64,000 bases of DNA from Dongshaea marina (GTDB taxonomy: Bacteria > Pseudomonadota > Gammaproteobacteria > Enterobacterales > Aeromonadaceae): contig NZ_CP028897.1 of assembly GCF_003072645.1 (NCBI RefSeq), positions 3,051,658-3,115,657 on the forward strand. The letters run 5' to 3'. The position numbers and the translations under genes are program-made. Every line of letters starts with the position of its first letter. The stretch's first letter is position 1. Below, in pieces: positions 1-64,000 of the stretch. The notes below the pieces were generated by a model. That model had not been told where the DNA came from. It searched no databases and worked only from the letters and a program-made list of their open reading frames with translations.

Positions 1-2358
1 CTCATTTTTCTTCCAGCCAGAGAGTTCATTCAAGAATAACGGATGTATCTCTGAATAGGTTTTAGGCTTATCCTTTAGCTCTTGTCGCATCCATTCAATA
101 GCAGAAGATTCATCATCAACGAAAATTGATATTTGTTGTACACGACTAACCACAGCTCGTTTACGATCATAATCGGCAACTTGCTCTGCCGTAAAGTACA
201 TTCCATCTCTCTCGTAAAACTTTTGAGCAAGCCCAGTCTGAAAATCCAAACTTGAAATAGGAACTTCATGGCCGCGTTGAATATAAAATGTGACCACTTG
301 GTCAAATAGTATTCTAGGATCTCTTTCGGGTACAAAAACAATTTCATTATCTTTTACTCTTGCCGCGGGTAAGAAGCGCAGATGGTTACCAATAAACTCC
401 CAGACAGATACATTTTCAACATGTTTCGATGCTTTATCATGAGCAAACCCTTCCAAAGGTTTATAAGCCGTAATAACCAAGTCTTGTTTAACAGCGGTGG
501 GACTAGTCATTGCTTTATGACTACCTTTCTTCTTGTCCAAAGCTGATACACTAGAAACCACAAAACCTGCCTCGGTTAAAGCAGATTGTATACTATTCCA
601 AACAGCAGCTTTTGTATTAGAAAACTCTACTGTCAACCAGCGGCCAGGTTTCAACACTCTATAGGCATTCGCGAAGGCTGCTTTCATTAAAACACGATAA
701 TCATCAAGCTGTTTTTTTTGGGTTTCATTGACTATTGCTTCATCAATGGTGTTGGTTTTTACTTTAAGCCAACCTTCCCATAGTGCATTGACTTCCGAAT
801 AATTAATATTTGCTCCAAACGGTGGATCATAAAACATATAATCAATAGAGTTGTCAGGTATTGCTAATCTAGCTGCTGAGCCTGTAGTGACGACCGATGG
901 TTTTGAAACTAACAAACTCTTTCTTAGCCTAGCTCTTAGCTTAATTCTGCTAATAACATTTACCTCCAAAGAGATTGAAGGCATATATAGCGTGCGCTCT
1001 AACGGCTTATCTACTGTCCCTCCTTTTTTGGAAAAGTGATTACCTACATGCAGCCTACATAATCGATTTAAATATTGATGAGCAGAAGTAAATACAAACT
1101 TTAACTTGTTCTTTTGAGGAGAATTATTAGAAAATTCAAGCCAACGCGAAAGCGCGTAAAGGTTTCTTTTTGTATAAAAGTGATGTATGTGAGACATCCC
1201 ATGAGAGTTTTTGGGTTGCCTAGTGTTAACACCATCCTGTAGTTCATCAGTTGGAACGGGATACAAAGGCTCTAGCTTGAAAGACTTATCAATAACCTCT
1301 AAATCATTAGTATCCGGTATCTTAGTAAATCTTTTATTACCCACAGAATAATTGATTAAAACAGGTTTTTGTTTGGCGGTCTTTATGACGGCACCTTGCA
1401 GCTCATCAAATACTTGCTCATAAACTCTAACCATGTTTTTCTTATTAAGAACTGAATGACACTTAGGACAATTAAAGTCATTTTTGACTTTACCCTTAGT
1501 ATGGTCTAGAGCATTATCCCAGAAAAACACTTCTTCTGAACACTCAGGACACTCAAAGACATCAGACCATATGGTATAGTTTATTACTCCATCTGAGCCA
1601 TCATCGTGCTTAGTTTTATACATCCACGATAGTTCATGTTCTAGCTCTCCTAATATATTTTCTACCTCTAATTCATACGAATCAGCTTCAAGTGGAGAGT
1701 TATAGTTCGACGCGATAAACGTAGCTGCTGGCGATAAATCATTTACAATTACATTTCTTTGTCCAAGCTTTGAAATTTTGCTAGTTGGATTTTTATACTC
1801 ATCGACTTTGTATATATCACCGCTCTCATCGACAAAGTAACCTAGAGACTCTACAGCTGACCTGTCTCCACATAAATTAGCAGCAACTCCCGTCATACCA
1901 GTACCGCAAAACCCGTCTAACACGCTATCACCAGGTTCAGTATAATGAAGTATGTATCTCATTACAGCCTTGTGAGGAACCTTGGTGTGATACGAGTGAG
2001 CATTATAAATAGGGTCATTCTTCCCTTCACTTACATCCGCTGTATAAGGCTCTCGATGATATAGATATACTGCATCACTAGTCACTTTCTGTGATTCCCA
2101 GTGTTTCACAAAGTCACTCAGCCAAGGGTTGGGACAAGCTGTGTAGTATGGCGGATCAGAAAGCTCTAAAATGGCTTCATCCGTACCAATAGGAAAGCCT
2201 TCAAGTGCTCTAAATTCTGGATCTTTTAGTTTTTTACGCAGTAGGTCTGTATAATGAGCTCTGCGAGCTTCGTCACTCTCAAAAGTCATCCCTAGACACT
2301 CTACTGGCCCAGATGGCTTTTTATCGCTTTCAATATCAAACAGGTTTTCTTGATTCAT
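1..2358 (-). CDS. pglX: PglX-type BREX DNA adenine methyltransferase (partial, runs off left edge)
   Basis: The reading frame opens with ATG at 2358 and stays open to base 1, giving about 786 residues with no stop, so the 3' end is outside the window. It carries DPPYYTACPNPW (about 68-79), a SAM-binding DGFCGTGMTG (about 148-157), a four-cysteine zinc ribbon (CPEC near 271, CPKC near 299) and a second DPPFGANINYSE near 514 followed by a VLKPGRWL strand. These are motifs of amino-methyltransferases of the PglX/DUF1156-like kind. In BREX the PglX enzyme methylates host DNA at an asymmetric adenine site and is needed for exclusion of unmodified phage. The order brxF-brxC-pglX matches BREX type 3, which predicts brxHII, pglZ and brxA beyond the left edge. 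Assignment to the type 3 variant (PglXI) is inferred from context. Confidence 0.85.
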   Translation of the reverse strand, partial: MNQENLFDIESDKKPSGPVECLGMTFESDEARRAHYTDLLRKKLKDPEFRALEGFPIGTDEAILELSDPPYYTACPNPWLSDFVKHWESQKVTSDAVYLYHREPYTADVSEGKNDPIYNAHSYHTKVPHKAVMRYILHYTEPGDSVLDGFCGTGMTGVAANLCGDRSAVESLGYFVDESGDIYKVDEYKNPTSKISKLGQRNVIVNDLSPAATFIASNYNSPLEADSYELEVENILGELEHELSWMYKTKHDDGSDGVINYTIWSDVFECPECSEEVFFWDNALDHTKGKVKNDFNCPKCHSVLNKKNMVRVYEQVFDELQGAVIKTAKQKPVLINYSVGNKRFTKIPDTNDLEVIDKSFKLEPLYPVPTDELQDGVNTRQPKNSHGMSHIHHFYTKRNLYALSRWLEFSNNSPQKNKLKFVFTSAHQYLNRLCRLHVGNHFSKKGGTVDKPLERTLYMPSISLEVNVISRIKLRARLRKSLLVSKPSVVTTGSAARLAIPDNSIDYMFYDPPFGANINYSEVNALWEGWLKVKTNTIDEAIVNETQKKQLDDYRVLMKAAFANAYRVLKPGRWLTVEFSNTKAAVWNSIQSALTEAGFVVSSVSALDKKKGSHKAMTSPTAVKQDLVITAYKPLEGFAHDKASKHVENVSVWEFIGNHLRFLPAARVKDNEIVFVPERDPRILFDQVVTFYIQRGHEVPISSLDFQTGLAQKFYERDGMYFTAEQVADYDRKRAVVSRVQQISIFVDDESSAIEWMRQELKDKPKTYSEIHPLFLNELSGWKKNE

Positions 2359-2371
2359 TGTTTACTCTCGA

Positions 2372-2400
2372 TAGAAGCCAGTAATTTGCACTGGCTTCTA
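2372..2400. repeat. 11-bp perfect inverted repeat between brxC and pglX
   Basis: TAGAAGCCAGT, a 7-base loop and ACTGGCTTCTA form a perfect hairpin in the 62-base gap between the brxC stop and the pglX start. No T-run follows on the minus strand, so it is not a classic terminator. It may be an mRNA stability or processing hairpin or a protein-binding palindrome that sets PglX level relative to BrxC. Confidence 0.6.
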
Positions 2401-2420
2401 GTAATCAGGTTAGAATAGGA

Positions 2421-5400
2421 TTAATCAACAATAATTCGCACTTTGCTGCTATCTTTGCCTTTGCAATGAGTATTGAGCAGTTCTTCAAAGCGAGCTTTAA
2501 CATCATCCAATGTTTGCGGCGTTCCTTTACCTAAACTTGCAACTAGATCCATTGTTGAGATTTTCACTTCTTCTAAGCCAGAAAGGGCCTCGTTTACACC
2601 TGCAATAAACTCTTTACTCACCGGAGTGGTAAAACTTCCGGAACTAATGAAAACATTGATTTCACCGCGTTGGACTTCTGACAATAGATCCAGTTGCAAG
2701 AACGGATCGGCTAGCGTCGATTTTAAGCTTTGGGTCCACTCAGACAACATCTCGGTTAACTGGTTATCTAACTGAGCTAAACGCACACTTGCTGAAGCTT
2801 TACTTCCCTCACTGCGCGGTGAGAAGTTAACTGGGTTTGGCGTCAACTCAATTGTTTTAGGGTCAATCGACTCAGCAACTTGCAAAGAGGCCCAATCTGA
2901 CCTCCACTGCTTAACCTGCTCTGCAGGAAGTAATGAGATACCAGACAATGCTTCTAACGTTTGCAGACGTTCATCGCCGATCAGTGCCGCTTTCTCTTTA
3001 TCCTGCTCCATTGTTAAACGAGCCGATTGGTACAAAGCAACATAGCGCTGAGTATACGCTTTTTTAAGCTGTTGCAGATTTGCTAGCTGCGCTTGCTTAA
3101 AGCTTGACTCTAAGCGTGTAGTTTTATCTTCAATACCATTTCTAAGTGCTAGCGCTGCATCTCGCACATCAGATTGCCACTCATCATTCTCATCAAGAAT
3201 GAGCTGAGCTTCTTTAAGATATTGAGCGTATTCAGCGAAGCTACCCACCACTTCCGAAAGTTGTTTAAAGCTCTTCCACTCTTTCAAAGTTTCTGCGTGC
3301 TCTACAATTGACTCCGCCGATTCTTTGAAGTTCTTGAGTTTACCTGGCGTATTGAAACGCTGCAGAGACTCTAAGAAATTTTTTGATTTGTCCAAACGCT
3401 CAGTTAACAAAGTCGCTTCATTTTCAGAAAGAACATGATTCCCCCACAGCATCAGTCGTTGCTTAACCAACTGTTGATCGTGCACTAGTGATTTAACTAA
3501 CTTTTCAATCTCTTGCCCCATCGTACGGACAACATTTTCATCACCTTGCTGAATAGACGTAGCTAAACCTTCATTCATCCCAAGTAATTCAAGTACTGCT
3601 TTAATAGCAGTGACATTAAAGTCCTTTGGCGCTTGAATATGTTTGAAGTCAATCAATGTGGCAAAATCAATACCTTTCAGAGCATCCATATCACTTGCAG
3701 TGATCACTTTACCAACAACTGATAGTTCTAACTCCCCAGCGTGCACTAGCGTGGCCAAAATCACAAGCAGCCACTCTGGTTCTAATCGATAAGTACCTGG
3801 CTTGAAGTATAGGCGCGCATGTACAGCTTCCAGCAACTCACTCTGGTTAACGACTTGCCCATGGCCTTTTGCTGCTAACACTTCAAGTACTGCTTGTGCA
3901 TAACGAGAGTTACTTGGTTTTAGCTTGTCGCCATCAAGAAGTTCAAGCGCATCGAGTACTGCAGTAGCACGTTTAGTTGCAGCGCCTCCAGCCAGCTTAC
4001 TCAACACATCTCTACTTGCTCCTACGATAGTATCTTCTGTGATTCTCTGTGAGAACTTTGGATACTCTGGTGCTAAAGATTGAAAGTAATCTTCTAGAAT
4101 AAAACTAGCTATCGCCTCAAAGATGTCTTTCACGCTACCATGATCACTGTCTGCAATACCCGTGATGTCACGTACAGTCGCTCCCCTCAGCCAATCCATT
4201 ATTGGCTTAGACTTTCCGTTGTATTGAACTTCAAATGCATCTTTAATATTGGCTCGAATCCATCTAATCATCTCACCAAGGTAGCCATCAGCTTTGAGCT
4301 TGTAAGTTTGCTGTGCACTACCAGTAGCAAGAGCACGCAAAGCAACAGATGCCGCATAATTCTTTAAAGACTGATTAAACTCTTCAGAGCGGTTCTTAAG
4401 GATAAACTGTACTTCATCTTCACGAATGAACTCTTTCTTTTGCTTTGGTGGTTTCTCTGGCTGAATGAAATACATGTAGTAATCTAGCTGAGGCTTCGCT
4501 GTTTCACGCTCATTTGGGGAACCCAGGAATAACCAACCAGGACGACTAACGTTTCTATCTAACCACTTCAACTCATGTTGCCACATCGCCGTTTTCGACT
4601 GCTGTGAGTCTGTTTGCTCCAAAATTTCCAGCATCGCAGCTCTATACGCTGAATTAATACTATCAGGTGAAAGACCTGTTGCTTTGGCTTCAATATGAGC
4701 GTCAAAATCTTCTGTCTTTTTAAGATCCAGGTAAAACTGATCATTCGTTTTATTCTTTGAAAAAAACTGCCCATTTACAGTGCGGCGAACCTTGGTCAAT
4801 ACCGTCACTATATGGTTTTCTAAGTTCTTACTCTTGTCACCGGGCATGACCTCTATGTTTTTTAAATACAAACATAAGGAGTCGCGTAACTCTGCCGCTG
4901 TAGCCCCCATTTCAGCATAGATATCACCAACCGCCATTCGGTGAATGGCAAGACCCGCAACCAATCGCTTAGCAAAATCTTTTTCACCCGGTGTTGGATA
5001 TGCCTGATCAATACGGTCAACAAGAAGCTCACCAGTTTCAATAACTTGACTAACCTCAGGGTTCGTCTTCATGCTTGGCTCACTACTGAGTTCGTTCCAA
5101 TATGTATCGTAAGAAAAGATCCCAGGGACTTCTTGAGGAACATCTTCTTTCATCAGCTCATTCATCTGACGGGAAAGGCTCTTTAGTACCTGACGGTTTT
5201 CAAGCCCTGCCACTCTTACTCGTTCGAATGTATTTATGTAATCAGGATGAACAGGGAACATACGAACGAACTCATCTAAGCGCTCATTCATTTTGTCGTA
5301 ATAAGGCGTAAATTTTTGCAGATACTCACGAATCCAAGCCTGCTGCTGGGCATTTTTCTTCAACAGACGTTCAGCAACTACATATTTGATATCCTCACGA

Positions 5401-6146
5401 GCAATCAATACTTGCTCTGCACGGTCACGAATTCGTTTTACTTCTTTAGATAGGAACTCTAGTTGTGTGCTATCAAAGATAGCTTCCTGCACTCCAGCCA
5501 TAAAGCGGAAACGTGTGCCATCAATTACTTCGCCGATAACTCGAAGAATCGCAATATCTAGTGGTAGTTCTTGCTCATTACGAGAGCGGAAGTAATCAAG
5601 CATCTCATCGCAAACCAGCAGCAAGCCATGATCAGGGTATTTTTCATGGAATGAGCTCATCATCTCTTCGAAATAGGGTTTATGGTTTGATGAAATCTCT
5701 GTCATCGGAGGGAACTCGTAGTCCACTCCCATAGCTGCTAGCCCATCGGTTAAGTTCTGTGTAACAATGTCAGTCAGTGCCATTTTTGATGCACCAATTT
5801 CAAATCGAATAACTTTAAACTTACCCGCAATCTTACCCGCTGCGTTGAGAACGGTCTCATTTGAAATATGACTAGCTAAGTCGGGAAACTCCGCGACGGC
5901 TGAAATCACAGACATTAAGTGAGATTTACCCGAACCATAGTTACCAACAATCCAAAGCGCCTTGTTGTCAACTGACTCTTCGTATTGCAGCTGTTCAATA
6001 ATCACATTACTCAACTTCTGAGACATTTTATCTGAGATCACGTACGACGACACTAAGCCTATAGCCTTGTCATGGTCACTTGAGCTCTTCAGCTGAATGT
6101 TAGCTGTTACAGATTCAAATTGAATCAAATCGCCGTACTTTTTCAT
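2421..6146 (-). CDS. brxC: BrxC/PglY-like BREX ATPase (DUF6079-like)
   Basis: This is a 1241-residue cytoplasmic P-loop ATPase. Walker A is GNYGSGKSH at residues 68-76 and a Walker B-like LLLVCDE lies at about 175-181. The length and the N-terminal ATPase followed by a long helical body fit the roughly 1200-residue BrxC/PglY family of BREX systems, where the protein is an essential core component. It overlaps the upstream brxF by 4 bases (ATGA), which indicates translational coupling. The body contains long charged helical stretches around residues 850-1100. Base composition is more AT-rich than the regulator gene to its right, consistent with a transferred defence island. The DUF6079 label is from recall of the family. 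Confidence 0.85.
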   Translation of the reverse strand: MKKYGDLIQFESVTANIQLKSSSDHDKAIGLVSSYVISDKMSQKLSNVIIEQLQYEESVDNKALWIVGNYGSGKSHLMSVISAVAEFPDLASHISNETVLNAAGKIAGKFKVIRFEIGASKMALTDIVTQNLTDGLAAMGVDYEFPPMTEISSNHKPYFEEMMSSFHEKYPDHGLLLVCDEMLDYFRSRNEQELPLDIAILRVIGEVIDGTRFRFMAGVQEAIFDSTQLEFLSKEVKRIRDRAEQVLIAREDIKYVVAERLLKKNAQQQAWIREYLQKFTPYYDKMNERLDEFVRMFPVHPDYINTFERVRVAGLENRQVLKSLSRQMNELMKEDVPQEVPGIFSYDTYWNELSSEPSMKTNPEVSQVIETGELLVDRIDQAYPTPGEKDFAKRLVAGLAIHRMAVGDIYAEMGATAAELRDSLCLYLKNIEVMPGDKSKNLENHIVTVLTKVRRTVNGQFFSKNKTNDQFYLDLKKTEDFDAHIEAKATGLSPDSINSAYRAAMLEILEQTDSQQSKTAMWQHELKWLDRNVSRPGWLFLGSPNERETAKPQLDYYMYFIQPEKPPKQKKEFIREDEVQFILKNRSEEFNQSLKNYAASVALRALATGSAQQTYKLKADGYLGEMIRWIRANIKDAFEVQYNGKSKPIMDWLRGATVRDITGIADSDHGSVKDIFEAIASFILEDYFQSLAPEYPKFSQRITEDTIVGASRDVLSKLAGGAATKRATAVLDALELLDGDKLKPSNSRYAQAVLEVLAAKGHGQVVNQSELLEAVHARLYFKPGTYRLEPEWLLVILATLVHAGELELSVVGKVITASDMDALKGIDFATLIDFKHIQAPKDFNVTAIKAVLELLGMNEGLATSIQQGDENVVRTMGQEIEKLVKSLVHDQQLVKQRLMLWGNHVLSENEATLLTERLDKSKNFLESLQRFNTPGKLKNFKESAESIVEHAETLKEWKSFKQLSEVVGSFAEYAQYLKEAQLILDENDEWQSDVRDAALALRNGIEDKTTRLESSFKQAQLANLQQLKKAYTQRYVALYQSARLTMEQDKEKAALIGDERLQTLEALSGISLLPAEQVKQWRSDWASLQVAESIDPKTIELTPNPVNFSPRSEGSKASASVRLAQLDNQLTEMLSEWTQSLKSTLADPFLQLDLLSEVQRGEINVFISSGSFTTPVSKEFIAGVNEALSGLEEVKISTMDLVASLGKGTPQTLDDVKARFEELLNTHCKGKDSSKVRIIVD

Positions 6147-6652
6147 TTCATAACTCCATTGCAGGCATCAATCACCTGTATATCATTTAAATCTTTTAAT
6201 AAATAGGATTTGTAATCTGGCTTACCTGGTTTGGAGTAAACCATTGACGTCTGTGTTATGTCACCTGGCCATATTGCTACTAGAAGCTGAGATTTAGATA
6301 CCATTTTTAAAAGTATCATTGGATCATTTTCTAGAGATGGTTCAAATAGCACATCAAGCTTAGTCATCCATACAGAACAACCACAATCGTTAGCTATTTC
6401 AATAACTTCATCCTCAAGCCGTTTAACTCTATCTTTGATGGACTGACTCACCAGTTTTCGTGAAAGCTCTTTTGACAAGTTAACTAAGCTAATCGAGCTG
6501 TTTAAGAGCTCTAGTTCAGCTGCGCGTTGTAGTGCCGGTGGGATAGCGACCAATACCAACTTGTAGGATTGATATTCTGCTTCACGACAAGCATTTTGAA
6601 CACGCTGGATCAATTGATCTTTTAAGCGAAACAATGTTATTGAAGTCTCCAC
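6143..6652 (-). CDS. brxF: BrxF-like BREX-3 protein without a recognisable P-loop
   Basis: This is a 169-residue protein at the head of the BREX genes. The middle (LVNLSKELSRKL), the strand SVWMTKLDVLFEP, DPMILLKMVSKSQLLVAIWPG and a C-terminal SKPGKPDYKSY follow the pattern I know for BrxF, a small ATPase diagnostic of BREX type 3. In the expected nucleotide-binding position, after the strand YKLVLV, the sequence reads AIPPALQRAAEL instead of a GxxxxGKT loop, so Walker A appears to be lost. The start lies 2 bases after the stop of the WYL regulator and the end overlaps brxC by 4 bases, so all are co-transcribed. Identity rests on length, position and motif pattern. A homology search would settle it. 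Confidence 0.65.
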   Translation of the reverse strand: METSITLFRLKDQLIQRVQNACREAEYQSYKLVLVAIPPALQRAAELELLNSSISLVNLSKELSRKLVSQSIKDRVKRLEDEVIEIANDCGCSVWMTKLDVLFEPSLENDPMILLKMVSKSQLLVAIWPGDITQTSMVYSKPGKPDYKSYLLKDLNDIQVIDACNGVMK

Positions 6653-6654
6653 AG

Positions 6655-7593
6655 CTAACTATCCTTCCGAGGTTTTTTTTCTGTCTGATAACCCGGTGCA
6701 ATGGCTATATTGCTCACCCCATACAGGGCCTGGGGGTTAGCAAGGGCCAGTTGGTGCTCACTGCCAGATAGTTGATGCCCCTCTGAGCAATCGACACTCC
6801 ACTGACGCAGCAGGTACCCGGCCAGGGCCGCTCGTACCTCCAGAATTCGTTTGCCATTTTGCATTCCATAATCGAGCTCAATGGCCTGTGGGTTATTGAT
6901 CCCCGGGTGAGGTATCAACTCCAGATCGACGATTCGATTCCACTGTTTATCGGCATCTCGTAGCTCATGAGGCTGCGAGGTTACTTCTGCGACTTGCGCC
7001 GCCAGAAAGCGGGTGCAGACAAAATCACGAAATGCATTACGACTGCGATCAAAGGCGCGCACATGCCAGCGATGTCCATTGTTTACCAACGAGTGAGGTA
7101 CCAGGGTGCGCTCAGTCTCCCCCGAGGAGAGGGACACATAACGACACTGCACCGCTCGTTTGCTATGGATCGCCCGCATCAGGGTGCCGATGATCGCAGA
7201 GCGTGGTTGAATCAGCCGCACCGCATCAAAACAGATGACGCTGTGCTGATTACCGCTGGCCAGACCATCACCAAAACCGTGCATCAGTGTATTAAGCACC
7301 ATCTCGGGATCGTGCTCAAACAGGGGTTTGAAGTCTTCAGCTCGATGATAGCTCTTGGTCTGATGCACTAGATGCATATTCTCGGGAGCCAGCTCTTTAT
7401 AAGCTGTCAGATCCCGGGTCGCAGCAGCTAAACCAGTCTGAAAGTGACTGGTTAGCTCCGCTCTTGAGATCTCACCGATAAACTCTAAAGAGAAATCGAT
7501 AAAGGCCAGCCGCTCACGCTGAGCATGGGTCAACTTAGCAAGCTGCTTTTGACTATCCATGATTACATCATCAGGATGTTTGCTGTTGGTCAT
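6655..7593 (-). CDS. WYL-domain transcriptional regulator of the BREX operon (BrxR-like)
   Basis: The protein has an N-terminal winged helix (LTHAQRERLAFIDFSLEFIG..SRAELTSHFQTGLAAATRDL), a WYL domain (residues about 150-220: IHSKRAVQCRYVSLSSGE, RWHVRAFD) and a C-terminal extension. This architecture matches BrxR/CapW-type repressors, which sit upstream of defence operons and dimerise on DNA. I use ATG at 7593. An in-frame TTG at 7626 and an ATG at 7560 are alternatives, and no strong ribosome site decides. It is immediately upstream of brxF on the same strand (2-base gap), so it is probably autoregulatory for the whole operon. It looks less AT-rich than the brx genes. The ligand is unknown. 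Confidence 0.8.
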   Translation of the reverse strand: MTNSKHPDDVIMDSQKQLAKLTHAQRERLAFIDFSLEFIGEISRAELTSHFQTGLAAATRDLTAYKELAPENMHLVHQTKSYHRAEDFKPLFEHDPEMVLNTLMHGFGDGLASGNQHSVICFDAVRLIQPRSAIIGTLMRAIHSKRAVQCRYVSLSSGETERTLVPHSLVNNGHRWHVRAFDRSRNAFRDFVCTRFLAAQVAEVTSQPHELRDADKQWNRIVDLELIPHPGINNPQAIELDYGMQNGKRILEVRAALAGYLLRQWSVDCSEGHQLSGSEHQLALANPQALYGVSNIAIAPGYQTEKKPRKDS

Positions 7594-7747
7594 CACATAA
7601 CAGGGAGGCAAGATAAGATCGTTCAAGGATAGTTGAGGCTACACCTTGGTGCAATCATTTTGATTGCCTATCTCACTCTTTATTGATCTCATCCGGTTAC
7701 CCCATTCTAATGGCCTGATCTCAGGAGTAACCAACTCATCCGCAAGA

Positions 7748-8269
7748 CTATCCCGGCACCTGCTCCGTCCACTGTTGAGTCTGACCGCAGTAGCAACAAT
7801 GTTGCTGACAGCGGATGAGATTAACTCTCGGGTTGTGCCGATAGCGATGATCCGGTTCACCATCTTTACGATTATGGAGCCAACTGCTACCGACTCTCTC
7901 TTTCTGAACCTTGCCAAGACCCAGCCTGCCACAACTACAGCGCCGTTTCGTGCAGTAAATCCGCCCGTAACCAATCACAGCCAGCAGCAGTAACAATATG
8001 CCGGGAAGGGCTGCTCCCAGCAGCAAAGCTATGATTCCAAACACCAGAGCATAATGACGCAGTGGCCAGGAGGGAGTCTGTCGATTTGGGCCTGAACTTC
8101 CATAGGTTCGATAACTAAAGCCGAACAGAGACAGACTCCCGTAACGCCGGCCCCGGGAGCTAATACCAACTCGAGCACCTTTGACACCAAGACTCAGCCC
8201 CAGTCCCGAGCGACTCAGATTGAGGCGAAAAGGCCCGATACGTTTGCTTTTTCGGTATGACCAACCCAT
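7748..8269 (-). CDS. DUF4236 protein with C-terminal zinc-ribbon-like motif
   Basis: This is a 173-residue protein. The N-terminal 55 residues (MGWSYRKSKRIGPFRLNLSR..GLSLGVKGARVGIS) match the short basic, glycine-rich DUF4236 domain. One or two hydrophobic segments follow (about 70-100), then a cysteine-rich tail with TKRRCSCG and CQQHCCYCGQ that could bind zinc. The function of DUF4236 is unknown. It is on the same strand as, and upstream of, the BREX regulator with a 122-base gap, but its composition is that of the host chromosome and it is probably not part of BREX. Confidence 0.7.
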   Translation of the reverse strand: MGWSYRKSKRIGPFRLNLSRSGLGLSLGVKGARVGISSRGRRYGSLSLFGFSYRTYGSSGPNRQTPSWPLRHYALVFGIIALLLGAALPGILLLLLAVIGYGRIYCTKRRCSCGRLGLGKVQKERVGSSWLHNRKDGEPDHRYRHNPRVNLIRCQQHCCYCGQTQQWTEQVPG

Positions 8270-8333
8270 AGTGAGATCCGCTGCTTCATTTGAAAATAGT
8301 GCTGCTGCATTCTAGCTTGTGTGACTGAAGAGC

Positions 8334-8357
8334 AAATCGGGCAGTTGCCCGATTTTT
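8334..8357. terminator. Hairpin terminator candidate
   Basis: ATCGGGCA-GT-TGCCCGAT is a perfect 8-bp stem followed by five Ts on the plus strand and a shorter T-rich tail on the minus strand. It lies just past the stop of the lipoprotein gene (minus strand, ends 8363) and probably ends that transcript. Confidence 0.6.
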
Positions 8358-8362
8358 CATTG

Positions 8363-8773
8363 TCAGATGATGATGCAGTGATCAAACATCGGGCTGCCGA
8401 TCACCATTCCCTTTCCAAGGCACTTGAGAGTCTGGGTGCTGTGCTTGCGAATCCCCGCTGCCGCAGAGCGTTGGCTGACATCCAGGGTGCAATGGACTGA
8501 CTCAAACATATTTTGAGTCTGGAAGCTAATATTGGCATTTCCGGTAAAATCTTTGCTGATCTCACCAACCCGACCGGTGATCTCAACAACTCTGCCTTTG
8601 TATTGCTGATCTGCGGCCACCTCATTGTTATGGTAGTCACTCCAGATTTGTGCCGCAGAGCGAGCTGTATCTGGCTGCATATGAGCAATATCCTGCTGGT
8701 CGTTACAGGCACTCAAAGATAAAGCTGCAAGCGTGGCCAGCAATAGGGTGATAGATAAACGAACTTTTTTCAT
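8363..8773 (-). CDS. Lipoprotein with OB-fold tRNA_anti-like domain
   Basis: This is a 136-residue exported protein. A signal peptide with lipobox (LAALSLSAC, Cys about 23) predicts a lipid-anchored periplasmic protein. The mature part (YKGRVVEITGRVGEISKDF..ISFQTQNMFESVHCTL) resembles the tRNA_anti-like/OB-fold family found in small envelope proteins, where the name is structural and does not imply tRNA binding. Two cysteines in the mature part could form a disulfide. It is followed by a hairpin terminator and is 37 bases downstream of a membrane-protein gene on the same strand. Confidence 0.7.
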   Translation of the reverse strand: MKKVRLSITLLLATLAALSLSACNDQQDIAHMQPDTARSAAQIWSDYHNNEVAADQQYKGRVVEITGRVGEISKDFTGNANISFQTQNMFESVHCTLDVSQRSAAAGIRKHSTQTLKCLGKGMVIGSPMFDHCIII

Positions 8774-8809
8774 ACAACGTATCCTGAAAATTTGGGTAAT
8801 GACTGGTGA

Positions 8810-9229
8810 TTAATCCTGTGAAGGGCTTGCTGAATCAGTATCAACAACCCGGGTTTCCCGAATGATGATCTCAGTAGGCTGCTTTGCATCCATACAACCA
8901 AAGATCAGCACCAGAATATTCATCACGGTTGGCACCAGCGGGATAAATCCCAGCAAAATATCGAACAGAGCACCGATGATCGGTAGAACGATGAGCCAGC
9001 TTCGATCATTAGCTTTACCCCGGCTATGGGTAGCAAAGATCATGATGGCGTACAGGACTATCAGCCAGATGGTGATCCCGCCCACGTTGGGCCCATCCTG
9101 AAATCCGGTATCGGCCGAGAGACCGAAGGCAACCCAGCGCACCACGTAGGTGAACAGCATGGGAATGATATACAGCAGAATAAAGGGCAGAATCTTCATG
9201 CCGCTACGCGTGCTTGTTTGATTACTCAT
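8810..9229 (-). CDS. Hypothetical multi-pass membrane protein
   Basis: This is a 139-residue protein with about three to four hydrophobic segments (PFILLYIIPMLFTYVV; IWLIVLYAIMIFA; WLIVLPIIGALFDILLGFIPLVPTVMNILVLIF) and a polar C-terminal tail rich in Thr and Asp. No family recognised. It lies on the same strand as the lipoprotein gene, 37 bases upstream of it, so they may form an operon. Confidence 0.65.
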   Translation of the reverse strand: MSNQTSTRSGMKILPFILLYIIPMLFTYVVRWVAFGLSADTGFQDGPNVGGITIWLIVLYAIMIFATHSRGKANDRSWLIVLPIIGALFDILLGFIPLVPTVMNILVLIFGCMDAKQPTEIIIRETRVVDTDSASPSQD

Positions 9230-9358
9230 TTCTATACCTAATTTGTTTGTCGGTTACAGACTCTGCTGGCAGAGTCGCTGGCACCACAGCAAACCGTGGT
9301 GATATACCCGCTGCCATCGGCAGCGCCACATAAGAGCTAAATTCCTTACCAGCCAGGG

Positions 9359-9982
9359 CTAGTGCTCATAGTTTTCTTTAACGGGAGTGTTATCTCTCCA
9401 GTCAAAATAAACAGCTTCCCCACGCTTGCCGAGGCGAACAGAGATCGACCAAACAGTACTGGCTTCGATCCCCCTGCCCGCAAAGGAATTGCGAAGACTT
9501 CTTCGAAACTGCGGACAGCTAATCAGTGCTTCAAAATCCCGGTTGTAGGGAGTCGCATCCACTTTGATGGCTTGTTTCGCCTTTTGCCGTCGTTCCGAGT
9601 CCAGAAAAAATGCTGTCACGATGAAAACCGCTGAGCGGGTTTTCTCGACCTCTTCATAACTTTCATAGCGCTGAGGAGGATTCAGAGCCGCCTCTTTGGC
9701 AGCAATAAACTGATGATCCTTAATCGACCAGCACAGATTGCGGTAATACTCCGGAGGCAAGATGGTCACTATACTTCCGGTATGGATATCCTGAATCGCG
9801 ACATAGTAGCTGCCATCTTGCACGCTATAGAACAGACGATGCTCCCGGTTAAATCCCGGCTCCTCACCCACTTTCACAAAGACTTGGCAATCCAGGAGCT
9901 TGGCACACTCATGGCACGTCAGCGTTGAACGCTGATCAAGCCTTAGTTGTGCGTGCTGTGAAAAATGAGAGAAACGATTCAT
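9359..9982 (-). CDS. Hypothetical protein with DUF4258-like N-terminus
   Basis: This is a 207-residue soluble protein. The N-terminus (FSQHAQLRLDQR) has the His/Arg pattern seen in DUF4258/BrnT-type small folds, followed by a run of strands (VFVKVGEE, HRLFYSVQDGSYYVAIQDIHTGSIVTILPP) as in that fold. The C-terminal 100 residues are not recognised. The resemblance is weak and no function can be assigned. A strong intrinsic terminator lies in its leader (10019-10064), which suggests attenuation. Confidence 0.55.
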   Translation of the reverse strand: MNRFSHFSQHAQLRLDQRSTLTCHECAKLLDCQVFVKVGEEPGFNREHRLFYSVQDGSYYVAIQDIHTGSIVTILPPEYYRNLCWSIKDHQFIAAKEAALNPPQRYESYEEVEKTRSAVFIVTAFFLDSERRQKAKQAIKVDATPYNRDFEALISCPQFRRSLRNSFAGRGIEASTVWSISVRLGKRGEAVYFDWRDNTPVKENYEH

Positions 9983-10018
9983 CTGTATAACCTCACTCGC
10001 AAAGTTATCTGTGCCATC

Positions 10019-10064
10019 AAAAAAGGCAGGAAGCTTACCGGCTATATACGGCTTGCATCCTGCC
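10019..10064 (-). terminator. Terminator in the leader of the 9359-9982 gene
   Basis: On the minus strand GGCAGGATGC pairs with GCTTCCTGCC (9 of 10) around a 20-base loop that contains a smaller stem, and six Ts follow. It lies 37 bases upstream of the ATG at 9982 with no minus-strand gene to its right, so it can only act on a transcript starting in 10065-10340. That is the layout of an attenuator or riboswitch expression platform. No known aptamer is recognised. Confidence 0.6.
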
Positions 10065-10258
10065 CTGTTGATCCCTGTTCGATACAGTCATTGACTCATC
10101 GATGCGCACAATATAACCATACTGATTCGCACATGCAATCATAATGATTACTCTTGTATGTGTTTTTTAAAAATCCATTGATAAAGATCAATTTTCAACC
10201 AATCGCGAACTCCAAATGGCTACCTAAATACGCATTAGTGAAAAACAGGGTATAAATA

Positions 10259-10335
10259 TGTGCCAAACTGACACGCATTGATCAGTAATGAATATACGAC
10301 TATACTTTATGTGCCAGATTGACACATATAGGAGG
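10259..10335 (+). promoter_or_regulatory. tacAT promoter with two operators
   Basis: Two near-identical imperfect palindromes, TGTGCCAAACTGACACG (10259-10275) and TGTGCCAGATTGACACA (10310-10326), bracket a good promoter: TTGATC at 10278-10283, 17-bp spacer, TATACT at 10301-10306. The second operator covers the transcription start region and is followed by GGAGG at 10331-10335 and ATG at 10341. This fits conditional cooperative autorepression by a ribbon-helix-helix antitoxin/toxin complex. Confidence 0.75.
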
Positions 10336-10340
10336 TTTAT

Positions 10341-10616
10341 ATGGCAAATATTCGGCCTCGCATTACGGCGCGAGTAGACGTTCAGACTCAGGAACTGCTT
10401 ATCAGAGCATCAGCTCTTGCCGGGATGAGTAATGTAAACTCTTTTGTACTCAATGCAGCGGTTGAGAAAGCAAAGAAAATTGTTGAGCAAGAGCAGATGT
10501 TGCAGCTTTCAGAGCAAGATGCGCTGCTGCTCGCTAAAGCTCTGGATACGCCAGCCCGCCCTAACTCCAGGTTACAACAGGCAGCACAACGATATCAGGA
10601 GAGCAAAGACTCGTGA
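10341..10616 (+). CDS. tacA: TacA-type antitoxin (DUF1778, ribbon-helix-helix)
   Basis: This is a 91-residue protein. The N-terminal half (RITARVDVQTQELLIRASALAGM..NSFVLNAAVEKA) is the DUF1778 ribbon-helix-helix DNA-binding domain. The acidic C-terminal half (about 50-91) should wrap the toxin. It overlaps the GNAT toxin gene by 4 bases. Antitoxins of this family neutralise acetyltransferase toxins and, with them, repress their own promoter. The paired operators upstream support that. A strong GGAGG Shine-Dalgarno sits 5 bases before the ATG. Confidence 0.85.
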   Translation: MANIRPRITARVDVQTQELLIRASALAGMSNVNSFVLNAAVEKAKKIVEQEQMLQLSEQDALLLAKALDTPARPNSRLQQAAQRYQESKDS

Positions 10617-11107
10617 TATCTGTACCTTTGGACAAATCAAAACATGATCGGCGGCGCTTTGACTGTGGCGTCCCTGCATTAAATAGCTACCTGCGGGTGA
10701 TGGCCAGCCAGCAAGCGGTGAAAGACAATAGCAGAACCTTTGTAATTGAAGATCCTCAAAGAGAGGAGTGGATCATTGGTTACTATTCATTAACCATGAT
10801 CCCTGTCGACCTGGGCGTTCTTCCGGAAAAATTACAAAAAAAGCATCAGAGTGCCCGCTCAGGAGGGCTCATCGCCCGGCTGGCCGTCGATCGTCGCTAC
10901 ACCGGTAATGGTTATGGTGAGTGGCTACTCATCGACAGTCTGCATAAGTTGCTTCAGGCAAGCGAATCAGTTGGCTTTCCTGTGGTCGTTGTCGATGCGA
11001 AAGAGGGCGCTGCAGATTTTTACAGAAAGTTTGGCTTCCAATCCTTTGCGGATACCCCCAACAAACTGTTTATGACCATTGCCGATATCCGAGCCAGCCT
11101 AGGCTGA
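10613..11107 (+). CDS. tacT: TacT-type GNAT toxin (tRNA acetyltransferase)
   Basis: This is a 164-residue GNAT acetyltransferase. The acetyl-CoA pyrophosphate loop is RLAVDRRYTGNGYGEWLL (about 88-105), and the C-terminal DFYRKFGFQSF carries the tyrosine used as general acid in TacT. An N-terminal CGVPALNSYL motif is also typical. TacT toxins acetylate the amino group of aminoacyl-tRNAs and stop translation. It is translationally coupled to the DUF1778 antitoxin by ATGA overlap. All key motifs are present, so it should be functional. It ends 3 bases from the convergent recombinase gene. Confidence 0.85.
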   Translation: MISVPLDKSKHDRRRFDCGVPALNSYLRVMASQQAVKDNSRTFVIEDPQREEWIIGYYSLTMIPVDLGVLPEKLQKKHQSARSGGLIARLAVDRRYTGNGYGEWLLIDSLHKLLQASESVGFPVVVVDAKEGAADFYRKFGFQSFADTPNKLFMTIADIRASLG

Positions 11108-11110
11108 TAT

Positions 11111-11730
11111 CTAAATATCTATGCTCTCCGAGAGATCGAGGGCGTCATCCAAATCGATCCCCAGATAGCGAACCGTGCTGTCGAGCTTCTGATGCCCCAG
11201 CAGCAATTGCACCGCCCTGAGATTTTTGGTTTCCCGATAGATCAGAGTCGCCTTGGTGCGTCGCAGTGAATGCCCGCCATAATCGCAGGGATCGAGACCA
11301 ACCTTTGCTACCCAGTATTGGAGACGCCGCGAATATTGCTTAGGAGTCAGGTGACCTGAGCTGGAGTACTTACTGGGAAAAATATAGGGGCTCAGCTGTG
11401 GATCTATACTACTCAACCAGAGGGCTATGGCGACCCGAGTTGGCTTGGTCAACTCAAAGCGAACTGCTCGGTGAGTTTTGCTCTGCACTACGGTCGCCCG
11501 ATTGAGGATCTTGCCCGCATGGACGATATCACTGACTTTCAGTGCAACCAGATCGCAGCCCCTGAGCTTGCTGTCGAGCCCGAGGTTAAACAGTGCCAGA
11601 TCCCGTGTTTCTCCCTCAGTTTCGAGAAAATGGCGAATAGCCCAGATATCTTTGCGGGAAAAGGGCCGTTTTTGCCCGATGATTTTTCCTTTATTCCAGG
11701 GATATTTTTGCTGCAGTCATCGTTATCCAT
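11111..11730 (-). pseudogene. Tyrosine recombinase, frameshifted near its N-terminus
   Basis: The C-terminal frame (stop at 11111) encodes a phage-integrase catalytic domain with an Arg in SKLRGCDLVALKV, HSLRR, GHQKLDST and the tyrosine in VRYLGIDL, so the active site is complete. The frame is open up to about 11722 with no start, while the only good ATG (11730, MDNDDCSK) is in another frame. Adding one A to the A5 run (T run at 11705-11709 on the plus strand) joins them as MDNDDCSKKYPWNKGKIIG, which agrees with this roughly 200-residue recombinase family. It is therefore broken by one missing base, or is a slippage or sequencing artefact. It lies next to a toxin-antitoxin pair and hipA, consistent with a mobile region. 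Confidence 0.75.
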
Positions 11731-12111
11731 AATCTGCACTCCCATACTTCAAAATTAAAATATGGCTGCAGAGATGCTCAGATCGCAAATCTTGCTGTCC
11801 TGCTCAGGAATTAACCACAATGTCCTTGGGTTATTTTACTGTCCGCTTTGGGAGACCTTCGGACATTCCAAGAAATCAACTTTGGATTATTTGAGTTTGT
11901 ATTCCAAGATTCGCTACGGCAACATTGCGGTGTCAGGTGCGGATGATGATTGACACCAGCACCCATCACGGGTCAGATCGCCGATTTGTGACAAAAGCCT
12001 ACTATAGAAAAAGCACTAGCTAAATATGCAGGGATCTAGCTGTGGAGCTGGTTGCAGGTTTGGCTCGGCCATGTCCCAGGTTTCTGGTTACACCACCATA
12101 ACCGAATACGC
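11731..12111. other. Intergenic stretch, no gene seen
   Basis: Between the recombinase and the hip operators I find no credible coding sequence. The only structure noted is the TGTCCG hairpin at 11840-11866. Confidence 0.5.
11840..11866. repeat. Short hairpin repeat, copy 1 (TGTCCGCTTTGGGAGA type)
   Basis: TGTCCG and CGGACA flank a CTTTGGGAGA-containing loop. The 16-base core TGTCCGCTTTGGGAGA recurs exactly at 18745-18760, again followed by a matching right arm. These are two copies of a dispersed small palindromic element in the accessory region. Confidence 0.55.
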
Positions 12112-12210
12112 ACGTGTAAATTATTACACGTTAACTGCTTGAACCAAGGTCCTCTGCGTAAATATTTACACGGATTTTAAGTTGTGAGACTATACTGCGT
12201 ATATATTTAC
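12112..12210. promoter_or_regulatory. Three palindromic operators upstream of hipA
   Basis: The palindromes are ACGTGTAA-ATTA-TTACACGT (12112-12131), GTAAATATTTAC (12158-12169) and GTATATATTTAC (12199-12210). They share GTAAA/TTTAC arms and are spaced about 41-43 bp centre to centre, close to four helical turns, on one DNA face. The last lies 14 bp before the hipA ATG. This fits cooperative repression by the HTH partner encoded downstream. A TATACT at 12191-12196 is a plausible -10 between operators. Confidence 0.65.
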
Positions 12211-12224
12211 ACACTAAGGTTCCG

Positions 12225-13555
12225 ATGGCTCTTACAATCCAGACATACATCGCAGGCGAGTGGCTCGATACTGCATCTCTACAGATAGATGACCCAGGAG
12301 CGGGAAGGGCCGGTGAGATCAAAATGGCATACCTAAAATCGTATGCGCTTAAGTTTTATGGTGAGTATGGCTATGAGGCTGTTAGCTTAAACCGCCCCGT
12401 TGAGTTAATGGTCACCTACTCGAAGTCCCATTGGTTCGCCTTTCTTGATGACATAATGCCATCAGGAGCAGCGCGTAAATATTGGATTTCTCACCTTGGT
12501 TTATCTGGCCTCACTTCAGATCAACAGGATTTTGCACTACTAGAGAAAGGAACCATCGCGCCTGTTGGTAACCTCCGGATCAAAGAATCACTACCCATGC
12601 TCCCAGAGGGCAGTACGCTCACAACAAGGCGATTCCCAGAACTAGATGTGATTGAGCGAGACTCCCACTTCCTAGAATATGCTCAGTCTATGGGGGCTAT
12701 AAGTGGTGGTGCCACAGGAGCAGGGGGGAAGCCCCAAAACTTTTGCTGCGAAGAAATGATGCTGGTAAGGTCTGGATCGATACATTCCAAGATGAGCCAA
12801 CAAATACTGATACCCACTATCTCGTGAAATTTCCGCGAGGGAATCGCACAGCTATTGACCAGGATATACTTCGAGCCGAGTACCACTACTATCACGCGCT
12901 AGCAGATCTTGGAGTGAGTACCATTGACACAGAAAAGATGATGCTCAAAGAGGGGGATAGATACCCGTCTCTATGGCTACCTCGGTTTGATGTGGATTTT
13001 GAGGACGGAGAGGTTGTTAGATACGGGTTAGAGTCCGTTTACTCTATTCTTGAAAAAGAGCCGGGAGCTCCCATAAATCATTTTGATGCCATCCGGAATC
13101 TATGCGGGATCTTTGGTCAGTTGGAGGGTACACCATTTAGCTCTCAGGAATTTGTGAATGAGTGGGTATACCGGGATTTCCTAAGCGTGGTTTTCGGTAA
13201 CTCTGATAACCATGGACGCAACACTGCGTTTATCAAAAAACCAGGGGTCATCGAATTATCACCTATTTACGACTTTGCGCCTATGAGAGCAGACCCAGAA
13301 GGAGTGATCAGGATCACAACCTGGGGGTCACCATTTGAAGAAGGTGGGAATTTTGATTGGATCGGGATCGCAAATGGGTTGCAGGATGTAGCCGACCCCG
13401 AATTGATTATCTCCAAGTTGAAAGAGATGGCCAACATGCTCTCTGGATTAAAAGAAAACTTGAGGGCCCGTGGTGTCCCAGAAAGCATACTAAATATGCC
13501 AATAATGCGATTTGACACCCTGGATAAAAGGCTTGCTGAGTGGGGGTTAATATGA
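12225..13555 (+). pseudogene. hipA: HipA-family kinase toxin, frameshifted at a G6 tract
   Basis: The N-terminal frame from ATG 12225 encodes the HipA N1 domain and runs to the G6 tract at 12723-12728. The remainder continues in the next frame to TGA at 13555. One extra G (G7) joins them as GAGGEAPKLLLRRND, the expected HipA nucleotide-loop region. The second part has the kinase catalytic GNSDNH and metal-binding SPIYDFAPM. HipA kinases phosphorylate aminoacyl-tRNA synthetases or other targets and cause growth arrest. As given, the product stops early and is inactive. The gene precedes hipB (ATGA overlap), opposite to the E. coli order. The break may be real, slippage-prone or an assembly error. 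Confidence 0.85.
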
Positions 13556-13860
13556 AAGAGCTATCACCATCAGAAAGAGAGCACCTGCTTAAGCGCGTTG
13601 CAAGAAGTATCTTCACTGGAGAAATAACTAATGGCCAAGCGTTACAAAAATTACGCAAAGAAATTCTTCAGATGTCTCAAGAGGAATACTGCAAATTTGC
13701 TGGCGTTAGCCGAAAGACACTTTCCGATATTGAACTCGACAAAGGGAAGCCCACAGTTAGTATCTTGAACCGTGTTTTTAAACCATTAGGATTTGAGTGT
13801 AGTCTAAGACCGCGTAGTGGTTCATTAGCTGAAGATATGTTTAATACTCGGTATGATTGA
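13552..13860 (+). CDS. hipB: HipB-type helix-turn-helix antitoxin
   Basis: From ATG 13552 this encodes 102 residues. An XRE-type HTH is visible (KEILQMSQEEYCKFAGVSRKTLSDIELDK), followed by TVSILNRVFKPLGFEC, as in HipB-like antitoxins, and a short tail that may occlude HipA. A GTG at 13540 is in frame, but the ATG overlapping the hipA stop (ATGA) is the better start. It should bind the three palindromes upstream of hipA and repress the operon. An intact antitoxin with a broken toxin gene is a common and tolerated state. Confidence 0.8.
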   Translation: MKELSPSEREHLLKRVARSIFTGEITNGQALQKLRKEILQMSQEEYCKFAGVSRKTLSDIELDKGKPTVSILNRVFKPLGFECSLRPRSGSLAEDMFNTRYD

Positions 13861-14403
13861 TTCAATCGAGCTGGAGAAAATGAATGCTGTTTAAAATTCC
13901 ATGGGGCTTACATTGTTCCACAATACTAAGCTTATCAAAAAAGGTTCTATTGATAAGAGAGCCATCATTCCCTGTTCCCATAAATCTCATACCTGTTTAG
14001 ATGGCTATTAACCGGTAACCGCAAAAACCTTTCATTGTCTCAGTGTCGACTACCTCTCTTAAGTGAGGTCAACAAGACAGGAGATAATGCCTGATTTGGG
14101 CAGGGCAAACGCATGAGTGATCATATTGTTACATAACTCCATATTATTGCTTGATAGATACGAACCGGAAGTGGTTGCATTGTTTGTTTATCACTCAAGA
14201 AAATCTGAGCGGTAACCGACCTGCGAATACCATTTGTATCAACCATGTAAACTGGCAACTATTCGCGTAACTTTTTATCAACTCATCCGGTCGCCTTGGT
14301 TTGATGGGTTCCTATCGATACTACAGAAACTATGCAGTATTCAATTGATCGCCGTTCGTTAACTCGATGACATAGTCGTCACCAATTACCTCAGGGATAA
14401 GAG
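13861..14403. other. Intergenic stretch up to the IS end, no gene seen
   Basis: About 540 bases hold no supported gene. A small palindrome (CCTCTCTTAAGTGAGG near 14052) is the only structure noticed. Confidence 0.5.
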
Positions 14404-15930
14404 CTGTCTCTTGATCAGATCTCCAAGCCTGAAGTCATAGCCTCTCTGGCAACCATAAATCCTCGAAGATAATCCTGAAGTCGATTCCAACCTTCCCAGA
14501 GAGTATCCCAGCCTGCGATCCCGCTTCGTTTGGTATCATTGAACCCTCCCAGCTTTGCAATCTCCTGGTAAGCCCACTCCAAACTCGGTTCGAACGTTTG
14601 CTTCTTATTGCGCAGCAAGATCAAGAGCTTAATCTCTTCTCCGGTAAGCACTCGTGACGCACTTATCTGACTGACCTCCTTCGCCTCTTTAATCAGGCCC
14701 AGCTTCTTCAGGCTGAGTGGCAAGGTAAAACTCTCCCGCAACTGCATCAGCCGAACCGCTGAAAAGCCAAGTATCGACGCCATTCGCTCCAGATTGTCTA
14801 CCGACCCCATTCTTAGCTCTTCTACACCTGCACCGGATTTCCAGGCTTTGTGGAAATCCTCCACTCGCCATCTGGCCGTGTAGCTCTGGATAACTTTCAG
14901 GGCCTCTTCCAGAGTTGAAACTGGCTCGCTGGTCAGCAGAAGCCAGCGGATCGGCTCTGCACCATTAGGCTGACCCAGCTCTTCAGCCAGTACTGCGTTG
15001 AGGGTGAGAGTTCTGCCCCCCTGAGTGAGGGTCAATGAGCTGCTAAAGACTTGTAGCCTCGCCTTGCGAGTCGGCCGATTCTTCCGTTTCCCATGCTTAT
15101 CTACCATCCCTTTTTGAGGGATATGAAGCTCATATCCGCCCAGGGAAGCTTGGGAGCGCAGATGTTCATCTAAAGGGAGTCCGGACTCTTCCACTTTGCG
15201 CATATGCTTTGCCCGCACGATAAATCTTTCTTGGTGCTCCTTCTTATCCTTGAGATAGTCAAAGATATCTGCTTCTCGATCACAAACGGTGATCACCCGG
15301 GACATCAGCGCTCCCATCCTGTGTCGGCAAAGGGCTGACGCATCGGGCCACTTACCACTCTCTTTCTCGTCTGCATCCTCAGGGTTATCCGGCCGCAACC
15401 ACCACTCCTGATGAACCAACCCTATCGTTTGCTGCGTTCGGGCATTGAGTAGTAACTGGGAATGCACCCAGAATCCTCTTGATTTATCCTCCTTCTTTCC
15501 TAATTTCCCCAGCTTCGAAGCGGCTTGGTGCTTGTAACTTAATGAAGAGGTGTCCTCCAGAGCCAGGAGTTCGGGAATATCCTGGGCTATCTCAACTGTC
15601 CTTTCAAAACCAGCCTGACGTATTTTCATTGGTTCGACCTTTGGATTACGGATAAAGCGATAGCTGCCTTCAAGCAGGGCATCGTCACCCTCACAGGAAG
15701 CGGCCAAAGATTTCCCCACATGTCTACCACAATGGCTGGCGAGTGTGACTAACCGGGCTGTACGCCGCACGTCTCCAAGCTGTGCCGAACCAAAGATGTG
15801 CTGGGCCCAGCGTTGGGGATCATGGGGAGAAATCTGCATCGTATGAGTACCTTGAAACGGGATTATACGATGATCAGATCACTCTATGCTCAGAAAGTTC
15901 CCCTGCTCTTGAGATGTGTAGAAGAGACAG
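14404..15930 (-). mobile_element. IS50/Tn5-like insertion sequence (IS4 family), 1527 bp
   Basis: Both ends can be read directly. The end near the transposase stop (14404-14422) is CTGTCTCTTGATCAGATCT, which matches the IS50 inside end as I know it. The end near the transposase start (15912-15930), read inward, is CTGTCTCTTCTACACATCT, one mismatch from the Tn5 mosaic end. The total length is close to IS50 (about 1.53 kb), and the transposase stop lies inside the inner end, as in IS50. The flanking 9-mers GGATAAGAG and GATCTGAGC are not a clean target duplication (GATAAGAG/GATCTGAG, 6 of 8), so the insertion is old or one flank was rearranged. Confidence 0.85.
14415..15839 (-). CDS. IS4-family transposase closely related to Tn5 Tnp
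   Basis: This is a 474-residue DDE transposase collinear with Tn5 Tnp (476 residues). Shared blocks include LGDVRRTARLV, EGSYRFIRNP, LLALEDTSSLSYKHQ (first Asp), VITVCDREADI (second Asp), YTARWRVEDFHKAWKSGAG (Glu and the YREK-like region) and SIPQKG/VVDK-type blocks. All three catalytic acids are present, so the enzyme may be active in cut-and-paste transposition. Where Tn5 has the internal start (Met56) that makes its trans-inhibitor, this protein has Leu55 (CTG codon), so that inhibitor start seems absent. It is the only gene in the element. Confidence 0.9.
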   Translation of the reverse strand: MQISPHDPQRWAQHIFGSAQLGDVRRTARLVTLASHCGRHVGKSLAASCEGDDALLEGSYRFIRNPKVEPMKIRQAGFERTVEIAQDIPELLALEDTSSLSYKHQAASKLGKLGKKEDKSRGFWVHSQLLLNARTQQTIGLVHQEWWLRPDNPEDADEKESGKWPDASALCRHRMGALMSRVITVCDREADIFDYLKDKKEHQERFIVRAKHMRKVEESGLPLDEHLRSQASLGGYELHIPQKGMVDKHGKRKNRPTRKARLQVFSSSLTLTQGGRTLTLNAVLAEELGQPNGAEPIRWLLLTSEPVSTLEEALKVIQSYTARWRVEDFHKAWKSGAGVEELRMGSVDNLERMASILGFSAVRLMQLRESFTLPLSLKKLGLIKEAKEVSQISASRVLTGEEIKLLILLRNKKQTFEPSLEWAYQEIAKLGGFNDTKRSGIAGWDTLWEGWNRLQDYLRGFMVAREAMTSGLEI

Positions 15931-16220
15931 GATCTGAGCTTTCTAGAAAGAACGTGTGTAGTGCACCTTTTAACCTTCGATTAGGAACATATACTAGACT
16001 TTCAAAGCACACATCAGATCATTTAGTCAATCTATTTTAGGTTGGTCATGATAATAAGTGACTCATGTTGTTTTTCCTGAAAACATTATCTATTGATAAG
16101 CTGGTATCATATAGTGAATCAAACACGCACTAAAAGTATGGATTATAAGGCTGAGCTAACCTTAACTTATGAATCATTACTAAAAGTGATTTGGTAACTA
16201 TCAACAAGGAAAATATAAAC

Positions 16221-16832
16221 ATGTACTTAATATTTGGTGCCAGCCAAGGACTAGGGCTAAGCCTTGCCAAGCAACTTAAAAAACGGGGAAATAAAGTTAT
16301 TGGTGTAAGTCGCCGTAAATCAGTTCAGCATGAAGATAGTGTTTACTTTAGTCAGTGGATACCTTGTGATGCTCTTGATAAAGACACAATGCTATCTACT
16401 TTAAAAAACATTGGTTCGACACGAGATTTAAACGTAATCTCAACAATGAGCGCTCCTTTTTTAGGAATTAAAAACTTAATAGATGTTTTAGAAGAGTGCA
16501 ATATAAAGCGATTTGTTTTGGTTACCTCTCTTGGGTGCGGAGATGGCTGGGAATATTTATCTGAACGAGCAAGAAAGGCATTTGGAGAGTACGTTAGGGA
16601 GAAGACATTAGGGGAAACATGGCTACAGTCTAGCTCCCTTAATTACATTATTATCCGCCCGGGTGGATTAAGAGATGATAATGTCACCGGGACTGGGATT
16701 TTGAGCCAAGGAAAAGAGGTCCACGGGTATATCAATCGAGATGAGTTATCACGATTGATTATTGAGTCTTTGGATAGTAAGAGTGCAGCGGGTCAAGCTT
16801 TTGAGTGTGTTGACCCTGAGTATACAGCCTGA
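16221..16832 (+). CDS. NAD(P)-binding SDR/NmrA-like protein
   Basis: The Rossmann nucleotide-binding motif GASQGLGLSLAKQL is at the very N-terminus (about 6-19), followed by VIGVSRRKS, which suggests NADP preference. The rest (NVISTMSAPFLGIKNLIDVLEECNIKRFVLVTSLGCGDG, IIRPGGLRDDN) resembles atypical SDR/NmrA-type NAD(P)-binding proteins of about 200 residues. I chose ATG 16221 with AAGGAAAA upstream over an in-frame TTG at 16191. The substrate is unknown. The gene is AT-rich and stands alone between an IS and orphan genes, so it is likely acquired. Confidence 0.75.
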   Translation: MYLIFGASQGLGLSLAKQLKKRGNKVIGVSRRKSVQHEDSVYFSQWIPCDALDKDTMLSTLKNIGSTRDLNVISTMSAPFLGIKNLIDVLEECNIKRFVLVTSLGCGDGWEYLSERARKAFGEYVREKTLGETWLQSSSLNYIIIRPGGLRDDNVTGTGILSQGKEVHGYINRDELSRLIIESLDSKSAAGQAFECVDPEYTA

Positions 16833-16894
16833 CCTAAAATTCTCAGACAAGAGCCCGCAAGGTAACCACCACGTATAGGTTTTAGATACCATAT

Positions 16895-16915
16895 GGGTGC
16901 CGGAAGGCGCCTTTT
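16895..16915 (+). terminator. Hairpin terminator after the SDR gene
   Basis: GGTGCC-GGAA-GGCGCC followed by TTTT. This is a short stable GNRA-type loop hairpin 63 bases after the SDR stop. Confidence 0.6.
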
Positions 16916-17184
16916 GGGTCTATAATTCCCGGATGTCCCGACGCTCCACTCTTGAATCTGACAACCACAGACCTCTCAACCGACTCCTCAAAAAGACTGC
17001 TCCTTTGCCCGCTACTGTGTAGTCCAAGGCGATGACCTGCCAGCAACCGAAATCAAAACATCAACAAAGCCCTGACTTGCGCCACCTGTGTCTTGGGCGG
17101 TAAGGAGATGGTCTGTCCTAACGGTTGCACGGTCAATAATCAACTCTTTGGCTTTCTTACCTGCTCCACCTAACACTATGTGAT
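16916..17184. other. Intergenic stretch, no supported gene
   Basis: No protein with recognisable features. An open frame at 17012-17230 (minus) overlaps the winged-helix gene and shows no family signal. Confidence 0.4.
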
Positions 17185-17454
17185 TCAAGTTAGCCTCTGA
17201 GGGCGAGGGAAATACAGAGCCATATTCCATAACTCAACTGCAGCCCTTTGGTTTGTCGTGACTCCTGCAAAGCAATAGACAAAGAGCCCACCCTTCTTCC
17301 GAAATTCCAACTCTCCCTTCTCCCGAAGGTCTTTCAGGATCCGGCACACATTGGTGTAGGTTTGGCCACTTGAATCAGCAACCTCTTGGGCGGTCATCCA
17401 CCTCGCTTGTTTTCTAATAATACGTATTACTTCATCCCGACTATTATCAATCAA
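17185..17454 (-). CDS. Small winged-helix DNA-binding protein
   Basis: This is an 89-residue protein with a MarR/LexA-like winged helix: EVIRIIRKQARWMTAQEVADSSGQTYTNVCRILKDLREKGELEFRK, then a wing FVYCFAG. Its size suggests a stand-alone small regulator or the remnant of a larger one. The last 20 residues are unlike a defined domain. No partner gene is evident. It is similar to small regulatory proteins on mobile elements, but I do not recognise a named family. Confidence 0.55.
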   Translation of the reverse strand: MIDNSRDEVIRIIRKQARWMTAQEVADSSGQTYTNVCRILKDLREKGELEFRKKGGLFVYCFAGVTTNQRAAVELWNMALYFPRPQRLT

Positions 17455-17820
17455 CTAAATACTCCACATTATGAATTATTACAGAGTTGAAAATTATTAA
17501 CTGAGAACTCTTAACACCAATGACATCTTTGGAATTAATCCTGAAACATTGCCACTTAGAACTATATATCACTATTATTTTTAGTAACGAAAAGAGGATA
17601 GAGTGATGATTTTTAACTCTCATACTTTGAAGTAAAAACTTAATCATAGGCAGCGTACTGCATCTCTAAGCTAGAACTTCTGTTCGGGAAGAATTCTAAA
17701 TCCACCTATCCTCAAATTAATATTACTAGCAGTGGCAATTTACAGAAATAGTCGCCTTTTTCCCTGAGGTGTTTTTGACAACACATGAAGTATGATGAGC
17801 AGCAAAAGATATTGTCCCTT
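17455..17820. other. AT-rich intergenic stretch
   Basis: No supported gene. The short minus-strand frame at 17447-17647 lacks any domain signal and a convincing ribosome site. Confidence 0.4.
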
Positions 17821-18438
17821 TTAATGAATCTGGTTTATATATAGTCTGTATATCCCCCCATCAAGTTGTAACTCAAGAGGAAACTCATCTGATGAGTATA
17901 CAGTGAGATAGTCAGTAGAAAATGGAGCACAGGTAAACCCGCCAAGCTCTGTCGCCTCCCCGGAGGACAATGTTATTGTTTGGGTCCCTTTGAGGTTGTT
18001 TTTTTCAGCTGCATAACTCGATTTACTAGCATAGAAAGGGCTGTTTATCTCCTGTTTGACATAAGGAATATACTGACCATTTATTAAATGCTCAGATACA
18101 TTAACTATGCTTTTATTGTTGTTTAATATAAAAGATGATTTATACGTCTGCCCTGAGTCTGGATTTTGTTTGTAAACTAAAATTCCATAGTGAGAATCAA
18201 TCGGCTCTTTAACTAACCTATATGAAGAGGATTCAATATCCCCTATTTTTTTATAATTATCACTACTGACACACTGCTTCATATTCACACAACTCAATAG
18301 CTGCACATCATACATCACGTTATTAGTATCATTAACTATTTTTAGTGAGTTAATTTCTGCGCTTTGCGCATAACAAGATACCACTCCAGTTGAAGATAAA
18401 ATTGCAGCAACACATATAATAGACTTTAAGTTTTTCAT
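17821..18438 (-). CDS. Secreted hypothetical protein
   Basis: This is a 205-residue protein from ATG 18438 with a clear Sec signal peptide (MKNLKSIICVAAILSSTGVVSCYAQS, cleavage likely after YAQS or near it). The mature part is rich in Ser, Asn and Tyr and mostly strand-like (EINSLKIVNDTNNVMYDVQLLSC; QTITLSSGEATEL). A Cys pair (SCVNMKQC) may form a disulfide. No family recognised. The gene is AT-rich compared with the metabolic genes to its right, which suggests transfer. Confidence 0.6.
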   Translation of the reverse strand: MKNLKSIICVAAILSSTGVVSCYAQSAEINSLKIVNDTNNVMYDVQLLSCVNMKQCVSSDNYKKIGDIESSSYRLVKEPIDSHYGILVYKQNPDSGQTYKSSFILNNNKSIVNVSEHLINGQYIPYVKQEINSPFYASKSSYAAEKNNLKGTQTITLSSGEATELGGFTCAPFSTDYLTVYSSDEFPLELQLDGGIYRLYINQIH

Positions 18439-19141
18439 ACACACATCCGTAATAATTTAATTTTCCCACATTAGTGTGAGTGGAATAATATTAACACTAA
18501 TAAAATAAGGATTCATATGAATTCTATACATCTGAGTGTTATCACTAAAACTTAAAGGATCACTGACATACTTTTCCAGAAAAGAAACCAAGCATTAACA
18601 AGATCAAAACTGGTCATGCACTCGAATAGTGGATCAAAAAGAAAAGCGTCATATTCAGACTGTTTTGAATTATTTGAGATGATTGTAAATCGTATTTCGA
18701 TGGTCGCTAAGGCGACAAAGCGATGTCTGAAGGGCTGCTACTGGTGTCCGCTTTGGGAGAAAAGCAGACATCAAACAGTCAGCTTCAAACTCCTTAATTA
18801 AAAAGAATGCCTCAACCTTCTCACAAAACCATCCAATTTTGAGGCTTGGCCGATAGCCACATCAGCAACCAGTGTGATTTATAACCCAATCAAGCTATTC
18901 GGCTGACTGCCGAAAACCGCTTTTCCCTCTACAACCCCAATTTCATGCACCAAAATCATAAAACCAATGCAAACCATTCATTTTACTCATAACCATAAAT
19001 CAATATAGTTTGCATGGTTAAAGGCTCAAACAGAACATCTGGAGCAAATTCCACATGTTTTCATATCCAAAAGACCTGTCACAGGAATCAGCAAGCTCAC
19101 AGGCCGGTTTGATATGAGAATTAATCTGTAAAAAGGAAAAA
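18439..19141. other. Long intergenic region upstream of the reductase gene
   Basis: About 700 bases hold no supported gene. It contains the second TGTCCGCTTTGGGAGA hairpin, an inverted repeat GCCTCAA..TTGAGGC near 18812-18845, and AACCAT/ATGGTT arms around 18992-19020 that could be an operator for the downstream reductase gene. Confidence 0.45.
18745..18771. repeat. Short hairpin repeat, copy 2 (TGTCCGCTTTGGGAGA type)
   Basis: TGTCCGC and GCAGACA are near-complementary arms around TTTGGGAGAAAA. The left arm and loop are identical to the copy at 11840, while the right arm differs but still pairs, which hints at a conserved hairpin. Confidence 0.55.
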
Positions 19142-22100
19142 ATGATGGCTCAGTTAGTCGATGAGATGATCTTTCAATCAGGGGGCAAACTGAAGAATCG
19201 CATCCTGATGGCACCGATGACGATTCAGTCTGCTTTTTTTGATGGCGGTGTGACCCAGGAGATGATCGCCTATTACGCATCCCGCGCAGGTGATGCGGGT
19301 GCCGTCATCGTAGAGAGTGCTTTTGTTGAAAACTACGGCCGCGCATTCCCCGGTGCACTGGGCATAGATACCGACAGCAAGATTGCTGGTTTGAAAAAAC
19401 TGGCTGAGTCGATCAAGGCGAAAGGCTCAAAGGCAATTTTACAAATCTATCACGCAGGTCGCATGGCCGATCCTGAGTACAACGGTGGCCACCAGCCGAT
19501 CTCTGCAAGCCCTGTTGCAGCCCTTCGTGATAACGCTCAAACTCCCCTTGAGATGACAGAAGATCAGATTGAAGCAATGATTGAGAGCTTTCGTCATGCA
19601 TTCAGACGAGCAATTTTAGCGGGCTTTGATGGCGTCGAGATCCACGGGGCAAACACCTACCTTATCCAGCAATTCTTCTCGCCTCACTCAAATCGCAGGA
19701 CGGACCAATGGGGGGGCGATATTGAAAAACGCACCCGCTTCCCGCTGGCAGTTTTGCAAAAGGCCAAACAGCTTGCCCTCTCCTTTGCAAAAGAAGATTT
19801 CATCATCGGCTATCGCTTCTCGCCGGAAGAGATAGAGGAGCCGGGGATCCGCTTTACCGATAGCATCTACCTGTTGGATAAGCTTGCGGCTGAGGGCCTG
19901 GATTATTTGCATTTCTCTATGGGCCACTGGCAGCGTAACTCCATTGTAAACCCCGAAGATAAAGAGCCGCTCATCACCAGGTATCGCCAGCTTCAAACCG
20001 AAAACCTGGCCAGAGTGCCGGTGATTGGGGTGGGCGGGATCGCCCAGCGTCGCGACGCAGAAAAAGCCCTCACCCAGGGCTACGACCTGGTGAGTGTGGG
20101 TAAAGGCTATCTGGTTGAACCCACCTGGGCAACCAAGGCACTAAGTGATGAGTCCTGCGCTGAATTTGCCGACATTGCCCAACAGAAGGAATTGCAGATC
20201 CCCACCCCGCTTTGGGAGATCATGGACTACATGATTGTGGATAGCGCCGCCGAAGCTCTGAAACATCAGCGAATCAAAGAGCTCCAAAAGATTAAGATCA
20301 GCTTCAATTCGGGTGCATACACGGCTTACGGCCGCGGCCATAATGGCGACCTGCCTGTGACCGTGACCTTCTCAGAAAATAAGATCCTGGATATCCTGGT
20401 GGATTCATCCAATGAATCAGACGGCATCGCTAATCCGGCATTCGAGCGTATCCCACAGCAGATCCTAGATGGTCAAACCCTGAATATTGATGTGATCTCG
20501 GGTGCGACCGTGAGTAGCCAGGCGGTGATTGATGGTGTTTCCAATGCAGTTGATCTGGCTGGCGGTAACTCTGAAGCGCTGCGCTGCAAAGCTCGAGAAG
20601 CCGTTGAGTGGTCATCCAAAACCATTGAAGAGACCGTTGATATCGTGGTTGTCGGCGGCGGTGGTGCTGGCCTGAGCGCAGCCCTGACTGCCCTGGATAA
20701 AGGCAGGTCGGTTATTTTGCTCGAAAAATTCCCCGCAATTGGGGGGAACACGGTTCGTACCGGTGGCTGGGTCAACGCCGCAGAACCACAATGGCAAAAT
20801 GACTTCCCGGCACTAGCGGGCGAAAAAGAGAGCCTGCTGGCAATTTCCCAAACACCAGAGTCCGAGTTCGTTGGTGAGTACCTCAATGATTTCAGAGTGC
20901 TCAAGGATCAAATTGCCACCTATTTTGCCGATGTAGAGATAGGTAAACACTATCTGTTCGACTCCGTCGAGCTACACAGGATCCAGACTTACCTTGGCGG
21001 CAAACGGACCGATCTCAACGGTGAATTAATCTATGGTCAATACGATCTGGTGGAGACCCTGACATCGCGCTCTATGGAGTCGATCAACTGGTTGAGTGAT
21101 AAAGGCATCGATTTTGACCGCAGTGTGGTTGAAATTCCGGTCGGTGCTTTGTGGCGTCGCGCCCACAAACCAAAGCGCCCCAAGGGTGTTGAGTTTGTCG
21201 ATAAGCTCCAGCAGCGCATTCAGCAACAAGGTGGCCGGATCATGACAGATACCCGGGCGACCGATCTGATTGTTGAAGATGGAAAAGTGGTGGGTATCAG
21301 GGCGACCCAGGCCGACGGCACCAAGCTGGTGCTCCATGCCAACCAGGGAGTGGTGCTTGCCTCGGGTGGCTTTGGTGCCAACACCCAGATGATCAAAAAA
21401 TATAACAACTACTGGAAAGAGATCGCGGACGATATCAAAACCACCAACTCCCCTGCTCTCATCGGTGATGGTATCGAGATTGGAGAAAAAGCGGGAGCCG
21501 AGCTGGTTGGTATGGGCTTTGTGCAGCTGATGCCGATAGGGGATCCGAAATCCGGTGCCCTGCTGACGGGGCTTATCGTACCGCCCGAAAACTTTGTCTT
21601 TGTGAACCAACAAGGCAAACGCTTTGTTGATGAGTGTGAAAGCCGGGATCGGCTCTCTGAGGCATTCTTTGATAACGGTAGCCTCATCTATATGATCGCC
21701 GATGAGAAGATTCGCCAAACGGCGGCCAATACCTCTGACGCAACCATAGAGCGCGAAATAAAAGAGGGGATCATCATTCAGGCAGACACCCTCGAAGAGC
21801 TGGCTGAGAAGATTGGGGTACCTGAAGCTGAATTGACCGAGACCATTAAGCAATACAATAGCTATGTTGAACTGGGCCATGATCCCGAGTTTCATAAGAG
21901 CGCATTCGGTTTGAAGGTGGAGCAGGCCCCCTTCTACGCCACACCGCGTCAACCATCGGTTCACCACACCATGGGAGGGCTGAAGATTGATACCAGAGCG
22001 CGGGTGATCAACAAAGAGGGTGAGATTATTCCTGGCCTGTATGCGGCAGGTGAAATCGCAGGAGGCATCCACGCGGGTAACCGTTTGGGCGGGAATGCGC

Positions 22101-22159
22101 TGATTGATATCTTCACTTACGGGCGCATCGCAGGTGAAAGTGCAGCCGAGCTTGCTTAA
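19142..22159 (+). CDS. NADH-dependent fumarate/enoate reductase with OYE, FMN_bind and FAD domains
   Basis: This is a 1005-residue cytoplasmic flavoprotein without signal peptide. Residues about 1-350 are an Old Yellow Enzyme-like TIM barrel (MAPMTIQSAF, VEIHGANTYLIQQFFSP). Residues about 375-475 are an FMN_bind domain with the flavinylation motif DVISGATVSS, whose Thr456 would carry FMN through a phosphoester. From about 500 there is an FAD_binding_2 domain (VVVGGGGAGLSAAL) as in fumarate reductases/flavocytochrome c, with HHTMGGLKID and GNRLGGNALID. This is the architecture of soluble NADH:fumarate (or acrylate/cinnamate) reductases, which pass electrons from NADH through OYE-FMN and covalent FMN to the FAD site. 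The next gene encodes ApbE. The acceptor cannot be told from sequence. Confidence 0.85.
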   Translation: MMAQLVDEMIFQSGGKLKNRILMAPMTIQSAFFDGGVTQEMIAYYASRAGDAGAVIVESAFVENYGRAFPGALGIDTDSKIAGLKKLAESIKAKGSKAILQIYHAGRMADPEYNGGHQPISASPVAALRDNAQTPLEMTEDQIEAMIESFRHAFRRAILAGFDGVEIHGANTYLIQQFFSPHSNRRTDQWGGDIEKRTRFPLAVLQKAKQLALSFAKEDFIIGYRFSPEEIEEPGIRFTDSIYLLDKLAAEGLDYLHFSMGHWQRNSIVNPEDKEPLITRYRQLQTENLARVPVIGVGGIAQRRDAEKALTQGYDLVSVGKGYLVEPTWATKALSDESCAEFADIAQQKELQIPTPLWEIMDYMIVDSAAEALKHQRIKELQKIKISFNSGAYTAYGRGHNGDLPVTVTFSENKILDILVDSSNESDGIANPAFERIPQQILDGQTLNIDVISGATVSSQAVIDGVSNAVDLAGGNSEALRCKAREAVEWSSKTIEETVDIVVVGGGGAGLSAALTALDKGRSVILLEKFPAIGGNTVRTGGWVNAAEPQWQNDFPALAGEKESLLAISQTPESEFVGEYLNDFRVLKDQIATYFADVEIGKHYLFDSVELHRIQTYLGGKRTDLNGELIYGQYDLVETLTSRSMESINWLSDKGIDFDRSVVEIPVGALWRRAHKPKRPKGVEFVDKLQQRIQQQGGRIMTDTRATDLIVEDGKVVGIRATQADGTKLVLHANQGVVLASGGFGANTQMIKKYNNYWKEIADDIKTTNSPALIGDGIEIGEKAGAELVGMGFVQLMPIGDPKSGALLTGLIVPPENFVFVNQQGKRFVDECESRDRLSEAFFDNGSLIYMIADEKIRQTAANTSDATIEREIKEGIIIQADTLEELAEKIGVPEAELTETIKQYNSYVELGHDPEFHKSAFGLKVEQAPFYATPRQPSVHHTMGGLKIDTRARVINKEGEIIPGLYAAGEIAGGIHAGNRLGGNALIDIFTYGRIAGESAAELA

Positions 22160-22170
22160 CTCAATAAACC

Positions 22171-22192
22171 GGGGAAGCATGGCTTCCCTTTT
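22171..22192 (+). terminator. Hairpin between the reductase gene and apbE
   Basis: GGGAAGC-ATG-GCTTCCC followed by TTTTCTTT lies between the reductase stop (22159) and the apbE start (22228). It probably attenuates read-through, so the modifier is made at a lower level than its large substrate. Confidence 0.65.
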
Positions 22193-22227
22193 CTTTAGCA
22201 TTCCATCAACGGAGCAGATTGATAAAG

Positions 22228-23172
22228 ATGACCAAATATCACAGCAGATTCCGGATGATGGGAACAGTCATCGACTTGGTAGTTCACCATCCAGAGGGGG
22301 AGCAGCTCATCAGGGATGTTTATCTCCAGCTCGACCAATATGCCCGGCGATTTACGGTAAACCAGGACAGCTCTGAGCTGATGCAGGTCAACCAAAGTGC
22401 CGCAATTGCACCTGTGGTGGTTCAACCCGATCTATTTGAGCTTATCAGGAAAGCCAAATCGATTAGCCAAGACTCAAAAAATCCCTTTAACATCGCCATC
22501 GGTCCGCTGGTCAAGGCCTGGCGGATCGGTTTTAAAGATGCCAGGGTCCCGGCGCAAGATGAGATCTCAGCAAAGCTCCCCTTAGTAGATCCCAAAAAGA
22601 TAATCCTGGATGAGCAGCAACACTCTGTTTACCTGAGTCAGCCAAAGATGGAGATCGATTTAGGGGCGATCGCCAAGGGCTATTTTGCCGATGAGGTAAA
22701 AAAGAAGCTGGTCGATGCTGGTGTTGAACATGGCTTTATCAGCTTGGGGGGAAATGTATTAACCCTTGGCCACTCCCCTGATAATCCAAACCAGGCATGG
22801 AATGTGGGAATTCAAAACCCCTTGGCAGAGCGGGGCTCTGTCGTTCGGGTTGTCCCCCTTAGAGGGAGATCTATGGTCACCTCCGGGATCAACGAGCGTT
22901 TCTTTGATGCCAATGGGCAGCGCTACCATCACCTGCTTGATGCGCAAACGGGTATGCCAATCGCAACAGATATCGCCAGCATTACCATTATCTCCAAACA
23001 TTCGGTCGATGGTGAGATCTGGAGTACCGCCGGATTTTTACCCTCAACCACTGACACTATTCGCTATCTGAATCAACAAGCCGGTATAGAAGCCGTGGTG
23101 GTTTCAAAGCGAGGCGACGTCTCTGTCACTTCGGGCCTGACCGATGATGGGAGGAAAATTTTCTATTCGTGA
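22228..23172 (+). CDS. apbE: FAD:protein FMN transferase ApbE
   Basis: This is a 314-residue protein with ApbE hallmarks: FRMMGTVIDLVV at the N-terminus, IDLGAIAKGYFADEV, SLGGNVLTLG and a C-terminal SGLTDDGRKIFYS. ApbE transfers FMN from FAD onto Ser/Thr of FMN_bind domains. There is no signal peptide, so this copy works in the cytoplasm, which fits its neighbour, a cytosolic reductase with an exact target motif. I chose ATG 22228 over the in-frame TTG 22219, since a GGAG lies upstream. It is 69 bases downstream of the reductase gene, past a hairpin. Confidence 0.9.
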   Translation: MTKYHSRFRMMGTVIDLVVHHPEGEQLIRDVYLQLDQYARRFTVNQDSSELMQVNQSAAIAPVVVQPDLFELIRKAKSISQDSKNPFNIAIGPLVKAWRIGFKDARVPAQDEISAKLPLVDPKKIILDEQQHSVYLSQPKMEIDLGAIAKGYFADEVKKKLVDAGVEHGFISLGGNVLTLGHSPDNPNQAWNVGIQNPLAERGSVVRVVPLRGRSMVTSGINERFFDANGQRYHHLLDAQTGMPIATDIASITIISKHSVDGEIWSTAGFLPSTTDTIRYLNQQAGIEAVVVSKRGDVSVTSGLTDDGRKIFYS

Positions 23173-23288
23173 TGGATAGGTAGAACAACCGAGAACCCCA
23201 GCAACTCGGATAAACTTCAGGAGTGCCAAATTGCCTTATATAGGGGCCTATATGGGCAAGCATTCAGCCCCATGTATCAACAGACTGG

Positions 23289-24281
23289 TTATTTTTCTGG
23301 CTGAGCCATCTGCTCATCCAGGTTCAGTACCGTGAGGGCGTTGCTAACACTGGTTGCAATAACATCAATAGCCCCGGTACGCAGTGCTCCCAGTAAGGCT
23401 AGTGGCTTGCTGTTTTCTGCGGCGATCGCGATGACCTCTGCAATCGGCCGGTACTCCTCTAACCCCAGCCCAATGATGCGATCGCTCATCACGGTTTTCG
23501 CCGACTGACCCTGGATATCAAAAAATTCATATCCGGCAAAATCCCCGACAACCCCTTGCTGCATTCGCGACTGCACCACCTCATCTGCAGTAAACCAACC
23601 CAGATCGACCATGTAACTGTTTTCACTCATGTTACCAATACCAACCACAGCGACATCAGCCTTGCGTGCCAGATCTAAGGTTTGTTTGACGGTCGCATTT
23701 TGCATGAAGGTTAGTTTTTGCTCGCGGTTCTCAGCATAAGCCGGGGCGTACAGGGTTTCTGAAGTTCCCCCGTAGCTTTTGGCAAACTGACGGCAGATGT
23801 GGTCCGCATTGAACATACTGCCCCTGGGATGGATCCCACCAATACCACAGACAAATTTTACCTCCCGATGCGGGATCACCCCGATATGATGAGCCACAGC
23901 AGAAACATTACGTCCCTGGCCGACCGTCACCACCATACCGTTTTGTAATGAGCTCGCCATGTATTTGGATACCAGTCCCGCGACCTGAAGCCGCTGCTGC
24001 TCTTCACTGGGTTGATCCAGGGCGATTAATGCACGCTTGATCCCAAAACGCTCAATCAGTCTCTGCTCGATTTTGGCACTAAAAGCGGGGTGATACTTGA
24101 CCGTGATCTCAACGATTCCCTCATCTCTGGCCTGCTTTAGCATCCGGCCCACTTTGGCACGGGAGATGGAGAACTTTCTGGAAATCTCCTCCTGGGTGGC
24201 ACCATTCTGATAATAGGCGACCGAGACTTCGGTCAACAGATCTGTATTATCATCGGAGGTATCTTGGGTAAATTTGTTCAT
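23289..24281 (-). CDS. SorC-family sugar-binding transcriptional regulator
   Basis: This is a 330-residue protein. The N-terminal HTH is AYYQNGATQEEISRKFSISRAKVGRMLKQARDEGIV, typical of SorC/DeoR-type regulators. Residues about 75-320 form the sugar-phosphate-binding domain (VTVGQGRNVSAVAHHI, VCGIGGIHP, AVVGIGNMSENS). These regulators sense phosphorylated sugars. It diverges from talB-tkt, and an inverted repeat sits in the shared control region, so transaldolase and transketolase are the likely targets and a pentose- or hexose-phosphate the likely effector. Convergent with apbE. Confidence 0.85.
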   Translation of the reverse strand: MNKFTQDTSDDNTDLLTEVSVAYYQNGATQEEISRKFSISRAKVGRMLKQARDEGIVEITVKYHPAFSAKIEQRLIERFGIKRALIALDQPSEEQQRLQVAGLVSKYMASSLQNGMVVTVGQGRNVSAVAHHIGVIPHREVKFVCGIGGIHPRGSMFNADHICRQFAKSYGGTSETLYAPAYAENREQKLTFMQNATVKQTLDLARKADVAVVGIGNMSENSYMVDLGWFTADEVVQSRMQQGVVGDFAGYEFFDIQGQSAKTVMSDRIIGLGLEEYRPIAEVIAIAAENSKPLALLGALRTGAIDVIATSVSNALTVLNLDEQMAQPEK

Positions 24282-24299
24282 ACTCGCAAACTCTCAATA

Positions 24300-24337
24300 G
24301 TGCGCACATATGTTCAAGAGCATAACATATGTCGCAC
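24300..24337. promoter_or_regulatory. Inverted-repeat operator for the SorC regulator
   Basis: GTGCGCACATATGTT (24300-24314) and AACATATGTCGCAC (24324-24337) are inverted arms with one extra base in the left arm, 9 bases apart. It begins 19 bases upstream of the regulator ATG, so it probably mediates autoregulation. A weaker GAATACATTTGCTC near 24367 may be a further half-site towards talB. Confidence 0.65.
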
Positions 24338-24711
24338 CCTCCCCCACCTAAACATTTGACCACAGCGAATACATTTGCTCACCCTATTCCTGCGACTCAA
24401 GAAGCCGAAAACCGACCATTTACCAGGCTTCCCCGGGCCAATATTGCTCTTTTCAGCCAAGATAACGGTTAATTTGGTGATATATATCACTATAAGCCCC
24501 TATGCATGATTGACTTTATTCCCAGATCCGATAAATATGAACTCAACATTAAATCAAGAGCTGAGCGGATGATCACAGCAACTGCTCATATACTAAAAAA
24601 ATTCCGCTCCGTTGATTTATCAGGTAGGGATAGAGTCCAGAACGATTCGCCACCCTGCCTGCAAATGCACAACTCAAGTCAACAGTTAGCCCGTTAAATA
24701 GGATGATCGAA
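24338..24711 (+). other. talB upstream control region
   Basis: About 370 bases between the SorC operator and talB contain no supported gene. A long untranslated leader for talB is possible. Confidence 0.4.
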
Positions 24712-25662
24712 ATGAGCAACAAATTAGAGCAACTTCGTAAACTCACGACTGTGGTCGCAGACACTGGTGAAATTGAGGCCATCAAAAAATACCAGCCTGA
24801 AGATGCTACGACGAACCCCTCTCTGATTCTAAAAGCCGCTCAAATCGAAGAGTATGCACCGCTGATTGAAGCTTCTATTCAATATGCAAAGGCGCAAAGC
24901 CAGGACAAGGCACAGCAGATCCAAGACACCTGTGACATGCTTGCGGTTAGCATAGGTAAAGAGATCCTAAAAACGATTCCGGGACGTATCTCAACTGAGG
25001 TTGATGCCCGCCTCTCTTACGATATGGAAGGCAGCATCGCTAAGGCGCGTCAGCTGGTTAAGATGTACAACGATGCCGGTATCTCTAACGACCGTATCCT
25101 GATCAAGCTAGCTTCTACCTGGGAAGGGATCCGCGCAGCACAGGTGCTGGAGAAAGAGGGGATCAACTGTAACCTGACACTTCTATTCTCATTTGCTCAG
25201 GCGCGTGCCTGTGCTGAAGCTGGAGTCTTCCTGATCTCTCCTTTCGTGGGCCGCATCATGGACTGGTACAAGGCGAAAGAGGGACGTGATTTTGAAGCCG
25301 CAGAAGATGCGGGCGTTCTGTCTGTCACCAAGATCTACAACTACTACAAAGAGTACGGCTACAACACAGTCGTGATGGGTGCAAGCTTCCGTAACATCGG
25401 CGAGATCCTCGAGCTTGCCGGTTGTGACCGCCTGACCATCGCCCCTGCCCTGCTGGCAGAGCTGGAAGCCGCCGAGGGTGAAGTGGTTGAGAAGCTCATT
25501 GACTCTAAAGGCGCGAAGCAGCGTCCTGCGCAGATGACACACGCTGAGTTCCTGTGGGAGCACAACCAGGATCCGATGGCAGTTGAGAAGCTGGCCGAAG
25601 GGATCCGTAACTTCGCCGTGGACCAGGGCAAACTCGAAGCTATGATTGAAGCGAAGCTTTAA
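24712..25662 (+). CDS. talB: Transaldolase (TalB type)
   Basis: This is a 316-residue transaldolase collinear with E. coli TalB. It shows [27 protein letters not shown]-type segments, [12 protein letters not shown], the Schiff-base lysine in [14 protein letters not shown], and [18 protein letters not shown]. It moves a dihydroxyacetone unit between sedoheptulose-7-P and glyceraldehyde-3-P in the non-oxidative pentose phosphate pathway. I chose the ATG at 24712 (MSNKLEQL), which aligns with TalB, over ATG 24703. tkt follows 82 bases downstream with a hairpin between. It is likely controlled by the divergent SorC regulator. Confidence 0.95.
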
Positions 25663-25678
25663 TCACATCGAATCTGAC

Positions 25679-25704
25679 AAGGGGAACTTCTGCGTTCCCC
25701 TTTT
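25679..25704 (+). terminator. Hairpin between talB and tkt
   Basis: AAGGGGAAC, a 6-base loop and GTTCCCCTT plus Ts. It probably causes partial termination, lowering tkt relative to talB on a shared transcript. Confidence 0.75.
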
Positions 25705-25743
25705 CATTCTCCTTTGTAAACTCAAACACTATCGGTATCTATT

Positions 25744-27735
25744 ATGGATCGTAAATATCTGGCAAATGCTATCCGTGCCCTGAGCATGGACGGCGTACAG
25801 CAGGCAAACTCTGGCCATCCGGGCGCACCTATGGGTATGGCTGACATTGCTGAAGTTCTGTGGCGCTCTCACCTGAACCACAACCCAACAAACCCGCAGT
25901 GGGCCGACCGCGACCGTTTCGTCCTCTCCAACGGCCACGGCTCGATGCTGATCTACTCCCTGCTGCACCTGGCAGGTTACGAGCTATCCATTGATGATCT
26001 GAAGAGCTTCCGTCAACTCCACTCTAAGACGCCGGGTCACCCCGAGTACGGTTACGCACCAGGTATTGAAACCACCACCGGTCCTCTGGGCCAGGGGATC
26101 ACCAACGCCGTGGGTATGGCGCTGGCGGAAAAGACTCTGGCAGCCCAGTTCAACAAAGCAGGCCATGAGATCGTTGATCACTACACCTATGCATTCATGG
26201 GGGATGGCTGTCTGATGGAGGGTGTCTCTCACGAGGCCTGCTCTCTCGCGGGTACCCTGGGCCTTGGCAAACTGATCGCTTTTTGGGATGACAACGGCAT
26301 CTCTATCGATGGTGAAGTCGAAGGCTGGTTCTCCGATGATACCCCGAAGCGTTTTGAAGCCTACGGCTGGCATGTGATCCCGGCGGTGGATGGTCACGAT
26401 GCACAAGCGATCGATGCTGCAATTGTTGCGGCGAAAGCCGATCCACGCCCGACGCTTATCTGCACCAAGACTATTATCGGCTTTGGCTCCCCCAACAAGT
26501 CCGGCTCACACGACTGCCACGGCGCACCACTGGGTGCCGAAGAGATTGCTGCCACCCGTAAAGAGCTCGGATGGGAGCATGGTCCTTTTGAGATCCCAAG
26601 CGAAGTTTACGCACAGTGGGATGCAAAAGAAGCGGGCGCCGCCAAGGAAGCCGCCTGGAACGACAAGCTTAGCGCTTATGAGGCAGCCTACCCTGAGCTT
26701 GCAGCAGAGTTCAAACGCCGCGTCGAAGGCGAGCTCCCGGCTCAGTGGCAAGAAAAAGCGAACCAGATCATTGCCGATCTTCAGGCAAACCCGGCAAACA
26801 TCGCATCGCGCAAGGCATCGCAAAATGCCCTGGAAGCTTTTGGTCAGATGCTTCCCGAGTTCCTGGGGGGCTCCGCGGACCTAGCACCATCGAATCTGAC
26901 GATGTGGTCTGGCTCCAAGTCGGTTTCTGCCGAAGATCCGTCCGGTAACTACATCCACTACGGTGTCCGTGAGTTCGGGATGACCGCCATCATGAACGGG
27001 ATCGCCCTGCACGGCGGCTTCGTGCCTTACGGCGGAACCTTCCTGATGTTCATGGAGTACGCACGCAACGCGATGCGGATGGCTGCACTGATGAAGGTCC
27101 AGAACATCCAGGTCTACACCCACGACTCTATCGGCCTGGGTGAAGATGGTCCGACTCACCAGCCGGTTGAGCAGATCGCTTCATTGCGCCTGACTCCCAA
27201 CATGAGCACCTGGCGTCCCTGTGACCAGGTTGAGTCAGCAGTCGCCTGGAAACTGGCGATCGAGCGTAAAGATGGCCCGACCTCGCTTATCTTCTCTCGC
27301 CAGAACCTTGCACAGCAGGAGCGTAGCTCTGAGCAGGTCGCTGATATCGCCAAAGGTGGTTACATCCTCAAAGACTGTGCGGGTACACCTGAGCTTATCC
27401 TTATCGCAACAGGATCAGAGGTTGAGCTGGCGGTCCAGGCCGCAGACCAGCTGACGGCTGAAGGCAAAAAGGTCCGGGTGGTTTCCATGCCATCGACCGA
27501 TGCATTCGACAAGCAGGATGCAGCTTACCGTGAAGCGGTACTGCCTTCAGAGGTTACAGCCCGTATCGCAATTGAAGCTGGCATCGCCGATTTCTGGTAC
27601 AAGTATGTTGGCTTTGGCGGCAAGATTATCGGCATGACCACCTTCGGTGAGTCGGCCCCGGCAGCAGAGCTGTTTAAGATGTTCGGTTTCACCACCGAAA
27701 ACCTGATCAAGACAGCCAAAGAGCTGCTGGCTTAA
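25744..27735 (+). CDS. tkt: Transketolase
   Basis: This is a 663-residue thiamine diphosphate enzyme. Visible blocks are [31 protein letters not shown], the ThDP motif [22 protein letters not shown] (about 156-190), [15 protein letters not shown] and [18 protein letters not shown]. Length and motifs equal E. coli TktA/TktB (663-667). It transfers two-carbon ketol units in the pentose phosphate pathway and partners talB upstream. The tight coupling of tal and tkt under a SorC regulator separates this copy from a housekeeping tktA elsewhere, but that cannot be checked here. Confidence 0.95.
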
Positions 27736-27762
27736 TCTGAACTCCGGACTCTTTTACCAACC

Positions 27763-27791
27763 AAGCCGAGACCCACTGTCTCGGCTTTTTT
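27763..27791 (+). terminator. Intrinsic terminator of talB-tkt
   Basis: AAGCCGAGAC-CCACT-GTCTCGGCTT followed by a T-run. A strong rho-independent terminator 27 bases after the tkt stop. Confidence 0.9.
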
Positions 27792-27887
27792 GACTCTGTG
27801 CGCGCTTAATGGATTATCAGATCAAATTGCTCTCTTAGATGACTGATATGAACCACAAAAAAAGCTCAACACTTGCTCTCAAAACCT

Positions 27888-29897
27888 CTAATAAACCACC
27901 TCCTCTTCACAGGACGCTTCTTTCTCCGGGCAGGTCACAAAATCTGTAATTTTAGAGTGAACCACATACTTTGTGACATTGAGTTCGGGACAACGCTGGT
28001 TGATGTTTTCCACCAGGTTGACCACAAAAAGATCATGCAACATCTGGCTGGTTAAAATATAAAGCAGCAGTGAGTTGATCCTATTTTTGAGACTGGAGCT
28101 CCAGAAATTGAGGCGATGGAAAATTTGCAAGCCTCTGACGAAATGGACATTGAATATCCCAGCCTGTTTAATCGCAGCTTGGCTAAGATATTTTTCAATG
28201 AGCTTCCTGGAGGCAGGGCAGGTTTTTTTGAGAACCAATAGGGGCGGAGCCGAAAACGGGTGTTTTGTTCTGTTGTAAATCTCTGGAATGATCCTATCCT
28301 TAAACGCCTCTTTGAGGACATACTTTTCGTTTTCCCCCTTAACCTTGAGCTCCACCGGGATGGTTCGGGCATATTCAAAAAGCTTATGATCCAGAAAGGG
28401 GACTCTACCCTCAATGGAGTTTGCCATCTCCTGACGGTCCCCTAAGATCGTCAGAATGTAGGAAGCAAGGTGCCCTTTAATACTAAAAAACTGCCGCTTT
28501 TGCTCGAAACTTAAACCATCGGTCTTGTCACGACTTATGATTTGATGCAGCCGACTGACCGGGTGATTTTGCTTAAGCTTAAGACGATGGGCATGACTAA
28601 ACAGACGATTAAAAAATCCCTGACGTTTCTCACTGAAGCTCTCTGCCATCTCAATCTGTGGGATAAAGCCAAATTGCTCTTTTAAAAACTCTTTTTGTTG
28701 GCGATGGTTGCCTCGCATTTTGGTGCTCTTTGAGTTGCCGGTCCAAATATTTTGAGCGATAGAAAAAGACTCACCCTTGAAGTAGGGATAACCCAGGAAC
28801 ACCTCATCCGCCCCCTCTCCGGTGAGCACCACCTTGACATGCTGACGGGCTAGTTTTGACAGCAGGAACTTTCCAACTCCGTGAAGATTAAGAGCCGGAA
28901 GCTCCACGTTCCATAGGCTGTCCTCGAGATTACCAAATAGGTTATGCCGATTACAGATAATGGTATGAGACTCAGCACCAATGGCATCCGCTTGTTTTTG
29001 AGCTATCTGGGCTTCATCAAACTGCCTTACTTCATTGAAGCAAATAGTAAATGTCTTCAATTTATCAGGATGTAGCCTGGAAACAGTTGAGGCAATAATA
29101 GCTGAATCAATACCACCGCTCAGATAGACGCCAACCGGCACATCGGCCCGCAGACGAGTTTTCACCGCCTCATCGAGATGATGACGGATCTCTGGTTTTG
29201 CTTCCTCAAGTGTCTGAGGCCGTATCTGTTTCGGCAATTCAATATCCCAATAGCGCCGAACCTCTACCTTACCCTGAAGGCTGATCTCAAGATAACAACC
29301 GGGGGGCACAGTTTGTATCCCCTCAAAGACCGTATTCACATTCACAAAGCTCAGGGTATCTCTTAGTGCCAATGGATCAATTTTCGCGTTATGAAGGCCT
29401 GAGGCAAAAATGGCCTTAGCTTCAGAGCCCAGCAGAACCTGCCCCTCTTTTTCTACATAGTAAAGAGGCTTTATACCAAAACGATCTTTGACCGCATAGA
29501 CAGTCTTTCTGATCCGATCAAAGAGTATGAATGAGAATTCGCCTCTGAGCTCCTTTAAAAATTTAATTCCATATTCCTGATAAAGGTAGAGAATAACTTC
29601 AGAGTCTGACTTTGTTTTAAACTGATACCCTTTATTTTTTAGTTCAGTACGAATAGATTCGAAATCGTATACCTCACCATTACACACCAGAACAATCGAG
29701 TCATCAGAGGAGGTAATCGGCTGATCGCCCGTTTCAAGATCAATAATCGATAGCCGGGCGTGCCCAAGACTCACTCTGTTATCAATATCCTGGTAGAGTC
29801 CCGCGCCATCCGGTCCCCTGTGATAAAGCGCTTTAACTGAGTCGCACAGTTTATGCTCAGTTATATTGGTATTTACAAACCCGCTAATCCCACACAT
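27888..29897 (-). CDS. Asparagine synthase-like glutamine amidotransferase
   Basis: This is a 669-residue two-domain enzyme. The N-terminal class II glutaminase domain starts MCGISGFV (Cys2 nucleophile after Met removal) with LYHRGPDGAG, LGHARLSIID and CNGEVYDF. The C-terminal synthetase domain has the PP-loop SGGIDS at 260-265 and VLTGEGADEVFLGYP. Chemistry: glutamine-dependent amidation of an adenylated carboxylate, classically aspartate to asparagine. It is about 115 residues longer than E. coli AsnB, more like versions in biosynthetic clusters (exosortase/polysaccharide or natural-product type). It lies downstream of and co-directional with an RpfF-like gene, so a role outside asparagine supply is possible. 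Confidence 0.85.
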   Translation of the reverse strand: MCGISGFVNTNITEHKLCDSVKALYHRGPDGAGLYQDIDNRVSLGHARLSIIDLETGDQPITSSDDSIVLVCNGEVYDFESIRTELKNKGYQFKTKSDSEVILYLYQEYGIKFLKELRGEFSFILFDRIRKTVYAVKDRFGIKPLYYVEKEGQVLLGSEAKAIFASGLHNAKIDPLALRDTLSFVNVNTVFEGIQTVPPGCYLEISLQGKVEVRRYWDIELPKQIRPQTLEEAKPEIRHHLDEAVKTRLRADVPVGVYLSGGIDSAIIASTVSRLHPDKLKTFTICFNEVRQFDEAQIAQKQADAIGAESHTIICNRHNLFGNLEDSLWNVELPALNLHGVGKFLLSKLARQHVKVVLTGEGADEVFLGYPYFKGESFSIAQNIWTGNSKSTKMRGNHRQQKEFLKEQFGFIPQIEMAESFSEKRQGFFNRLFSHAHRLKLKQNHPVSRLHQIISRDKTDGLSFEQKRQFFSIKGHLASYILTILGDRQEMANSIEGRVPFLDHKLFEYARTIPVELKVKGENEKYVLKEAFKDRIIPEIYNRTKHPFSAPPLLVLKKTCPASRKLIEKYLSQAAIKQAGIFNVHFVRGLQIFHRLNFWSSSLKNRINSLLLYILTSQMLHDLFVVNLVENINQRCPELNVTKYVVHSKITDFVTCPEKEASCEEEVVY

Positions 29898-30223
29898 AAA
29901 ACACCTATAAAAATATTAGACCACTAAATTCCGTGTTCAATAAAAGTGAAAGCACAAATGTGCTCAATACCAGTTACAGTTCGACAATAAACATCCAGTG
30001 AGACTCTAAGTTGTCAATTGCAACCACCGGCTATTTCATTGCGTGCGTAGAAACAATTTGCTAAAAATAAATCCGGTCATGGATAAAAACTACTTTCAGT
30101 GTTCTCACTGCTTGACGCCAGATATCTTCCAAACTGAATCAGCCCATAAGCTTAAATTTATTAAGGTGATTCTTGTATATCTCACCTTCACCTAAAGTCA
30201 GCCTCAATATATTAAATTAACCT
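29898..30223. other. AT-rich gap between the rpfF-like and asnB-like genes
   Basis: About 325 bases without a supported gene. It probably holds the promoter of the amidotransferase gene. No clear terminator was seen. Confidence 0.4.
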
Positions 30224-31125
30224 TTAATAGGCTAATGCCTGTGAAGTCACTGGATTAGACACTTTACTCGCAAAATTTATTTGGCTATTCACTAATTTAG
30301 ACATCATTCGGATCTCTTTTTCAGTGAGATTCATGGCTGCATCGACCCAGATATCACCGATATCAAGCATAGCCTGATAACTCAGAGGGTTAACACATGA
30401 TCGAACTTTTTTCATTGCCTTCAGACTGTTTAACCGATTTCGGCTTGATCGAATATATGAATTAACCGCCGACTCTCCGCCTCCCTCGTCAACCAACTCA
30501 TCAATGACTCCAAGTTCATAGAACTCTTGAGCGCTATATTGCTTGCCGCTGAGGATTATTTTCTCTGTCATGGAAGGGCTGACACGCTGCATCAATAAGT
30601 TATAGGCCCCCATCCCGGGAAATAGGTTAAACAGAACTTCGGGAAAACCCAGTTTTGCCTGTCGCTCGACAATGATGATAGCACTCGATAGTGCAGCCTC
30701 CAGGCCTCCACCTAACGCATTTCCATGAATCAAAGAGATAGTCGTAATGCCAAGTTCATGCTGGGTATTGTTAAAATATACCGCATCAATACAGCGTCTT
30801 GCATAGTCTCGCAGACCTTCACTATCCCTGGATTCTATACAATGGCTGAAGTGTGCCAGATCCCCCCAAAACTAAACACCGGATGACGCGATGTGATGAT
30901 GTTAAACTCTATATCAATCCGCCTTCCTTCATGGGGTAACTTGCCATTAAGATTTTTCAAAATTGAGTGGAATTCATTTACCTCCTTTAACAGCTCCGGC
31001 GTAAAGCAGGAGCGAGGCTCAGAATTCAGGTAGAGCCAAGCAGATTTCTGCTCAGGCTTGACTATTACTTCCAAATATTTAAAGTTTTTAAGTGATGCTT
31101 CATGTGTATAATATAAGTTACTCAT
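30224..31125 (-). pseudogene. rpfF: RpfF-like DSF synthase (crotonase), frameshifted at a G6 tract
   Basis: From ATG 31125 (AAGGA upstream) the first frame encodes about 95 residues and stops just past RHPVFSFGG. The second frame carries the rest to 30224. Restoring one G in the G6 run (plus-strand C6 at 30862-30867) gives FSFGGDLAHFSHCIESRD and one protein of about 300 residues. It is close to Xanthomonas RpfF: HGNALGGGLEAALS and GFPEVLFNLFPGMGAYNLL keep the two catalytic glutamates (Glu141/Glu161 in RpfF), and IWVDAAMNL is also shared. RpfF makes cis-2-unsaturated fatty acid signals (DSF). As given the gene is broken. A sequencing error or slippage could explain it. Confidence 0.85.
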
Positions 31126-31789
31126 CACAAATCCTTTTTTGAATAAACTCATCCATTAACAACTAACAAAAATAAAGCTATAGCCTATAACCCTAGCCTC
31201 GGCCGCTAAAAAACTTCACCTGCATAGCAGGATCCCTCGCTTAAATTAAACATCTGACGCACTTACCGGCTCATTTTTCTGCAGGAGGACGCCGATTATA
31301 GTCATAAAATAAACACAGATAGTCAACACAATGAAAACAATTAAAGTCATCTCGTTACTATTTAGGGAGGGTTTTGGATTAATATAACTCATTTTGACAA
31401 TAAGGCTAAAAGCAGACATCGCACAAAGAAACTAATCAAACAAATCCTCAAAAAAATATCAAGTAACTCCCGAGTCAGCTGAGCATACGACGTTCAGAAA
31501 ACCCAATAAAAAAACACCTCTTCAATCTTATAAATAATTTATTCAAATAATCGAGCAGATCCATTAAATAAACTAAAGCCTCAATAGTAAGGATAAAAAT
31601 AACAAGTGTTCAGGTTCAGCCGTACAGCTCTCAGTCAGAATCAGTTTCAAATATCAGCGGTAAACCAGACACTCATGGCCCAACTTAGAGTGAAGCGACT
31701 TAAGCAGCAACGGCTATCTGCAGGGAGGTGATGCTGTGCCTGTATCCCCAGCTGATGACAGCTGCAGCGACCATGGTTTCTGCGGGCTA
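31126..31789. other. AT-rich intergenic region upstream of rpfF
   Basis: No supported gene was found. It precedes the modular repeat block and probably contains the rpfF promoter. Confidence 0.4.
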
Positions 31790-32145
31790 GTGCTTAAATA
31801 ATTTTACCACCCACTTGTACGATGAAGTACTTGAGCCATGGGCGAAGTTATTCGTGGAATAACGTAGCGCGAGGTATGGACACCGAGCAGGGAAAGGTTA
31901 TCAAGGATGGTAATCGGCGAGTCACCTAGCTCGATGGAGGGGGGATGTTGCTCCCGGAGCAACTTCACGCGAGATAGGATATCGAGCTGGGGAGGTTTAT
32001 CAAGGATGATAAATGCATCGCGCGGAGTAAGGTTTTGCCTACTTTTGACGATCTAAAAGTAGGGTGCAGTCGGGCACCCCCGACATTGTCTGAAGTTGTG
32101 GTGCAAGCGAAAGCACCCAGATAAGCGGTACAGACAATAACGCTT
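31790..32145 (-). repeat. Modular hairpin intergenic repeat (minus orientation)
   Basis: Read on the minus strand this stretch contains the same modules as the blocks at 56-60.7 kb: TTTATCATCCTTGATAAA hairpin, CTCCCCAGCTCGATATCC, TATCTCGCG, a GTTGCTCCGGGAGCAAC hairpin and an ACTTTTAGAT..CTAAAAGT-type stem. The modules are hairpin plus a conserved AGCTCGATATCC-TATCTCGCG tail, in tandem. It ends directly before the stop of the GGDEF-EAL gene (32153). It is non-coding by appearance. Confidence 0.65.
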
Positions 32146-32152
32146 ATCTGCA

Positions 32153-33931
32153 CTAGGGCTCGGGTGTATTGCCTAACGACTGGTGCACATACTCGCGGAA
32201 CGCTTCTGCCGGAAGTGGCTTGCTAAAATAGTACCCCTGGATCACATCGCTGTCGGTGGTCTTTAGAAAGTCCAGTTGCTCCTGAGTCTCGACTCCCTCG
32301 ACCACCACCCCAAGCTGCAGGGCCTTTGCCATGGCGATGATCGCCTGGACGATCAGCACCTCATCCTGATTATCCGGCACCTCCATGATAAAGGCTCTGT
32401 CTACCTTGAGCTCATCGATTGGGAATCGCTTGAGATAACTCAGGGATGAGTAGCCGGTGCCAAAGTCATCAATAGACAGACCAACCCCAAGTTGCTTGAT
32501 CGCCTTGAGAACCTTGATGGTTGCCTGGACATCCTGCATCGCCATGCTCTCGGTGATTTCGATCACCAGCTGCTGGGGTTGTAATCCCGACTGTTGCAGT
32601 GCCTCGGTCACCCGGCTTGGAAAATCACTCTCCTTAAACTGCTGCCCCGAGACATTGACGCACACCTTCAGGGCTCCCAGGCCTGCGCGGGTCCACTGAG
32701 CGGTCTGCAGGCACGCCTGCTGGAGTATCCAGCTGCCGATAGGCACGATCAGCCCCAGCTCCTCGGCCAGGGGCACAAATTGATCCGGTGGGATCATCCC
32801 CTTTTGTGGATGAACCCAACGGATCAGTGTCTCCATGCCTATCGTTTGATGGGTATGGATATCCACCTTGGGCTGGTAGTGAAGTTCCAATTGGTGATTG
32901 GCCAGGGCCTGGCGCAGATCCCCCTCCAGGGCCAGCCTCTTGCGGGACTGCTCATTGATGGTGCTGGAGTAAAACCGGTAAAGATCCTTGCCCTGCTCCT
33001 TGGCATGGCGCATCGCCGAGCTGGCACTCTGAATCAATTGCTCCGGATAGTGACCATCATCGGGCGACAAAGAGATGCCGATGCTCGCGGTGACAAATAG
33101 CTGCTGACCGTTTATTTCGAAGGGATGGTGCAGATTATTGATAATTTTTCGGGCAATCGCTGCGGCCTCTTCCGGCCGCTCCAGCACGGGAAGCAGTGCG
33201 GTAAACTCATCGCCCCCTAAGCGGGCTAAACACTGAGAATTATCCTCTGAGCTCACCACCTCCTCACTTTGTACCACCTCCTGGATCCGCTCGGTCACTG
33301 CCTGCAGTACCCTATCCCCGACCTGGACCCCAAAACTCTCATTGATCTGACCAAAGCGGTCCAGAGCGATGCTCAGCACCGCCACCTGCTTTGCGATAAC
33401 GGCGGCGCTCTGCAAAGCCCAGCCTAAGCGATCGATAAACAGCTTTCGATTGGGAAGCTGGGTCAGGCCATCATAGTAGGCCAGTTGATCCAAATAAGCC
33501 TTGAGAGCCAGGGTGTTTCTAAGGCGCAAGATTAGCTCACTGGCATCCACCGGCTTGGCCAGAAAATCGGTGGCCCCAAGCTCCAGCGCCTTAAGCTTGG
33601 TCGGCGCATCACTGGATGAGGTCAGCACGATCACCGGCAGGTAGGCAAACTCCTGATGCTGACGGATTTGACTTAAGATCTCAAACCCAGAGATCTCCGG
33701 CATAACCAGATCCAGCAGTAGTATGTCCGGGCGGCGTTTCTCTAACACCGCCATCGCCTCACGGGGATCTTCGACGCTGATGAAGCGCTGATAGCCCTCA
33801 TCCTCTAAGAAGGCCTGCACCAGCTCCATCATGATCGGCTCATCGTCCACCATCATCAGAAGTGCATCTTTAAAGTCCGTATCATTGAGTCTTGCACTGT
33901 CGGATCCCTTGATCCGGCGCTGAGTGTCCAT
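32153..33931 (-). CDS. REC-GGDEF-EAL response regulator (c-di-GMP turnover)
   Basis: This is a 592-residue cytoplasmic protein from ATG 33931 (AGGAG 7 bases upstream). The N-terminal receiver has phospho-acceptor Asp74 in LLLDLVMPE. A GGDEF domain with intact RLGGDEF follows, but there is no RxxD inhibitory site just before it (SSED instead). The C-terminal EAL domain has ETLIRW in place of EALxRW, LHYQPKVD and an intact DDFGTGYSSLSYLKRFP loop. Both cyclase and phosphodiesterase activities are possible, with phosphorylation selecting the output. It is the last gene of the 32-46 kb cluster, 42 bases after the hybrid kinase, which should be its phosphodonor through an HPt domain. Confidence 0.9.
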   Translation of the reverse strand: MDTQRRIKGSDSARLNDTDFKDALLMMVDDEPIMMELVQAFLEDEGYQRFISVEDPREAMAVLEKRRPDILLLDLVMPEISGFEILSQIRQHQEFAYLPVIVLTSSSDAPTKLKALELGATDFLAKPVDASELILRLRNTLALKAYLDQLAYYDGLTQLPNRKLFIDRLGWALQSAAVIAKQVAVLSIALDRFGQINESFGVQVGDRVLQAVTERIQEVVQSEEVVSSEDNSQCLARLGGDEFTALLPVLERPEEAAAIARKIINNLHHPFEINGQQLFVTASIGISLSPDDGHYPEQLIQSASSAMRHAKEQGKDLYRFYSSTINEQSRKRLALEGDLRQALANHQLELHYQPKVDIHTHQTIGMETLIRWVHPQKGMIPPDQFVPLAEELGLIVPIGSWILQQACLQTAQWTRAGLGALKVCVNVSGQQFKESDFPSRVTEALQQSGLQPQQLVIEITESMAMQDVQATIKVLKAIKQLGVGLSIDDFGTGYSSLSYLKRFPIDELKVDRAFIMEVPDNQDEVLIVQAIIAMAKALQLGVVVEGVETQEQLDFLKTTDSDVIQGYYFSKPLPAEAFREYVHQSLGNTPEP

Positions 33932-33973
33932 ATCTGCTCCTGTTGGGCATCCCAAGGGGATCTTCTCTATCCC

Positions 33974-36802
33974 CTAGTTAAGGTTAATTCGGCTACAAAT
34001 GATCTGAATGATCTCCAGTAACTGCTGGCACTTAGCCCACTCACTGTGTTTGGCTGCTACCTCGAGCTCGGCAGCAGGCTCGGTGAAGAGCTCAAAGCCC
34101 ACAGAGCCTCCGGCTCCCTTAAGCCAGTGAGCCAGCTCGCTAAGCTGCTGAGACTCTTTAGCCTCAAGAGCGTTTGCCATTTCGCTCACCTTCTGCTCAA
34201 GTCGCGGGATAAATTTCTCGACGATCGCCCTGAATCTCTCCCCCTGGGTAGCAAGGGAGGACTCGACTCGCTCAGGGATCTCCCACTTGTGCTCCCGGAC
34301 CTGCGGCTGGGGTGCTGCCTCCGGCTCAATCGAGATCCGATCCCTCAGGGCTGTTATCTCTACAAGCTGTGACTTACAGGCTTCCCCCTCTCCCGCCCTG
34401 GCGCTCTGCTCAAGCTCTTTTGCCAGTGAGGTAAACCCTGAGAAACCAACCGAGCCCGCAGAGCCCTTGAGCCAGTGTGCCAGCCGGGCCAGCTCAGCAA
34501 GATCCCCACTCTCAAGGGCGTTGCTCATCGCCACCAGCTGGCCATTGAGTTTGTGCACAAACTTCTCAACCAGGGGCTTAAATTTAGGATTTTTCAAAGC
34601 AAGCTCTGAATAGATAAAGTCTGAAGTTTCAGGTTGCGCCAGAGGCTTTGGATCAGGCTGTGACTCGGGCCTGGTCTCAAGCTCAGTGGCTCCGAGGAGC
34701 GAAGCCAACAGTTTAAGAAGCTTGTCGATCTGGATCGGCTTACTCATATAACCTGAGTAGCCGGCATCCAGGCAACGCTGCTCAATGCCTTTCATCGCAT
34801 GGGCGGTGAGCGCGATCACCGGAAGCTCCAACCCCTGCTCACGCATCTTACACACCGAGGTGTAACCATCCATATTTGGCATCTGCACATCCATCAGCAC
34901 CAGATCGTAGGCCTTGCGGCTGACTGCGCGCAGCGCCTGTGCCCCATCATGGGCTTCATCCGCTGCTATTCCCTGCTCGGCCAGTACCAGCTTGATGAGT
35001 TCACGATTTTCCAGGCCATCATCCACCACCAACACCTGTGCATCCGGGAACTCCCAGTTTTGTCCGCGAAGATCCTGCTCGGGCTCGGGCTGGGCCAGCA
35101 GTTGCTCGGGGCTCAGAAGCTCACCGACCGAGTCTTTGTCGAGCTCAAAAACCATGATAAAAGAGCTGCCCACCCCAGGCTCACTCTCTATCCGGATCTC
35201 TCCCCCCAGTGCCATCACAAATTTTCGGCTAATCGCCAGCCCCAAACCGGTGCCACCAAAACGGCGAGTGATGGAACTATCGGCTTGGACAAAGGGATCA
35301 AAGACACTTTGTTGCTGCTGCTGCGTCATCCCGATACCACTGTCTTTAACCTCCAGCTCCAGCTCCCGGGTGGCCGGATTGAAGCGGGTTATGATGCTCA
35401 CTCCCCCTTTTTCGGTAAACTTGATCGCATTGCCAACCAGGTTGATCAGGATCTGGCGCATTCGGGCGGGATCACTGTGGATCTGGCTTGGCATCTCCCC
35501 CTGAGGCTCATAGCAAAGGGTTATCCCTTTTTGCTCGGCGCGCACCCTGAGCACCTGGATCACATCCCAGATAATCTTGTGCAGGCTGGTTTGGGTCTGC
35601 TCAACCTCGATATGCCCCGCCTCCACCTTGGAGAGATCCAGAATATCGTTGATCAGATCTAAAAGATGGGTGCCATTGGTGAGTATGGTATCCAGGTAGT
35701 GGCGGCTTTGCTGAGCGCTCTTGCCATAACCACGCTGCAGCGCCTCGGTGAAGCCCAGGATTGCATTCATCGGGGTGCGGATCTCATGACTCATGTTGGC
35801 CAGAAAATCACTCTTGGCCCGGTTCGCCGCCTCCGCTTCCTCCTTGGATTGGCGCAGCTGAACCTCTTTCTCTTCAAGCTCTGTAATATCATCAAAACTA
35901 ACCAACACCCCGCCCGCCTTACCCTCATCGGCAAGAACCGGCGAGCAGTTCACCATGAAGGTACGGCTCTCATTTGACAGCTCCAACTTGAGCATCCGGT
36001 TGGTCTGGGTCTGTCCTTCCTCAAGGGCCAGGCTCCAGGGATAGTCACTGCTTTCGGCTTGTGCCCCATCGAGCCGCCTCCAGGCCAGACGCTCAATCGC
36101 ATAGCCCATCAGGCTTGCCGGGCTGCGATCCAGCAGGGAGGCAAAAGCACGGTTGGCCAAAACGATCTGCTCCTTGCGATCCAGAACCACCAGGCCTTCT
36201 GCCATGGTATCCAGGGCCGATCGAACCCTATCGGGGATCGCCTGGTTGGGATCTAAATGTTTGAGCATCCTGCCGAGGTAAAGATAATAGAGGATAAACA
36301 GGCAAGCGCTGGCAAACAGAATAAACTGCACCAAAGGGCGCTTGAAGAACCCCAGCCAACCGCCACTAAACAGGGGTTTAAACTGAAGTTCAACCTCGCC
36401 CCAGACCTGCTTTCCCGCCATCACTGGCACCTGCATATAGGTATCGGCAGATAACTGACTCACATCCTGGCCAGGCCACTGGCTGCGATGCTGCCCCACA
36501 TCGATGACCAATCGCTGGTCGGCACGTCTGACCCCGGCCGATAGCAGCTCGGGATTGCGTGAAACCACCAGCTTGAGGGTTGACTCCAACCGGCTCAGAT
36601 CCGACTGAGTAATGAGGCTGGAGCTATTGGCGGCGATCGCTTCGGCAAGTGCCACCCTGTCCTTGAGCTTGATGGTTTGTGGGTCGGGAAGCACCCCGAT
36701 CAACATGGCGATCAGTACCACACTCACCAGCATACCGATCTGACCCAGGGCGATTCTGGATTTGGTACTTCGGGCAAAAAAAAGGCGTTTGATTCTATCC
36801 AT
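33974..36802 (-). CDS. Hybrid sensor histidine kinase with REC and two HPt domains
   Basis: This is a 942-residue protein starting at ATG 36802, which overlaps the stop of the giant protein gene by 8 bases. An N-terminal membrane segment (LGQIGMLVSVVLIAMLIGVL), a periplasmic domain of about 110 residues and a second membrane segment (FILFASACLFILYYLYLG) come first. A PAS domain follows, then HisKA with His339 (NMSHEIRTP), HATPase (NLVGNAIKF, FGGTGLGLAIS), a receiver with Asp638 (LMDVQMP) and two C-terminal HPt domains with His776 and His892, each in an AHWLKGxxGSVGF motif. The chain can relay phosphate His-Asp-His to the GGDEF-EAL regulator. Coupled translation with the giant membrane-anchored protein suggests that protein is part of the sensed complex. 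Confidence 0.9.
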   Translation of the reverse strand: MDRIKRLFFARSTKSRIALGQIGMLVSVVLIAMLIGVLPDPQTIKLKDRVALAEAIAANSSSLITQSDLSRLESTLKLVVSRNPELLSAGVRRADQRLVIDVGQHRSQWPGQDVSQLSADTYMQVPVMAGKQVWGEVELQFKPLFSGGWLGFFKRPLVQFILFASACLFILYYLYLGRMLKHLDPNQAIPDRVRSALDTMAEGLVVLDRKEQIVLANRAFASLLDRSPASLMGYAIERLAWRRLDGAQAESSDYPWSLALEEGQTQTNRMLKLELSNESRTFMVNCSPVLADEGKAGGVLVSFDDITELEEKEVQLRQSKEEAEAANRAKSDFLANMSHEIRTPMNAILGFTEALQRGYGKSAQQSRHYLDTILTNGTHLLDLINDILDLSKVEAGHIEVEQTQTSLHKIIWDVIQVLRVRAEQKGITLCYEPQGEMPSQIHSDPARMRQILINLVGNAIKFTEKGGVSIITRFNPATRELELEVKDSGIGMTQQQQQSVFDPFVQADSSITRRFGGTGLGLAISRKFVMALGGEIRIESEPGVGSSFIMVFELDKDSVGELLSPEQLLAQPEPEQDLRGQNWEFPDAQVLVVDDGLENRELIKLVLAEQGIAADEAHDGAQALRAVSRKAYDLVLMDVQMPNMDGYTSVCKMREQGLELPVIALTAHAMKGIEQRCLDAGYSGYMSKPIQIDKLLKLLASLLGATELETRPESQPDPKPLAQPETSDFIYSELALKNPKFKPLVEKFVHKLNGQLVAMSNALESGDLAELARLAHWLKGSAGSVGFSGFTSLAKELEQSARAGEGEACKSQLVEITALRDRISIEPEAAPQPQVREHKWEIPERVESSLATQGERFRAIVEKFIPRLEQKVSEMANALEAKESQQLSELAHWLKGAGGSVGFELFTEPAAELEVAAKHSEWAKCQQLLEIIQIICSRINLN

Positions 36803-39800
36803 CCCTGGTCTTATCCTCCGCGGCTGTATCCTGGTCTGGTGTTTCGTCGGGCTTTTGGTGATCGGCCACAATATCCTGGAGTCGTTCCTGCTCCTCGGGA
36901 GTTTTCTCTTCACTCAGATCTGCAGAGTGGGAGAGGATCGGCAGAGGATCGATAAAGCGCCAGGCTGGCAACGAGCTCAGGACGGTACTGAGCAGCACCC
37001 CGCTTCGGGCCAGCCAGATCACATAACCTATCGACAGGCCGGTCGACAACGCAATCGAGCCGCCAATCAAGGTGGTCTCAACCTTCATACTCTGCTGAGC
37101 CCGCTCGTTCAAATCATTGAGCCCATGAATAAAATCACTTGAGTCATAAAGGGCAAGGGGAGCAAGCTTGGAGCTCAGCAAGCGACTGAAGGTAGTCGTG
37201 GTGAAAAGGTCACGCTTGACGGTAACCCCAACCTCGGAGTCAGACTCCTGGCCCCGGGATTGCAGCTCATCCTGTACCAGGGAGTCGGCAACCTGGTGGG
37301 TCAGTTGTGACAGGGAGAAGGGGGAAATGGCATTGGCTATCAAGTTGTCAAACTCCCCGCTATCCGCCATCACGGGAATATCATCCTGCGCTTCATCAGC
37401 AAGCAGAGCCTCACTCTCATCGAGAGACTCTTCCGTGCTCTCATCCTCTTCAGCCACCTCTGCCTCCTGCTGCACCAGAGCAATCGGGGTCGGAATTGGA
37501 GTCACAACCAGCGACAGCGGGCTACTGGTCACAGCCTCTGCTGTGCCTCTTTGGTCCTGGTAGCTCAGAGTCACCGTTAGCTGCTGGCCGATATCTGCGG
37601 CACTAAGCTGATAACTATCCCCGGTTGCCCCCGCTATGGGCTGACCATTTATCTCCCACTGATAGCTAAAATCTCCCAGGCCATCGGCATCGGTTAAGTT
37701 ATGGCTGAGGGTCATGGTCTGACCAATCCCAACCTGACCGACTATGCTCACACTCCCCTGGGGAAGATCATTGATATTGGCGATCTCTGCGGTCGCGCCA
37801 CTATAGAAGGTTCCCTCATCTGTGCCCTGATCATCGGTATAGCTCACCGCAACTCTGAGAGTTTTCCCCACATCCTGGTCGGTGGGGTTATAGGTTGCGG
37901 CATTCGCTCCCGCAATATCCTCCCAACCGGCACGAGCCAGGCCGGGCTCAAAGCGCTGCCATTGATAAGCCACAATGCTGATGCCATCCTGATCGCTGAG
38001 GCTGCTGAGATCCGCCTGCAGAGCACCATCTTCGATGGACTCCCCGGTGATCTGTGGACTACCAACCGGCAGATCGTTCACATTCGCAATGGCTCCGCTG
38101 CTATCGCTATAGATGGGTCCCTCACGACTGTCTCGATCATCGGTATAGCTCACCCCAACCCGGATCTCCTTCCCTGCATCCAGATCGCCCAGCAGATAGC
38201 TACTGGTGGTGGCCCCACTAATGTCAGACCATACCCCGGCTGAGAGTCGCTGCCACTGGTAGCTGAACACGGCACCACTGATACCATCAATATCCGTGAT
38301 GCCAGCGGCATCGACGCTCAGGGTTTGATCTTCACGGGGGGCGCCACTGATGGCGGGTTGACCCGATGGCAGATCATTGGTATTCGCCACCATCTCACTG
38401 GCAGGGCTATACAGGGGTCCCTCAAAAGTCCCCTGATCATCGTTGTAGGTCAGCTCCAGGCGGATTTGTGAACCGATATCCTGACTGGTCAGGGTATAAC
38501 TGCTATTTTTGGCCCCCAGTATTGATTGCCAGCTGGCCCCATCATAGCGCTGCCACTGGTAGAAAAATCCGGCCGAGGTGCCATCGGCATCTGTGAGAGT
38601 GCTGGTATCGGCAAACAGCTCCTTGTATTCAGCAAGGGTACCGGTAAAGGATACCGATCCCTGAGGCGAGTCATTGACATTAGCAACCATGGCTGTTGCT
38701 GCACTGTAGAGGGTCTCCCGGGTTCCCTGACCATCGGTGTACCAGACCTTGACCCGGATCTCTTTATCCACATCGGCATCATCCAGGATATAGTTCTCAC
38801 CGGTTGCTCCGCTAATATCAGTCCAACTTGCCCCTATCAGATGCTGCCACTGATAGTTAAAGCTACCCAGTCCGTCGATATCGGCGATGGAGGAGGTCAC
38901 GGCGCTGAGGGTTTGATCTTCAGTCGCTGTTCCACTAATCGTGGGTAGCCCCGTTGGGTCGTCATTCAGATTGGCAACCGCGGCTGTTGCCACGCTGTAG
39001 AGCGGCCCCTCGCCCACCCCGGTGTCGTCATTAAAGGTGACCGCTACCCTGAGCTTAAGGCCGACATCGGCATCCCCCAGAGTATAATTTTGGCTGGTAG
39101 CACCACTAACATCCGTCCAGCTCACCCCGTCAAAACGCTGCCATTGGTAGCTAAACACCGAGGTTGCTGTGCCGTCGGGATCACTAACACCCGAGGTTAC
39201 TGCGGTTAAGGTTTGATCCTCGGTCGCTGTGCCAGTGATGGTCGGAGCGCCAGAGGCCGGGTCATTAATATTGGCGATGGTAGCGCTGGCAGCACTGTAG
39301 ACAGGACCCTCGGCGGAGTCATAATCATCGACGTAGCTCACCCCAAGGCGAACCTGCCTGCCCACATCGGCATCGTCCAGGGTATAACTGATGCCCGTAG
39401 CACCACTGATATCATTCCAATTGGCGCCATCGTAGCGCTGCCACTGATAACTAAATACCGCTCCGCTCATCCCATCGGGGTCGGATATACCCGAAGTGTC
39501 ACCGGTGAGGATTTGATCTTCGGTTGCGCTACCAAAGAGAGTCGGTACCCCGGTTGGGGCATCATTGAAATTCGCGACACTGCCGCTGGAAGCACTATAC
39601 AGGGGACCCTCTGCGGTTCCCCAATCATCGGTATACTCAACCTTGACCCGGACCTCCTTGTCCACATCGGCATCATCCAGGGTATAGGCATTATCGGTTT
39701 CTCCGCCGATATCAGACCAATTCACGCCATCATAACGCTGCCATTGATAGGTAAATGCACCACTGATCCCATCGACATCCACAATTGTGGAGTTGTCCAC

Positions 39801-41855
39801 CGACAGGGTCTGATCTTCCTGAACTGTCCCCACCAGACTCGGTGCTCCTGTCGGCAGATCGTTAAGGTTATCTATGGTGCCGGTTTGCAAGCTATAGATG
39901 GGGCCTTCAGCAAACCCTCTGTCATCGGTAAAGCTCACCCCGACTCTGAGCTGCTTGCCGACATCATTATCACCCAGCAGGTAGGTCGATGCGGTGGCTC
40001 CGGAGATATCGGTCCAAACACTGGCCTCAAAACGTTGCCACTGGTAGCTAAAGCTGCCTGAGATCCCATCGGGATCGCTCAGCCCGGATGTTCCGGCGGT
40101 CAGAGTTTTATCCTCCAGAGTCACGCCACTAATGTCAGGAAGTCCGGTCGCCGGATTGTTGCCATAAATCAGGGCCAGTGCTTCGGGAGACTCGGCCGCA
40201 CTGTCCAGGCCAATCTCACTCCCATCAAACAGCATGGCTGCATCCAGATTGGTGGAAGCGCCGGTTCCCTGCAGCTGTAGCAGCAGGAGATCATTGGCCT
40301 GAGCATCGGCCAGATTGTTATTCCCCACAAAATCATCATAGGCATTGAGGGATACCACCAGCTCTCCCTTCTTGAGCGTAATCCCTCCCACACTATGATC
40401 TTGCTGTACCAATTCCACACCACGAATACCCGAATCAATATTGGCCATCGTGCCATCGATAAACAGCTGCTGCCCTGTCACAGAGGTTGATCCACTCAAG
40501 GCTCCAGCAATGGTTCCCCTCCAGATATCCTCACCGGCCAATGCCTTGGAGTTATACAAAAAGTCACCCGGATTAAGGGTGGCCCCCGCCACCGTTGTGG
40601 TCTGCTCCACCAGGGCAAAATCTTTGAGATCGTCCGCAACCGGATTCTCTAACAGGAGGGTAAAGGTGCCGCTGCTGTAGTCACCGCTGTTGGTGGGGCG
40701 AAACAGCACCATATCGGCACTAGTCACTGTTAGTCCGGAGAAATCCTCAGTCGCATCGGTGGAGAATAAAATATCCCCGGCCTGAAGATCATAGGTGTCA
40801 GCCCCTTGCCCTACGGTCAGATCCCAGGTCACCATATGCAGGCCATCCAGGGTCAGATCCCCATCTGTGGCATGGGAGGAGAGATCCAAAAATGAGTTGA
40901 GGGTGCCGGTTGAGGGATCGGTTGCCAGAGCCAGGTTGGGATCGGTCAGGTTTAGCACCTCACCACTGCCCCAGCTGGTGAGGCTAGTGACCCCACTTGG
41001 AGATGCAACATCGGCAGCCGTCGCCAGGATAAAGCCATTTTGCGGCGGTGAAACCAGCAGCTGCTGCCACTGGCTGGCCGAGTCTTGACTAAAGAGCTCC
41101 CGAGTTTCTATATTGCCGTAATGGTATTCAAGGCTCCAGTCGCCTCCAAGCTCGGTACTTCCGGTGAGATCCTCACTGGCCGCTACATCCGCTCCGGTTA
41201 GCTCAGACAGCTCTGTCAGCAATACCTGTCCCTGGGCATTTGCAGCCAGGTTACAGCCGTAAATCAGGATGTCGGCCTCTTCACTGAGACCGGCTTGCCA
41301 ATTCACAAGCTGCTGCTGATAACCGGGCAGACTCGAACTATTCAGCGCTGCATCCCCCAGGGTCAGCTGGCCCGGACTGCCGTGGCTAATCAGGTGCAGG
41401 GCCTGAATATTGTCAAACTGTGCCAGGGTATCGCTGATGAGCTCGACCCCATCGCCCTCCAGCATGATGGTCAAAAGCTCACCCTGACGATCTTTCTCAA
41501 TGCTATCGAGCAGGATCTGGTAGTCAGCCACCGAAACGTCCACGAACACAAGCTCACGAATTTCGGAATACGCAGAGAGTGCAAGGAGCGAAGTATCAGG
41601 CTCCAGAGAGTCGCTCTCAAGAAGTGGCTGGGGTGTGCCTTGAGGATCTTCCTCCCCGGAGGGAAGATCCCGGGTCACTAAAGAGCTCAGCAGGGGATCG
41701 ATATCTGAGGTTTGAGAGAGTTCGGGCTGGAGCTCGGTTGCCGCCGCTCCCACCCCTATGGGATCGGCCGAGAGCAGCAGCCGCTCTTCCAGGCGCTCCA
41801 GCCAGTAGGGAGTTTGAAACTCTTTGGGAGCTCGTTTATCTGTGGATCCTTTCAC
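36795..41855 (-). CDS. Giant DUF4347 repeat protein with LEPR-XLL-like N-terminus and C-terminal membrane anchor
   Basis: This is about 1686 residues. I chose GTG 41855 with AAGGAGG just upstream over a TTG at 41897 that would overlap the adaptor gene. Near the N-terminus, PYWLERLEERLLLSADPIG matches the LEPR-XLL motif of very large surface or repeat proteins. A DUF4347 domain follows (ELVFVDVSVADYQILLDSI, HLISHGSPGQLTLGDAALN, ILIYGCNLAANAQG). After about 300 residues of beta-rich sequence come nine tandem repeats of about 97 residues (SYQWQR..GxxWTDISGAT..Y.L..ADVGKxxRVxVxYTDDxGTxEGPxYS). The C-terminus has a hydrophobic segment (GLSIGYVIWLARSGVLL) with SSLPAWRFIDPLPIL and an acidic tail, predicting an inner-membrane anchor. 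It is flanked by adaptors upstream and the kinase downstream. Confidence 0.85.
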   Translation of the reverse strand: MKGSTDKRAPKEFQTPYWLERLEERLLLSADPIGVGAAATELQPELSQTSDIDPLLSSLVTRDLPSGEEDPQGTPQPLLESDSLEPDTSLLALSAYSEIRELVFVDVSVADYQILLDSIEKDRQGELLTIMLEGDGVELISDTLAQFDNIQALHLISHGSPGQLTLGDAALNSSSLPGYQQQLVNWQAGLSEEADILIYGCNLAANAQGQVLLTELSELTGADVAASEDLTGSTELGGDWSLEYHYGNIETRELFSQDSASQWQQLLVSPPQNGFILATAADVASPSGVTSLTSWGSGEVLNLTDPNLALATDPSTGTLNSFLDLSSHATDGDLTLDGLHMVTWDLTVGQGADTYDLQAGDILFSTDATEDFSGLTVTSADMVLFRPTNSGDYSSGTFTLLLENPVADDLKDFALVEQTTTVAGATLNPGDFLYNSKALAGEDIWRGTIAGALSGSTSVTGQQLFIDGTMANIDSGIRGVELVQQDHSVGGITLKKGELVVSLNAYDDFVGNNNLADAQANDLLLLQLQGTGASTNLDAAMLFDGSEIGLDSAAESPEALALIYGNNPATGLPDISGVTLEDKTLTAGTSGLSDPDGISGSFSYQWQRFEASVWTDISGATASTYLLGDNDVGKQLRVGVSFTDDRGFAEGPIYSLQTGTIDNLNDLPTGAPSLVGTVQEDQTLSVDNSTIVDVDGISGAFTYQWQRYDGVNWSDIGGETDNAYTLDDADVDKEVRVKVEYTDDWGTAEGPLYSASSGSVANFNDAPTGVPTLFGSATEDQILTGDTSGISDPDGMSGAVFSYQWQRYDGANWNDISGATGISYTLDDADVGRQVRLGVSYVDDYDSAEGPVYSAASATIANINDPASGAPTITGTATEDQTLTAVTSGVSDPDGTATSVFSYQWQRFDGVSWTDVSGATSQNYTLGDADVGLKLRVAVTFNDDTGVGEGPLYSVATAAVANLNDDPTGLPTISGTATEDQTLSAVTSSIADIDGLGSFNYQWQHLIGASWTDISGATGENYILDDADVDKEIRVKVWYTDGQGTRETLYSAATAMVANVNDSPQGSVSFTGTLAEYKELFADTSTLTDADGTSAGFFYQWQRYDGASWQSILGAKNSSYTLTSQDIGSQIRLELTYNDDQGTFEGPLYSPASEMVANTNDLPSGQPAISGAPREDQTLSVDAAGITDIDGISGAVFSYQWQRLSAGVWSDISGATTSSYLLGDLDAGKEIRVGVSYTDDRDSREGPIYSDSSGAIANVNDLPVGSPQITGESIEDGALQADLSSLSDQDGISIVAYQWQRFEPGLARAGWEDIAGANAATYNPTDQDVGKTLRVAVSYTDDQGTDEGTFYSGATAEIANINDLPQGSVSIVGQVGIGQTMTLSHNLTDADGLGDFSYQWEINGQPIAGATGDSYQLSAADIGQQLTVTLSYQDQRGTAEAVTSSPLSLVVTPIPTPIALVQQEAEVAEEDESTEESLDESEALLADEAQDDIPVMADSGEFDNLIANAISPFSLSQLTHQVADSLVQDELQSRGQESDSEVGVTVKRDLFTTTTFSRLLSSKLAPLALYDSSDFIHGLNDLNERAQQSMKVETTLIGGSIALSTGLSIGYVIWLARSGVLLSTVLSSLPAWRFIDPLPILSHSADLSEEKTPEEQERLQDIVADHQKPDETPDQDTAAEDKTRDG
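37497..40150 (-). repeat. Nine tandem ~97-residue Ig/cadherin-like coding repeats
   Basis: Within the giant gene, nine units of about 290-300 bases repeat. Shared landmarks are EDQTL, DxDGxSG, FSYQWQR, Y.L.D.DVGKxxRV, YTDDxGTxEGP and a closing ANxNDLP. Units differ enough that they are not recent duplications, except that several share identical TATEDQTL and YTDD blocks. Such arrays form extended rods in adhesins. Confidence 0.8.
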
Positions 41856-41865
41856 CCTGCCTCCT

Positions 41866-42786
41866 TCACCCCTTAACCGATAAGATCCCGGGGCCAAGCT
41901 TAAGGATCTGCTGATAAATGCTCACCGTCTCAGGCAAACGGCCATCTCCATAGTAAGTTGTCTGCTCCACATCATGGCTGTTGGTTTGGGGACTAAACTG
42001 TAGGGCACACTTCACCCCAGCCGGGATCCTGTGCTCGGGATTCGGCAGAATCAGATGCACCCCAAAGGAGCCGCTTCCCACATCACCAATTCGATCCACC
42101 GAGCTGACCCTGGCATACAGGGGCTCCGAGTTGCTATTTTCCGGATGCACCTGGGCCTGCATCCCGGGTTTGATCTGGCCGTAAAAACGCATCGGCACTA
42201 TGGTTTCGACCTTGAGGACATCCAGATTGACGATCCTGACCACAGGCTGCTCCTCGACGTATTCACCTACCGACTTGAGGCGGCGATGGATCACCCCATC
42301 AATGGGTGAAGTCAGGGTCTTTTGTGCCAGCTGTGCCATCGAGCGCTTGAGTTCAAGTTGGCGGATCTGCTGAAGCTCAACCGCCTGCTTCAAGGCACCC
42401 GAAGAGAGATCCACATCGCGATCGCTCTGCTCTTTATCGTGCTCCGACACCAGTTTTCTCTGAAACAAACGGCTAAAGCGTTGCTGGCTTCGCCTGTCAT
42501 AGCTGAGATTGGCCTGACCTATCTCGACCTCGGATTCGATTTTGGCGCGGGCCTGGGCCAGCTCAACGGTCGCCTTTTCGACGCGAGCATCCAGGAGGGC
42601 CACCACATCACCGGCCTTAACCTCCTGACCACGCTCCACCAAGATGGAGCTGATCACCCCGGAAACCGGACTACTAAGATCGATCTCATGTTGTGGCAAC
42701 AGCACACAGTCCATTGCCGGCAGCTCTTCTGCACACAGAGGGAGTGCACAGATGCTCAACAATAATCCCTGATATAGCTTTCTCAC
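41866..42786 (-). CDS. Periplasmic HlyD-family adaptor
   Basis: This is a 306-residue protein with signal peptide MRKLYQGLLLSICALPLCAEE. A barrel-sandwich half (SPVSGVISSILVERGQEVKAGDVVALLD, about 40-68) is followed by a coiled-coil hairpin (about 70-150), then TLTSPIDGVIHRRLKSVGEYVEEQ and a beta-barrel domain. This is a membrane-fusion/RND-type adaptor secreted to the periplasm rather than anchored by an N-terminal helix. It lies between the M50-HlyD fusion and the giant protein gene, whose Shine-Dalgarno overlaps this gene's stop. No pump or TolC gene is adjacent. Confidence 0.85.
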   Translation of the reverse strand: MRKLYQGLLLSICALPLCAEELPAMDCVLLPQHEIDLSSPVSGVISSILVERGQEVKAGDVVALLDARVEKATVELAQARAKIESEVEIGQANLSYDRRSQQRFSRLFQRKLVSEHDKEQSDRDVDLSSGALKQAVELQQIRQLELKRSMAQLAQKTLTSPIDGVIHRRLKSVGEYVEEQPVVRIVNLDVLKVETIVPMRFYGQIKPGMQAQVHPENSNSEPLYARVSSVDRIGDVGSGSFGVHLILPNPEHRIPAGVKCALQFSPQTNSHDVEQTTYYGDGRLPETVSIYQQILKLGPGILSVKG

Positions 42787-42838
42787 ACTTCACTCCTTGC
42801 TGTATCGCGATGCCTTTAACTCAGCAGCCAAGCTCTCG

Positions 42839-44955
42839 TTAAACAACCCCCTGATCCCACCAGCCCTGTAAAGCCCCATGGATCATCTGCGCCAGGCTCC
42901 GGGGTGGGTGCTCAAAACGTATGGTCACATGCCGTCCCAGATAACGCCTTCCCTTGACCTGTGGAAGCTCCAGATTAAACAGGAACATGGGGGCCAACAG
43001 CCGGGTGCCGGAGCTATCCCGGGTATCCACCCGAATATCTCCCCCAGCCAGGGAGCCAAGCAGGGGGGTCGGCAAAACATCTGTAGCCTGGGGCACCTCG
43101 TGGATCCTTGCGACCTTTGTCTCGGGACCTGTCCCCGAATGAAAGCGTACCCTGGCCGAATGCAGTTGCCCGCGGATCTGTTGCGCGACAGGCGCCGGAA
43201 GCAGGGTTTGGATCTCAACCGTTTGCAGATTGTCGACATAGCCCACGGCCGTCCCCTGTTTCAGATAGCGCCCCTGCAGATCCCTGATCCCATGAATATT
43301 AAGATAGCCACTTCGCCGGGCTTTGAGGGTCAATCCCTGGATCCGTTGACGGTTATCAGCAAGCTCGGTGTGGAGCTTGCGAAGCTTTTCCTGTTGCAGC
43401 TGGGACTTTGCAGGCTCAGAGACCAGGTAGCGGCTTCGCTCGTTGCGAGCCCTGGTTAACTGCAGCTCGAGTTTCTGCTGGCGGACTCTCAACTCCGGAT
43501 TATCTAAAGCCAGCAGAGATTCTCCTTCCTCAACCCACTGCCCATTCTTCACATAGATGGCCTTCACAAAACCTGAGCTTTTCAAGCGTAGCTGGGCATC
43601 CTGGTGCAGAGTAACCACCCCATGGGCGTGGGTCGAAGTTTTAAACGGCGTAAAGAAAAGCGCCCCTCCCAAAAAAATACAGAGCATAAAACCGAGCGAA
43701 CATCGGATCTTCACCCCCTGCTCTGCTCCCTTGCGAAGGGCGATAAAACAGAACTTCAGAAGGGGCCAGCCAATCTGCAGCACTAACGCCCACAGGGCCA
43801 AGGTCAGCCCCAGCCAAAACCAGAATGTACTGACATACAGGGCAATCGACAGGCTTAGGAATATCCGGTAAATAATGGCTGACACCCCATACCCGAGCAG
43901 CCAGCCCTTCTCACCGGGCAACAGGGAGAGCGCATCCAAGCGAATACCAAACAGATACTTGAGGCTCTGCTGCTGCAGATAATCTTTCGATCGGGTTGCC
44001 AGGTTCTGCAGACCCAACCACTCGGACAGCAGGTAATATCCATCAAACTTAAGCAGCGGGTTGGCGTTAAACAAAACCGTTGAAACGCCCCCAATGAGAG
44101 CCAGATCAAAGCCGATATCCCTGAGTAGCAGTGAATCACTCCCCAGCCACAGCCCGAGGCCGATACAGGCGATCACAAGCTCGGCCAGCACCCCGGCTGC
44201 CGCCACCAGCATCCTCTGATATTTTTGAGAAAAACGAACACTGTGTGAGGCATTCACATAGGGGATCGGCATAAAGATAAGCAGTAGCAGCCCGGCTTCG
44301 GGTACCTCTCCCCCCAGCGGCGCAGCGCCATTACATGGGCCAGTTCATGAAACAGTTTCAAAAACGGGTAGAGTCCCCACAGCCACAACAAGTTGAGAGG
44401 ATCATCGAGCCGGGCCCTGGAATACTCAATCAGCTCGGGCCAATGACTGATGCAGACCCAGCCACCCCAGATCAGGATGAGGACAGTGATCCACAGGGAG
44501 TAGCGGCTAAACAACAGCGAGCAACATCGCTGCTGCCAACCAAGGTAAGGCCTGGGATCAAAGGAGATGAGCTTAAAGCAGAAGGGATTTGCCAGTACCC
44601 GAAGGGCAAGGGGTTTGACCAATCGGGGAGATGAACTTAAGGAGGCTCCCTCAACCTCAATGAGCCGATGCCTGATAAGCTCAGCCAGCAGCTGGCACAA
44701 CTCCCGGGGAGGCTTGTCGGGAAATGTCCCTTCGGTTTCCTGATAGCTCTGCTCAAGGGTTTTCTGACCATCGAAACTGACAAGAAGCCGATGGGTCGTC
44801 TCATTGATCCGAAACTGCTCACCACGCCCCGGGCTCTCTATCACCCACCACCGGCATCCCCGCTCCACACGAGGATAAAAATGAAGGTCGGAGGAGAGGC
44901 GGATCTTAGACCGATGAAGACTCTCCCAGATTTGGTTTGCCTGCTGCCGGGTCAT
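42839..44955 (-). pseudogene. M50 (site-2 protease-like) / HlyD fusion with RRE-like domain, frameshifted at a G6 tract
   Basis: Restoring one G in the G6 run (C6 at 44310-44315) joins two open frames into one protein of about 705 residues. Order: a PqqD/RRE-like winged helix (about 40-100: EQFRINETTHRLLVSFDGQKTLEQ..LLAELIRHRLIEVEG), membrane helices, the zinc motif HELAH at 203-207, the restored LRRWGGEVPEAGLLLLIFMPIPYVNAS, NANPLLKFDGYY with the likely third zinc ligand, several helices, and a HlyD barrel-sandwich plus coiled coil in the C-terminal half (HAHGVVTLHQDAQLRLKSSGFVKAIYVKNGQ..LALDNPE). Start ATG 44955 follows AGGAG. It could bind and cleave or hold a substrate in the membrane. As given, translation ends soon after HELAH. 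Confidence 0.8.
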
Positions 44956-44966
44956 CCCGTCTCCTG

Positions 44967-46256
44967 TCAGGGGCTCCACGCCCAGAATTTAAGGCGTAGC
45001 CAGTCGATGAGATCATGGGTTAATTGCCATCCCAGGGTCGCCTTGCCAACTTTGATCTTAGCGATCCCACGCATTCCGGGGCGAAGGGCTTCTCCCCTGG
45101 CCTCAATCCTTGCTTCACACAGATAGCTGGTCCCGAGCTCCCCATCGGTAAACACCATGCTGCGTTTCTCAATGATCAGGGGGAACTCCTCGCCGGGAAA
45201 GGCGTTGAGAGTCACCATTCCCTGATCCCCCGCAGTCATCCGATCGATATCCCGCTCATCAACCTGCAGCTCCACCCGGTAACGCGCCAGAGGTGCCATC
45301 TCAAACAGAAGCTGTCCCTTCTCCAAAGGCGCTCCGACCGCCCGGCGCAGATCGCCCGAGATAATCACGCCATCGATGGGCGCCTTGAGCTCAAGCATCT
45401 CCAATTTGTTTTGCAAAAGCTTGAGATCGGCCTTGAGTTCATCAAGCTGACTAAGGTAGAGGCGCGACTCGGCGTAGTGCTGTTCGGCCAGAGCCTGGCG
45501 ATACTGTTTACGGAGCTGATCCTGTTTGAACATAAGCTGCTGCTGCCTGAGCCTGAGCTCTCGTCCGTCCAGGGTTGCGACCGGATCACCGGCTTTGAGG
45601 CTCTGTCCTGCCCTGGCATGGATTGCCAGCAGGTATCCATCAAAGGGGGAGACTATGGCCCGCTCGATCTCCCCCTCGATCGTGGCCTGAGAGTGAATAC
45701 GATATTCAGCGGGGATCATCAGGACGGTGCAGAGGATCACCAGGACAGAGGCAGTAAAAAGACAGAGCCTGCTCCGTGAGCTCAATGCTTGCCACTTCAT
45801 CTTAAGAGAGCGGGTTGCCATTGATTCATTTGAAGGTGGCTCCGGCGGAGGCGAACCAGAAGTCTCCTGTGAGCAGTCTGATAAACCTCTCTCAGAGCTG
45901 GCGGTTTCTTTTAACAGAACGAGCCATTCACCTCCCCATTGAAGAATATGCAGAGCGCGCTGAACCTCTGACTGGCCCGGAAGCATATCAACCACCACCA
46001 CATAGCTTGTCCCCGGAGTATTAACCCCAAGGGCGAGCTGAGCTCCCTGCTCACCATCCCCCATCTGTACCATGGGTGCTTCACGTTGTACCGCCATCTG
46101 TGCCAGGGGCAAAAGTTCGTTTACCCTTGCGGGATTGAGTGAGTCGGGATAGCAAGCCACCGGCTCCATCCCATCCTCCAATGACAAAAAGAGCACCGCC
46201 TGCTGTACCTGGCCAAGCATCTGACAAACATTTGACAGCCATCGGGTCTCCAACAT
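44967..46256 (-). CDS. GAF-like/HlyD inner-membrane adaptor
   Basis: This is about 429 residues from ATG 46256. The N-terminal 130 residues resemble a GAF fold (MLGQVQQAVLFLSLEDG, YVVVVDMLPGQSEVQRALHILQWGGEWLVLL). A transmembrane helix (LCLFTASVLVILCTVLMIPA, about 172-191) and a HlyD periplasmic part follow, with SPFDGYLLAIHARAGQSLKAGDPVATLDG, a coiled coil, LKAPIDGVIISGDL and a beta-barrel. It is the first gene of the cluster, ending 11 bases before the M50 gene. A cytoplasmic GAF domain on a HlyD adaptor suggests control by a small ligand or protein. The ligand is unknown. Confidence 0.8.
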   Translation of the reverse strand: MLETRWLSNVCQMLGQVQQAVLFLSLEDGMEPVACYPDSLNPARVNELLPLAQMAVQREAPMVQMGDGEQGAQLALGVNTPGTSYVVVVDMLPGQSEVQRALHILQWGGEWLVLLKETASSERGLSDCSQETSGSPPPEPPSNESMATRSLKMKWQALSSRSRLCLFTASVLVILCTVLMIPAEYRIHSQATIEGEIERAIVSPFDGYLLAIHARAGQSLKAGDPVATLDGRELRLRQQQLMFKQDQLRKQYRQALAEQHYAESRLYLSQLDELKADLKLLQNKLEMLELKAPIDGVIISGDLRRAVGAPLEKGQLLFEMAPLARYRVELQVDERDIDRMTAGDQGMVTLNAFPGEEFPLIIEKRSMVFTDGELGTSYLCEARIEARGEALRPGMRGIAKIKVGKATLGWQLTHDLIDWLRLKFWAWSP

Positions 46257-46466
46257 TATGCATCCTGCCTCGGAGTTTATATCCACCTAAGTGTAGCCAT
46301 TTGCGTACAATCTGTTATCTGCGGAGCACAGAGATAAAGCCGGGTCAGTGGCTATTGCGCCTCACCTGCGCCATAGATGGCTATCTAGCAGTATCAATGC
46401 CAAAATGTCTTAATGACATCCAAAGGCTTGGCTGACAAGGCGCTTGCGGGGAAAAAATACGCTCGC

Positions 46467-47354
46467 CTAATAGAGGCCGGTTTTACAATAGTCACACAAA
46501 ATCCGGGTGATGCGTCCCACCATGCCCCCAGCCAGGGTCCAGTGGTGCCAATAGAGCTTTCGCCGGATGCTTTGACCGGGGAGTAGATTGATGAGCCTGC
46601 CATCGGCCAGGAGCTTTTCTGCCTGCAGTCTTGGGATAAAACAGTAGCAGCTCCCCTGCTCTGCCAGTTTGACAAAAGCCTCCGAGGAGCGGGCATGATG
46701 ACAGATCCCCTGGTGCTGACCCCAGCCCATCTCTTGAAGAAAGCCTTGGTGCAGATCGTCGACATAGTCGAATACCACGATCGGGGCGGATAGAAACATC
46801 TGCTCCGACTTACCCTTGCTAAAGAAATGGTTGGCAAACTCCGGTGCGGCAACACACAGGTACTCCATCTCACCGAGCCGTTCCACCGAACACCCGGGCA
46901 AAGGGCTCTCTTTGAGACTTACGGCACCCACCACCTCGCCTCTGCGCAATCGCTCCAGAGTCCGGCTCTCATCTTCAACCAGCAGGTCCAGCGCCAGGGC
47001 GTACTCGTTTAACAGCGGTGAAAGCGCCGGGACCAGCCAGGTCGCCAGGCTATCGGCATTGACGGCGATCGACAGTGAGGTGAACTCAGCATCATCGGCG
47101 CTGAGCTCGGGTAACAGCTCCTGCTCCAGCAGGTGTACCCTGCGGTATAAGCCCAACAACTTCTCTCCAACCCGGGTTGCCCTTGGCGGCTGGCTTCGGA
47201 TCAATACCGGCTGAGACAGCCATTTTTCTAGTTGCTTAATTCGCTGTGAAATAGCTGACTGGGTCAGACTAAGTTCACAGGCGGCCTCTTCAAAACTTCC
47301 CTTGGCGATCACTGCATCCAGAGCCGTGAGCCAACGATAATCAAGCCCTCTCAT
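46467..47354 (-). CDS. argP: LysR-type regulator ArgP
   Basis: This is a 295-residue LysR protein. The N-terminal HTH LDAVIAKGSFEEAACELSLTQSAISQRIKQLE and the body (LSIAVNADSLATWLVPALSPLL, VEDESRTLERLRRGEVVGAVS, HARSSEAFVKLAEQGSCYCFIP) are collinear with E. coli ArgP/IciA. ArgP activates argO in response to arginine and senses lysine. It is transcribed away from argO across a 92-base gap, which is the classic arrangement. Confidence 0.93.
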   Translation of the reverse strand: MRGLDYRWLTALDAVIAKGSFEEAACELSLTQSAISQRIKQLEKWLSQPVLIRSQPPRATRVGEKLLGLYRRVHLLEQELLPELSADDAEFTSLSIAVNADSLATWLVPALSPLLNEYALALDLLVEDESRTLERLRRGEVVGAVSLKESPLPGCSVERLGEMEYLCVAAPEFANHFFSKGKSEQMFLSAPIVVFDYVDDLHQGFLQEMGWGQHQGICHHARSSEAFVKLAEQGSCYCFIPRLQAEKLLADGRLINLLPGQSIRRKLYWHHWTLAGGMVGRITRILCDYCKTGLY

Positions 47355-47446
47355 AAGCCTCTCTTATGATATATAAAAATTATTAGCTTACTTTATAACA
47401 TAGCTCCGGATAGGCTGAGCAGATATTTTCCTTCCCGGAGTTAGCT
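47355..47446. promoter_or_regulatory. argP-argO divergent control region
   Basis: The 92-base gap between the divergent argP and argO is AT-rich near argP (ATATATAAAAATTATTAGC) and must hold both promoters and the ArgP site. A GGAG precedes argO. Confidence 0.6.
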
Positions 47447-48067
47447 ATGTTTTTCTCATTACTCGCCCAGGGCTTTGGCCTGGGAATCGCAATGATTCTG
47501 CCCATTGGGGCACAGAATGCCTACCTTCTGAATCTTGGCCTTAAAAAGCGCCACCACTTGCTTAGTGCCAGCCTGTGTAGCCTGTGTGATCTCGGACTTA
47601 TCACCCTGGGTGTGTTCGGGATGGGCCAGGTATTTGGGTCTAATCCCGCACTACTGATGACAATTACCCTCGCCGGGATCGCCTTTTTGTGTGGCTATGC
47701 CTTGCTGTCACTTAAAAGTGCCGTCAAACCTGCTCTCGAATCCGGCACCTCAGGCCAGCTTTCCAATAAAAAATGGCAAGCCGTAATACTGGGCACCCTG
47801 GCAGTGACCCTGCTCAATCCCCAGGTTTACCTGGATACCCTGGTGATCTTTGGATCGGTTGGGGCACAGTTTAATCTGGAGCAAAAAGTCGCCTTTACCC
47901 TTGGCTCAGTGATCGCCTCCATTGTCTGGTTTTTCTCACTGGCCACGATCGCGGCCAGACTCTCTTCCATTTTATCCAAACCTATCACCCGGAGAATCAT
48001 AGATATCCTGGTCGCACTGATCATGCTGGTGATTGCCGGAACTTTAGCGATGCGTCTTTTTAACTAA
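47447..48067 (+). CDS. argO: Arginine exporter ArgO (LysE family)
   Basis: This is a 206-residue inner-membrane protein with about five to six helices. The start MFFSLLAQGFGLGIAMILPIGAQNAYLLNLG and the internal AVTLLNPQVYLDTLVIFGSVG match LysE/ArgO exporters. It exports arginine (and related basic analogues) under control of the divergently encoded ArgP. The B3/4-domain gene starts 19 bases downstream, suggesting co-transcription. Confidence 0.93.
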   Translation: MFFSLLAQGFGLGIAMILPIGAQNAYLLNLGLKKRHHLLSASLCSLCDLGLITLGVFGMGQVFGSNPALLMTITLAGIAFLCGYALLSLKSAVKPALESGTSGQLSNKKWQAVILGTLAVTLLNPQVYLDTLVIFGSVGAQFNLEQKVAFTLGSVIASIVWFFSLATIAARLSSILSKPITRRIIDILVALIMLVIAGTLAMRLFN

Positions 48068-48085
48068 GCAATGCAAGGAGTAACG

Positions 48086-48787
48086 ATGAACTTATCTATT
48101 GAACCTTCCATCCTGGCTCAACATCCAAGCCTCCAGCTCGGTGTCCTTCATCTTCAAGGGGTGAACAACAGCATCAATCCCTCGTTGGCACAAAGCATTC
48201 AGGATGAACATAAAATTATCAGAGCTGAACTTGAGGGGAAACTTATCCGCGACCTCCCTCAGGTCTCAGTGTGGCGTACCATTTATCGCCAATTCGGTGC
48301 TAAGCCTAAAAAACATCTCAGCTCGATTGAAAACCTGCTGACACGGCTTCAAAAAAGCCAGGGATTAAGTTCTATCAACCCCTTAGTTGATCTCTATAAT
48401 CTGGTCTCTTTAAAGTATCGACTCCCGGTAGGAGGTGAGGATCTCGACAAGGTGACAGGAGATATTGAGTTAAGGTTTGCCCGATTAAATGAGCCTGAAA
48501 TCAAGTTGCTCGGTGATCCGGTCCCGAGAGCCCCTTCCCCAGGTGAAGTGATCTATGCCGACGATAAAGGAGCAATCTGCAGGCGTTGGAACTGGAAAGA
48601 GGCAGAACGCACTAAGTTAACCGAACAGACCCAAAATGCACTGATCGTGCTGGAAGCCCTGGAGCCGACTCAACATCTGCTTGCCGATGCCCTGGGTGAG
48701 CTGAGCCAGAAGTTCAGTCAGCATTGCGAAGCTGAGATCAGCTGCTACCTAATGAACCGCTCGACCCCTGCAATCAAGCTTGTTTAG
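48086..48787 (+). CDS. B3/B4 tRNA-binding-domain protein
   Basis: This is a 233-residue soluble protein. It contains the B3/B4 fold known from the phenylalanyl-tRNA synthetase beta chain (VSVWRTIYRQFGAKPKKHLSSIENLLTRL, INPLVDLYNLVSLKYRLPVGGEDLDKV, DPVPRAPSPGEVIYADDKGAICRRWNW). Stand-alone members may edit mischarged tRNAs or free amino acids, which is unproven. ATG 48086 is preferred to ATG 48071 since AAGGAG lies just before it. It probably shares a transcript with argO. Confidence 0.85.
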   Translation: MNLSIEPSILAQHPSLQLGVLHLQGVNNSINPSLAQSIQDEHKIIRAELEGKLIRDLPQVSVWRTIYRQFGAKPKKHLSSIENLLTRLQKSQGLSSINPLVDLYNLVSLKYRLPVGGEDLDKVTGDIELRFARLNEPEIKLLGDPVPRAPSPGEVIYADDKGAICRRWNWKEAERTKLTEQTQNALIVLEALEPTQHLLADALGELSQKFSQHCEAEISCYLMNRSTPAIKLV

Positions 48788-49389
48788 CACCATTTTTAAC
48801 ACGCTGCTCTCAGAGCATCCCCCTGAGAGCGGCAGGTAACCCGACTCAGGAAAGAGCTCCTCACAGACTTTAGGCCCAAAGTTGCCAGGCTGCTGCTCCT
48901 GCTGGGTAGCCAGACCAGAGCGCCACCAGATGCCCGAAACCGAGTTTTCCCGTCGCTGTACTTGGCAATAAGCAAACGGGCCTTGGAACTACCCTTGCTA
49001 CCTTTGCGCTTGTGAGATTTCGGCAAACATTGATCGTCGCTCGCTTGGTAAACCTTGGGTTATCCGTCTTTAAAGATTCATACAGAACTCACTCGTCATC
49101 CTATAATTCAGACAAAGCCAGTCACATTTAACATAAAAGCTCTTTCGCAAAATTTTGAATAGGGTATTTCAGGTCAGCGGTGATTTATCAGCCTGGCTGA
49201 AGAAAAATTAATGTGGGCTTTGAGGATCTCTCTGGCATAGATTTTTATCAGAGAGTTAATACCAGCATTTTGTGCGCTGGATGTTTAGTAGCAAAATCGA
49301 CCCTTGAGAACCCTTGTTCTGAGTCGTCCGATACATAATCGATTGGTAAAAAACTCAACAACTGAAACTTAAATGGAGTTAACAACCCA
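48788..49389. other. Intergenic region, hairpin near its start
   Basis: CTGCTCTCAG..CTGAGAGCGGC (48805-48832) is a stem just after the B3/B4 gene without a T-run. The remainder shows no supported gene. A minus-strand frame at 48796-49026 is Arg/Ser-rich and looks spurious. Confidence 0.45.
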
Positions 49390-50478
49390 ATGAAACGTAT
49401 ACGTCTATCAAGTCTCGTTGCTACTTTATGCTTATCTACCGCTGCGGTACAGGCAGCGCCGGTAACACCTGCGAGTATCCACACACCATTCACTCATAAT
49501 GTCGGTATCGATTTTGCCACCAATATGACCAACTGGTACCCGGCCGGGGATCGGCAGGCGCAAATTAATGATTCGCAAAATATGCTGGAAGGGATTGTGA
49601 AGCATTTTAAATTGATCCGTGTGTACTCCATGTTTGTGCCGGGGTGGAATAATGATGTCGATCCTGCAACTCAGGCGCTTGCCAATGTCATGAACACGGG
49701 GGGCAATAGTGATGTAGAAGCGATTATTGGTACCCAGAATAGTTTTGACAAATTTTGCACCAGCTCAGATCTTTCTGACACCTGGGTGAGTAAATTGGTT
49801 CAGACCTTTGGCTCGAACACGAGCAGGATTAAAGCCGTGCTTCTGGGCAATGAGGTTAATGCCCAGGGTGGTATTGATGCCACCAAGCTTGAGTCCTGTA
49901 TGAAAAATATGAAGCAGTCTATGGCCAACGCTGGGTTAGGCAATATACCAATTAGTGTTTCTTTTAATTTATTACCTCGCGATAACAGCCCGAATAGTAT
50001 TTTTGACCCACTGGTGAATGTCATCGTCAATAATTGGGATAATTCCTGGAATGGTGGCTATCCGTTTGTCATGTATGATCCGTATCCCGATGCGATTACG
50101 ACCCCTCAGGGCACCCATGACCCGAAGTTAATTGCCGGAAAAGCCCATGAGGTATTTAATGATTGGTATTCCGATATTGTAAATAATTATGCAAGTCGCT
50201 TTAATCATAGTGGCAAAACCTTACAGGTGTTTATTGCTGAAACGGGCGCAGAGGGCAGTCTGACACAGGATGGTTCGACTTTGATCAATAATGCATTGCT
50301 TCAGGAGCTTGATAGTCAGTATAAAAGTAATAATGGCAAGACGGTCCCGACGATTATGGAAGAAGCCGCCAATCAAAGTAAGAAAGCCGCAGGGCAACAG
50401 ATGATGGGACTGTTTGATAAAGATGGGAATCCGATTAGCGGTTTGATCCTTCCTGCCTGGACAACTAAGCATCGGTAA
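49390..50478 (+). CDS. Secreted GH17-like beta-1,3-glucanase
   Basis: This is a 362-residue exported protein with signal peptide MKRIRLSSLVATLCLSTAAVQA. The mature part begins NVGIDFATNMTNWYP and has LIRVYSMF, AVLLGNEVNAQGG (the Asn-Glu acid/base of GH17 barrels), a YPFVMYDPYPD segment and VFIAETGAEGS (a glutamate in the nucleophile position of the GH17 ETGW motif). This fits a family 17-like (beta/alpha)8 glycosidase acting on beta-1,3-glucans such as laminarin or yeast/algal wall glucan. The match is by motif spacing only, so another clan A family is possible. It is a single gene with its own terminator. Confidence 0.6.
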   Translation: MKRIRLSSLVATLCLSTAAVQAAPVTPASIHTPFTHNVGIDFATNMTNWYPAGDRQAQINDSQNMLEGIVKHFKLIRVYSMFVPGWNNDVDPATQALANVMNTGGNSDVEAIIGTQNSFDKFCTSSDLSDTWVSKLVQTFGSNTSRIKAVLLGNEVNAQGGIDATKLESCMKNMKQSMANAGLGNIPISVSFNLLPRDNSPNSIFDPLVNVIVNNWDNSWNGGYPFVMYDPYPDAITTPQGTHDPKLIAGKAHEVFNDWYSDIVNNYASRFNHSGKTLQVFIAETGAEGSLTQDGSTLINNALLQELDSQYKSNNGKTVPTIMEEAANQSKKAAGQQMMGLFDKDGNPISGLILPAWTTKHR

Positions 50479-50602
50479 TTTCAGATTTTTTCATTGTGGG
50501 GTAGAGATACTGGCTTAGTGTCCGGAGGTTGCTGGCAAGCATGCTACCCGGAGCTAAGTGGTTGCACACCAGACACAAGAGTCTTTGTGTGCTGAATTGA
50601 CA

Positions 50603-50632
50603 ATGGCGGTATCATTACCGCCACTTTTTATT
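50603..50632 (+). terminator. Intrinsic terminator after the glucanase gene
   Basis: TGGCGGTA-TCAT-TACCGCCA followed by CTTTTTATT. It lies 125 bases past the stop and directly before the convergent quinone oxidoreductase gene. Confidence 0.85.
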
Positions 50633-50646
50633 ACACCCCATAGCCT

Positions 50647-51633
50647 CTATTCACCAGCGACCTGAAGAACGACCTTGCCAAGATGCTCTCCTGATTCCAG
50701 ATAGGCATGGGCCTTATCCGCATCCGCAAGGTCAAATACCCGGTCGATCACCGGCTTGACCTCACCCGCAGCTATCCAGGGATAGACATGTTTGCGGAGC
50801 GCATCTGCAATCCCCTGCTTAAAAGTGATCTCCCGGGCTCTCAGGGTCGATCCTGTGATATGCACCCTTTTTTGCATCAGCCGCTTCAGGTCCAGCTGCG
50901 CTTTCTGGCCACGCTGAAACGCAATACAGACCAGGGTGCCCTCCTGGGCGATCGCGGTTAGGTTTTTATCCAGGTAATCTCCCCCCACCATGTCTAAAAT
51001 CAAATCGACCCCATCTCCTTCGGTCAACTTCAGGACCTCTTCAACAAAGTCCTGTTCTTTATAATTCAGGACTACATCGGCGCCGAGCTCTTCACAGAAA
51101 CGACATTTTTGCTCGCTGCCTGCCGTCACAAAAACCCTGGCTCCCACCCGCTTAGCCAGCTGAATCGCGGTTGTACCGATCCCACTGGCTCCACCATGGA
51201 TAAGGACGGATTGCCCGGATTTAAGGCCTCCACGCTCAAAAAGATTGCTCCAGACCGTAAAGAAGGTTTCAGGAAGAGCCGCAGCCTCGACCATGGAGAG
51301 TCCTTGAGGAATGGGCAGACACACGCAGGCTGGCGCTGCTACATATTCTGAGTAACCTCCTCCGGTGACTAACGCACAGACCCGGTCCCCGATTTGGAAA
51401 TCGCCCATATCCCCATTGCTGGCAACTATCTCACCGGCGACCTCAAGCCCCGGAATTAACGAGGCACCGGCTGGCGGTGGGTAGTAACCTTTGCGCTGGA
51501 CGATATCCGGGCGATTCACTCCGGCAGCACAGACCCGGATCAGGACCTCCCCCGCGGCAGGCTCAGGTTTGGCTTGTTCAGTTAACTCCAGGACCTCGGG
51601 CCCACCAAAGTGGGTAATATCGATGGCTTTCAT
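50647..51633 (-). CDS. Zinc-free NAD(P)H quinone oxidoreductase (PIG3/Qor-like MDR)
   Basis: This is a 328-residue medium-chain dehydrogenase/reductase. MKAIDITHFGGPEVLEL, GVNRPDIVQRKGYYPPPAGAS, PGLEVAGEIV and the nucleotide motif VLIHGGASGIGTTAIQLAKRVGARVF are typical of the quinone oxidoreductase/PIG3 branch, which lacks catalytic zinc. It reduces quinones or enones with NADPH. I take ATG 51633 (MKAIDI), as in homologues. Convergent with the glucanase gene. Confidence 0.88.
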   Translation of the reverse strand: MKAIDITHFGGPEVLELTEQAKPEPAAGEVLIRVCAAGVNRPDIVQRKGYYPPPAGASLIPGLEVAGEIVASNGDMGDFQIGDRVCALVTGGGYSEYVAAPACVCLPIPQGLSMVEAAALPETFFTVWSNLFERGGLKSGQSVLIHGGASGIGTTAIQLAKRVGARVFVTAGSEQKCRFCEELGADVVLNYKEQDFVEEVLKLTEGDGVDLILDMVGGDYLDKNLTAIAQEGTLVCIAFQRGQKAQLDLKRLMQKRVHITGSTLRAREITFKQGIADALRKHVYPWIAAGEVKPVIDRVFDLADADKAHAYLESGEHLGKVVLQVAGE

Positions 51634-51840
51634 CAAACTCTCCATTCATTGATACATTCATCCGATGATAATCAATCCTGGACTGTGCTGCAGGGAGCTA
51701 GTCGGCAAATATGCAGATCATACAGGGCTCCCCGGGGTGACCATCACCTCTTGCTTGACTAACCCATGCGCCAGCTCTCAGACTTAATCCAAAGGGTGAA
51801 GCACTGTCATTGTCCATGCTTCCCGCTAAGAGGAGTAAGT

Positions 51841-52329
51841 ATGCACCTTGGGATAAGCTCAGTCTGGTTTATTATGCTGGTACTGCTGGCGCTTTACGGA
51901 CAGCAGCAATATCAGCTTTGGCTCGCCCTGGCGCTCATCATGACCTTCGCATGGGATCGCGCTGCGCTTAAGATCATCTTTTCTCTTCCCTTAACCGGGA
52001 TCTGTATCGACTGGTTACTAAGCAAAACCCACTTTGTTGTTTTTGAGCCCGGCGGCTTCCCACTGTGGTTACTGATGTTGTGGCTAGCCCTGAGCTGGTA
52101 CCTGTGGCAATGGCGGAGCTACCTGGCCAGGGTGCGGGTGTTACACCAGATGCTATGCGGTTTCATTGCCGGATTGCTGTTCTATGCTCTGGCCCTGTCT
52201 CTGGACACCCTGTATTTTCCCCAGGGAACCTGGCAAACCCTGCTTCTGCTCGCTCTTTGGTGGACTCTGCTACTCCCCCTGATGGTGCGCTGCGTGCTTT
52301 GGCTGAATGCACAACTCGAAACCGGCTGA
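51841..52329 (+). CDS. DUF2878-like membrane protein
   Basis: This is a 162-residue hydrophobic protein of about five helices from ATG 51841 (AGGAG upstream). The order of segments (FIMLVLLALYGQQQYQLWLALALIMTF, SLPLTGICIDWLLSKTHFVVFEPGGFPLWLLMLWLALSW) follows DUF2878 (YP inner-membrane proteins of unknown role). The earlier ATG at 51766 has no ribosome site. It lies upstream of the pirin gene on the same strand. Confidence 0.65.
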   Translation: MHLGISSVWFIMLVLLALYGQQQYQLWLALALIMTFAWDRAALKIIFSLPLTGICIDWLLSKTHFVVFEPGGFPLWLLMLWLALSWYLWQWRSYLARVRVLHQMLCGFIAGLLFYALALSLDTLYFPQGTWQTLLLLALWWTLLLPLMVRCVLWLNAQLETG

Positions 52330-52459
52330 CCTTTGCTACCCTTATGTTCAAATTTTATGATGTCACCCATCGTAATTCTTCGTTTTTAAAGCAAAACTCC
52401 AGGGTCAATAATGTTCACATAGCAACAGTTAATTTGAACATTGGGGTTCGGGAGGCAGC

Positions 52460-53152
52460 ATGTTGCAGATCTTAAGATCTAACGAGCGTGGCCATAGCCA
52501 GCTGAGTTGGTTAAATAGCTACCATAGTTTCTCCTTCGCAGATTTCTATGATCCACAAAAGATGGGAATCTCGGTTTTGCGAGTTCTCAATGAAGATGTT
52601 CTGGCTCCCGGCGGTGGCTTTGCGATGCACTCCCATCGGGACATGGAGATCATCACAGTGATGCTTGCAGGAGAGCTGGAGCATAAAGATAGCCTGGGGA
52701 ACATCTCTCGCCTGCGGGCCGGGGAGATCCAGATCATGAGTGCCGGTACAGGGATCCGTCACAGTGAATATAATGCCTCTATGGAAGAGCCGCTGCATCT
52801 GCTGCAGATCTGGATTAAGCCCAACCAACTCGGACTGCCCCCGCGCCATCAGCAACAAAGGCTTGGGATGGAGCAAGGAAATCAGCTGCTGGTCTCTCCT
52901 GAGGGCGCTGGTGACAGCCTGAAAGTATTCCAGAATCTTCAGTTGTACCGGATGGTACACCCCGGGGGAACTTTGCAACTGCCTGAGCTCAAAGAGGGCC
53001 TTGGCTATCTGCACCTCATCGGCGGCAGCCTCAAACTTGAGCAAGAAACACTCGAGACCGGAGATGCACTTATCATCCAGGATACCCGGCCCCGGCTACA
53101 GGTCGTTGAAACTCTGGACGCCCTCTTATTTGATCTCCCAACCAGGCATTAA
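52460..53152 (+). CDS. Pirin family protein
   Basis: This is a 230-residue bicupin. The metal site HSHRDMEIITVMLAGELEHKD and SAGTGIRHSEYNAS gives the three-His/one-Glu pattern of pirin, and residues 125-230 form the second, degraded cupin. Bacterial pirins such as YhhW act as quercetinases, and others are redox cofactors. The glutathionyl-hydroquinone reductase gene starts 10 bases downstream, so the two are co-expressed and may both deal with quinones or polyphenols. Confidence 0.92.
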   Translation: MLQILRSNERGHSQLSWLNSYHSFSFADFYDPQKMGISVLRVLNEDVLAPGGGFAMHSHRDMEIITVMLAGELEHKDSLGNISRLRAGEIQIMSAGTGIRHSEYNASMEEPLHLLQIWIKPNQLGLPPRHQQQRLGMEQGNQLLVSPEGAGDSLKVFQNLQLYRMVHPGGTLQLPELKEGLGYLHLIGGSLKLEQETLETGDALIIQDTRPRLQVVETLDALLFDLPTRH

Positions 53153-53162
53153 GGAGCTAACC

Positions 53163-54167
53163 ATGGGTCTATTAGTTAAGGGTCAATGGCAGGATCACTG
53201 GTACGACACCCGGTCAAGTGGCGGGCGATTTGTCCGTGATGAGTCGCGGTTTCGTGACTGGATCACTTCTGATGGCAAGCCTGTCCCGGAAAGGGAGTTG
53301 GGGTTCAGGGCTGAGGGCGGACGCTATCACCTGTATCTGTCGCTCGCTTGTCCCTGGGCACACCGCACCCTTATTTTTCTTAAGCTCAAGGGGCTGGAGG
53401 AGCTCATCAGCTACAGTATCGTCGAGCCACACATGCTGGAAAATGGCTGGGAGTTTTGTCGGGAGCATGGATTTTCCGGACTGCATCAGCAGGGAGCCAC
53501 TGCGGATCCCCTCTACCAGAGCGAGTTTCTCTATCAGATCTACCTCAGAGCGAGACCCGACTATTCGGGGAGAGTCACGGTTCCTGTGCTGTGGGATAAA
53601 CAGAATCAGACCATCGTCAGTAATGAGTCCTCAGAGATCATCCGAATGTTCAACCAGGCCTTTGATGGGCTGACAGGAAATCGCCTCGATTTCTATCCAA
53701 ACGAACTTCAAGCGCAAATTGATGAGCTTAATGCCTGGATCTATGAGCGAGTGAATAATGGGGTGTATCGAGCCGGGTTTGCCACCAGTCAGCAGGCCTA
53801 TCAGGAAGCGGTTCATCCCCTGTTTGAGGCTCTGGATGTGTTGGAGCAGAAACTCTCAATACAACGCTACCTGCTTGGGGAGGTACTCACGGAGGCAGAT
53901 TGGCGGCTCTTCACCACCCTGATCCGTTTTGATGCCGTCTATGTCGGGCACTTTAAAACCAACCTGAAACGGATTGCAGATTATCCGCATCTGCAGGGCT
54001 GGCTAAAAGAGCTCTATCAGTACCCGGGGATCCGTGAAACCGTCAACTTCAACCATATCAAGCAGCACTATTATTACAGCCACCAGCAGATCAATCCAAC
54101 CCGGGTGGTACCGGCAGGCCCCGAGCTGGATCTGGACTCCCCCCACGGGAGGGAAAAGATCGGTTAA
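53163..54167 (+). CDS. yqjG: Glutathionyl-hydroquinone reductase (YqjG type)
   Basis: This is a 334-residue Xi-class glutathione transferase. It opens GLLVKGQWQDHWYDTRSSGGRF, and the catalytic cysteine is in SLACPWAHRTLIFLKLKGL (about residue 64). TVPVLWDKQNQTIVSNESSEIIRMFN is the glutathione-binding region and TEADWRLFTTLIRFD lies in the helical domain. It reduces glutathionyl-hydroquinones, releasing hydroquinone and GSSG. Operon with pirin upstream (10-base gap). Confidence 0.93.
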   Translation: MGLLVKGQWQDHWYDTRSSGGRFVRDESRFRDWITSDGKPVPERELGFRAEGGRYHLYLSLACPWAHRTLIFLKLKGLEELISYSIVEPHMLENGWEFCREHGFSGLHQQGATADPLYQSEFLYQIYLRARPDYSGRVTVPVLWDKQNQTIVSNESSEIIRMFNQAFDGLTGNRLDFYPNELQAQIDELNAWIYERVNNGVYRAGFATSQQAYQEAVHPLFEALDVLEQKLSIQRYLLGEVLTEADWRLFTTLIRFDAVYVGHFKTNLKRIADYPHLQGWLKELYQYPGIRETVNFNHIKQHYYYSHQQINPTRVVPAGPELDLDSPHGREKIG

Positions 54168-54232
54168 CCCAGTCACCACAAACCTCAATTGAGACCTATA
54201 CTGACAGTGAGGCCATACACAAGGAGGTGACC

Positions 54233-54433
54233 ATGACCCAGCAAACAGTGGATAAAGCCTGGAGTGCTGAGCGTAAAACGGCATTGGTGCTGGAGATCCT
54301 CAAAGAGCACACCAGCATCACGGATGCCAGTGAGAAGTATCATCTCAGCCCCACAGAGATAGAGCATTGGCTGCATGATGCTCAGCGCGGCATCGAAAAT
54401 GCCCTGCGCGCCAACCCTTACGATATCCGGTAA
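54233..54433 (+). CDS. Small DUF1153-like HTH protein
   Basis: This is a 66-residue protein starting at ATG 54233 behind AAGGAGGTGACC. It is helical (WSAERKTALVLEILKEHTSITDASEKYHLSPTEIEHWLHDAQRG) with the layout of a transposase-type HTH, as in DUF1153. No recognition target is known. It follows yqjG by 65 bases. Confidence 0.7.
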   Translation: MTQQTVDKAWSAERKTALVLEILKEHTSITDASEKYHLSPTEIEHWLHDAQRGIENALRANPYDIR

Positions 54434-54534
54434 CCAAGGGAACGCACCGCCCCTGCGACAGCTTTGGTGATTGAGAGGATCTTGCTCCAGGATGTGCTAT
54501 AACAGATAACCCCTGTCATAACCCTGGAGCAACA

Positions 54535-55017
54535 ATGACCAAACAACAAAAGCAACAGACCTATCGGGAGTTATTTCAAGCCCTGGACGCCTTGTGTGAA
54601 GGAGAGCGTGATCCCATCGCCCTGATGGCAACCATTAGCTGCGAGCTTTTCCAACGTTTCGAACTCTTTCACTGGGTGGGTTTCTATAGAAATATCGGCA
54701 ATGACACCCTGAAAATCGGCCCCTACCAGGGGGGGCATGGTTGTCTGACCATCCCCTTCTCCCGTGGGATCTGTGGCCAATGTGCCCGCGAGCGGAGCTT
54801 GCTGAATATCCCGGACGTGCTGACCCAAAGCTGTCATATTGCCTGCTCAACCAGCACGCGCTCTGAATTGGTTCTGCCTATCATCAATCAACAGCAGCAA
54901 TTACTGGCGGTGCTGGATATCGACTCGGATCTGCTGGCGAACTTTGATGAGATCGATGAGCAGAACCTGCAGCAACTGAATCGCTATTTCAACCAGGTGC
55001 CCGCAGCAAATCTATAA
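54535..55017 (+). CDS. msrC: Free methionine-(R)-sulfoxide reductase (GAF type)
   Basis: This is a 160-residue GAF-domain enzyme. HWVGFYRNIGNDTLKIGPYQGGHGC, the RGICGQCARE segment and IPDVLTQSCHIACSTSTRSELVLPI hold the conserved cysteines of fRMsr (YebR/MsrC), where the last Cys is catalytic and an upstream Cys resolves it through a disulfide. It reduces free Met-R-sulfoxide using thioredoxin. A G7 tract at 54729-54735 is intact here. The end overlaps the convergent GNAT gene by 6 bases. Confidence 0.88.
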   Translation: MTKQQKQQTYRELFQALDALCEGERDPIALMATISCELFQRFELFHWVGFYRNIGNDTLKIGPYQGGHGCLTIPFSRGICGQCARERSLLNIPDVLTQSCHIACSTSTRSELVLPIINQQQQLLAVLDIDSDLLANFDEIDEQNLQQLNRYFNQVPAANL

Positions 55018-55533
55018 CTGCTGAGGCCGCTCAATCGCATAGATATCAACGATCTTGTCATTGATTCTCTGCTGATGACTAAATTCCTCACCGAGCCGCT
55101 CGGCCACCTTCGCCGAGCGGATGTTATTGGGGGCAATCACACTGATGATCCTCGGCAGAGAGAGGTGGCAAAATCCCCAGTGGATGACCTCCCGCGCCGC
55201 CTCGGTCGCATAGCCCTTTCCCCAATAATCGGGGTCGAGCGCCCAGCAGACCTCAGGTCCGGGCCACCCCTCGGGATTGATGATCCCAACCCGGCCAATT
55301 AACTGATGACTCTCTTTTTCCTCCAGAGCCCAAACGCCATGATCACGTAACTCCCAGTGGCCCAGAGTGTAGGCGATATTATGCCAGGCCTGCTCCCGGG
55401 TCAGGGGTTCCCCCTCTCCCATGAATCGCATGAACTCGGGCTTGGCACAGATCTGGGCATAACGCTGCAGATCGCTATTGTGAAAAGAGCGCAGAATCAG
55501 GCGCTCTGTCTCAATGATGGGGATTTTATGCAT
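55012..55533 (-). CDS. GNAT acetyltransferase (RimJ/RimL-like)
   Basis: This is a 173-residue protein. IIETERLILRSFHNSDLQRYAQI is the usual start of the RimJ-like branch. GVWALEEKESHQLIGRVGIINPEGWPG, CWALDPDYWGKGYATEAARE (acetyl-CoA loop) and VIAPNNIRSAKVAERLG complete the fold. The substrate is unknown and could be a protein N-terminus or a small amine. It is followed upstream on the same strand by the STAS-like gene (27-base gap). Confidence 0.88.
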   Translation of the reverse strand: MHKIPIIETERLILRSFHNSDLQRYAQICAKPEFMRFMGEGEPLTREQAWHNIAYTLGHWELRDHGVWALEEKESHQLIGRVGIINPEGWPGPEVCWALDPDYWGKGYATEAAREVIHWGFCHLSLPRIISVIAPNNIRSAKVAERLGEEFSHQQRINDKIVDIYAIERPQQL

Positions 55534-55560
55534 TTTGATCTCCTTATTCTATTGCATAAA

Positions 55561-55989
55561 TTAGCCGGAATATTCGACGGGCTCCATATCACTCCACTGG
55601 GCCCTGATCCCTGGATCCTCTGCCAGGGCCTCATAAGCCTCTTCAAGGCAGGAATAACAGCAGAGCTTGATCCCGGCTTGCCTGGCACACTTTTGGGAAA
55701 TCATACTCGATAGCCTGGAATCTGAGACACTCACAAACCTTGAACAGCCCCGCTGCTCAAGCCCCTGATACATAACACTCAACTCATCCAATCCATCGGC
55801 TGTAATACTGGGTTGATTCTGCAGGTGCTCCAGATAAGCCCAGGGCTGCTCTATGCCATGATCCAGAGCTTCAAACATTCTTGTTGCAAGATGACGGATG
55901 CCACTGCGGTTAAAGTGTCCTAATGGCTTAAGCAGGAGCAGCTTCGGGTAGCGGTGGATGATAAAGTGCCCATGAGCGGCTTCTTTCAT
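55561..55989 (-). CDS. Hypothetical STAS/SpoIIAA-like protein
   Basis: This is a 142-residue soluble protein. FIIHRYPKLLLLKPLGHFNRSGIRHLATRMFEALDH and FVSVSDSRLSSMISQKCARQAGI have the alternating strand-helix pattern and length of STAS/SpoIIAA-like single-domain proteins, but identity is weak. It is likely co-transcribed with the GNAT gene downstream. Function unknown. Confidence 0.5.
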   Translation of the reverse strand: MKEAAHGHFIIHRYPKLLLLKPLGHFNRSGIRHLATRMFEALDHGIEQPWAYLEHLQNQPSITADGLDELSVMYQGLEQRGCSRFVSVSDSRLSSMISQKCARQAGIKLCCYSCLEEAYEALAEDPGIRAQWSDMEPVEYSG

Positions 55990-56129
55990 GAAAACCTCAA
56001 ATCGCTTGTCTCTTTAGTACCATATCCCACCCCTAAAATTGACACAATCTTCAATAAAGAGCCAATGTTCGATCTGAGCCTTTGGTTGTGATTCGTGGCT
56101 GTTATCACTCGACCACGGCAATATGCCAA

Positions 56130-56705
56130 GGGCACAACATGGCTGACCTCAGGTCAAATCACTGAAGTTCGCTTTGTACCAATAGCGAGCTTGATAGCAT
56201 TGCATGCAGCTAATATTGTGGCTTCGCCACAGATATGCCGGGGCGCCGACAGCGCCTGACTTTTGTATCGGCAAAAGTCAGCAAAACCTCCCTTCGCGCT
56301 GCGAGTCCCTCCGCAGAGCTGCGGTGCTCGGCGATTATCATCCTTGATAATCCTACCAGCTCGGTATCCCTACCTCGCGTTTCATTGCTCCGGGAGCAAT
56401 TCCACCCTGTCTCGAAAACAAAAAATAGTGGTTTTATAGTTTGCCTCGGCACTCGCTCACGGGGGTTACTTCCCCTTTGATTCGCACCGAAAGGCCACGT
56501 TGGTGTTTGAGATTGAAGGATATGGATATCCTGAAAGCAGGGTCGAGCCATGGATGGCTCGTTTCTGCGTATCTCATAAAACCAGTGGCTCTGAGGATCA
56601 ACGCGAATCGAGGGGCACCCTCGGGGTTGTTAGGGGGACTGGGTGAGCAGTTCCCCTAACCCGTCGCTGCTCGGCAGCGGCAAATGTGCCGAAGGCACAA
56701 ATACT
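56130..56705 (+). repeat. Modular hairpin intergenic repeat, copy A
   Basis: About 500 bases (from about 56165) are near-identical to 59615-60115: ATTGTGGCTTCGCCACAGATATG, ACTTTTGTATCGGCAAAAGTCAG, GGTTACTTCCCCTTTGATTC, GGATATGGATATCCTGAAAG and TCGAGCCATGGATGGCTCG. The middle differs by swapped hairpin modules (CTCCGCAGAGCTGCGG and TTATCATCCTTGATAA here). No credible protein is encoded, and short frames through it are shared only because the DNA is repeated. Confidence 0.75.
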
Positions 56706-56990
56706 CAGTCCGAAGGACTAAGAGCTAAGTTCGCTTTGTACCAATAGCTGACTTTTCCTAGTGCTGCGCACGGCTGATCTGCGGCTTCGCTGCATAAGTG
56801 CCGGGGTGCCGGCAGCACATTACTTTTGTACCGCCAAAAGTAATCAAAAGCTCCCTTCGCGTGATGTATTTATCATCCCTGATGAATCTCTCCAGCTCGA
56901 TATCCTATCTCGCGTTACGTGACTCTGAGAGTCACTTCACCCCTCCATCAAGCTCCGGTGCTTGGCATCCCTGCCTCGAAAAGAGGTAAT
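56706..56990 (+). repeat. Modular hairpin intergenic repeat, copy B (abuts the LysR stop)
   Basis: This is a diverged unit with ACTTTTGTACCGCCAAAAGT, TTTATCATCCCTGATGAA, AGCTCGATATCC, TATCTCGCG and GTGACTCTGAGAGTCAC. It runs into the last codons of the LysR gene, so the LysR C-terminal tail (EAGMPSTGA) is repeat-derived. The hairpin stems differ from other copies but still pair. Confidence 0.7.
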
Positions 56991-57829
56991 TGATCGAGCA
57001 ATGCTGAAATTGAAGGCAAATATTCATCATTCCAAACAAGATAGGTACGGTTCATTGTTATCCCGTCAGGTAGTTTGTGTTTTCTTATAGCACTATTAAG
57101 GCTCAATGTTTCCAGAACCGAGGCCGGAATAATGCCATAGCCGCCATTTGCAGCGACACACGCAGCAATAGCATGGTAACTGCTGAACTCAGAAATTCGT
57201 GAAGGTTTTACAACCGCTTCTGAAATCCAATTTTCGATGATGGTGCGATACGAGCAACCTTTTCCAAAGGTGATCAGTGTTTGGCCATGGAGATCAGAGC
57301 TCTGAGTCACAGGCGGATGGTCGGCGCTGGTGACCAAGATCAGTTCTTCACGAAATACCGATCGGACGTTGAGACCATTGCGCTCAAAAGGCTCACCAAC
57401 AAACGCTGCATCCAGACGATAATCTTGCACCCTTTGTATCAATTGCGCCGTTGTCCCGGTTTGCAGCTCCACTTTAAGGCTGGGCTTAGATCGATGAAGC
57501 GCGGCAAGTATCTTTGGTAAGCGGCTAGCGGCGGTACTTTCCATAGAACCCAGCCGCAGTGGTCTTAGAGAATTTGAACCCCGCACAGATAATTCTGCTT
57601 CATCCGCCAAACGAAGCAATCGCTCAGCATGAACCAAGAGATCTGCTCCTTGTGGCGTAAGCTCAAGGGAGCGACCGCGCCTTCTGAATAATGAAACACC
57701 AAGCCTTTGCTCCAACTGTTTAATCCGTGTCGTGACGTTGCTTTGCACCCGATTTAATTTCTCTGCGGCACGAACAATGCCACCTTCATTCACTACAGCG
57801 CAAAAAACATCAAGCGAATTTAGATCCAT
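56948..57829 (-). CDS. LysR-family regulator with repeat-derived C-terminus
   Basis: This is a 293-residue protein from ATG 57829 (ATG 57838 and 57856 are alternatives). The N-terminal HTH is LDVFCAVVNEGGIVRAAEKLNRVQSNVTTRIKQLE, and the effector domain (SMESTAASRLPKILAALHRSKPSLKVELQTGTTAQLI) follows. It diverges from the CoA-transferase gene, so that gene is its likely target. The last residues, about EAGMPSTGA, are encoded by the adjoining repeat, meaning the native 3' end was replaced or truncated. Confidence 0.85.
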   Translation of the reverse strand: MDLNSLDVFCAVVNEGGIVRAAEKLNRVQSNVTTRIKQLEQRLGVSLFRRRGRSLELTPQGADLLVHAERLLRLADEAELSVRGSNSLRPLRLGSMESTAASRLPKILAALHRSKPSLKVELQTGTTAQLIQRVQDYRLDAAFVGEPFERNGLNVRSVFREELILVTSADHPPVTQSSDLHGQTLITFGKGCSYRTIIENWISEAVVKPSRISEFSSYHAIAACVAANGGYGIIPASVLETLSLNSAIRKHKLPDGITMNRTYLVWNDEYLPSISALLDQLPLFEAGMPSTGA

Positions 57830-58107
57830 TCTTCTCATTTTAAGAATCTTATTCAAAATAATTCAATTTAGCTAATGGGTTAGCTGTGTCAATGTTTGAA
57901 CTGTAGGAAGCTTAATAAAGCAGCTGAAGTTGGTGATGAATAGGTTTTAAGTCGCACAGAATTTGAGTTCGACACCATCTGCAAAACTCCCAGGTTCGGC
58001 TTGAGTCTAACAGCCTCGGCACTGAGGAGTGTTGTGACTTACAGCCGTGACAGGTGATAGCAAGTTTCCATTCAAATTTTGGCCTGATTGAAAATGGTAA
58101 AAGCATC
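57830..58107. promoter_or_regulatory. Divergent control region of the LysR and CoA-transferase genes
   Basis: This 278-base gap between divergent genes should contain both promoters and the LysR site. No strong palindrome was identified by eye. Confidence 0.45.
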
Positions 58108-59601
58108 ATGACGAAAAAAAATAACAATCTTCCCCACTCTATGGATGAGCTGCTAGAAATTCGTGGGCAGGGGAGTCCAGCTGAAAAAGAAATTACCTTT
58201 ACCCGCGAAGGCCCTTTTTTCGCTTCACCACTTAAAATGGGTGAAGCCTTAGCCAGCGCACTGGCCGCACGGGCACTTGCTGCAAACGACCTGTGGGAGC
58301 TTCGCATGGGGGATCGTCAGAAAATTGAAATCGACACTCACGCAGCCGCTGCAACCGCGCTTCTGGGCAGCCGCGAAACCGAGCGCCTTAATGAAAAAGG
58401 CGAATACGAGCATTTTGAACTTAGCCCTGCCGTTGCCGATATGATTGCAACAACTCAATGCTGGCCTACTAAAGACGGTAAACACTTCTTGCCGCACACA
58501 AATCTGGACCATTTGCGTGAAAAAGTTCTGGGGGTGTTGAAGTGTGACAACTCCATAGATGCTATCAAAGCCGCGCTCATGAACTGGACAGCCAAGGGCG
58601 CCGAAGACGCGATCGCACGGGTACAAGCCTGTGGTGGAATGGTGAGAACTCCCGAAGAGTGGCTTGCCCATCCACAAGGGGCATACCTGGCCAAACGGCC
58701 TGTCGTGGAGATCGAAAAGATTGCCGACAGCGACCCTGAGCCGCTACCGGAATGCAAGACTCCCTTGGAGGGGGTTAGAGTCATTGATTCCACTCGGATT
58801 ATTGCTGGCCCGATGGCCGGGTTTTCTTTAGCTGAACATGGCGCTGATGTTCTCATGGTCACTGCCGAGCATTTGCCTCAAGTGCCCGCCTTCCTGCGTG
58901 ATACCAGTCATGGAAAGCGAAGCTGTTTTCTCGATTTAAACCATCAGACGGATGCAGAGCAATTGCGCTCCCTGGTAAAAGAATGTGACGTCTTTCTGGA
59001 TGGCTACCGTCCCGGAGCACTGGCCCGTAAGGGGTTCTCCACCGAGAGTCTGACTAAAATGCGCCCGGGTATCATTCATACTTCCGTGAACTGCTTTGGA
59101 TCGGGTGGCCCATGGTACGAGCGTGCCGGCTGGGATCAGGTGGCTCAGGCCGTAACCGGGATGTGCGATGTTCATGGAAGAGGGGTCGATGCAGATGGGC
59201 CCTTGTTGACCCCGGTATTTGTTTGCGATTTCCTGGCAGGTTATCTGGCTGCTTATGGGACTATGATTGCCCTGGCTCGTCGGGCTCGCGACGGCGGCAG
59301 CTATCGAGTAACCTCGTCATTGTGTCAGGTAGCAATGTGGCTGCTGCGGATGGGCGAGGTAGAGGGGTATAAAGGCGTCCGCGGACGCTTGACGGAGCAA
59401 GAGAGTAAAATTTGGAAGCGTGAAGTGCATGGTACGCCTTATGGGGACCTTCGGATGATCGGCCCTGTCATCATGATGTCCAAAACCCCCGCGATTTGGC
59501 AGAGCCTACCGCCGGTACTTGGTGGAGATAAACCAGGCTGGAGACCAAGAACGGAACGCACTGGTGACAGAACTATTGTGCCGCAGGCACACAATGGCTA
59601 A
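58108..59601 (+). CDS. Family III (CaiB/BaiF) CoA-transferase with repeat-derived C-terminus
   Basis: This is a 497-residue protein from ATG 58108. The central part (PLEGVRVIDSTRIIAGPMAGFSLAEHGADVLMV, HGKRSCFLDLN, VFLDGYRPGALARKGF, INCFGSGGPWYERAGWDQVAQAVTG, GPLLTPVFVCDFLAGYLAAYG) is class III CoA-transferase, which moves CoA between carboxylic acids. The N-terminal 220 residues are an extra region common to a subgroup. After GGDKPGW the C-terminus (about the last 20 residues, ending TIVPQAHNG) is encoded by the start of the next repeat copy, so the original end seems lost. Substrate unknown. Confidence 0.8.
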   Translation: MTKKNNNLPHSMDELLEIRGQGSPAEKEITFTREGPFFASPLKMGEALASALAARALAANDLWELRMGDRQKIEIDTHAAAATALLGSRETERLNEKGEYEHFELSPAVADMIATTQCWPTKDGKHFLPHTNLDHLREKVLGVLKCDNSIDAIKAALMNWTAKGAEDAIARVQACGGMVRTPEEWLAHPQGAYLAKRPVVEIEKIADSDPEPLPECKTPLEGVRVIDSTRIIAGPMAGFSLAEHGADVLMVTAEHLPQVPAFLRDTSHGKRSCFLDLNHQTDAEQLRSLVKECDVFLDGYRPGALARKGFSTESLTKMRPGIIHTSVNCFGSGGPWYERAGWDQVAQAVTGMCDVHGRGVDADGPLLTPVFVCDFLAGYLAAYGTMIALARRARDGGSYRVTSSLCQVAMWLLRMGEVEGYKGVRGRLTEQESKIWKREVHGTPYGDLRMIGPVIMMSKTPAIWQSLPPVLGGDKPGWRPRTERTGDRTIVPQAHNG

Positions 59602-60125
59602 CTGTAGGTCAGATCATCGAAATTCGCTTTGTACCAAAAGCGAACTTGATAGCATTGCATGCAGCTAATATTGTGGCTTCGCCACAGATATGTCGGGGCG
59701 CCGACAGCGCCTGACTTTTGTATCGGCAAAAGTCAGCAAAACCTCCCTTCGCGCTGCGAATTTATCATCCCTGATAAATCTCCCCAGCTCGATATCCTAT
59801 CTCGCGTTACGTTGCTCTGGGAGCAACTTCGCCCCTCCGCAGAGCTGCGGTGCTCGACATCCTGTCTCGAAAAAAAATTGTGGGTTTATAGTTCGCCTCG
59901 GCGCTCGCTCACTGGGGGTTACTTCCCCTTTGATTCGCACCGAAGGGTCACGTTGGTGTTTGAGATTAAAGGATATGGATATCCTGAAAGCAGGGTCGAG
60001 CCATGGATGGCTCGTTTCTGCGTATCTCATAAACCAGTGGCTCTGAGGATCAACGCGAATCGAGGGGCACCCTCGGGGTTGTTAGGGGGACTGGGTGAGC
60101 AGTCCCCCTGACCCGCAGTCCGCGG
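59602..60125 (+). repeat. Modular hairpin intergenic repeat, copy C
   Basis: This copy is near-identical to copy A over about 480 bases in direct orientation, so A and C flank the LysR/CoA-transferase pair as long direct repeats. Here the variable middle carries TTTATCATCCCTGATAAA, GTTGCTCTGGGAGCAAC and CTCCGCAGAGCTGCGG hairpins. Confidence 0.75.
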
Positions 60126-60660
60126 CCGGACAATTGTGCCACAGGCACAAAAAGCTGACCGCAGGTCAAATGATGAAGGTTCGCTTTGTATCAATGGCGA
60201 ACTTTTTATATATCCTGCGGATAGCCTTTTTGCAGCTGCGCAGCATGATTGCCGGAGTGCCGGCAGCACATTACTTTTGTACCGCCAAAAGTAATCAAAA
60301 GCTCCCTTCGCGCTGCGAGTCCCTCCGCAGAGCTACGGTGCTCGGCATCCTGCCTCGAAAACAAAAAAGCACAAATATAACTAGCCTCGGTGCTCGCTCA
60401 TGGGGGTTACTTCCCCTTTGATTCGTGCCTGAAAATCATAATGCGAGTGAATCCGAATGGCTGGACGCCATGAGAGCATAGCCACGCCAGGGGTGGAGTC
60501 TCTCCCGGAGAGACAGAGCGAGAGATAGGGATATCGAACTGGGGAGGCATATCATGGATGGTATGCGGCGTGTCTATGCTGAGCTTCAAGGAATAAGTAA
60601 TTTTCAGGATTGCCACGAATCAAGGGGCCCCCTCGCGGTTGTTAGGGGACTGGTTAAGAG
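60126..60660 (+). repeat. Modular hairpin intergenic repeat, copy D with an inverted piece
   Basis: A B-like unit (ACTTTTGTACCGCCAAAAGT, CTCCGCAGAGCTACGG, GGGGTTACTTCCCCTTTGATTC) is followed near 60485-60560 by modules in the opposite orientation (CGAGAGATAGGGATATCGA, GGGGAGG), matching the orientation at 31.8-32.1 kb. It ends at the stop of the SGNH hydrolase gene. Confidence 0.65.
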
Positions 60661-61293
60661 TCACCCTGACAGAGCCCCTCTTTGAACCATTAACTGATAG
60701 ATCGCCTGGGCGAAGAGGCGGTAGCCCTGTTGATTCAGGTGCACCATATCTGATTTCATCTTGCGGTCGCTCTCAAGCTCCCCGAGAATCGTTTCATCGA
60801 TAGGCAGCCGGTTGTTGTCCGCAAGCTCCCGATAGAGCTCCGGTGGATCCACCCATAAGCCCGGTTTAGGTACCGAAATCAGGATCACCTCAATCCCACG
60901 CTGCTGTGCCAACTCGATCATCTGTTGCAGGTTACTCTTAAGCTCAACCATGGATCGCTTACGCAAGATATCATTCCCGCCATGACAGAGAATGATGAGG
61001 TTTGGTTGGATCTCATCCAGCACCCCAGGCAAACGCTTGAGGCCTTCAGAACTCAACTCTCCCGGAACCCCCGCGTTGATCACTCGGATCCCTGAGAGCT
61101 GCTGAAGTACGGCGGGATAGCTCTGTTCAGCCGGGACACCCACTCCGCGAGTCAGACTATCTCCAAAAGCCAGTATCTTGTCTGCAGGCTGTAACTCGGT
61201 GAGGACAGGTTTGCTACAGCCAGAGACAAACAAAAATAATAACAGGCCTAACCATCGCCATTGTTGCCAGCCCACTCGCTCACATTCAGCCAT
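60661..61293 (-). CDS. SGNH/GDSL esterase lipoprotein (TesA-like)
   Basis: This is about 210 residues from ATG 61293. The signal peptide has lipobox FLFVSGC, predicting a lipoprotein. Block I is ILAFGDSLTRGVGV (catalytic Ser), block III ILCHGGNDILRK, and the C-terminal MKSDMVHLNQQGYRLFAQAI supplies the Asp-His pair. The family is the TesA/arylesterase group of GDSL hydrolases acting on esters or thioesters in the periplasm. The in-frame TTG at 61323 is less likely as the start. Confidence 0.88.
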   Translation of the reverse strand: MAECERVGWQQWRWLGLLLFLFVSGCSKPVLTELQPADKILAFGDSLTRGVGVPAEQSYPAVLQQLSGIRVINAGVPGELSSEGLKRLPGVLDEIQPNLIILCHGGNDILRKRSMVELKSNLQQMIELAQQRGIEVILISVPKPGLWVDPPELYRELADNNRLPIDETILGELESDRKMKSDMVHLNQQGYRLFAQAIYQLMVQRGALSG

Positions 61294-61412
61294 AGGAAGT
61301 TCCGCGCTGCTCGTTTTACCCAAGTATGGCTATTAATGTTTCATTGCCCAGTCCACTCAAGCCCCGGACTCAGGCTCATGATAAAATTAGCGAGACTCTT
61401 TATAGGCGCAAG

Positions 61413-61452
61413 CCAAAAAAAAGCCTTGTGAATCTCATGAACTCACAAGGCT
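61413..61452 (-). terminator. Intrinsic terminator of hns
   Basis: On the minus strand AGCCTTGTGA and TCACAAGGCT enclose a short loop and are followed by eight Ts. It starts 21 bases after the hns stop. Confidence 0.88.
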
Positions 61453-61472
61453 AAATCTGAATAACAAACAGC

Positions 61473-61868
61473 TTAGATCAAGAACTCATCCAGAGAGCGT
61501 CCTTCGTCCAAAGCACGTTGGATCGGAGCAGGCTTGCGTCCCTGACCCGTCCAGGTCTTCTCCTGGCCATTCTCATCATGATACTTATATTTGGCCGGAC
61601 GTGGAGCACGCTTAGAGGTGGACTTAGTCGCTTTCTGTGGAGCCAGATCGCCAAGATCGATACCATCAGCAGCCATCTTATCCAGGTACTCCTGGATTTT
61701 TTGCTGGCGAGCTTCCTCTTCTGCACGAACCGATTCCTCAGATTCCCTGCGTTGCTCAACCACCTCCTGTAATTTAGCTAATCCCTCCTCCAACTGCTCC
61801 AGAGTCAAATCTCTGCAGTTAGCGCGAAGACTGCGAATATTTAATAACGTCTTAATGAAATCAGCCAT
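61473..61868 (-). CDS. hns: H-NS family nucleoid-associated protein
   Basis: This is a 131-residue protein. The N-terminal coiled-coil oligomerisation part (KTLLNIRSLRANCRDLTLEQLEEGLAKLQEVVEQRR) and a charged linker lead to the DNA-binding domain KYKYHDENGQEKTWTGQGRKPAPIQRAL with the QGR hook for AT-rich minor grooves. It silences AT-rich acquired DNA such as the accessory genes seen elsewhere in this window. Single gene with a strong terminator. Confidence 0.93.
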   Translation of the reverse strand: MADFIKTLLNIRSLRANCRDLTLEQLEEGLAKLQEVVEQRRESEESVRAEEEARQQKIQEYLDKMAADGIDLGDLAPQKATKSTSKRAPRPAKYKYHDENGQEKTWTGQGRKPAPIQRALDEGRSLDEFLI

Positions 61869-62021
61869 TCATATTTCCTTATTTTATTTTAATGGATAGC
61901 ATTCTTTATGCTGCCGACTTTATTATGCATAAGCCTTGGAGATGATTCCAATTATTTTTTTAAATAGCCTGAACAGTTGCTGAACTATCCACAGACATCC
62001 CATCAAGTCATGCCGAGAAAA

Positions 62022-62318
62022 CTAGCCTGTACGGTTCCAAACCGATAGTTTGATACTAATTTTTGCATTTTCAGGAAGTGTACCATTTGTCAATATATGA
62101 ATATCCCCGGCATTATTCGCCTCACACAAACGCTCATAAAGCTTGGATATCTCGTCACGATCGCCATCATGAAACTGAAATGCGACATCAGCTGACTCAT
62201 GCTCAGGTAACAGGGCAAAATTAAACTGCTCATCAATCAAAATGTAGTGATAACTCTGGTGAGCTATCTTAGCTACAGCGTTTATAGAGTAATGGGTTGT
62301 TGTTTTGCTGGTTAACAT
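62022..62318 (-). CDS. Small hypothetical protein
   Basis: This is a 98-residue soluble protein with no recognised domain (SYHYILIDEQFNFALLPEHESADVAFQFHDGDRDEISKLYERL). It starts 20 bases after the stop of the next gene upstream on the same strand, with AGGG before the ATG, so the two form a small operon. Function unknown. Confidence 0.55.
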   Translation of the reverse strand: MLTSKTTTHYSINAVAKIAHQSYHYILIDEQFNFALLPEHESADVAFQFHDGDRDEISKLYERLCEANNAGDIHILTNGTLPENAKISIKLSVWNRTG

Positions 62319-62338
62319 ACCCTATCCCTCAATGTGGC

Positions 62339-62623
62339 TTACTGTTCGCTCAAGACATGCTGACGTAGCTCAGTAACTTTTGCCATGAAAAACTGCTGCG
62401 CATCATCCCGGGTATAGGCTTCGGAGACCTGGCGCACCCCATCAATAGAGAAAGGTGCACTTTGAACATACCCCTTGCGCTTCTGACATACTCCGGAAGC
62501 AAGCTGCACTTCACGATCCAGCACGATCACATGAAAACGAGCCGGACGACTTATCTCCAGGAAGTCAGCGACCTCGACAAGTGCCAGACCATCCATCTCA
62601 TCATGAATAACCAGTTTGGGCAT
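62339..62623 (-). CDS. Small hypothetical protein
   Basis: This is a 94-residue protein from ATG 62623 (MPKLVIHDEMDG), chosen because AAGGAG lies 6 bases upstream. A start at 62656 is possible. It has an alternating strand-helix layout (FHVIVLDREVQLASG; DGVRQVSEAYTRDDAQQFFMAKVTEL). No family recognised. First gene of a two-gene operon. Confidence 0.6.
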   Translation of the reverse strand: MPKLVIHDEMDGLALVEVADFLEISRPARFHVIVLDREVQLASGVCQKRKGYVQSAPFSIDGVRQVSEAYTRDDAQQFFMAKVTELRQHVLSEQ

Positions 62624-62897
62624 GCCATTCTCCTTGTGTTTTACATCCAGGTACAACAGATTTAGAGAGTGTCTGCGACAATCTATCAGCTCAATGACAA
62701 TGATGCAATTTTAAACAGAATTTCTAATTTTGGCCCTATATTCTTCTTTACTCTTATGGGCCAGATTAAATGTTGTTTGAAGCGATAAAGTCAAACCCAG
62801 CAAATAAATTAATTCCTGTAAAAACGAGATATCTTTTGCGAGTTACCATCAATTACCCGACTAAAACAGACAAAATAAGCGTAAATCAGCCCTCCTA

Positions 62898-63248
62898 TCA
62901 CAGCACCAACAAAGCCTCCCCAAGAAATAACCAGGGATGAGTCACCGAGCCCCAATAGTCAAAAGCCAAATCAAGTCGATAGCAAACCAGATTGCATAAG
63001 CTAAATACAATCAAACTCACCAGCAATACCAGGGGAAAAACCCAGCCTTTCGCGCCTTTATCCAGCCCAAGAATAATGATCCCGCCACCCAGCACGGCTC
63101 CCATTGCCAGAGCGCAGGTTAGACTCCACAGCAGAGTCTGAGCCGGGTGTCCGGGAAAAAGATACAACCCATAGATCCCCCAAAGCACTATCTCTCCCAT
63201 GACTGAGAGCAGCAGCGCAAAACCGATTATTTTTCTATGAGATCCCAT
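62898..63248 (-). CDS. Hypothetical membrane protein, probably frameshifted near its end
   Basis: This is a 116-residue frame with three to four hydrophobic helices (IIGFALLLSVMGEIVLWGIYGLYLF; LLWSLTCALAMGAVLGGGIII; WVFPLVLLVSLIVFSLCNLVCY) and a strong GAGGAGGACAGG before the ATG. It stops at 62898 inside a hydrophobic stretch. The neighbouring frame continues with ISWGGFVGAVIGGLIYAYF and a basic tail to a stop at 62809, which looks like the missing last helix. One added base near 62925-62935 would join them into about 147 residues. Function unknown. Confidence 0.55.
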   Translation of the reverse strand: MGSHRKIIGFALLLSVMGEIVLWGIYGLYLFPGHPAQTLLWSLTCALAMGAVLGGGIIILGLDKGAKGWVFPLVLLVSLIVFSLCNLVCYRLDLAFDYWGSVTHPWLFLGEALLVL

Positions 63249-63625
63249 CCTGTCCTCCTCACTATGTGAGCTGGTTTCATTGATAAGTGAGGTTAAAGCT
63301 TCCAGCTAATGGAAGGTCAAGGGGTGTATTCCAAGGGGTGTGGCTAGCGGTGAAACAGGAACAGAGACTGGGTGCTGACAATAAAAAAGCCCCCAACGCA
63401 TTGGAGGCTCTTATTGAATCCTTACCAGGGCATTTTTAGTTTAATCCGGGTAGTTATTCGTAACCCTCAAGTTCAAGTGCTGCTTTGAGCTTTGTTAAGC
63501 TGACCTTCTGCAGCAAGGCTGCTGCAGTAGAGCAACATGGATGTGGCTTGCGAGTCAGCGATCAAAGTCAAAGCTGCTTTCATGAGGTGAACCGGTTTAT
63601 CCGGAAACGCTCCAGGTAAAGCTAT
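63249..63625. other. Intergenic region between the membrane protein gene and amtB
   Basis: It holds the terminator at 63382-63409. No gene was seen in the remaining bases. Confidence 0.5.
63382..63409 (-). terminator. Intrinsic terminator downstream of amtB
   Basis: On the minus strand GCCTCCAA-TGCG-TTGGGGGC is followed by six Ts. It is about 215 bases past the amtB stop and the first terminator on that strand. Confidence 0.75.
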
Positions 63626-64000
63626 TTATTCGACCCGCTCACCATGCTCGGCAATATCCAATCCGCGGCGCTCGGTCTCGTCATCGACTCGAAGATTCAC
63701 AGCCAGGCCAATAATCTTGAGCAGGATATAGCTGGCAACCGTGGCGTAGACGACGGTGACCACAACCCCCAGAGCCTGTAGCCCAAGCTGAGCCCAGTTC
63801 CCCTCGATCACACCGGCTGTCCCGCCAATGGCCGATGAGGCAAAGACCCCGGTGAGCAGGGCACCGACGATTCCACCAATACCATGGATCCCAAAACAAT
63901 CCAGGGAATCATCATATCCCAGCTTTGTCTTGAGAACCGCGGTCGCCCAATAGCAGATCACCCCGGCCAGTAAGCCGATACCAATCGCGGCTCCGGTTGT
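63626..64000 (-). CDS. amtB: Ammonium transporter, C-terminal part (runs off right edge)
   Basis: The frame is open from the right edge to the stop at 63626, giving about 124 residues: TTGAAIGIGLLAGVICYWAT, then DDSLDCFGIHGIGGIVGALLTGVFA, which contains the second His of the Amt twin-His pore motif, and a last long helix (LGLQALGVVVTVVYATVASYILLKIIG). The cytoplasmic tail ends in ERRGLDIAEHGERVE, typical of AmtB regulated by GlnK. It conducts ammonia across the inner membrane. Confidence 0.92.
   Translation of the reverse strand, partial: TTGAAIGIGLLAGVICYWATAVLKTKLGYDDSLDCFGIHGIGGIVGALLTGVFASSAIGGTAGVIEGNWAQLGLQALGVVVTVVYATVASYILLKIIGLAVNLRVDDETERRGLDIAEHGERVE

What the first reader, a model, noticed from the sequence alone, without database searches (positions are those of the whole stretch)
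6143..6652. BrxF-like protein lacking the Walker A motif
Where the nucleotide loop should follow the strand YKLVLV, the sequence is AIPPALQRAAEL with no glycines and no Lys-Thr/Ser. The rest of the BrxF pattern is kept. It may be a structural, ATP-independent BrxF variant or an inactivated system.
Basis: partly seen in the sequence, partly recalled or inferred. Interest (0 to 1): 0.55.

Follow-up and report, generated by a model that had tools for sequence, protein, structure and literature searches.

The report
BREX-3 BrxF without nucleotide-binding loop
A small adaptor protein of a bacterial anti-phage system lacks the loop that most of its relatives use to hold ATP, and the lack is shared by a small lineage, so the gene was probably retuned to work without its own ATP rather than simply broken.

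Summary
Window 6143-6652 (-) is a BrxF: NCBIfam NF033453, 90.9 bits, cut-off 50. It overlaps brxC in a type 3 BREX locus. It has no Walker A motif, in place or in any frame of that strand.

Of 51 BrxF loci, 46 carry G-x4-G-K-[ST] and 5 do not. Four of the five (window, a Pseudoalteromonas, Aeromonas caviae, a Klebsiella plasmid) form one clade in BrxC and BrxF trees. The fifth, from Enterococcus faecium, probably lost it separately (p-AU 0.08 against one origin). Within the clade BrxF stays open with dN/dS about 0.2, so the lack looks old and kept under constraint.

The window's system may still be broken: an IS21 element splits brxHII.

The AlphaFold2 model keeps the AAA+/STAND core. Its best solved match is BrxB (9zll, Z 10.2), the P-loop-less type 1 bridge between BrxC and PglZ; a P-loop BrxF has the same top match. 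Best reading: a BrxB-like, nucleotide-free cap and bridge on the ATP-bearing face of BrxC. This is a new variant of a known kind; binding is untested.

The parts
6143..6652 (-). brxF, P-loop-less variant, 169 aa
   Evidence: NF033453 90.9 bits, cut-off 50; PADLOC PDLC02497 93.3 bits; ORF
6512..6547 (-). residues 36-47 AIPPALQRAAEL, in place of the Walker A loop; in the model two residues (37-38) lie between strand 32-36 and helix 39-51
   Evidence: the P-loop model has six residues between strand 19-23 and helix 30-41
6359..6364 (-). residues Thr97-Lys98 at the Walker B Asp-Asn position
2421..6146 (-). brxC, 1241 aa
   Evidence: PF19557 1336.7 bits, PDLC02482 BrxC 1426 bits
5922..5945 (-). intact Walker A of BrxC, GNYGSGKS, residues 68-75
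6143..6146 (-). ATGA overlap of the brxF stop and the brxC start (translational coupling is inferred)
1..2358 (-). pglXI methyltransferase, cut by the window edge; continues in frame in L012 to 19218 (932 aa by frame arithmetic)
   Evidence: PDLC02541 1074.7 bits for this part and 313.1 bits for the tail
6655..7626 (-). WYL-domain regulator upstream of brxF (BrxR-like by position and domain)
   Evidence: PF13280 58.4 bits; a WYL gene also precedes brxF in L009 (55 bits) and, as annotated, in L048 and L050

Best explanation
The gene encodes a BrxF of a type 3 BREX system that has very probably lost the ability to hold its own nucleotide but keeps the AAA+/STAND scaffold. The simplest history is one loss in the ancestor of a small gammaproteobacterial lineage, first at Walker A and later, in the window/Pseudoalteromonas branch, at the Walker B Asp. 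Most likely mechanism, inferred from the type 1 counterpart: BrxF docks on the ATP-bearing face of the BrxC AAA+ domain as BrxB does, ends the BrxC stack there and bridges BrxC to PglZ. BrxC, which keeps its Walker A, supplies the ATP. BrxF then needs no P-loop of its own and works as a nucleotide-free cap and adaptor. Shown here: family, motif loss, clade, constraint on the gene, predicted fold and its resemblance to BrxB. Inferred: docking on BrxC, bridging to PglZ, loss of ATP binding.
For: Family by HMM and context: WYL, BrxF, BrxC, PglXI, then BrxHII, PglZ and BrxA just outside the window. Walker A absent in 5 of 51 loci, four of them one clade: BrxC tree 100/100, BrxF tree built without the P-loop columns 100/99. 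dN/dS 0.263/1.311 (about 0.20) for window-L009 and 0.206/1.111 (about 0.19) for L038-L039, inside the 0.07-0.39 of P-loop pairs (the near-identical pair L060-L061 and the saturated pair L019-L058 not counted). BrxC next door keeps GNYGSGKS. AF2 model of the window protein: pLDDT 81.0, pTM 0.76; top VIA match BrxB chain 9zll_E, Z 10.2, rmsd 3.6, 146 aligned, next best 8.6. 9zll_E is a DUF1788/BrxB chain by sequence. In type 1, BrxB binds the BrxC AAA+ face, gives an Arg to the ATP held by BrxC, would preclude a further BrxC there, bridges to PglZ residues 1-98, and raises the ATPase activity of the BrxC N-terminal domain (PMC13326643, sections 28-31 read).
Against: I found no binding or activity data for any BrxF. 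The BrxB resemblance is not special to the P-loop-less form: the P-loop BrxF model has the same VIA top match (Z 10.6, next 9.6), and Foldseek ranks p97 and other AAA+ ATPases first for it, with no BrxB among the 50 rows shown. For the window model Foldseek's best, 9zll, has E 3.3e-3; nothing passes 0.001. BrxF-BrxB profile similarity is weak (hhalign probability 14.5%, E 0.0019). The BrxB Arg taken to touch ATP aligns with R 26, Q 15, K 1, E 1, gap 3 in the 46 P-loop BrxF and K here, so it is not conserved. The models rest on 5-row alignments. Three of the four clade loci have a broken BREX gene elsewhere: window brxHII; L038 brxC and pglXI; L039 pglXI. L009 is seen only up to brxHII. In E. 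fergusonii type 1, wild-type BrxC(1-551) bound BrxB-PglZ weakly and ATP with Mg abolished it, so the ATP dependence is not uniform even there.
Confidence: 0.6

Rival explanations
1. Decay: the P-loop loss is one step in the erosion of a dying BREX-3 locus and the protein does nothing.
For: The window's brxHII is split by an IS21 element. L038 has a shortened BrxC (1175 aa, profile to 1144 of 1231), a DDE transposase ORF behind it and a cut PglXI (profile to 559 of 919); L039 has PglXI cut to 150 aa next to an arsenic operon. In the two close P-loop-less pairs the BrxF dN is 12-13 times the BrxC dN, against 1.2 to 7.3 in 11 P-loop pairs.
Against: All four clade members lack the motif but have open BrxF frames (listed or stop-to-stop at 162 to 219 aa), with dN/dS near 0.2 in both close pairs. 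The motif loss is shared by the clade while the breaks differ from locus to locus, so the loss is likely older. In L009 BrxF, BrxC, PglXI and BrxHII are all full length.
Confidence: 0.2
2. Ligand switch: the pocket was reshaped to hold another ligand or nucleic acid, so BrxF is a sensor rather than a passive cap (the sensor role proposed for iSTAND modules in PMC12839542).
For: Fast amino-acid change relative to BrxC in the two close pairs (only 4.4-fold between the two halves of the clade, window-L039); joint change of H-x-E to K/R-x-D and of the Walker B neighbourhood in the clade; PMC12839542 section 21 proposes sensing for iSTANDs.
Against: No conserved new loop is visible: the replaced stretch differs among the four (AIPPALQ, VIPEDFR, VDAPEP, INSPTQ).
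Confidence: 0.15
3. Degenerate site still binds nucleotide weakly, perhaps through BrxC contacts, so BrxF is functionally like its P-loop relatives.
For: The strand-helix core around the site is predicted to persist.
Against: In the window protein Gly, Lys, Ser/Thr and the Walker B Asp are all gone and the predicted loop is 2 residues instead of 6.
Confidence: 0.05

Closest known systems
BrxF of type 3 BREX (NF033453 / PADLOC PDLC02497, PDLC02496)
   Same: Profile match above the curated cut-off, gene position before brxC and pglXI, predicted fold, conserved Arg (R64 in L046 numbering: R in 46 of 46 and in the clade) and the Trp after strand 4
   Different: No Walker A, no Walker B Asp, H-x-E changed to K-x-D
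BrxB of type 1 BREX (PF08747/DUF1788; PDB 9zll chain E)
   Same: Small AAA+/STAND scaffold without a working P-loop; best solved structural match, Z 10.2; W-P-G/Y-P-G and the C-terminal region align
   Different: No PF08747 match in the protein or in the window's genome (G000 0 matches); profile similarity weak; the system is type 3 with BrxHII
P-loop-less BrxF of Enterococcus faecium plasmids (L051)
   Same: NF033453 99.4 bits, no Walker A
   Different: Keeps Walker B D-N and H-x-E; its BrxC groups with P-loop systems, 98/99, though one origin with the clade is not strictly rejected, p-AU 0.08
iSTAND modules (PglW C-terminal, type 4 PglZ N-terminal, MoxR-vWA systems) as described in PMC12839542
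   Same: Inactive STAND scaffold reused as adaptor or sensor
   Different: From the paper's text only; not compared here by sequence or structure

Membership tests
BrxF (NF033453) | Profile score above curated cut-off of 50 bits | tested here: met
   90.9 bits
BrxF (NF033453) | Walker A P-loop, as in the family name | tested here: not met
   Absent. Also absent in 4 other loci that score 99-104 bits on the same model, so the name is not a strict criterion of the model. I file it as a P-loop-less BrxF homologue, not as a 'P-loop-containing BrxF'
BrxF (NF033453) | Lies directly before brxC of type 3 BREX | tested here: met
   4-base overlap with brxC; PDLC02482 BrxC
BREX type 3 | brxF, brxC, pglXI, brxHII, pglZ, brxA in one locus | tested here: met
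   All six found (PglZ also BREX_PglZ_3 549.4 bits). brxHII is split by an IS; its best model is named BrxHI|BrxHII. brxA is doubled, by PADLOC only: NCBIfam gave no match for either
BREX type 3 | Working phage restriction | not testable with these tools
   brxHII interruption argues against it in this strain
BrxB (PF08747) | PF08747 profile match | tested here: not met
   Not among Pfam matches at E <= 1; none in G000 at E <= 0.001
BrxB (works like) | AAA+/STAND scaffold without Walker motifs | tested here: met
   Model and VIA Z 10.2 to 9zll_E; motif loss
BrxB (works like) | Binds BrxC AAA+ face and PglZ N-terminus | not testable with these tools
   Described for type 1 BrxB (PMC13326643)
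BrxB (works like) | Invariant C-terminal Arg given to the ATP of BrxC | tested here: inconclusive
   Aligned position is K here, R or Q in most BrxF; the alignment is weak; the paper's number R182 falls on the YYR Arg in chain 9nv3 but not in 9zll, so the residue itself is my inference

The most novel reading that the evidence does not exclude
BrxF is ancestrally an ATP-holding member of the BrxC stack that can be sandwiched between AAA+ partners. In this clade it converged on the BrxB state: a one-sided, nucleotide-free terminator of the BrxC oligomer, so control of the complex moved wholly to ATP in BrxC. BREX-3 thus offers both states of one adaptor in nature.
Probability: 0.3. Interest if true: 0.55.

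Novelty: new variant of a known kind. Interest (0 to 1): 0.42.

Why it matters
Type 1 BrxB works without a P-loop, while 46 of 51 sampled type 3 BrxF loci carry one; I found no paper that tests what that P-loop does. A natural clade without it makes the question directly testable: does BREX-3 need ATP in BrxF? It also qualifies two labels: NCBIfam's 'P-loop-containing' (5 of 51 sampled loci lack the loop) and the 'iSTAND' (inactive STAND) used for BrxF as a class in PMC12839542.

Tried and rejected
P-loop elsewhere in the protein or in another frame of that strand: none. Sequencing error: unlikely, because a 69%-identical homologue lacks it too. More members of the clade: the clade profile found only G000 in 394 genomes of the order at E <= 1e-5; viral contigs gave none with the clade alignment or the E. 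faecium protein; phage records none at E <= 0.01; a Klebsiella brxF-brxC query found nothing in E. coli genomes, by megablast only, which needs about 85% identity. One origin for all five P-loop-less BrxF: two changes needed in the BrxC trees, 2% of bootstrap trees with one; AU test p 0.08; in the BrxF tree 28% of bootstrap trees have one. So one origin is disfavoured, not excluded. PDB search by sequence with a 5-row BrxF profile: no match at E <= 1. Arg-finger equivalence with BrxB: inconclusive. Host name: not resolved; the nearest DNA match to window 24000-48000 among plasmid records is Vibrio, 82% over 3 kb.

Rows dropped: copies of one locus (L001, L003, L047 = window; L013 = L002; L072 = L070; L073 = L046). 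NF033453 hits under the cut-off (about 20-25 bits) did not pass my own 7-row BrxF profile at E 1e-6 and were not looked at further; nor did L010 and L011 (33% over 71 residues). BrxF shorter than 140 aa left out of the BrxF tree (L021, L068, L069). BrxC pieces under 340 aa or missing left out of the BrxC trees (36 rows, 41). The second E. faecium plasmid record was not fetched; its matched 146 residues are identical. Of 13 P-loop pairs, two were left out of the quoted dN range: L062-L064 (BrxC broken in L064, ratio 0.5) and the near-identical L060-L061 (3.7). Pairs share members and are not independent.

Full report
WHAT IS THERE. The ORF at 6143-6652 (-) encodes 169 aa from a GTG start; its stop codon overlaps the brxC start by 4 bases. 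It scores 90.9 bits on NCBIfam NF033453 BREX_3_BrxF (cut-off 50) and 93.3 and 69.8 bits on two PADLOC BrxF models. The neighbours are a WYL regulator upstream (6655-7626) and, downstream, BrxC (2421-6146; DUF6079 1336.7 bits; PADLOC BrxC 1426 bits) and PglXI (1-2358, running off the window). The rest of the locus was taken from the window's own genome (G000, contig 1). In order: the PglXI tail, BrxHII in two pieces, PglZ (BREX_PglZ_3, 549.4 bits) and two BrxA paralogues found by PADLOC but not by NCBIfam. Between the BrxHII pieces lie IS21 genes: the transposase in two overlapping frames (NF033546, 160.2 and 135.6 bits) and IstB (NF038214, 255.3 bits). The two BrxHII pieces match profile positions 3-592 and 587-929, so the insertion splits the gene with little or no loss. 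All six type 3 BREX components are therefore present; brxHII is interrupted.

THE MOTIF. YKLVLV occupies residues 30-35, followed by AIPPALQRAAEL. Glycines are only at 91, 130, 143 and 166, and no frame of that strand over 6101-6750 holds GK[ST]. I collected BrxF with NF033453 from whole genomes. Over the cut-off were 2 of 198 relatives, 8 of 369 in the class, 7 of 398 in the phylum, 20 of 301 in the order of G333, 7 of 40 in the order of G395, 6 of 48 in the order of G570 (none new) and 1 of 1 (not new). The sets overlap, and each count includes G000 or its own centre. Plasmid records, viral contigs and genome contigs (one of its three loci) were added. After removing copies, 51 loci (50 distinct sequences) remained: 46 have G-x4-G-K-[ST], 5 do not. 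In the 46, sorted by that motif, the Walker B residue is Asp in 45 (one gap), followed by Asn in 40. In the window and L009 the Walker B Asp is Thr; in L038, L039 and L051 it is still Asp. The simplest order is Walker A first, the Walker B Asp later in one branch. A cap motif H-x-E (H in 43, E in 43 of the 46) is K/R-x-D in all four clade members but unchanged in E. faecium.

ONE CLADE. The window protein is 69% identical to a BrxF of an uncultured Pseudoalteromonas (L009) and 28-30% identical to those of a Klebsiella plasmid (L039) and Aeromonas caviae (L038). These four form one clade in trees of BrxC N-terminal domains (36 rows, 100/100; 41 rows, 100/100) and in a BrxF tree with the P-loop columns removed (42 rows, 100/99). 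The E. faecium BrxC groups with P-loop systems (98/99), which favours a second loss, though its branch is long and holding all five together is not rejected (p-AU 0.08). The clade is rare in the sample: its profile found nothing but G000 in 394 genomes of the order.

NOT SIMPLE DECAY. dN/dS of BrxF is about 0.20 for window-L009 and 0.19 for L038-L039 (Nei-Gojobori; dS above 1, so rough), inside the 0.07-0.39 of the P-loop pairs with usable values. BrxF changes faster relative to BrxC in these two pairs (dN ratio 12 and 13) than in 11 P-loop pairs (1.2 to 7.3); between the two halves of the clade (window-L039) the ratio is only 4.4. L038-L039 also differ in dS between the two genes (1.11 against 0.41), so recombination is possible there. 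Against my reading, three of the four clade loci are damaged elsewhere: window brxHII by an IS; L038 brxC and pglXI, with a DDE transposase between them; L039 pglXI cut to 150 aa beside an arsenic operon. L009 is full length for BrxF, BrxC, PglXI and BrxHII, but the held DNA ends there.

FOLD. In the window model, strand 32-36 passes in two residues into helix 39-51; in the P-loop model six residues lie between strand 19-23 and helix 30-41. VIA-align gives BrxB of the Acinetobacter type 1 BREX (9zll_E) as the best solved match for both: Z 10.2, rmsd 3.6, 146 aligned, next 8.6 for the window; Z 10.6, next 9.6, for the P-loop form. So the likeness to BrxB belongs to BrxF in general and does not by itself set the P-loop-less form apart. 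Foldseek ranks 9zll first for the window model, at E 3.3e-3 with nothing below 0.001, and p97 and other AAA+ ATPases first for the P-loop model, with 47 matches below 0.001 and no BrxB among the 50 rows shown. 9zll_E is a DUF1788/BrxB chain by sequence. Profile comparison of 20 BrxF with 6 BrxB gives E 0.0019 but probability only 14.5%, aligning W-P-G with Y-P-G and the BrxF C-terminal Y-x-x-Y with YYR of BrxB.

MECHANISM. In type 1 BREX, BrxB, an inactive AAA+ protein, binds the ATP-bearing face of BrxC, contributes an arginine to that ATP, would preclude a further BrxC there, bridges to the first 98 residues of PglZ, and raises the ATPase activity of the BrxC N-terminal domain. Charge reversal at R82 of BrxB breaks binding to BrxC, abolishes lambda restriction and leaves 84.6% methylation. 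In E. fergusonii the ATP dependence differed (PMC13326643: abstract, passages and sections 28-31 read). PglZ is a metal-dependent nuclease that forms a complex with BrxB (PMC12205998, abstract and section list). BrxF has been proposed as the BrxB counterpart of type 3 (PMC10164562, one passage; PMC12839542, passages and sections 21 and 25). The window BrxF keeps the scaffold, sits beside a BrxC with an intact Walker A, and would need no nucleotide of its own to act as such a cap and bridge. That step is inferred.

WHAT IS KNOWN. A full-text search for BrxF listed 18 papers, most of them on other subjects. The four BREX-related ones that I opened (PMC12839542, PMC10164562, PMC10799925, PMC9716671) do not report a P-loop-less BrxF clade in the text seen; one other listed paper, on a database of mobile-element proteins, was not opened. 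Searches are the basis; supplements could not be read. PMC12839542 calls BrxF an iSTAND as a class; in my sample 46 of 51 keep Walker A and 45 of these the Walker B Asp, so the loss of Walker motifs holds only for the minority described here. Whether the P-loop forms hydrolyse ATP is not known to me; the usual Glu after the Walker B Asp (recalled, AAA+ consensus) is mostly Asn.

VERDICT. Observation confirmed; interpretation partly supported; a new variant of a known kind, of moderate interest because it makes the role of ATP in BrxF testable.

Noticed in passing
L012:15040-17372 (G000 contig 1, just outside the window's left edge): IS21 transposase in two overlapping frames and IstB (NF033546, NF038214) inside brxHII; BrxHII pieces match profile positions 3-592 and 587-929.
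   Followed up: partly
L012:10420-11127 and 11139-11864 (-): Two tandem BrxA paralogues (161.5 and 113.7 bits on PDLC02437) at the end of the BREX-3 locus.
   Followed up: partly
L012:5563-6561 and 7386-8408 (+): Near the BREX island, a TniB-like ATPase (PF05621 79.9 bits) behind an ORF without Pfam or NCBIfam match that looks like a TnsB-type integrase (recalled).
   Followed up: partly
window 12225-13860 (+): HipA-like protein in two overlapping frames: the second ORF matches HipA_C (PF07804 72.7 bits), the first has no Pfam match; a HTH protein follows. Perhaps a frameshifted hipA.
   Followed up: partly
window 10613-11107 (+): GNAT acetyltransferase (PF00583 33.3 bits) resembling TacT/AtaT-type toxins (recalled); a partner antitoxin was not looked for.
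   Followed up: partly
window 19142-23172 (+): 1005-aa fusion of Oxidored_FMN, FMN_bind and FAD_binding_2 domains followed by an ApbE family protein.
   Followed up: partly
L051:11860-12318 (E. faecium plasmid pP47-180): Record annotated 'P-loop-containing protein BrxF' has no P-loop; Walker B D-N is kept.
   Followed up: yes
L048:13781-15649 and L049:16210-18084: Two alphaproteobacterial plasmid BREX-3 loci carry an annotated 'RNA-binding domain-containing protein' gene between brxC and the methyltransferase; the window has none there.
   Followed up: no
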